Positions 1 through 22,394 of a stretch of DNA of 22,394 nucleotides are shown here, in pieces (the first letter of the stretch is position 1; each line of letters begins with the position of its first letter). The notes beneath the pieces are model-generated. The model was not told where the DNA came from. It searched no databases and worked only from the letters and a program-made list of their open reading frames with translations. The position numbers were made by a program, and so were the translations under genes. Origin of the DNA: a virus; IMG/VR virus record IMGVR_UViG_3300037168_000132, positions 1 through 22,394 of that record. The stretch is one strand, 5' to 3'.

Positions 1-267
1 CGGAGCCGGCATAGTCTGCGCTCTGGAGCAGCTGTGGCCTCGGAATGGCTCGAACGCATGCGCAGCGTCGGCTACCTGCCGCGAGGCCGCACCCAGGCCC
101 GGGTAAGCGAGGGCCGCGAGCACCCAGATTCCGGTGAGCCGTACAAGGCCACCCTTGATGAGCTGGGCAATACCGTCACCGAGCACGGCCAGCCGGGCAG
201 CGGCGTCTCTGACCGCCAGGACGTCCATATCCGCGCGCAGCCGGTGCGGGGCGGCGCGGATGAATGA
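1..267 (+). CDS. Unknown phage protein, C-terminal part (5' end outside window)
   Basis: The frame is open from the first base to a TGA at 265-267, so this is probably the end of a longer gene. A GTG at 34 could also start a 77-residue protein, but no convincing ribosome binding site precedes it. The product is hydrophilic and ends in a segment rich in Asp, Gln and Arg (DELGNTVTEHGQPGSG, then RQDVHIRAQPVR). I do not recognise the family. It overlaps the next gene by 8 nt, so the two are probably translationally coupled. Its position just before the tail fibre block suggests a structural or head-associated protein, but that is inference from context only. Confidence 0.45.
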   Translation, partial: RSRHSLRSGAAVASEWLERMRSVGYLPRGRTQARVSEGREHPDSGEPYKATLDELGNTVTEHGQPGSGVSDRQDVHIRAQPVRGGADE

Positions 268-544
268 GATCACCCGGGACGCGATGTACGCGCTGATGGA
301 CGTGTACCTGGCCACCCCCGCCGCGAGCCCGGAGCAGATCCGGCTGGCCGCCAGCGACCACATCGCCGCCTCCCGGCCGTACGCCGTCGTGGCCGCTGAA
401 TACAAGGCGTCCCTGGAGCACCCGGTTCCGGACCTGGCCCTCCAGCAGCAGCTCGCGGAAGAACTTCAGCCGCTCCGGGTGGCGCTGTCGATCCTGGACG
501 GCCGGTACCCCGGTATGGGCCTCATCGTCACGACGGGGGACTGA
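260..544 (+). CDS. Small unknown phage protein (94 aa)
   Basis: The ATG at 260 overlaps the end of the preceding gene and the TGA lies 1 nt before the next GTG. The product is mostly helical by composition (MNEITRDAMYALMDVYLATP, then a Gln/Leu/Glu-rich segment, LALQQQLAEELQPL). It has no signal peptide, membrane segment or cysteine. The same frame extends upstream to 134, but that extension lies under the preceding gene and has Arg/Ser/Ala shadow composition, so the shorter start is preferred. The family is not recognised. Its place in the overlapping chain supports a virion morphogenesis role without showing one. Confidence 0.6.
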   Translation: MNEITRDAMYALMDVYLATPAASPEQIRLAASDHIAASRPYAVVAAEYKASLEHPVPDLALQQQLAEELQPLRVALSILDGRYPGMGLIVTTGD

Positions 545-545
545 C

Positions 546-1037
546 GTGGCCTGGACCGAAAGCGGCCTGTTCTACCCGAGCTTGCGGGACCTGCTCAAGG
601 GCGCGCTGTCCTCGGTCAGCTGGGTGACCACCACCAACAAGATCTCCCTCGCCAGTTCCAGCGCCACCCCGGACTACTACGGCACCACCGACCCATCCAC
701 CTGGTCGAACACCGCCGAGTGCACCGGCACCAACTGGGCAACCGGCGGCATCGCCTACTCCGCAGCGGCCTCGGGAGCAGCCTCAATCCTGCCCACCCTG
801 ACGCACACCGGGCCAGGCCCGACGCTGCTCAACTACGGCGCCCAGAACATCGCCGTGGCCACCACCACGATCTCTACCGCCGCCTACGGGGCGTACCTGT
901 ACGCGGCAGCACAAAGCCCGGCGGCCCTGATCGCCGGCATCTGGTTCGGCGGCACCGGGTACACAACCGTGGCGGGCACGTTCGCAATCGCCTGGGGCGG
1001 CCCCAACATCATCGCCACCATCAGCTGCGCGGCGTAG
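546..1037 (+). CDS. Small virion-associated protein of an actinophage structural family (163 aa)
   Basis: A GTG start lies 1 nt after the upstream stop. The N-terminus MAWTESGLFYPSLRDLLKGA, a central Ser/Thr/Gly-rich part with a GTNWATGGIAYS segment, and a C-terminal IWFGGTGYTTVAGTFAIAW strand region match, from memory, a small beta-rich protein commonly encoded among minor tail genes of actinobacterial phages (usually starting MAWTESG and ending in a similar GTFTIxW strand). It has no signal peptide; the Ala-rich stretches are beta-like rather than membrane-spanning. It is the first of four consecutive genes that look like tail fibre or receptor-binding components. The exact virion location is unknown. 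Confidence 0.65.
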   Translation: MAWTESGLFYPSLRDLLKGALSSVSWVTTTNKISLASSSATPDYYGTTDPSTWSNTAECTGTNWATGGIAYSAAASGAASILPTLTHTGPGPTLLNYGAQNIAVATTTISTAAYGAYLYAAAQSPAALIAGIWFGGTGYTTVAGTFAIAWGGPNIIATISCAA

Positions 1038-1040
1038 CCG

Positions 1041-2537
1041 ATGACCACGCCCGTCACGATATCCGCTAACAACCCGTCCACGACGGCCACCAGCAGCAGC
1101 GGCACCACCGCCCCGTCCGCGGGCACCACCGAGACCTGGACGATGACCTCCTCAGCATCGTTCCCGGCGGCCAGCAACTCCGCGATCCCGCCCACCCAGT
1201 TCCACATTGGTGACCCGGTGCTGCCCGCGGAATACATTCTGGTGACCAACATTTCCGGGACCACCTGGTCGGTGACCCGCGGCGCGGAAGGCAGCACCCC
1301 GGTCGCGCACGCGTCGGCGGCCACGTACTACCAGGTGTTCACCGCTGCCGACCTGAACGCGCTGCTGACCAAGGCGGGCGGCGCGCTGAGCGGCGCGCTG
1401 AGCACCACCCCGGCCACTCTCACCGACGCCAGCTCGATCGCGGTCAACGCTGCCCTCTCAGGCGTGTTCCGCGTGACACTCGGCGGGAACCGGACCCTGG
1501 CCAATCCCACGAACCCTACGGACGGCCAGTCGATCACTGTTGAGGTAATCCAGGACGGCACCGGCTCCCGCACGCTGGCCTACGGCACCGCCTACAGCTT
1601 CACGGCCAGCACGCCGCAGCCGTCCCTGTCCACTGCGGCCGGGGACCGGGACCTGATCTCGTTCTTCTACGACGCGGGCGCGGCGCTGTGGATCTGCACC
1701 GGGTACATCCTGGCCCAGAACGCCATCCTGGTGACGATCGCCCAGGGCGGCACTGGGCAGACCACCCAGCAGGCCGCCATCAACGCGCTGACGGGCGCTC
1801 AGACTTCCGGGTACTACCTCCGGTCAGGCGGCACGAACGCGGTCCTGGCCGCGATTCAGGCGGCGGACCTGCCCACCGCGACCACCTCCGCGCAGGGCGC
1901 TGTTGAGCTGGACGGCACTGCTTCGGATATTCAGCCGGTCAGCAGCGCAGCGGCAGCAGGCGCCATCGGCAAATCGGCCGACTCTGGGCACGTCCACCCG
2001 GCGAGCAGCATCATCCCGGCGGATCAGGGCATGCTGGCCTGGTCGCTGGATCTCGACTCGGCGGCGAGCGGTGTGACGCTCGTCGCCGGGACCGTGTACC
2101 TGAACAAGATCCCGATCCGCTCGGCGATCACCGCGACCTACCTGTGGTTCACGACGACCTCCGCGGGGTCCGGCGCCTCGTCAGGTTCCTATGTGGGCCT
2201 GTATTCCAGCGCGGGCACGCTGCTTACCGGATCGTCGGACCTGGGCGCGAGCATCACCAACAGCAACCATCAGGTGGCGCTGACGACCCCGCAGTCCCTT
2301 ACGGCGGGGTTCGTGTGGGCGGCGATCGTCACTAACCAGGCGAGCACGCAGCCGGGGCTGCGATCCCCGTTCAACTACACCTATGTCGTCTCGCCGAATA
2401 TCGGCCTGTCCGCCGCGACGGCCCGGGTGGCGATCCCGGGCACCAGCGGCACCTCCCAGACGTCGCTGCCTAGCTCGTTCACCCCGTCGGCGCTGACGAA
2501 TGTCAACGCGGCGCAGATCTGGTTCGGGATCTCCTGA
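1041..2537 (+). CDS. Tail fibre protein (498 aa)
   Basis: The Ser/Thr/Gly/Ala-rich, low-charge composition is typical of trimeric phage fibres. Residues 1-110 form an N-terminal beta domain. Around residue 233 the segment IAQGGTGQTTQQAAINALTG is the classic GGTG-type tail fibre shaft motif, followed by YYLRSGGTNAVLAAIQAADLP. A probable triple-helical shaft/collar segment continues (QGAVELDGTASD, then SADSGHVHP near residue 315), and the last 170 residues form a beta-rich head domain that may contact the cell surface. It starts 3 nt after the previous stop and ends 1 nt before the next ATG, so it is co-transcribed with the PhoD and beta-helix tail proteins. The fibre assignment is strong; the receptor cannot be predicted. 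Confidence 0.8.
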   Translation: MTTPVTISANNPSTTATSSSGTTAPSAGTTETWTMTSSASFPAASNSAIPPTQFHIGDPVLPAEYILVTNISGTTWSVTRGAEGSTPVAHASAATYYQVFTAADLNALLTKAGGALSGALSTTPATLTDASSIAVNAALSGVFRVTLGGNRTLANPTNPTDGQSITVEVIQDGTGSRTLAYGTAYSFTASTPQPSLSTAAGDRDLISFFYDAGAALWICTGYILAQNAILVTIAQGGTGQTTQQAAINALTGAQTSGYYLRSGGTNAVLAAIQAADLPTATTSAQGAVELDGTASDIQPVSSAAAAGAIGKSADSGHVHPASSIIPADQGMLAWSLDLDSAASGVTLVAGTVYLNKIPIRSAITATYLWFTTTSAGSGASSGSYVGLYSSAGTLLTGSSDLGASITNSNHQVALTTPQSLTAGFVWAAIVTNQASTQPGLRSPFNYTYVVSPNIGLSAATARVAIPGTSGTSQTSLPSSFTPSALTNVNAAQIWFGIS

Positions 2538-2538
2538 C

Positions 2539-4551
2539 ATGGCCATCGACAGCCAGCCGGTTCTGGCCAACAGTTTCGCGGGCGAGACGAACGGCGCTAC
2601 CGTGGCCCAGTCCGCTGCGCCCGGATACCAGTCGCTGGGCACAGCGGACGGGATGCTGTTCGACGCGGTGTCAATCACTTCCGGCCAGGCGATGACGTAC
2701 GACAGCACGGTTGTTTCCGGCATGACGCTCGCCAAAATCGTCACTACCGCAACCACGCCCTGCTACGGCGGGTGGGCGTCGTCCGGGCTGCTGACCAACG
2801 CCGCCACTCAGCAGTGGTTCCGGCTGTTCCTGTACCAGACCGCGAACCCGTCCTCCGCGCATCAGGTGTTCGCGTTCGTGGTCTCCGGCACCCGCGCCGC
2901 TGACGTGATGATCAACACCAACGGCACAATCAGTGTCCGCAACACCAGCGGCAGCGTCATCGTCACGACCACGAACACGGTCCCCTTGAATCAGCTGTTC
3001 CGCATCGAGGGCTATGTCACCAGCTCGGCGACGGCTGGCCAGGTTGAGCTGCAACTGTTCAGCAGCCCATGGTCGTCCGCACCCACCGAGACGCAGACGT
3101 CCAATGCGCTCCAGAACACCCTGGGCGGTGCGCTGAATACCGCCAGGTTTGGTGCGGCGACCGGTACCGTGTCCGGGCTCACCTGGTGGTATGGCGGGTG
3201 CGCTGTATCGGTCGCGGGGTATATCGGCGCGGGGGCGGTCGTACAGCAGATGACCTGCGGGGCGCCTGCGCCGTCTGGGTTCACCGTGATCTCCAAGCCG
3301 ACCGGCGGCACGTCGCTGCGGCTGAAAGTGGCCACCAACTCCGGGCTCACCACAGGTGTTATTTACGTCGTGGCGCAGGCCCCGGATTCCTACGGTTACG
3401 TCAAGCACGTGGTGACCGGCCTCGCCCCGTTCACCCGCTACTGGTGCCAGCTAGCCGACACGCCGCCGGGCGGCGCAGAGATGCTCGTCGGCAATGTGGG
3501 CACGTGCAAGACGCTGGCCACGCCAGGCACCCCGCAGTCCTTCACGTTCGCTGTCGCGAGCTGCGTCAATACCGCGTACGAGACGCCGGGCCCGGACACC
3601 GGCCTGAACGACTGGATCGCATGGCAGCCAGATCTGGCAATCTTCACTGGGGACTACGGCTACCAGAATCCCACTTTCACCGACCAGCCCAGCCAGGTCG
3701 GCACCTGGGAATACCACACCTGGTTTTACGGGATGGAGCCGATCACCCGGCAGGCGTGGGGCTATTACTGCCGCAGCAACCACGACAGCACGTCGGACAC
3801 CTACAACTGCGACACCGATAACACCTGGGCTGCGGCTAACCTCGTCGCGGCGCAGGAAATCTTCCCTCAGGGTGCACTCGGCGACGCGGTGAACAGCCCC
3901 GTGCATTCGCTGTGCCAGACGTGGGTGACCGGCCGGGTCCGGTTCATCATGCTCGACATCCGCAACGTCGACCGGAGCCCGGGGACGAATACCGACAACT
4001 CCTCCAAGACGATGCTTGGCGCTACCCAGCTGGCGTGGCTGAAGGCGCAACTGCTCCAGCCGGAACCCGTGAAGATCATCATCACGGATACGCAGTGGAT
4101 GGGGAACACCGTCCCGTCGCTCGGCGCGGACCCCGAGCTGGGCAAATGGTGGAGCTACCAGACAGAGCGCACGTCGATCGTCAGCTACATGACCGGCAAC
4201 TGGGCGCAGCTGCGGAATATCGTGCTGATCCACGGTGACTTCCACGGTGTCGGCGTTGCCTACGCGGCTGAGAACACGTGGGGCGGATTCCCGGTCTACT
4301 CCGCGGCACCACTGCGGCAGACCGGCGCTGCGACGATCGCCGCGGGCACCTTCAATCGCTACTACAACAACGCCGGCGGGGAGTGCCGCCAGTACGGCCG
4401 GGTCAGCGTCACCGACACAGGCGGCAGCACGATCACCGTGAACTACCAGGGCTGGGACGCGGTTAATCAGGTCGCCCAGGTCAGCCAGACCGATGTCTTC
4501 AACGTAGCTGCCGGGAACGTGCCCGTTCGCAGCCTGATGGGAGCCCTGTGA
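2539..4551 (+). CDS. Tail protein with C-terminal PhoD-like metallophosphoesterase (670 aa)
   Basis: The start is the ATG 1 nt after the fibre stop; an earlier in-frame start at 2500 lies inside the fibre gene. Residues 1-225 are a beta-rich domain like those on phage tails. About 235-330 resemble the Ig/FnIII-like domain preceding PhoD catalytic domains (IYVVAQAP, then YWCQLAD). From 335 to about 640 lies a PhoD-type phosphatase/phosphodiesterase: FAVASC (C342), FTGDYGY (D372, Y373), RSNHD (N414, H415, D416), then IITDTQWMG and HGDFH (D567, H569) as the last metal site. Bacterial PhoD proteins hydrolyse phosphodiesters including wall teichoic acid. Unlike secreted PhoD there is no Tat signal, which fits delivery on the virion. 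Inferred role: cutting a phosphate-containing cell-wall polymer during adsorption. Confidence 0.8.
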   Translation: MAIDSQPVLANSFAGETNGATVAQSAAPGYQSLGTADGMLFDAVSITSGQAMTYDSTVVSGMTLAKIVTTATTPCYGGWASSGLLTNAATQQWFRLFLYQTANPSSAHQVFAFVVSGTRAADVMINTNGTISVRNTSGSVIVTTTNTVPLNQLFRIEGYVTSSATAGQVELQLFSSPWSSAPTETQTSNALQNTLGGALNTARFGAATGTVSGLTWWYGGCAVSVAGYIGAGAVVQQMTCGAPAPSGFTVISKPTGGTSLRLKVATNSGLTTGVIYVVAQAPDSYGYVKHVVTGLAPFTRYWCQLADTPPGGAEMLVGNVGTCKTLATPGTPQSFTFAVASCVNTAYETPGPDTGLNDWIAWQPDLAIFTGDYGYQNPTFTDQPSQVGTWEYHTWFYGMEPITRQAWGYYCRSNHDSTSDTYNCDTDNTWAAANLVAAQEIFPQGALGDAVNSPVHSLCQTWVTGRVRFIMLDIRNVDRSPGTNTDNSSKTMLGATQLAWLKAQLLQPEPVKIIITDTQWMGNTVPSLGADPELGKWWSYQTERTSIVSYMTGNWAQLRNIVLIHGDFHGVGVAYAAENTWGGFPVYSAAPLRQTGAATIAAGTFNRYYNNAGGECRQYGRVSVTDTGGSTITVNYQGWDAVNQVAQVSQTDVFNVAAGNVPVRSLMGAL

Positions 4552-6140
4552 GCCTTAAAACCTTCACTGTGCCACCGGACACGCGCATGGTCGGCAGCGG
4601 TGACCCGCCCGTCGACATGGACGACCTGATCGACACAGTTAACGCGATGGGCGCGACCACGAACGTCCTGAACGCCGCCTATGCGGGCGGCGCCGACGCC
4701 AGCGGCGCCGCGGACTCTTCCGCCGCCTTCCAGGCCGCCGTGGACGTTCTCGGCGGCAATCCGGGTGTCGTCCGCGTCCCGGCCGGCACGTACAAGATCG
4801 CCAGCACCGTGACCGCCTCCAATCCGGGGCAGTACTTCGTCGGTGACGGCCGGTGGGCGACGATCATCAACTCGTACGTGACCGGCGACTGCCTCCGCGC
4901 CTACACGACCAGCAACTATTCAGGCGGCGGCGGCGGTGTGGCCGGTGGCGGGATCAGGGGCCTCACGGTCGACGGCACGAACGCGGGGGCGGGCTCGGCG
5001 GGCATCCACGTCGGGGACCTGTACAACTATGAGTTCGACTGCGGGGCCCGCCATTTCCAGGGCACCGGCTCGAAGAATTTCTGGTTCGACAACAACTACG
5101 CCGTCAACGGCATGGAGATGATAACCGGCCGGATCTGGGCAGAGAACGGCACCACTAATGTCCAGTTCGACGTCAACGCGGCCAGCGGCTACACCCCATC
5201 CGGGTCTTTCGACCGCGCGAATCTGAAGATCTTCCTCGACGGCAAAGGCAAAGGCAACCTCGTCGTCCTGAACAACGGCGCTTACATCGTTGACGGCGAC
5301 CTGGGCATCTACGGCAACACCGACTACGGGTCAGCGGAGTACTGGGTCCTGACCCTGACCGGGCCATCGGGGCTCTCGTTCACCGCCACCAACGCGAGCC
5401 CGTGTGTGTTCACCGCGTCCGGCAGTGCCTTCTTCAACGGCAACGCCGTCACCCTGTCCGGCGCGTCGCTCCCCACGGGGTTCACTGCGGGCACGACGTA
5501 CTACGTGGTGGCCGCGTCAGGGACGACGTTCGAGCTGAGCGCGACCTCCGGCGGGTCGGCGATCAACTCGACGTCAACCGGCTCGGGAACCGTCCAGGCC
5601 GTGCAGCGCTCCGAAATCGGCAACAGCGTCCTGAACATCGGCGTCGAATGCAACGGCACCAGCGGCACGCAGCCCGGCACGATCAGCTTCGGGACGACCG
5701 GGACAATCGGGAACCAGATCAACCAATGCCGGGGCGTCATCGACTTCTCCGGGAATAACCCGTTCGCCGGGTCCAACAATGCCCAGTCGTTCATCTTCGA
5801 CGGCCCGGTGTACGGCGATAATAAGCTCCAGCCGGCCGGGCCGCTCGGCCTCTATCCGTACAAGGCCGGGGCGCTGTCCAGCAGCGGGACGATCCCTACG
5901 AAGTTTCAGGCAATGACCGAGGTCACCACCAGCGGCAACGTGACCGGGGTCATTCTGGATGGCTACCCGCCGGACAACTGGCGCCTGATCTACGTCATAA
6001 ACGACGGGACCGGCACCATCACCTTCGCCGGGTCCGGGACCTCCAACGTGGCTAACGGCACCACGTGCGTGATCCAGCCGAACACCTGCCAGGGGTTCAT
6101 CTGGAATAACGACCTGTCGCTATGGTTCCCGACGGCCTGA
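4548..6140 (+). CDS. Right-handed beta-helix tail protein, pectate-lyase-3-like (530 aa)
   Basis: The GTG overlaps the preceding stop in a GTGA junction. Residues 1-45 are an N-terminal attachment segment. From about 48 the pattern DSSAAFQAAVDVLGG followed by VVRVPAGTYKI is the hallmark entry of phage tailspike and pectate-lyase-type beta helices; the coils continue to about 265 (GIRGLTVDGTNAGAG, then NFWFDNNYAVNGMEMI). A separate beta domain (about 266-349; FTAGTTYYVVAASGTTFELS) is inserted, followed by more helix coils and a C-terminal domain from about 434 (GLYPYKAGALSSSGTIP, ending LSLWFPTA) that may trimerise. No catalytic residues can be assigned. Likely a polysaccharide-binding or depolymerising tailspike partner of the PhoD protein. 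Confidence 0.75.
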   Translation: MSLKTFTVPPDTRMVGSGDPPVDMDDLIDTVNAMGATTNVLNAAYAGGADASGAADSSAAFQAAVDVLGGNPGVVRVPAGTYKIASTVTASNPGQYFVGDGRWATIINSYVTGDCLRAYTTSNYSGGGGGVAGGGIRGLTVDGTNAGAGSAGIHVGDLYNYEFDCGARHFQGTGSKNFWFDNNYAVNGMEMITGRIWAENGTTNVQFDVNAASGYTPSGSFDRANLKIFLDGKGKGNLVVLNNGAYIVDGDLGIYGNTDYGSAEYWVLTLTGPSGLSFTATNASPCVFTASGSAFFNGNAVTLSGASLPTGFTAGTTYYVVAASGTTFELSATSGGSAINSTSTGSGTVQAVQRSEIGNSVLNIGVECNGTSGTQPGTISFGTTGTIGNQINQCRGVIDFSGNNPFAGSNNAQSFIFDGPVYGDNKLQPAGPLGLYPYKAGALSSSGTIPTKFQAMTEVTTSGNVTGVILDGYPPDNWRLIYVINDGTGTITFAGSGTSNVANGTTCVIQPNTCQGFIWNNDLSLWFPTA

Positions 6141-6157
6141 TGGCGGCGATCTGAGCT

Positions 6158-6400
6158 ATGAGCCAGTATCTGACGTCCTCGGTCCCCGGCAAGGCTGTAC
6201 CCGGGTTCGTTCCCGGCCGGCTTACCGGCATAGGCACGTCAGCCACGGCCACGCCGGCCATCCTGCGTGCTGTTACCACGATGCCGCAGGTCCTCGCAGG
6301 GATCGCGCAGCAGGGCAAGGCCGCCGCCGCCGTCACCCAGCCGTACAGCGCAGCCTGCGCCGTCACCCAGCCGTACAGCGCGACCGCAGGAGTGAGCTGA
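6158..6400 (+). CDS. Small unknown protein with duplicated VTQPYSA motif (80 aa)
   Basis: It starts 17 nt after the beta-helix gene and its TGA shares a base with the ATG of the next gene (TGATG). The N-terminal part (MSQYLTSSVPGKAVPGFVPG) is Gly/Pro/Ser-rich; the C-terminal third carries AVTQPYSAA and AVTQPYSAT, encoded by a 23-bp direct repeat. There is no signal peptide or membrane helix. I do not recognise it. The packing between tail fibre and connector genes supports a virion or assembly protein. Confidence 0.5.
   Translation: MSQYLTSSVPGKAVPGFVPGRLTGIGTSATATPAILRAVTTMPQVLAGIAQQGKAAAAVTQPYSAACAVTQPYSATAGVS
6329..6381 (+). repeat. 23-bp direct repeat, two copies 30 bp apart
   Basis: The two copies lie at 6329-6351 and 6359-6381 and share the core GTCACCCAGCCGTACAGCG. 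The spacing of 30 bp (ten codons) keeps the frame, so the repeat gives two copies of the peptide AVTQPYSA at the end of the 80-residue protein. Confidence 0.9.
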
Positions 6401-7323
6401 TGACCGCCACCGTTTTCTACGACAACGCCAACGAGATCGCGCAGCTGACGGTCACGTTCACCTCCAGCGGAAGCCCGGCCAATCCGACCACCGTCAGCCT
6501 GGTCGTCACCGACCCGTCCGGCACGCAGACCACCTACACCACCAGCAACGGGATCACCCAGAGCGGCATGGGCATCTACACCGCTGCCATCACCTGCCTG
6601 CCGGCGCTGACCGGGGTCGACGGGCTGTGGAGCTACGTGTGGATCGGCACCGGAGCGGTCTCCGACGTTCAGCCGGGGACCTGGCGGGTGCTGCCCACCA
6701 CGATCGGCACCTGGTACATCGGCCTGGACGAGTTCAAGGACCGGCTGGGGATCACCGACGCCGCGGACGACTCCCAGGCGCAGATCGCCATTCAGACAAC
6801 TGCCCAGTGGATTAACGAATATACGGGGCGCCATTTCAACAGGGTCACTGAGGTGCGCACTTACGAACCTACCAATATATGGGTGCTGAATATTGACGAT
6901 CTGGTGAGCGTGACGGCGGTCAATCTGGACCCGAACGGAAATGGCGTCTTCAGCCAGGCCCTCGTGCAGAACGTCGACTACGAGCTGCGGCTCGGCGACG
7001 GGCTGTACAACGTCAACGCCACCGGGATCGCCCGGCCGTACCGGCAGCTCCAGATCATCCAGACCGGCAACTGGTTCCCGTTCACCTGGCCGTACTCCCG
7101 GCTGGACCGGGTGCAGATCATCGGGACCTGGGGCTGGAGCAGCGTGCCGCCGCCGGTCACCCAGGCCAATTTCATCCTGGCCGCCGACCTGTTCAAGATG
7201 AAGGACGCGCCGTTCGGCGTGGCCGGGGTCTCCGATCTGGGCGTGGTCCGCATTCAGTCCAACCCCTGGCTGACGGAGATGCTGCGGCCCTACATCAACC
7301 CCCGGCGGAAGGTGGGCGTGTGA
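6400..7323 (+). CDS. Ig-like domain fused to gp6-like head-tail connector (307 aa)
   Basis: Residues 1-100 form an Ig-like beta sandwich (TVFYDNANEIAQLTVTFTSS, VSLVVTDPSGT, GLWSYVWIGTGAVSDVQPGT). From about 105 the protein switches to a helical connector fold: WYIGLDEFKDRLGITDAADD, then IAIQTTAQWINEYTGRHF, which is the usual start of gp6/gp15-type head-tail connectors, followed by strands and a late helix (ANFILAADLFKMKDAPFG) and the end of the protein (SNPWLTEMLRPYINPRRK). In siphoviruses this protein forms a ring below the portal. The TGATG junction at its start and a shared base at its end couple it to both neighbours. The next expected gene, the tail terminator, lies about 8.6 kb away, which is unusual. 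Confidence 0.75.
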   Translation: MTATVFYDNANEIAQLTVTFTSSGSPANPTTVSLVVTDPSGTQTTYTTSNGITQSGMGIYTAAITCLPALTGVDGLWSYVWIGTGAVSDVQPGTWRVLPTTIGTWYIGLDEFKDRLGITDAADDSQAQIAIQTTAQWINEYTGRHFNRVTEVRTYEPTNIWVLNIDDLVSVTAVNLDPNGNGVFSQALVQNVDYELRLGDGLYNVNATGIARPYRQLQIIQTGNWFPFTWPYSRLDRVQIIGTWGWSSVPPPVTQANFILAADLFKMKDAPFGVAGVSDLGVVRIQSNPWLTEMLRPYINPRRKVGV

Positions 7324-7427
7324 TGCGCTTTGTCCTGACCACGGCGAGCTGCGCGCCGCTGATCCCCACCGACAACCTGCGCGCCGGCAAAGGCGGGGGC
7401 AAGGGCGGGGGCAAGGGCCGGTTATGA
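7323..7427 (+). CDS. 34-aa Gly/Lys-tailed mini-protein
   Basis: The ATG at 7323 shares its A with the TGA of the connector gene, and its TGA overlaps the ATG of the next gene (ATGA), so the ORF fills the gap exactly. The product begins MRFVLTTASCAPLIPTDNLR and ends in a basic run, AGKGGGKGGGKGRL. The penultimate codon is TTA, one of very few in-frame TTA codons in the window. The overlap at both ends argues that it is translated. It might be a basic nucleic-acid-binding or virion-stabilising peptide, or merely a coupling peptide; no family is recognised. Confidence 0.5.
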   Translation: MRFVLTTASCAPLIPTDNLRAGKGGGKGGGKGRL

Positions 7428-8077
7428 CCGTCGCGCCGAAGAAAGCGGCGAAAAGCCCAGCGCAGGCCAAGGCCGCCCTGGCGTTCGCGGCCGGGGGCCG
7501 GGCCGCGCAGGCGAAGGCGAAGGCCAAAAACGGCGGCAAGCCCAGCAAAGCCCAGCACGCGGCCGGGCTGAAGTGGGCCGCCGCGGGCCGGGCCAGCCAG
7601 GCACGGGCGAAGGCAGCCGCCAAGGCGGGCAAGAAGGCGCCGGTAAAAGCGAAGAAGGCCGCGCTGCCAGTTAGCCAGTCCACCTGGACCGGGCCGTCGC
7701 TGTGGCTGCCCGGCTGCAATGCGGAACGGCCGACCTGCATCGTCACGGCCATCGCCAACCACCTGCTGGCCGCGACCGGTGTGCAGGCCAGCGACGCCAG
7801 CATTCTGGAGCTGCACGAGCGCGCGGGCGGCGACGGCAGCGCGACCATCGCCACCGTGCTGGAGGCTGCCGCGGATTACGGGCTGGCCGGGCAGCTGCTG
7901 GAGAAGTTCGGGCCCGGTGACCCGGAGGGGGTCGTGCCGGGAGTGATTTACGGCGTGACGATGCGGCGCGGCTATCACGCGGTGCTGGCGCATCCATACG
8001 GAATGGTGTCCTGGGGCTGGGTGATGGCCTGGTCCGGGGAGCCGCAGGAGGCATGGGAGCTGCAATGGGTCACCTGA
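7424..8077 (+). CDS. Lys/Ala-rich tail fused to C39-like cysteine peptidase fold (217 aa)
   Basis: Residues 1-80 are almost entirely Lys, Ala, Gly and Arg (PKKAAKSPAQAKAALAFAAG, then ARAKAAAKAGKKAPVKAKKA), like histone H1-type or nucleoid-associated tails. From about 90 the layout matches a C39/papain-type fold: a Cys before a helix (C98 or, more likely, C105 in PTCIVTAIANHLL), helices LELHERAGG and TIATVLEAAADYGL, then a His in GYHAVLAH (H185) ahead of a strand. A third catalytic residue cannot be fixed. No signal peptide is present. It could process a virion protein, act on the wall, or be a non-catalytic relative; the basic tail might bind DNA or anionic wall polymer. Confidence 0.55.
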   Translation: MTVAPKKAAKSPAQAKAALAFAAGGRAAQAKAKAKNGGKPSKAQHAAGLKWAAAGRASQARAKAAAKAGKKAPVKAKKAALPVSQSTWTGPSLWLPGCNAERPTCIVTAIANHLLAATGVQASDASILELHERAGGDGSATIATVLEAAADYGLAGQLLEKFGPGDPEGVVPGVIYGVTMRRGYHAVLAHPYGMVSWGWVMAWSGEPQEAWELQWVT

Positions 8078-9099
8078 CGGAACAGCCGGGCGGAACCCCC
8101 GGGGAAGACACCCCAACCGGAATCGGCGTGTACCGCACCGCAAGTCCCGGCCTGGCCGCGATACAGGCGTACGAATCGTTTCTGGGCCTGCCGGAGGGCG
8201 CGACCGTCAATCACGTGCTCGCGTTCATGACCGACATGTCCGACAAGAGCGCCACCTGGGCGGCGTTCGAGGGCGCGATGCTCCAGGCCAGCACGAACGC
8301 CGCGGCCGGGACGCACAGCGCGATTGAGTGGGCACCACTGCTGGGCGGCCGGAATCTGATCCTGGCCGTCCCTGCTTGCTGCGGGGGCACCACCTGGGCC
8401 GATGAGGCAGCCGGGGCCAACGACATGCACTGGGCGAAGCTCGCCAATACGCTGGTCGCGGGCGGGCTCGGCGGCTGCACACTGCGGATCGCCCGGGAGT
8501 TTTCGGGCGGCTGGTACCCGTGGTCGGTCACCCCCGCGACCGCCGCCGCGCACAAGACTGGCTGGGCCCGGATCGTCACGACCATGAAGGCGGCTGGCTT
8601 TACCGGCCGGTTCATGTGGAACCCGTATCTGGGCCAGGGAACTTTCGCCCCGGGCGGTTACCCTAGCGACGCCTATCCGGGCAGCGCCTACGTCAATGTG
8701 ATCGGGCTCGACTTCTACGACTGGGGCTACCCAGCACAGCCGGACACCGAGGCGCGGACCACCGCGCAGCAGCAAGCCGCCTGGAACGTCATCCGGGACC
8801 AGCTGGCCGGGCTGACCGGCTGGCAGAGTTTCGCCACCCGGGCCGACATCAGCCGGCCGCTGGCCTACCCCGAATGGGGCTTGCAGATCTGGGGCAGCGG
8901 TGCCACCTACGCGGGCGGCGGCGACAATCCGGTACTGATCAGCGAGATGGCCGCCTGGATCAAGTTCACCAGGCCGTGGATGCACGCGCTGTGGGAGGAC
9001 GCCGGGGTGGGCGTGTCCGACCCAGACGACGACCCGGACCGGATCATTGCCGTCCCGAAGGCGCGGGCCGCGTTCCTCGATGCGTTCGGCTATGGCTGA
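8053..9099 (+). CDS. GH26-like glycoside hydrolase (348 aa)
   Basis: A TIM-barrel glycosidase. The start could be ATG 8053 (AGGAGG only 1 nt upstream) or the in-frame ATG 8065, better spaced from GGGAG at 8055-8059. After a strand-1 motif (VNHVLAFMTDMSD) come IAREFSGGWYPW with Glu149 as likely acid/base, VIGLDFYDWGYP, and YPEWGLQIWG with Glu274 as likely nucleophile; this spacing and context match GH26 mannanase/glucanase-type enzymes. The protein lacks a signal peptide, so it is either virion-borne or released by lysis. It overlaps its upstream neighbour by 25 nt and the following membrane gene by 8 nt. Substrate unknown; a capsule or wall glycan is likely. Confidence 0.7.
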   Translation: MGAAMGHLTEQPGGTPGEDTPTGIGVYRTASPGLAAIQAYESFLGLPEGATVNHVLAFMTDMSDKSATWAAFEGAMLQASTNAAAGTHSAIEWAPLLGGRNLILAVPACCGGTTWADEAAGANDMHWAKLANTLVAGGLGGCTLRIAREFSGGWYPWSVTPATAAAHKTGWARIVTTMKAAGFTGRFMWNPYLGQGTFAPGGYPSDAYPGSAYVNVIGLDFYDWGYPAQPDTEARTTAQQQAAWNVIRDQLAGLTGWQSFATRADISRPLAYPEWGLQIWGSGATYAGGGDNPVLISEMAAWIKFTRPWMHALWEDAGVGVSDPDDDPDRIIAVPKARAAFLDAFGYG

Positions 9100-9547
9100 G
9101 CTAACGCAGACGCCTGCACCCGTCCCGGCCACGCTGAGCCGGCTGGCCGTGTTCGGGTCGGTGGACGGCCTCACCCTGTTCCTGGGGCTGACCATCGGGC
9201 TGATCGTGGCACGGCAGGGGCATCAGGCCATCTGGCACGCGGCTCTTGGCGGCGCGGCCGGGGAGCTGGTCGGGATGACCGCCGGGCAGCACCTGTCCGA
9301 CCCTGACTCCGGCTGGCGGGTAGCTATCGCCTGCGGGGCCGCGTCCGGGCTGGCCTGCGTGCTGCCCGCGTTCCCGTACCTGGCCCTGACCGGGACCGTC
9401 GCGCTGGGCGCCGGGCTCGGTATCGCTGCCGGGGTGGCTGCCGTGATCACCTGGCTGCGGCCGGAACGCGGGATCAGTGCGATCGTGCGGACTTACGGCA
9501 TCCTGATCGCGGCCGGGCTGCTGTCCGGATTGTCCGGGCTGATCTGA
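9092..9547 (+). CDS. VIT/CCC1-like membrane protein (151 aa)
   Basis: The ATG at 9092 overlaps the glycosidase stop; a longer in-frame start at 9047 lies inside that gene. Four or five hydrophobic segments are visible (VDGLTLFLGLTIGLIVA, IWHAALGGAAGELVGMTAG, VAIACGAASGLACVLPA, LGAGLGIAAGVAAVITW, GILIAAGLLSGLSGLI). The first two, with VDGLT and GELVGMTAGQHLS, resemble the start of vacuolar-iron-transporter family proteins (usually VDGL, then GEYVS), but the acidic metal-binding loop is largely missing. Directly downstream of a glycosidase and upstream of two more small membrane proteins, it could work as a holin-like or accessory lysis protein rather than a metal transporter. Confidence 0.6.
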   Translation: MAELTQTPAPVPATLSRLAVFGSVDGLTLFLGLTIGLIVARQGHQAIWHAALGGAAGELVGMTAGQHLSDPDSGWRVAIACGAASGLACVLPAFPYLALTGTVALGAGLGIAAGVAAVITWLRPERGISAIVRTYGILIAAGLLSGLSGLI

Positions 9548-9564
9548 GGGGAGGGCGGCTGCCG

Positions 9565-9948
9565 ATGCGCCACTCGCGCTGGCTGATACCGGGCGTCATT
9601 AGCGCCGTTATCGTTCTGATCTGTGTCCTGGTGGTCCCGCACGGATTCATCCACCTGTTCGGCATCGACACCCAGCAGAGCGACAACTACGACTTCTGGT
9701 CCGGGGTCGGTCCTGTGCTGGTCACCGCGATCGGCCTGTCCACGCTGATCGCCGGAGCATGGCATCACCTGAATTGCCACACTGACAGCTGCCTGCGTAT
9801 CGGCCGGTTCCCGGTTGCGAACGGCTCATTCAAGGTGTGCAGCAAGTGCCATCGCGCGATCACTGGGCATCCCAGCAAGCTGACCATTGAGGTGCTAAGC
9901 GCTGAGCACCGGCTGCACCCGCGGCATCAGGACACGGATTCGCCGTGA
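9565..9948 (+). CDS. Two-helix membrane protein with zinc-type C-terminus (127 aa)
   Basis: Preceded by GAGGGGAGGG about 10 nt upstream of the ATG. Two membrane helices are clear (VISAVIVLICVLVVPHGFI and VGPVLVTAIGLSTLIAGAW), followed by a cytoplasmic-type tail with HHLNCHTDSCLRIGRFPVA and VCSKCHRAITGHP, a Cys/His pattern typical of a small metal-binding or treble-clef-like motif. Proteins of this layout (two helices then CHxxxCxRxGRxPV...CxxCH) are, from memory, common near lysis genes of actinophages. The 3' end overlaps the K+ channel gene by 4 nt (GTGA). Possible holin or membrane-associated accessory protein; the function is not shown. Confidence 0.6.
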   Translation: MRHSRWLIPGVISAVIVLICVLVVPHGFIHLFGIDTQQSDNYDFWSGVGPVLVTAIGLSTLIAGAWHHLNCHTDSCLRIGRFPVANGSFKVCSKCHRAITGHPSKLTIEVLSAEHRLHPRHQDTDSP

Positions 9949-10286
9949 GCCATCGCGGCGCGCTCATCACCGTCGCCGCGGCAGGAATTCTGGACGTGGC
10001 CGGCGGGCTGGCTTTCGCCGCGGCTGAGCACATTCCGTACGTCACCGGCCTGTACTGGGCGCTCACCACGGCGACCACGGTCGGTTACGGGGACGTCATC
10101 CCGCACAAGGCTGCCGGGCACCTGATCGCGGTCGCTGTGATGCTGACCGTCATCCCGCTGTTCGGTGCCACGTTCAGCCTGTTCACCTCGGGAATGACAG
10201 CCGGGCACATCAGGGCATCAGAGGCACGGATCAAGGCTCACGTCGAAGAACGGCTGAAGCATCATCTGAAGACGCCCGGTAGCTGA
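9945..10286 (+). CDS. Minimal two-TM potassium channel (113 aa)
   Basis: GTG start in a GTGA overlap with the previous gene. Order: TM1 (about residues 5-28), a short turret, the pore helix and selectivity filter YWALTTATTVGYGD (TVGYGD at 45-50), TM2 (about 59-83) and a short basic cytoplasmic tail (RIKAHVEERLKHHLK). This is the complete pore module of an Ion_trans_2-type K+ channel and close to the smallest length known for functional channels, as in algal virus Kcv proteins. No regulatory domain is attached. In this context it may depolarise the host membrane during lysis or entry, or alter host physiology in a lysogen; both are inference. Confidence 0.8.
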   Translation: MSHRGALITVAAAGILDVAGGLAFAAAEHIPYVTGLYWALTTATTVGYGDVIPHKAAGHLIAVAVMLTVIPLFGATFSLFTSGMTAGHIRASEARIKAHVEERLKHHLKTPGS

Positions 10287-10376
10287 GGCCCTTACGGAAC
10301 GGTTAAGCGAACCGAAGTCGCCCGGTACCGCGGCAGGCCGTTGGTACGCTGAGCCGACCCAGCCGAGGGAGAAACC

Positions 10377-11324
10377 GTGCGGCGTATGGCATTTGCGATT
10401 GCCCTGTTCATGACGGGGACGGGGCTGCTGCTGACGGGGGCGCTGTCCTCCGCTGCATCCGCGGCTACCGCTGTCACCGGCCCCACGATCAGCGTCACCA
10501 ATCCCGGTGCCCGGTCCTTTGTGACCAGCGCGGCCATCACGCCCGTCACGATAACGGCTGCTGATTCCGCCGTACCCGCGGCAACCTTCACCTTCACAGC
10601 CACCGGCCTTCCGACCGGCCTGGCGATCAGCGCCGCCGGGGTGATCTCGGGTACCCCGACAGTTCAGGGGCCGTTCGCTGCGACGGTAATCGCCACCGAG
10701 GCAACTGGGACCAATGCCGGGATGACCGGAACGGCCAGCTTCACCTGGACCATCACGGCAACAGCAGCAACGCCGCCCGTTACCGGCGCTGGCACGATCA
10801 CCGTCGCTTACCCCGGGCACCGGCACTCCTACATCGCCAGCACCAGCATCCCCCCGTTGCAGATCCACGCAACTGACTCCACCGCGCCGGGAGCAGTCTT
10901 CACCTTCACGGAAAGCGGTCTTCCGCCCGGCCTGATGATCAGCACCTCTGGCCTGATCACTGGTTCCCCGACAACCCCGGGGACGTACAGCGTCACGGTG
11001 ACCGCCGCAACCACACCGCCCGGAGGGGCCACCGCGACCGGCTCGGTCACTTTCCCCTGGACCATCTACACGCTCAGGGCAACGGCGACGCCCACGCCTA
11101 CGTCCAGCGCGACGTCCACGGCAACGGCTCCCGCCGTGACACCCGCCGTGACGCCCACAATCACCACCTCACCCACCGCGTACCCGGTGGGCGGCGTCGT
11201 CACAGGCGGCGGCGGCAGCCTCGGCGGCGGCAGCGCAGCACTGACAGCGGCAGGCGCCGCGCTCATCCTTGCGGGCGCGGGAACCGGCGCTTACGCCATC
11301 CGGCGGCGGGCGCACCGATCCTGA
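10377..11324 (+). CDS. Secreted two-repeat Ig (He_PIG) protein with C-terminal anchor (315 aa)
   Basis: The GTG at 10377 is preceded by GAGGGAGAA, a good ribosome binding site. Residues 1-29 are a signal peptide (basic start, hydrophobic core, cleavage near ASAAT). Two putative-Ig repeats follow at about 38-127 and 138-230, each with the He_PIG core: LPTGLAISAAGVISGTPT and LPPGLMISTSGLITGSPT. A Thr/Pro/Ala linker (230-275) leads to YPVGGVVTGGGG, a hydrophobic helix (AALTAAGAALILAGAGTGAY) and a basic end (RRRAHRS), the layout of a cell-wall sorting signal without a canonical LPXTG. The sortase gene starts 11 nt downstream, so this is its likely substrate: a surface display protein made by the host of this element. 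Confidence 0.75.
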   Translation: MRRMAFAIALFMTGTGLLLTGALSSAASAATAVTGPTISVTNPGARSFVTSAAITPVTITAADSAVPAATFTFTATGLPTGLAISAAGVISGTPTVQGPFAATVIATEATGTNAGMTGTASFTWTITATAATPPVTGAGTITVAYPGHRHSYIASTSIPPLQIHATDSTAPGAVFTFTESGLPPGLMISTSGLITGSPTTPGTYSVTVTAATTPPGGATATGSVTFPWTIYTLRATATPTPTSSATSTATAPAVTPAVTPTITTSPTAYPVGGVVTGGGGSLGGGSAALTAAGAALILAGAGTGAYAIRRRAHRS

Positions 11325-11335
11325 ACAGAAACGGC

Positions 11336-11974
11336 ATGCACGGTAAGCCCCGGCGGCGCAAATGGCTGCCGGGGTGCATCGCGGCGTGCATGGCCCTGGC
11401 GGGCCTCCTGCTGCTGGCAGTCGCGTGCAGCGGGCCCAAGGCGAACGTCAGCACCATCCCGTCATCGGTGGGCACCGCACCACCGTCCCACGGGACAACC
11501 GCGCCTGCTGCCGCTCCGCTGGCCCGGTCCATCCCCGTCAGCATCGCGATTCCTGCTATCGGCGTCAGCGCCCCGGTGATGCAGCTGAGCCAGAACATCG
11601 ACGGGACGCTCCAGGTACCGCCGCTGTCCAACCTCAATCTGGCTGGCTGGTACAAGTACAGCGCGACGCCCGGTCAGAAGGGCCCCGCGGTCATCGCCGG
11701 GCATATCGACTCGACGGCAGGAGCGGCGGTCTTCTATAAGCTCCGGTACCTGACCAGCGGGAACCGGATCGACGTCACCCTCGCTGACAAGCAGGTCGCG
11801 GTGTTCGCCGTGGACGGGCTCCAGCAGACGGCCAAAACCAGCTTCCCGACGAACAGCGTCTACGGGCCGACGCCGGATGCCAGCTTGCGGCTGATCACCT
11901 GCGGCGGCGTTTTCGACAGCGCCACCGGGCACTACCTGAATAACGTGATCGTGTACGCGCACCTGGTGAGCTAG
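11336..11974 (+). CDS. Class F-like sortase (212 aa)
   Basis: Residues 1-31 hold a basic start, a hydrophobic helix and LAVAC (C31), which could be a signal anchor or an imperfect lipobox. A Ser/Thr/Pro linker precedes the sortase barrel from about 65 (IPVSIAIPAIGVSAPVM). The catalytic His is H123 in VIAGHIDS and the nucleophile C189 in LRLITCGGVFD, 66 residues apart as usual for sortases. The segment after the cysteine (FDSATGHYLNNVIVYAHL) has the class F ending but contains no arginine, although sortases use one near here to stabilise the intermediate. It lies directly behind the anchored Ig-repeat gene, which suggests a dedicated sortase-substrate pair. Confidence 0.75.
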   Translation: MHGKPRRRKWLPGCIAACMALAGLLLLAVACSGPKANVSTIPSSVGTAPPSHGTTAPAAAPLARSIPVSIAIPAIGVSAPVMQLSQNIDGTLQVPPLSNLNLAGWYKYSATPGQKGPAVIAGHIDSTAGAAVFYKLRYLTSGNRIDVTLADKQVAVFAVDGLQQTAKTSFPTNSVYGPTPDASLRLITCGGVFDSATGHYLNNVIVYAHLVS

Positions 11975-12066
11975 CGCCAGCAGACCTGCGCAGTTTTACC
12001 GGCGTGGTTACGGAAGGCTCTGCGCCTGATGCTTGCAAGGCGATTTAGTGCCCTGACCACAGGCCC

Positions 12067-12094
12067 GCTGGCACGCTCAGCCTACGGGGCCAGC
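12067..12094. terminator. Possible weak bidirectional terminator between convergent genes
   Basis: A perfect 6-bp stem GCTGGC / GCCAGC encloses a 16-nt loop in the 137-bp gap between the sortase (plus) and lipoprotein (minus) genes. There is no T tract, and the stem is short, so support is mainly positional. Confidence 0.25.
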
Positions 12095-12111
12095 TCATGG
12101 AACGCTCCAGC

Positions 12112-12651
12112 TCACAGACCAACCTTAGCGACGGCGTACGCTGCCTGTGCCGAGGTGAAACCGTTGCCGTAGTCAGACGTGAGCTGCTGGGTCAGGCTGG
12201 CTGCGCTGAATCCGCCCATTTTCATATACCCCTGGGCGGCATCAACGGCCTGAGTATCCCAGTCCGGATTGAGGTAATTGATAGCGAACTGGGCATCTGC
12301 TTGCGAGAACCCGTCGCCATAACTTGAGGTGAGCTGGTGGGCCAGGCTGTACGCAGAGAACCCCTGGCCATCAGAAAGGTAGTTCTGCGCGGCATCGACG
12401 GCTTGCTGCTGGGCCGCAGTTATCGCTGGTGTCGTAGGCGTCGTAGCGACCGGTGCCGGTGCCTGAGTAGTAGCCGGTGTTGTGGGCGACGGAGCCGGCA
12501 TGGCGCCACTGCCAGCGCTGTCACTTACCGGGACACCGTAGTTGGTAGTCGGGTTAACGGGAATTTTGCTGGTGCTGCCAGAACTGCCACACGCGGCCAG
12601 GGCGATAACCGCCGCGCCGATGACGGCCACGAAGCCGGTATCGCGCCTCAC
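12112..12651 (-). CDS. Ltp-family lipoprotein, candidate superinfection exclusion protein (179 aa)
   Basis: A GTG start overlaps the GH16 stop (GTGA). The signal ends in a perfect lipobox, LAAC, with C21 as the lipidated cysteine. A Ser/Thr/Pro linker (22-78) leads to two repeats: AVDAAQNYLSDGQGFSAYSL...AINYLNPDW and AVDAAQGYMKMGGFSAASL...AAYAVAKVGL. These match the host-cell-surface-exposed lipoprotein repeat (Ltp type), whose founding member, from Streptococcus thermophilus prophage TP-J34, blocks DNA injection of superinfecting phages. Repeat signatures visible are A(V/A)xxAxxY, GFS, LxxQLTSxYGxGFxxxxAxxA. As the last gene of the minus-strand operon it would be expressed independently of the structural genes, as expected for a lysogenic-conversion gene. 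Confidence 0.8.
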   Translation of the reverse strand: MRRDTGFVAVIGAAVIALAACGSSGSTSKIPVNPTTNYGVPVSDSAGSGAMPAPSPTTPATTQAPAPVATTPTTPAITAAQQQAVDAAQNYLSDGQGFSAYSLAHQLTSSYGDGFSQADAQFAINYLNPDWDTQAVDAAQGYMKMGGFSAASLTQQLTSDYGNGFTSAQAAYAVAKVGL

Positions 12652-13790
12652 GGGGTAGTCCAGCTCACTGAGTCGACGGTCATGACCGTGGCGGGCAGCA
12701 CCTGGTCAGCCGCCGGGAACGGCACCAGGCCGCCGCCCACCGTGTTCGGGCCGCCGACGCATACGTTCAGGACAATGCCGAGCGGCGTGTCCGGGCCGTA
12801 CGGCCAGATCGCGTTCGGCCAGCCCTTGGCGGCCATGGCCGCGAGCCAGCCAGCCTTGGTGACCGGGCTGTTGGTGTAGGGCACGCCGTCCATGGTGAAG
12901 CTGACCTGATCGTACGTCTCGCTGAGCTGCATCTGGTACGTGTGAAAGGCGTCATCCGCGATCGGCGCGGGCGAGGCGTTCATCGCAGCCTGGGTACCCT
13001 CATAGCCGGCGCCGGCATAGTCCCCGGTGCACCGCAGCCCGAAGACGTTGAAGTAGGCCCGGTCCGGTGCCGTCTTACTGAGGGGCGAACCGCCGAAGTT
13101 CTCCACCAGGTCAAACTCGCCGTACGGCCAGCGCTTGTCGGTGCCGTAACACCAGAGCGCCGGCCAGAAGCCAGATGCCGGATTGATCTTGGCCACCACG
13201 GTGAAGGTCCCGTACGTCGCGGAGAACTGCTGGAAGCCGGGCCGTATCCAGGACCAGAGCGTGTCGTTGCCGTCCGGCTCGGCGAACGTGGTGATCCGGG
13301 CGGACAGGTACCCGCCCGGCGTGGGCGTGATCGTGCTTGCGCCCGCACCGGCCTGCTGCTGGGGCGTCCCGCCGTACGCCTGGACCTGGAAGACCAGCGC
13401 GTTGCTGCCGCCCGCCCCGGCGCCCGCCTGCACGCCCACCACGGCGGGATCGCGGGTGTAAATCTGGCTGCCGCCGGTCGGGTCGTGCCCGTTCTCGGCT
13501 ATCGCCCACTTGGTGCCATCAGGGAGCGCGCCGTCCGGAGTCTGGCTGAAGTCATCGGAAAAGGCAGCCGATGTCACAGGCGCGGGCGTCACAGGCGCGG
13601 GCGTCACAGGCGCGGGCGTCACAGGCGCGGGCGTCACAGGCGCGGGCGTCACAGGCGCGGGAGCGGGCACGGGGCTGCCTCCAGGAAGGTCCGAGGGCTG
13701 GATCTGGGTCCAGCCGGGAACTGCTGTCTTACCGTCCGGGTCCATGTTCAGCCCCCAGAACAGGTTGGCCGGAGTTGGCGGTGTGCTCAC
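12648..13790 (-). CDS. GH16-family glucanase-like enzyme (380 aa)
   Basis: The GTG at 13790 overlaps the GT2 stop (GTGA); longer in-frame starts up to 14303 lie inside the GT2 gene and have shadow composition. Residues 1-40 are MSTPPTPANLFWGLNMDPDG and a short linker, then six PAPVT-type repeats (about 42-73), then the GH16 sandwich from about 75 (AFSDDFSQTPDGALPDGTKW). The catalytic motif is GEFDLVEN (E225, D227, E230), preceded by SGFWPALWCYGTDKRWPYG; the later FHTYQMQLSETYDQVSFTMD segment is also typical. GH16 enzymes hydrolyse beta-1,3/1,4-glucans or transglycosylate them. No signal peptide is visible, which is odd next to a polymer synthase. It probably trims, branches or cross-links the GT2 product. 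Confidence 0.75.
   Translation of the reverse strand: MSTPPTPANLFWGLNMDPDGKTAVPGWTQIQPSDLPGGSPVPAPAPVTPAPVTPAPVTPAPVTPAPVTPAPVTSAAFSDDFSQTPDGALPDGTKWAIAENGHDPTGGSQIYTRDPAVVGVQAGAGAGGSNALVFQVQAYGGTPQQQAGAGASTITPTPGGYLSARITTFAEPDGNDTLWSWIRPGFQQFSATYGTFTVVAKINPASGFWPALWCYGTDKRWPYGEFDLVENFGGSPLSKTAPDRAYFNVFGLRCTGDYAGAGYEGTQAAMNASPAPIADDAFHTYQMQLSETYDQVSFTMDGVPYTNSPVTKAGWLAAMAAKGWPNAIWPYGPDTPLGIVLNVCVGGPNTVGGGLVPFPAADQVLPATVMTVDSVSWTTP
13573..13662 (-). repeat. Six tandem 15-bp repeats encoding PAPVT linker
   Basis: Six head-to-tail copies of GTCACAGGCGCGGGC (plus-strand reading; the last ends in A). Five are identical, which suggests recent slippage or expansion. They encode the Pro/Ala/Val/Thr linker before the GH16 domain. 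Confidence 0.95.
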
Positions 13791-15664
13791 AGCGTGGCCT
13801 CCTCTTTCACGAGCATGTCCCGGGGCGGGACCGTAGTGGTCTGCTGCCGTAGTCTGCGGTGCCGGCCGTGCGCCTGCCAGATTCTGAGCCTTATACCCGC
13901 CGTGCCATACCCGGGCAGCAGCAGTGGCCCCAGGACGATCGCCTGCGCGATGGCCAGCGCCAGCGGAATCCAGTAGGCGGGCAGACCGTAAATCGGCAGG
14001 TCGCGGGCGAGGGCCCAGAACATGAGACCCTGCGTCACGATTACCCAGCCGCGGATAAGAACGGCAGCCCGTACCGGGGTGCGGTTTTTCTTTCCCGTCT
14101 TGCCCCCGGTTGGCACCCAGCCCTGAATCCGGCCGGTGGCCGCGTCCACGCAGGCGAGCAGATGCGCGACGCCGTAGACGACCGACAGCCGCAGCATCTC
14201 CGGCCGCCAGCCGGGAATCATCAGCGGCAGCGCCAGCATCGACAGCATCGCGGGCGCGATCGGGAGGTAGTTCCCGGGGCCGACCTGGAAGGGGTACACC
14301 CACAGCATGATGAGGGCGGGCATAACGCTGATCACGAGAGTCAGCAGCGATTGCAGGTAATACAGAATCCCGGATAGGTAGGCAATCCGCTGGGTGAGCG
14401 TCATCTTGCAGGCCCAGAATCCGCGGTCAGCGCCGTCCATCCCCCGGACGGGGAAGATGAGCCCCAGCGTAGTGAGGCACCACCGGTACTGCTGATTGAT
14501 CACCCCCTTGAACGTATCCGGGCACAGCCCTTTCGCCAGGTTGACCGGGACGTACACCGTCTGCGAGCCCCTGGCAAGCATTTCCACGCTGGTCACCACG
14601 TCCTCCCCGCCCGTCTCGCACCAGGGGAAGCCGCCGATCTCATCCAGCGCGGTGCGCCGGTACAGCACGTTGGTGCCGACGCAGATCGCCGCGTTCCTGC
14701 TCTGCTGGCCTGGCTGGCTCCAGCAGAAGAACATCCCCTGGACCACACCTGACAGCCGGGCGATCCAGTTCACCGTGTCCCTGCGGGTGATGCCGAAATA
14801 CTGCGAGGTCTGCACAATCCCCACCTCGCCATCCCCGAAATACGGGACGGTCTGCTCCAGAAACGACGGAGCAGGAGCAAAGTCAGCGTCGAACACAACG
14901 ACAATCTCACCCTGAGACTGCTTCAGCGCGTTGTTAAGGCCGCCTGACTTCTTCCCCTTCGGCCAGTCATCACGGCGCAGGTAAGTAAGTCCGTACAGCC
15001 CGGCCAGCTCCCGCAGCGATTCGGTGGGTGAATCGTCCAGCGCGTACAGGTTCAGTTCACCGTCCCAGCGAAGGTCGAGCACGTGCTGATAGGTGTTGCC
15101 AACCACGGCCGGGTCTTCCCCGCAGGTAGGAACGAACACGTCCACCGATGGCCGGCGCAGATCGCGCACCCTCAGTGCGTGGGTGTCGATATTAATGGTC
15201 GGCTTCCGCAGCGTCACCACGATCATGTACAGCGTCCACGGGACCATTACCGCCAGCGTGATCAGGAATGGGTACCACACCCAGGATTTGGTGTACACCT
15301 CGTACAGCCCGTACAGGCCGCCGGCCGATAGCAGCGCATACGTGATGGTGAGACTGCGGCGCCACTGGTGCTTGAAGTAAGAGTGGTGCTCATCGTCTTC
15401 CGGCGCGCCCGGGAGCATGTCACCCGATCGGCGGCGGTACATCCCGTACGTAACCGCCTTCGCCAGAACGAAAACAAGCAGCGCCCCGGCCGCGATCACC
15501 AGGGCCTGCTGCATGCCCGGGTAGTGCCACACCACGTCGATGGCCTGCTCCACCACGGACGGCTGGATCAGCCGGTGCGGCGGGAAAAGCCGCTGCTGGA
15601 AAGGCAGGAGCAGAGGTGGCCATTGCCTGCCATACAGCAGTTGCTGCTGAAGAGGCGTACTCAC
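13787..15664 (-). CDS. Processive GT2, cellulose-synthase-like membrane glycosyltransferase (625 aa)
   Basis: The GTG at 15664 overlaps the stop of the 52-residue gene (GTGA). Membrane helices lie at about 51-75, 104-122 and 129-152. The cytosolic GT-A domain starts at VDVFVPTCGEDP (174-185) and carries all processive motifs: DDS (210-212), KSGGLNNAL, DAD (259-261), GED (353-355; the catalytic base is usually TED) and QQYRW (391-395, the QxxRW motif that grips the growing polymer). Further helices follow from about 409 (IAYLSGILYYLQSLLTLVIS). It is closest in layout to BcsA/cellulose-synthase and related beta-glycan synthases. No PilZ domain is seen. With the GH16 gene next to it, it probably makes and exports a beta-glucan-like surface polymer. 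Confidence 0.85.
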   Translation of the reverse strand: MSTPLQQQLLYGRQWPPLLLPFQQRLFPPHRLIQPSVVEQAIDVVWHYPGMQQALVIAAGALLVFVLAKAVTYGMYRRRSGDMLPGAPEDDEHHSYFKHQWRRSLTITYALLSAGGLYGLYEVYTKSWVWYPFLITLAVMVPWTLYMIVVTLRKPTINIDTHALRVRDLRRPSVDVFVPTCGEDPAVVGNTYQHVLDLRWDGELNLYALDDSPTESLRELAGLYGLTYLRRDDWPKGKKSGGLNNALKQSQGEIVVVFDADFAPAPSFLEQTVPYFGDGEVGIVQTSQYFGITRRDTVNWIARLSGVVQGMFFCWSQPGQQSRNAAICVGTNVLYRRTALDEIGGFPWCETGGEDVVTSVEMLARGSQTVYVPVNLAKGLCPDTFKGVINQQYRWCLTTLGLIFPVRGMDGADRGFWACKMTLTQRIAYLSGILYYLQSLLTLVISVMPALIMLWVYPFQVGPGNYLPIAPAMLSMLALPLMIPGWRPEMLRLSVVYGVAHLLACVDAATGRIQGWVPTGGKTGKKNRTPVRAAVLIRGWVIVTQGLMFWALARDLPIYGLPAYWIPLALAIAQAIVLGPLLLPGYGTAGIRLRIWQAHGRHRRLRQQTTTVPPRDMLVKEEATL

Positions 15665-15819
15665 GGTGACGGCGTGGAATAAGCCTGGCACTGGCGGATA
15701 GACGACGGCGGGTGACCGTCGCCTGCTGGCAGGCAAGCGGGCTGCCCGCCCGGGTAAGTCACCACGAACAGCACGATAGTCGCGCCCGCGAGCGCGAGCA
15801 GCAGAATAAGAACCCTCAT
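15661..15819 (-). CDS. 52-aa secreted or membrane peptide, first gene of minus-strand operon
   Basis: The ATG at 15819 has a ribosome binding site (AGGGGGAA on the minus strand, about 11 nt upstream). The product starts MRVLILLLALAGATIVLFVV, a signal or single membrane helix, followed by a short Pro-rich segment with two cysteines (PACLPAG and IRQCQAY). Its TGA overlaps the GTG of the GT2 gene. A longer reading from 15870 exists but lacks support. It could be a small accessory subunit of the synthase or a leader for coupled translation; no family is recognised. Confidence 0.55.
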   Translation of the reverse strand: MRVLILLLALAGATIVLFVVTYPGGQPACLPAGDGHPPSSIRQCQAYSTPSP

Positions 15820-15960
15820 GACACGCGCCGTTCCCCCTGGAGCCAGGCTCCCCACCCGGTCTTCCGGCACTATGCTAGCTGGGGCCGCAACCGGCGTAGT
15901 CTGTGATCACTCAGTAACCTGTGGCCGTCAGGAGCCAGGTCTTTCTGCATTAAGGAAGAC
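15820..15960. promoter_or_regulatory. Divergent intergenic region between minus operon and tail terminator gene
   Basis: These 141 bp separate the first gene of the minus-strand operon from the plus-strand tail terminator gene and must hold the promoter of the minus operon. On the plus strand AAGGAAG at 15953-15959 is close to the ATG at 15961. TATGCT (15872-15877) resembles a -10 element, but I cannot pair it with a good -35 on either strand. Confidence 0.45.
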
Positions 15961-16380
15961 ATGGCGGACATCCTGGCTATCAGAGCCGCGCTAGCTAGCC
16001 AGATCGGCACTCGCACAGGGCTTCGCACCATGGCCGAGGCCCGCGATTCAATCAGCCCGCCGGTCGCGATCGTGCTGCCCGGCCAGCCGCTGGCCAAGTT
16101 CGGCGACACGGTGGACGGCACCCTGACAATCAACCTGATCGTTCTGATCGTCATCTCAGATGCGGCCACATCTGAGCGCACGCAGCGGGCGCTGGATGCT
16201 TACCTGGGTATCGGGTCCGGGGAGACTGAATCCATCCCGGGCGCGATCATGGCTGATCCGACCCTTGGTAGCGCGGTGCATTTCTGCGAACCTATGACCG
16301 TGAGCAACTATGGCCGAATCGATTACGCGGGCGAGACCTACTTCGGCGCCCGGATAAACGTACAGATCGGGGCAATCTGA
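15961..16380 (+). CDS. Tail terminator protein (139 aa)
   Basis: The layout matches actinophage tail terminators: an N-terminal helix (MADILAIRAALASQIGTRTG), the PPVAIVLPGQP segment, strands GTLTINLIVLIVISDAATSE, a helix around ALDAYL, then SIPGAIMADPTLGSAVHFC and a final strand pair containing YGRIDYAGETYFGARINVQI. Proteins of this type cap the tail tube and join it to the head connectors. The start has a strong ribosome binding site and the stop forms a TGATG junction with the next gene. It is preceded by 8.6 kb of cargo instead of the usual connector genes. Confidence 0.75.
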   Translation: MADILAIRAALASQIGTRTGLRTMAEARDSISPPVAIVLPGQPLAKFGDTVDGTLTINLIVLIVISDAATSERTQRALDAYLGIGSGETESIPGAIMADPTLGSAVHFCEPMTVSNYGRIDYAGETYFGARINVQIGAI

Positions 16381-17471
16381 TGAGCACACCACAGCGTCGT
16401 GTGACCGGCACCTACGGCCGGCGCCCGCCGAAACGGGCACCAGCGATCCAGTTCCGCGACATCCGCCGCAGAGGGCCGGTGGAGGCCCCGCCACCGGCCG
16501 CCGTGGACTACATCAGGCCGATGGGCGGCGGCTGGAAGATGCTGGGCAACGGACCGGACAACACCGTGGCGCCCGGTTTCGGTGGCTGCGGTGACTGCGT
16601 AGGCGTCTGGTGGGCCAACACCCGCCGGACGATCAGCACGGTGATTGGCGGCCACAGCTCGTACCCGCCCTGGTCCGAGGTGCTAGCTGTCTACAAGACC
16701 CAGAATCCGGACTTCGATCCCACAGGCGGCTCATCCACCGGGCCCGGCTCACCCGCTGACGGCGGGATGGACATCCAGACCCTGCTGGAATGGCTGGTCG
16801 CCAACCCCGGCCCGGACGGCTCGAAACTGGTTGGCTTCGCTGCGGTCGACTACACCAGCGCCGCAGAAGTCAGCGCGGCAATAGCTGCGGGCGGCGTACT
16901 CTGCGTCGGCATCAACGTGCTGGACATCAACCAGACCGAATTCGGCAACGACCAGCCCTGGGATTACGTGGCAAGCAGCCCGGTCGATGGCGGGCACTGC
17001 ACGATGGTGGGCGGGTACGGCGCTGAGCCGGCCGGCAGCGACCCTGACCTGGCTGGCAACGTGAAATTCGTGACCTGGGCCGAGGAGACCTCGTTCACCC
17101 CGGCGTTCTGGGGACACGAAGTCGAGGAACTGTGGTTCGTCGTCTGGGAGGAGCAGCTGGGCACGGTCGAGTTCCAGGCAGGCGTGAACGAGGCCGCGTT
17201 CGCCGCGGAATTCACCGCGATCACCGGCAAGCCGTTCCCGGTCGCTGTTACACCACCCACTCCGGTGCCGCCAGCTCCGGTGCCGCCCACTCCGGTGCCG
17301 CCCACTCCGGTGCCGCCCGCTCCGGTGCCGCCGCCCGGACCGGACGCTGCGGATCAGGCGCTCGCAACGGTCGCGGAGCAGTGGATGGCAGATACGCACC
17401 CCTTCTCACACCGCCTGCGGGAAGCGCTGGGGATCTGGCTGGCTGCCAAGGGCTTCACCGTTGGCGCGTAG
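16380..17471 (+). CDS. Papain-like (C1-type) cysteine peptidase-fold protein (363 aa)
   Basis: After a basic N-terminus (residues 1-40), GFGGCGDCVGVWWAN (66-80) matches the papain CGSCW helix start, with C73 at the nucleophile position. DGGHCTMVGGYG (203-214) supplies the histidine (H206), and VKFVTWAEETSF the strand that usually carries Asn-Ser-Trp, here lacking the Asn. A 15-bp repeat encodes a Pro/Val/Thr linker (about 293-317), leading to a short helical C-terminal domain (ALATVAEQWMADTHPFSHRL). No signal peptide is present. Between tail terminator and tail tube genes, it may be a virion-associated peptidase acting on host or capsid protein, or a non-catalytic binding fold. Confidence 0.65.
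   Translation: MSTPQRRVTGTYGRRPPKRAPAIQFRDIRRRGPVEAPPPAAVDYIRPMGGGWKMLGNGPDNTVAPGFGGCGDCVGVWWANTRRTISTVIGGHSSYPPWSEVLAVYKTQNPDFDPTGGSSTGPGSPADGGMDIQTLLEWLVANPGPDGSKLVGFAAVDYTSAAEVSAAIAAGGVLCVGINVLDINQTEFGNDQPWDYVASSPVDGGHCTMVGGYGAEPAGSDPDLAGNVKFVTWAEETSFTPAFWGHEVEELWFVVWEEQLGTVEFQAGVNEAAFAAEFTAITGKPFPVAVTPPTPVPPAPVPPTPVPPTPVPPAPVPPPGPDAADQALATVAEQWMADTHPFSHRLREALGIWLAAKGFTVGA
17256..17330 (+). repeat. Five tandem 15-bp repeats encoding a Pro-rich linker
   Basis: Five copies of CCCACTCCGGTGCCG or variants (CCAGCTCCGGTGCCG, CCCGCTCCGGTGCCG), encoding PTPVP/PAPVP. Same unit length as the repeat in the GH16 gene on the other strand, but a different sequence. Confidence 0.9.
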
Positions 17472-17473
17472 CC

Positions 17474-17515
17474 GTGCGGCTGCTGATGGTGCATAAGGGG
17501 GTGGTCAGCCCATGA
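17474..17515 (+). pseudogene. 13-codon remnant or leader resembling a glycosyltransferase N-terminus
   Basis: Three bases after the papain-like gene, GTG at 17474 reads MRLLMVHKGVVSP and stops at TGA 17513-17515, overlapping the ATG of the next gene (ATGA). It looks like the first strand of a GT-B glycosyltransferase and closely resembles the next start (MRILMVHPGP). It may be what is left of a deleted tandem glycosyltransferase, or a short leader peptide. Confidence 0.4.
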
Positions 17516-18604
17516 GGATCTTGATGGTTCACCCTGGGCCTTTAGCCCGACTTCAGCGTGCATGACGTCTTCACCGGCTGGCATGAAGCGTTCAAAGAGC
17601 TGGGGATCGACGTCGCGACCTTCAACACCAACGACCGGCTGATCTTCTACTCCAAGGTGCTGATGCCCGAAACAGACGAGCACGGCGAAGACCTGAAGGA
17701 CAGCGAAGGGCGCCTGATCATCAAGCAGGCGATGTCCCAGGAGCAGGCCCTGGTCACCTCGATGCAGGGCCTGACCGACGCGCTGTATACGTTCGCCCCG
17801 CAGGTCGTTATGTTCATCAGCGCGTTCTTCATGACCGAGCGGCTGTTCAGGCTGATCCGGGCGCACGGGCACAAGATCGTCATCCTGCACACCGAAAGCC
17901 CGTACCAGGATGACGAGCAGCTGATCCGCGGGCAGCTGGCCGACCTCAACATGCTCAACGACCCGGCCAACCTGGACATGTTCCGGGCGCAGGGCATCCC
18001 GGCGGTGTACATGCCGCACGCCTACCGGCCCGCGGTGCACCATCCGCGCACCGGGGAACGGGACCTGGAGATGGCCGCCGAGCTGGCGTTCATCGGCACC
18101 GCTTTTGAATCCCGGATCAAATTCTTCGAAGCAATGGACCTGGACGGCCTGGACGTGCTGATCGCGGGGAACGACTGGGGCAAGCTGCCGACGACCTCCC
18201 CGCTGGCGAAGTTCATCGGGACCGGGGTGGGGATCGAGGCTGACTGCGTGGACAACGCGGACGCCGCCGAGCTGTACCGGCATGCCCGGATGGGCCTCAA
18301 CTTCTACCGCCGGGAAGGCGAGGAGACCCACGCTGCCGACGTCGCCCAGGCGATGGGCCCGCGGGAGGTGGAGATGGCGGCGTGCGGCCTGCCGTTCCTG
18401 CGCGATCCGCGCGCTGAGGGCGATCAGCTGCTGTCCATGCTGCCTACTTTCGGCAGTCCCGGCGAAGCGGGCGAGAAGCTGCGCTGGTGGCTGGCGCACG
18501 GCCCTGAGCGCGAGCGGGCAGGCGAGCTGGCCCGGAAAGCTGTTGCTGGCCGGACGTTTACCGCAAATGTGCAAACTCTTCTGGAGCTGCTGGAGAGGTA
18601 CTAG
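17512..18604 (+). CDS. CgeB-like glycosyltransferase with apparent N-terminal frameshift
   Basis: The ATG at 17512 follows AAGGGGGTGG and reads MRILMVHPGP, the expected first strand of a GT-B enzyme. After codon 10 the frame runs TTA GCC CGA and stops at 17563, while the rest of the protein continues in the +1 frame (DFSVHDVFTGWHEAF, then a 340-residue open frame). Removing 7 nt around 17539-17547 restores one protein. A GTG at 17558 could start a 348-residue product lacking strand 1 and its Gly-Pro loop. Downstream features fit DUF3880/CgeB-type GT1-like enzymes: IVILHTESPYQDDEQ, AYRPAVHHP, FIGTAFESRIKFF, ADAAELYRHARMGLNFYRRE and EVEMAACGLPFLRD. It may glycosylate virion or host surface proteins. 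Confidence 0.65.
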
Positions 18605-18624
18605 CGCGACCTGGGGCTTAGACT

Positions 18625-18671
18625 GGCTCTGCCTTACCGTGGCCGGCCGCGCGCAGCAAGCGGCCAGAGCC
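18625..18671 (+). terminator. Possible terminator hairpin after glycosyltransferase gene
   Basis: GGCTCTG at 18625-18631 pairs with CAGAGCC at 18665-18671, with a GC-rich 33-nt loop that contains further self-complementary GGCCGGCC. There is no T tract. The large loop makes this weak support. Confidence 0.25.
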
Positions 18672-18711
18672 GGAGATGCTGCTTACGCTCCCGGCTGGAG
18701 ACACGGTTTCA

Positions 18712-19113
18712 ATGCGCAATTGGCTGCGACTTAGCGCGATCACTCCCGCCACCGCGCAGCAATCAACCCTGCTCGCGGTGCAATCCACGCTGTCTGCCAC
18801 CCAGAAGACCGTGAACAGCCTCTCCAATTCCATGAACACCGTTATCGCACTGCTGGAGCAAATCATGACCCAGGACGCCACCATTCTCGCCACCGTCACC
18901 AAGATCGAGGGGGACCTGACCCAGGCCGCCACCGTGCTCACCGGCATCCAGGGCAGCGTCAGCCAGCTGCTGGCTGAAGTCGCGGCCGGTGGCGTGGGCT
19001 CGATTTCCCAGACCACCATGGATGCCGTGGCCGCTGCCCAGGCCCAGGCAGACGCCTTCCTGGCCACCGAAACCGCCGACGCCGCGGCCGACGTGCCACC
19101 CGTCACCGGCTAG
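18712..19113 (+). CDS. Coiled-coil phage protein (133 aa)
   Basis: ATG 18712 is preceded by GGAG 11 nt upstream; an in-frame ATG at 18676 has GGAG directly touching it and is less likely. The product is a long heptad-like helix rich in Ser, Thr, Gln and Leu (TLLAVQSTLSATQKTVNSL, then LLEQIMTQDATILATVTKIE), with a short C-terminal Ala/Asp-rich segment. Proteins like this occur as small trimeric coiled-coil virion or tail components. The stop codon overlaps the end of the antisense NUMOD4/HNH gene by 4 nt. The family is not recognised. Confidence 0.6.
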   Translation: MRNWLRLSAITPATAQQSTLLAVQSTLSATQKTVNSLSNSMNTVIALLEQIMTQDATILATVTKIEGDLTQAATVLTGIQGSVSQLLAEVAAGGVGSISQTTMDAVAAAQAQADAFLATETADAAADVPPVTG

Positions 19114-19406
19114 CCCCAGCGCAGGTTCTCCAGCGAATTGTCGGCAGGACCTCGCGGCCCGTACCGTGCCCGTTTCCCGGGCGGGCACGGGCCGCGGAAC
19201 GCCGCCAGCACGATCCGGCCGACCAGCACCTGGGTGACCCGGCCGTACTTGCACAGCCCTACCTGGTAGTACCCCCGCGAGTTGAGCTTCGGGTGCAGCA
19301 GTCCCCCGGCAGCAGCGGCCCGGGGCAGCGAGTACACCTGGCCCCAGTCGCTGGCCTCGTACCAGCCCGCGTAATCCGGGACCGGGCTCCAGCGTTCCTC
19401 CGCCAT
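19110..19406 (-). CDS. Degenerate NUMOD4/HNH homing-endonuclease-like protein (98 aa)
   Basis: The N-terminus ERWSPVPDYAGWYEASDWGQVYSL is a clear NUMOD4 DNA-binding motif (W, P, Y, G, Y, S, G, V, S, L all present), shown here as ERWSPVPDYAGWYEASD plus WGQVYSL. The rest follows an HNH layout, VLVGRIVLAAFRGPCPPG then RYGPRGPADNSLENLRWG, but the usual first His (V-H-R) is Gly and the second (C-H-G-P) is Tyr. The Asn in DNSLENL remains. The protein ends right after LRWG. It therefore looks catalytically dead or decaying. It sits antisense between two plus-strand tail-region genes, as expected for a free-standing homing gene invading a phage module. Confidence 0.7.
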   Translation of the reverse strand: MAEERWSPVPDYAGWYEASDWGQVYSLPRAAAAGGLLHPKLNSRGYYQVGLCKYGRVTQVLVGRIVLAAFRGPCPPGKRARYGPRGPADNSLENLRWG

Positions 19407-19413
19407 GGTTAAT

Positions 19414-19419
19414 AAACTA
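19414..19419 (-). promoter_or_regulatory. Possible -10 element for leaderless transcript of the HNH gene
   Basis: Read on the minus strand, TAGTTT lies 7 nt before the ATG at 19406, the spacing of a TANNNT element serving a leaderless mRNA. No ribosome binding site precedes this ATG, which agrees. The -35 region is not convincing. Confidence 0.3.
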
Positions 19420-19514
19420 GCGGGAGTAACCTGGTCACAGATCTATTGCCGCGGCCCTAGCTGTCCGATGCGACCGGAGCCGGCTCCCAGCACTTATGCG
19501 AGGGAGCAACCTCC

Positions 19515-19970
19515 GTGAGTCGTATCCACGGGCGTAACGGCATTGCGTACGTCGGTGTAGACCCCGCCAACGGCACGGGCGGCGCGCAGATTCTCGCTGC
19601 CCCCATGTCTTTCCTGTCCGACTGGTCGATCAACTTCGTGGTGGCCAAGGTCGATGTGACCGCCATGGGAGACAGCAACCTCATCTGGGTGGCCGGGCTG
19701 CCCGATGCGAGCGGCGACTTCACGGGGTTCTACGACACTGCTACTGCCCAGACTTACGTGGCGGCCACGGACGGGCAGGCCAGGAACTTCTACCTGTACC
19801 CGTCTACCGTCAGCACGCAGATGGGGCCGCCCGCGCAGTATTTCTTCGGCACAATTTTGCCCGACTTCGCCGTCGCCGGCGGCGTCACCGCCGCTGTGTC
19901 GCTCAAGTCCACCTGGAACGCGGCCAGCCGAATCCAGCGGTACCCGACTTACGGCCTGGCTGGTACCTGA
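19515..19970 (+). CDS. Major tail tube protein (151 aa)
   Basis: GTG start with GAGGGAG about 8 nt upstream. Beta-rich with the usual tail-tube order: MSRIHGRNGIAYVGVDPANG, then FLSDWSINFVVAKVDVTAMG (the strand with the D-V-T turn typical of actinophage tube proteins), GLPDASGDFTGFYDTATAQT, an ARNFYLYPSTVSTQMG strand and a final AVSLKSTWNAASRIQRYPTY. It forms the stacked hexameric rings of the tail. Position just before the tail assembly chaperones, followed by a strong hairpin, is canonical. Confidence 0.8.
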   Translation: MSRIHGRNGIAYVGVDPANGTGGAQILAAPMSFLSDWSINFVVAKVDVTAMGDSNLIWVAGLPDASGDFTGFYDTATAQTYVAATDGQARNFYLYPSTVSTQMGPPAQYFFGTILPDFAVAGGVTAAVSLKSTWNAASRIQRYPTYGLAGT

Positions 19971-19980
19971 GTCCTGATCA

Positions 19981-20012
19981 CCGGGAGCGCGCAAGTGACT
20001 GCGTGCTCCCGG
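19981..20012 (+). terminator. Strong hairpin after tail tube gene
   Basis: CCGGGAGCGCGC (19981-19992) pairs with GCGTGCTCCCGG (20001-20012) over 12 bp with one G-U pair and an 8-nt loop. No T tract follows, as is common in actinobacteria. It probably limits read-through so the tube protein is made in excess over the chaperones. Confidence 0.6.
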
Positions 20013-20073
20013 GCCCTGCACCACCCGCGGCCTCCGGGAGCCGGGATCTTCTGCGGTAGGAGGTTCCGCTGCC

Positions 20074-20646
20074 ATGAGCGAAGACGCCGGTCTCGATGTC
20101 GATTTCGACGCATCGCCTGCCGAGCTGGATCGCCAGCTGGCCGGCATCCAGGCCACCACCGCGGGCGTCACGCCCGATGTCGAGCAGGAAGCCGTTCCCG
20201 GGACCGTGACCACCATCCGGTCGGTGGAGTTCCTGGGCCGCCGGTTCCGGATCGCGGACAAGATCGGCCTGATGCCGCTGCTGAAGTTCGCGGCATTCGC
20301 CGACGTCAACGTGCAGGACCCGCGGGCGCTCGGTGCGATGTACACGCTGCTGCGGGACTGCATCCACCCGGGCTGCCCCGGCTGCGGAAAATGCGAATTC
20401 TGCAAGGCGGACAACGAGCCCGCGTGCAAGGTGTACGACCGCGGTGACTGGGGCGAATTCGAGGAACACGCCATGATCACCAAGGCCGACGCGGACGACC
20501 TGATGGACGTCATCACCAAGACGATCGAGCTGATCGCCGGCCGCCCTACGCCGCCGCCCGGAACCTCCTCGGGTGGGCGGCGCACCACCTCGCGAGGGTC
20601 GACGGGGACCTCCTCCGGGCGACAGGGAAAGGCGTCGAGGCGCTGA
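20074..20646 (+). CDS. Tail assembly chaperone, gpG-like (190 aa in zero frame)
   Basis: TAGGAGG precedes the ATG. The body has the typical chaperone layout: EFLGRRFRIADKIGLMPLL, then KFAAFADVNVQDPRALGAMY, a helix TLLRDCI and DWGEFEEHAMITKADADDLM. Unusual is a cysteine cluster between them, C96, C101, C104, C107, C110 and C118 (HPGCPGCGKCEFCKADNEPAC), which looks like a metal site. After about residue 157 the zero frame becomes Pro/Gly/Ser/Arg-rich (GTSSGGRRTTSRGSTGTSSG), the signature of reading past a frameshift site. The overlapping gpT-like frame begins there. The chaperone coats the tape measure during tail assembly. Confidence 0.8.
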   Translation: MSEDAGLDVDFDASPAELDRQLAGIQATTAGVTPDVEQEAVPGTVTTIRSVEFLGRRFRIADKIGLMPLLKFAAFADVNVQDPRALGAMYTLLRDCIHPGCPGCGKCEFCKADNEPACKVYDRGDWGEFEEHAMITKADADDLMDVITKTIELIAGRPTPPPGTSSGGRRTTSRGSTGTSSGRQGKASRR

Positions 20647-20867
20647 CCCCGCGCCAGATGTGCAATGTCGCGTACTCGATCCAGGTGGAGCACATGGACG
20701 CAGAGCAGCAGGAGGACTTCGACGGCCAGATCGGGCAGCGCGAGAACCCGGAGGACGTCGCACGGGAGGCCCTGAAAGCGCACCAGGAAGCAGTCGGCAT
20801 GACCTTCGCCGATCCGGACGCCCCGGTCGTGGGGCAGCCCGGGGCCGCAGGCGATGAGCGGCTGTGA
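20547..20867 (+). CDS. Tail assembly chaperone extension, gpT-like, read by frameshift
   Basis: In the -1 frame relative to gpG the sequence reads AAARNLLGWAAHHLARVDGD, then ALTPRQMCNVAYSIQVEHMD and a Glu/Asp/Gln-rich end, which is the usual gpT-type continuation in actinophages. This frame has no stop from 20448 to 20865, and no start with a ribosome binding site, so it should be expressed as a gpG-T fusion. I find no canonical X XXY YYZ heptamer; the best slip point is C-CCT at 20544-20547, where the Pro tRNA could re-pair from CCT to CCC. The start given follows that guess. The stop shares a base with the next ATG (TGATG). Confidence 0.7.
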   Translation, partial: YAAARNLLGWAAHHLARVDGDLLRATGKGVEALTPRQMCNVAYSIQVEHMDAEQQEDFDGQIGQRENPEDVAREALKAHQEAVGMTFADPDAPVVGQPGAAGDERL

Positions 20868-21040
20868 TGGACGCCCCGGCTGTGGCACCCGGGCAGGAGT
20901 GCTGCAAAGAGTGCGGCCGGCTCAGCCAGATCAACTGGTGCCCGGCCTGGGGTATCTGGCTGTGCGTGGCCTGCCGCTGGGACTACAACGCGGCGTTCTT
21001 CGAGGAGTTCGAGACAGCCAGGGGAGGCCCCAGTGGCTGA
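20867..21040 (+). CDS. 57-aa zinc-ribbon-like mini-protein
   Basis: The ATG at 20867 shares its A with the gpT stop, and the end overlaps the next gene by 8 nt. The product carries two Cys pairs, QECCKECGRLS and IWLCVACRWDY, about 17 residues apart with Trp-rich sequence between, as in small zinc ribbons. It ends in AAFFEEFETARGG. The complete overlap with both neighbours supports translation. A role next to the Cys-rich chaperone is tempting but unproven. Confidence 0.6.
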   Translation: MDAPAVAPGQECCKECGRLSQINWCPAWGIWLCVACRWDYNAAFFEEFETARGGPSG

Positions 21041-21377
21041 CACGACCTGGGACGACGCCGCGATCGAGGAGATGCTGAACACCCCGGAGGGCCTGGTCGG
21101 GCAGTTCATCATCGAAACCTCCGAGCAGATCGCGGCTGTCGCCCGGAGCAAGGTCCAGATCAGGCGCTCGCGCAGCTGGTCGGCGCGCAGCGACGCCAAC
21201 CCGCCCGGGTACACGCTCGGCACGATCCGGCCGTGGATGGGCTATACCGGCGGCCACATCTACGGCGGCGCCAACGCCGCAGCCGACCCAGCCATCTTCC
21301 TGGAGAAGCCGCGTATTGACCGCAACGAGTACCCGTTCCTGACCACCGGGCTCTGGTCGATCGCCGAGGAGCTGTGA
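21033..21377 (+). CDS. Phage structural or tail completion protein (114 aa)
   Basis: GTG start with AGGGGAGG about 6 nt upstream, inside the end of the mini-protein gene. An N-terminal helix (DDAAIEEMLNTPEGLVGQFI) is followed by a basic helix (IAAVARSKVQIRRSRSWSAR), a strand region (GYTLGTIRPWMGYTGGHIYG) and PFLTTGLWSIAEEL. The helix-basic-strand-end layout recalls HK97 gp10-like neck or tail completion proteins, but the order (after the chaperones) is unusual and the match is only by eye. It lies directly before the tape measure gene. Confidence 0.5.
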   Translation: MADTTWDDAAIEEMLNTPEGLVGQFIIETSEQIAAVARSKVQIRRSRSWSARSDANPPGYTLGTIRPWMGYTGGHIYGGANAAADPAIFLEKPRIDRNEYPFLTTGLWSIAEEL

Positions 21378-21506
21378 TGGGGCAGCTATGGAAGGCAGCG
21401 ACGGGAGTTCCGCTCGGCCCCAGCACACGTTGCCGGGCTCATAAGCACCATCCGCCTCTCTTGCAGGGCAGTTCAGCTGTCACCCTGCGTAGGGGGGTGG
21501 TAACTA
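21378..21506 (+). other. Gap before tape measure gene, with a doubtful 49-codon ORF
   Basis: An ORF from the TGATG at 21377 to 21526 would encode MGQLWKAATGVPLGPSTRCR and a His/Pro-rich remainder. It has a coupling-type start but odd composition and overlaps the tape measure start by 20 nt, so I do not call it a gene. It could be the decayed end of another small gene. The 3' end holds AGGGGGGTGG (21491-21500), the ribosome binding site of the tape measure gene. Confidence 0.4.
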
Positions 21507-22394
21507 ATGGCAAGAATGCTTGGTGACGCGTTCGTTGTCATCTTATCAGCCCCGATGTGGACGGCTTCCGGGCGAAGCTGGTCGCGGGGGTTAAGAAGGC
21601 CACGGCCGGGGTCAGCCCCACCGTCCCGGTCGGGCTCGACATCAACCGGGACGAGCTGGGCCGGTTCCTGAGCACCCTCCAGCAGAACGCCAACATCCAG
21701 GTCAACGCGGAAACCGAAGACGCCGTAGCCAAGATCATCGATCTGCGGGAGCGGCTGGAAGCCCTCAGCGGGGTAGCCGCGGACATCCCGATCGACGCGA
21801 ATGACGCCAAGGCGCTGGCCACAATGGCCGGTCTCCAGCTGAAAATGGCGGCGTTCGCCAGGACCCTGACCAACCTCCAGCTGAACGTGGACGACACCGC
21901 GGCGGTGGCAAAGCTGACCGGCCTGCAAGCGCAGGAATCCCGGCTGGCCGCCAGCATGGAAAAAATGACGTCCGACGTCGACATCGCTGCTGCCGAGGCG
22001 AAACTCGCGTACCTGCGCGCGCAGATTGCCTTGCTGCAATCCCAGATGGAAGACATGAAGCTGGGGATCAGCGCAGCTGGGCTGCTGAGCGCCGAAGCCC
22101 AGCTGCTGGGCATGACCGCCGCGGTCAACGGCATCAATAAGGCAATGGCGGACGCGGCGAAGGCCGATCAGGACAAGTCCGCCGCCGATGCCGCAGCCGC
22201 CGCTTCCGCGAATTTGCTGGTCGGCGCGTGGAGCCGGCTGCCACCTGAGCTGCGTGCCGTCTCCGCCGCACAGAAGGACGCGGAGAATTCCGCCAACGGG
22301 CTGTGGGGCATCTGGGGGTTCCTGAATACCCGGGTGTCGCTGTTCGGCGGCCTGCTCGGTAAATTCGCACCGGGCCTGGTCACCTGGGTGCACA
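21507..22394 (+). CDS. Tape measure protein, N-terminal part, with apparent frameshift near start
   Basis: ATG 21507 follows AGGGGGGTGG with 6-nt spacing and reads MARMLGDAFVVI, a usual tape-measure opening. Codon 13 is TTA, after which this frame is nonsense and stops near 21676. The real continuation is in another frame: ISPDVDGFRAKLVAGVKKAT, open to the window end. Deleting 5 nt around 21540-21547 gives one protein. The body is a long amphipathic helix with repeated units (IDANDAKALATMAGLQLKMA, VDDTAAVAKLTGLQAQES, IAAAEAKLAYLRAQIALLQS), then a more hydrophobic segment (WGIWGFLNTRVSLFGGLLG). It sets tail length. A GTG at 21557 is the only alternative start and lacks a ribosome binding site. 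Confidence 0.75.

Follow-up and report, generated by a model that had tools for sequence, protein, structure and literature searches.

The window, by which we mean the whole stretch of DNA analysed here, is a linear IMG/VR virus record of 22,394 bases. On its minus strand, four open reading frames (ORFs) are joined by three consecutive stop/start overlaps within a cargo island that is flanked by phage structural genes. The features of the locus are listed below.

15819-15661, minus strand: 52-aa ORF, ATG start, one N-terminal hydrophobic helix
15664-13787, minus strand: processive family 2 glycosyltransferase (GT2), predicted; GTG start, 625 aa, BcsA/CesA/HAS-like, without a PilZ domain
13790-12648, minus strand: GH16 beta-glucanase, predicted; GTG start, 380 aa
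12651-12112, minus strand: Ltp-family lipoprotein; GTG start, 179 aa, two PF07553 repeats
15661-15664, minus strand: 4-nt GTGA stop/start overlap between the 52-aa ORF and GT2, read from the sequence
13787-13790, minus strand: 4-nt GTGA stop/start overlap between GT2 and GH16, read from the sequence
12648-12651, minus strand: 4-nt GTGA stop/start overlap between GH16 and Ltp, read from the sequence
7324-15960, both strands: cargo island between head-tail adaptor and tail terminator, holding the minus-strand operon and plus-strand surface-type genes
6400-7323, plus strand: head-tail adaptor, left flank of the island (phrog_442, 2e-30)
15961-16380, plus strand: tail terminator, right flank of the island (phrog_17840, 1.9e-16)
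8053-9099, plus strand: GH26-like enzyme (PF02156, 6.8e-4, just under the cut-off)

The first-pass annotation had described the four minus-strand ORFs, their three GTGA overlaps and their antisense position among phage structural genes, and each of these points was borne out, the flanking genes being those of a head-tail adaptor and a tail terminator. The GT2 and GH16 genes are intact and coupled in one overlapping operon. Operon DNA that is ~100% identical was found in three other IMG/VR contigs (at full length in two and cut by the contig end in one), and the upstream part of the operon was found in two further IMG/VR contigs. One of the contigs with operon DNA comes from a relative that is ~96% identical overall, in which the GT2 part is 99% identical and the 141-base intergenic region is unchanged. 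Given that the same junctions occur in several IMG/VR contigs, an assembly chimera or host contamination was rejected as the source of the operon, and the presence of these junctions in independent assemblies means that the operon is neither a chimera nor a chance arrangement.

The 52-aa ORF is the weakest element of the operon. It had no family match in profile searches, and its comparison with the ~96% identical relative gave three nonsynonymous and zero synonymous codon changes, which are few and not supportive of selection. Because the GT2 start lacks an obvious Shine-Dalgarno sequence, this ORF may be a coupling leader only; the GH16 start is preceded by GAGGAGG. No convincing sigma-70-like promoter was found upstream of the operon in a scan that covers actinobacterial promoters poorly, and no convincing strong terminator was found to bound it, the terminator-like matches falling inside coding sequence. 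The fold of the 3' intergenic region was no better than those of shuffled sequences, and no RNA element or tRNA was found in the window.

The island occupies 8.6 kb between adaptor and terminator. In Rhodococcus phage Madraxi the annotated tail terminator comes directly after the adaptor homologue, and Rhodococcus phage REQ1 has the same gene layout with its genes unnamed. The GH26-like enzyme of the island has no signal peptide and may be a third member of the polysaccharide set; its homologous region in another virus contig (G008, L139) adjoins a GT2/GH16 cluster. Further along the plus strand lie genes for a small two-helix K+ channel-like protein (9945-10286; PF07885, 8e-14), an Ig-like protein with a weak match to a GVDTG sorting signal (10377-11324) and, directly 3' of the latter, a class F sortase that scores above the NCBIfam cut-off (11336-11974). 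From its sequence, the Ig-like protein is a candidate substrate of the adjoining phage sortase; the phage collection yielded no sortase similar to it. Since most of the cargo products look membrane- or surface-related, the island would seem to be a set of envelope genes. Elsewhere in the window, a CgeB-like glycosyltransferase (PF13524; 17558-18604, plus strand) is encoded between the tail terminator and the major tail protein, and the tail-fibre-like region encodes a large protein with a PhoD-like phosphatase domain (2500-4551, plus strand). The host of this uncultured phage is probably an actinobacterium. Neither PF00589 nor PF00239 (integrase) had a match in the phage's largest, incomplete contig (~30 kb), and no repressor was seen there either.

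Predicted activities of the operon products

The GT2 protein matches PF13641 (1.3e-20) and PF13632 (9e-18) and contains the motifs D210/D211, D259-A-D261, E354-D355 and Q391QYR394W395, whose key residues are invariant in an 18-sequence alignment, with D210/D211 nearly so. Its best PDB sequence match is BcsA (8.6e-34), and a Foldseek search with its AF2 model (pLDDT 78) returned BcsA (2e-24) and chlorovirus HAS (3e-11), with plant CesA also matched. A GT-A domain is flanked by membrane helices in the hydropathy profile, as in the BcsA/HAS fold, and the QxxRW motif together with the BcsA-like helices indicates that the protein is a processive polysaccharide synthase of the predicted BcsA/HAS type. 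The sugar and linkage of its product are left unfixed by the sequence. A cellulose synthase proper (the CelA/BcsA equivalog) was rejected, the TIGR03030 score being 152.6 bits (E 1.1e-44) against a cut-off of 699, with no PilZ match in the protein and no bcsB among the annotated neighbours. A known anti-phage defence system was rejected for want of a PADLOC match of weight: no PADLOC defence model matched GT2 or GH16, and Ltp gave only weak, sub-threshold matches to PDC-S02.

The GH16 protein matches PF00722 above the cut-off (1.7e-6). Its catalytic ExDxxE motif reads E225FDLVE230, and the three catalytic positions are invariant in the aligned phage and bacterial relatives, so that the motifs earlier reported as complete in both enzymes are indeed present and conserved. 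The AF2 model matches the endo-beta-1,3-glucanases 2hyk and 3atg (E ~1e-14), and we regard the protein as a predicted beta-glucanase of beta-jelly-roll fold whose model is that of an endo-beta-1,3-glucanase. The domain follows a short N-terminal segment and a Pro-Val-Thr linker. Neither a signal peptide nor a transmembrane segment was found, the hydropathy profile containing no hydrophobic N-terminal stretch; a signal peptide is usual for GH16 glucanases and is not strictly defining.

The two enzymes could also be read as a decorating pair, with the GT2 glycosylating a cell-wall or virion component without polymerising and the GH16 serving as a transglycosylase that joins glucan to the wall. 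The GH16 family includes transglycosylases, weak Kre6/Skn1 matches occur in related GH16s, and a sortase and its candidate substrate are encoded next door; however, QxxRW and membrane helices like those of BcsA point to a processive synthase and the best structural matches of the GH16 are hydrolases, and we consider this reading extremely improbable.

The lipoprotein has a LAAC lipobox at residues 18-21 and two PF07553 repeats (E 2.1e-27), matches phrog_4980, 'superinfection exclusion' (8.3e-35), and weakly matches the TP-J34 Ltp of known structure (4eqq, E 0.004), all of which supports its earlier placement in the injection-blocking Ltp family. The prototype of this family, Ltp of TP-J34, excludes phages by blocking DNA injection via the incoming tape measure protein (PMC3952083), and by analogy the most likely contribution of the window Ltp is an injection block of its own. 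A lipobox, a spacer and two PF07553 repeats are shared with the Ltps of TP-J34 and of Gordonia and Cutibacterium phages (PMC3952083, PMC11480721). The window protein differs from known phage Ltps in being joined to a GT2-GH16 operon, and its repeat domain contains 8 acidic and 2 basic residues, compared with 16 and 12 in the TP-J34 stretch used for comparison.

Recurrence of the GT2-GH16 pairing

Our main finding is the pairing of GT2 with GH16, which recurs in five other virus contigs and in actinobacterial chromosomes. Single-sequence searches returned no genome relatives of the GT2, and an alignment-based search was needed. In a 96-kb virus contig (L019), a GT2 that is 46% identical to that of the window is followed by an overlapping GH16 gene, and a second locus (L117) has the order GH16-GT2-GH16-GT2, followed by GH26. 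In three others the GT2 adjoins the GH16 or is one gene away (L118, L124 and L126, the last with a divergent synthase bearing DAD and QRKRW). By our own count among the matches listed, the pair is present in six of ~14 distinct GH16-bearing virus contigs, the window included; the scans used short patterns that miss distant relatives, and virus contigs are fragments. Upstream of the GH16-GT2-GH16-GT2-GH26 cluster, the 96-kb contig of L117 (G008; 118-2019, plus strand) encodes a TROVE/Ro60 RNA-binding protein.

At least 79 bacterial loci with GT2 relatives were recovered (L020-L098), nearly all from Streptomycetaceae and other Actinomycetota, close relatives included. Among the matches listed, a GH16 domain is encoded on the same strand within 4.5 kb downstream at 44 of the 79, and an AT3-SGNH acyltransferase, often fused to GH16, is encoded there at 48 of the 79. 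These loci contain a widespread, uncharacterised actinobacterial operon of the form GT2 - AT3/SGNH - GH16, which from its gene content is probably an acylated beta-glucan exopolysaccharide system. Literature searches found no paper on the phage GT2-GH16 pair or on the AT3/SGNH-GH16 operon.

The histories of the two partners differ. In the GT2 tree, the window and L019 sequences form a clade (100/100) nested among actinobacterial sequences. In the GH16 tree, the window enzyme joins the GH16 of another phage locus (L116) at 100/100, and not that of L019, and the GH16s of the bacterial operons form a clade of their own. Across the virus contigs, the paired GT2 or GH16 genes are likewise of differing ancestry. 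As the nearest relatives of the window GT2 differ from those of the window GH16, the partners have been re-paired and brought together more than once; the pairing thus recurs with independently recruited partners, both in other phages and in a chromosomal operon of actinobacteria. This re-pairing of independently acquired genes is the best evidence here for one shared polymer, for which it argues at the level of sequence: partners have been exchanged and the pairing kept, and GT2 and GH16 therefore likely act on one polymer. The pairing is not universal, since a set of viral GT2 relatives (L106-L113) lacked GH16 throughout the five contigs that were examined over their full length, and near the remaining loci; no Ltp was found near these GT2s either. 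Several virus contigs thus carry related GT2s alone, which suggests that the synthase can work without GH16.

The same trees bear on whether the operon is simply stray host DNA moved by the phage and functionless for it. The nesting of the GT2 in actinobacterial sequences, the orientation of the operon opposite to the structural genes and the small number of contigs from which the phage GT2 clade is known would all fit such a passage. Against this, the reading frames are intact with their catalytic residues present, the operon is identical in several metagenomes and has been kept in the ~96% identical relative, and the differing nearest relatives of GH16 and GT2 mean that the two did not arrive as a single block from a host operon. 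We therefore regard stray host DNA as very unlikely.

A more serious alternative concerns the GH16, whose nearest relative (L116) comes immediately behind a tape-measure gene within a tail locus; at that locus, a peptidase A4 family protein (4881-5582, plus strand) is encoded right after the GH16 and before a large tail protein. Given the position of this relative, the window GH16 could have had a virion enzyme as its ancestor; combined with the lack of a signal peptide, the same position suggests that the enzyme may do its work from the virion rather than remodel the lysogen surface. Taken further, the GH16 would be a virion-displayed depolymerase that the phage uses on a host-made glucan when entering or leaving the cell and that stands behind the GT2 by chance, the GT2 being independent cargo. 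Its lack of a signal peptide, the tail-locus position of its relative, the short N-terminus and Pro-rich linker that resemble a docking segment (also present in GH16b of L117) and the other phage GH16s without an adjacent GT2 are in keeping with that reading. The GH16 gene, however, runs antisense to the structural genes and has overlaps with both the GT2 and the Ltp genes, and adjacency of GT2 and GH16 in six phage contigs and in bacteria is too frequent for coincidence. Chance placement of a virion depolymerase is, in our judgement, unlikely.

The Ltp gene shows no such recurrence. Among the matches listed, none of the 79 bacterial GT2 loci has an Ltp within 6 kb (0/79); none was found in the contigs of five other phages, four of which have the GT2-GH16 pair, and none around the pair at L124. 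Because it was not found with any other GT2-GH16 pair, Ltp looks like a co-transcribed passenger outside any conserved unit with these genes. The first-pass annotation had proposed synthase, glucanase and Ltp as one system and had suggested looking for their co-location elsewhere. The recurrent adjacency in five other virus contigs and at 44 of the 79 listed bacterial loci upholds GT2-GH16 as a real functional pair; the Ltp part of the proposal found no support in the form given, the gene being absent from those loci.

The system so proposed was a two-level exclusion operating during lysogeny and selected as one unit, in which a polymer masks receptors and Ltp blocks injection. All the genes are within one overlapping operon, the target of TP-J34 Ltp is an incoming phage's tape measure protein (PMC3952083), and hyaluronan on PBCV-1-infected cells inhibits the attachment of other viruses (PMC5408694). 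Yet none of the other GT2-GH16 pairs examined has an Ltp nearby, no integrase or repressor was seen in the ~30 kb of the window phage, and among the large contigs with the pair some likewise show no integrase. A single two-level exclusion system is possible, but the comparative evidence does not point to it, and we consider it quite unlikely.

Proposed function and comparison with known systems

The reading that we favour, with moderate confidence, is that the operon is a phage-borne envelope-modification unit in which a polymer made by the GT2 is cut by the GH16, with Ltp as a separate exclusion protein. During infection or lysogeny, the GT2 would make a beta-glucan-type polymer from host UDP-sugar and extrude it through the membrane, and the GH16 would cut this polymer, so as either to trim or release it or to let particles or progeny pass through. 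The resulting coat would alter adsorption, clumping or protection of the infected cell. Ltp, co-transcribed with the two enzymes, would block DNA injection by incoming phages and would not be needed for the polymer function. Since the pair recurs in unrelated phages, phages probably coat or remodel infected cells with a sugar polymer, by analogy with some algal viruses. One counterpoint to the envelope-modification reading is that the GH16, having no export signal, may fail to reach the extruded polymer until the cell lyses, except if it is carried on the virion. A more elaborate version, a 'coat and private key', would have the synthase coat block rivals, a virion-borne GH16 admit only the phage's own progeny and Ltp stop any rivals that attach all the same. 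We think this distinctly improbable; if true, it would make GT2-GH16 a general phage module that has been repeatedly re-assembled from different partners.

The recurrent pairing points to the uncharacterised actinobacterial GT2-AT3/SGNH-GH16 exopolysaccharide operon, whose GT2s share a clade with the phage GT2s and whose motif-intact GH16 is likewise downstream on the same strand. It differs in having an AT3-SGNH acyltransferase, whereas in the window the GT2 is followed directly by GH16, in the separate clade of its GH16s and in the lack of Ltp. With BcsA and the mixed-linkage and curdlan synthases (BgsA, RiGT2, CrdS), the window GT2 shares the D, D, ED/TED, QxxRW core; unlike the BcsA/BgsA/CrdS type, it is without a PilZ domain and has no partner gene for BcsB or HlyD. 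Among cells, pseudomonads offer a parallel in their GT2-GH17 fusion, in which a synthase is likewise coupled to a glucanase (PMC10237404). Among tailed phages, Synechococcus phage S-CBWM1 provides a precedent with its BcsA-like 'putative cellulose synthase', which differs in belonging to another GT2 branch, in having an HlyD-like (efflux-type adaptor) partner as in bgsBA and in having no GH16 beside it.

The operon would work most like the hyaluronan/chitin synthases of chloroviruses (A98R of PBCV-1 and others), which are virus-encoded processive GT2s. These synthases cover infected algal cells with fibres, and the hyaluronan inhibits the attachment of other viruses at 4 h, its purpose being stated as unknown; chloroviruses also encode a beta-1,3-glucanase (PMC5408694). 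In predicted fold the window GT2 matches chlorovirus HAS; in sequence it is nearer BcsA. The chlorovirus case further differs in its algal host, in the giant size of the virus, in a synthase and glucanase that do not form an operon and in a product that is hyaluronan or chitin. The first-pass statement that no described system has this combination of genes agrees with our literature searches, with the proviso that the surface-polymer synthases of chloroviruses are known (PMC5408694). For chloroviruses, in which reverse genetics was not available, the reason for making surface polysaccharide is named as an open question (PMC5408694); a small phage synthase-hydrolase operon with actinobacteria-related genes could be put to the test in laboratory hosts that are tractable. 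Virus-encoded synthesis of surface polysaccharide is thus already known, and what is found here is its predicted counterpart in tailed phages, in the form of a compact synthase-glucanase operon with an Ltp gene.
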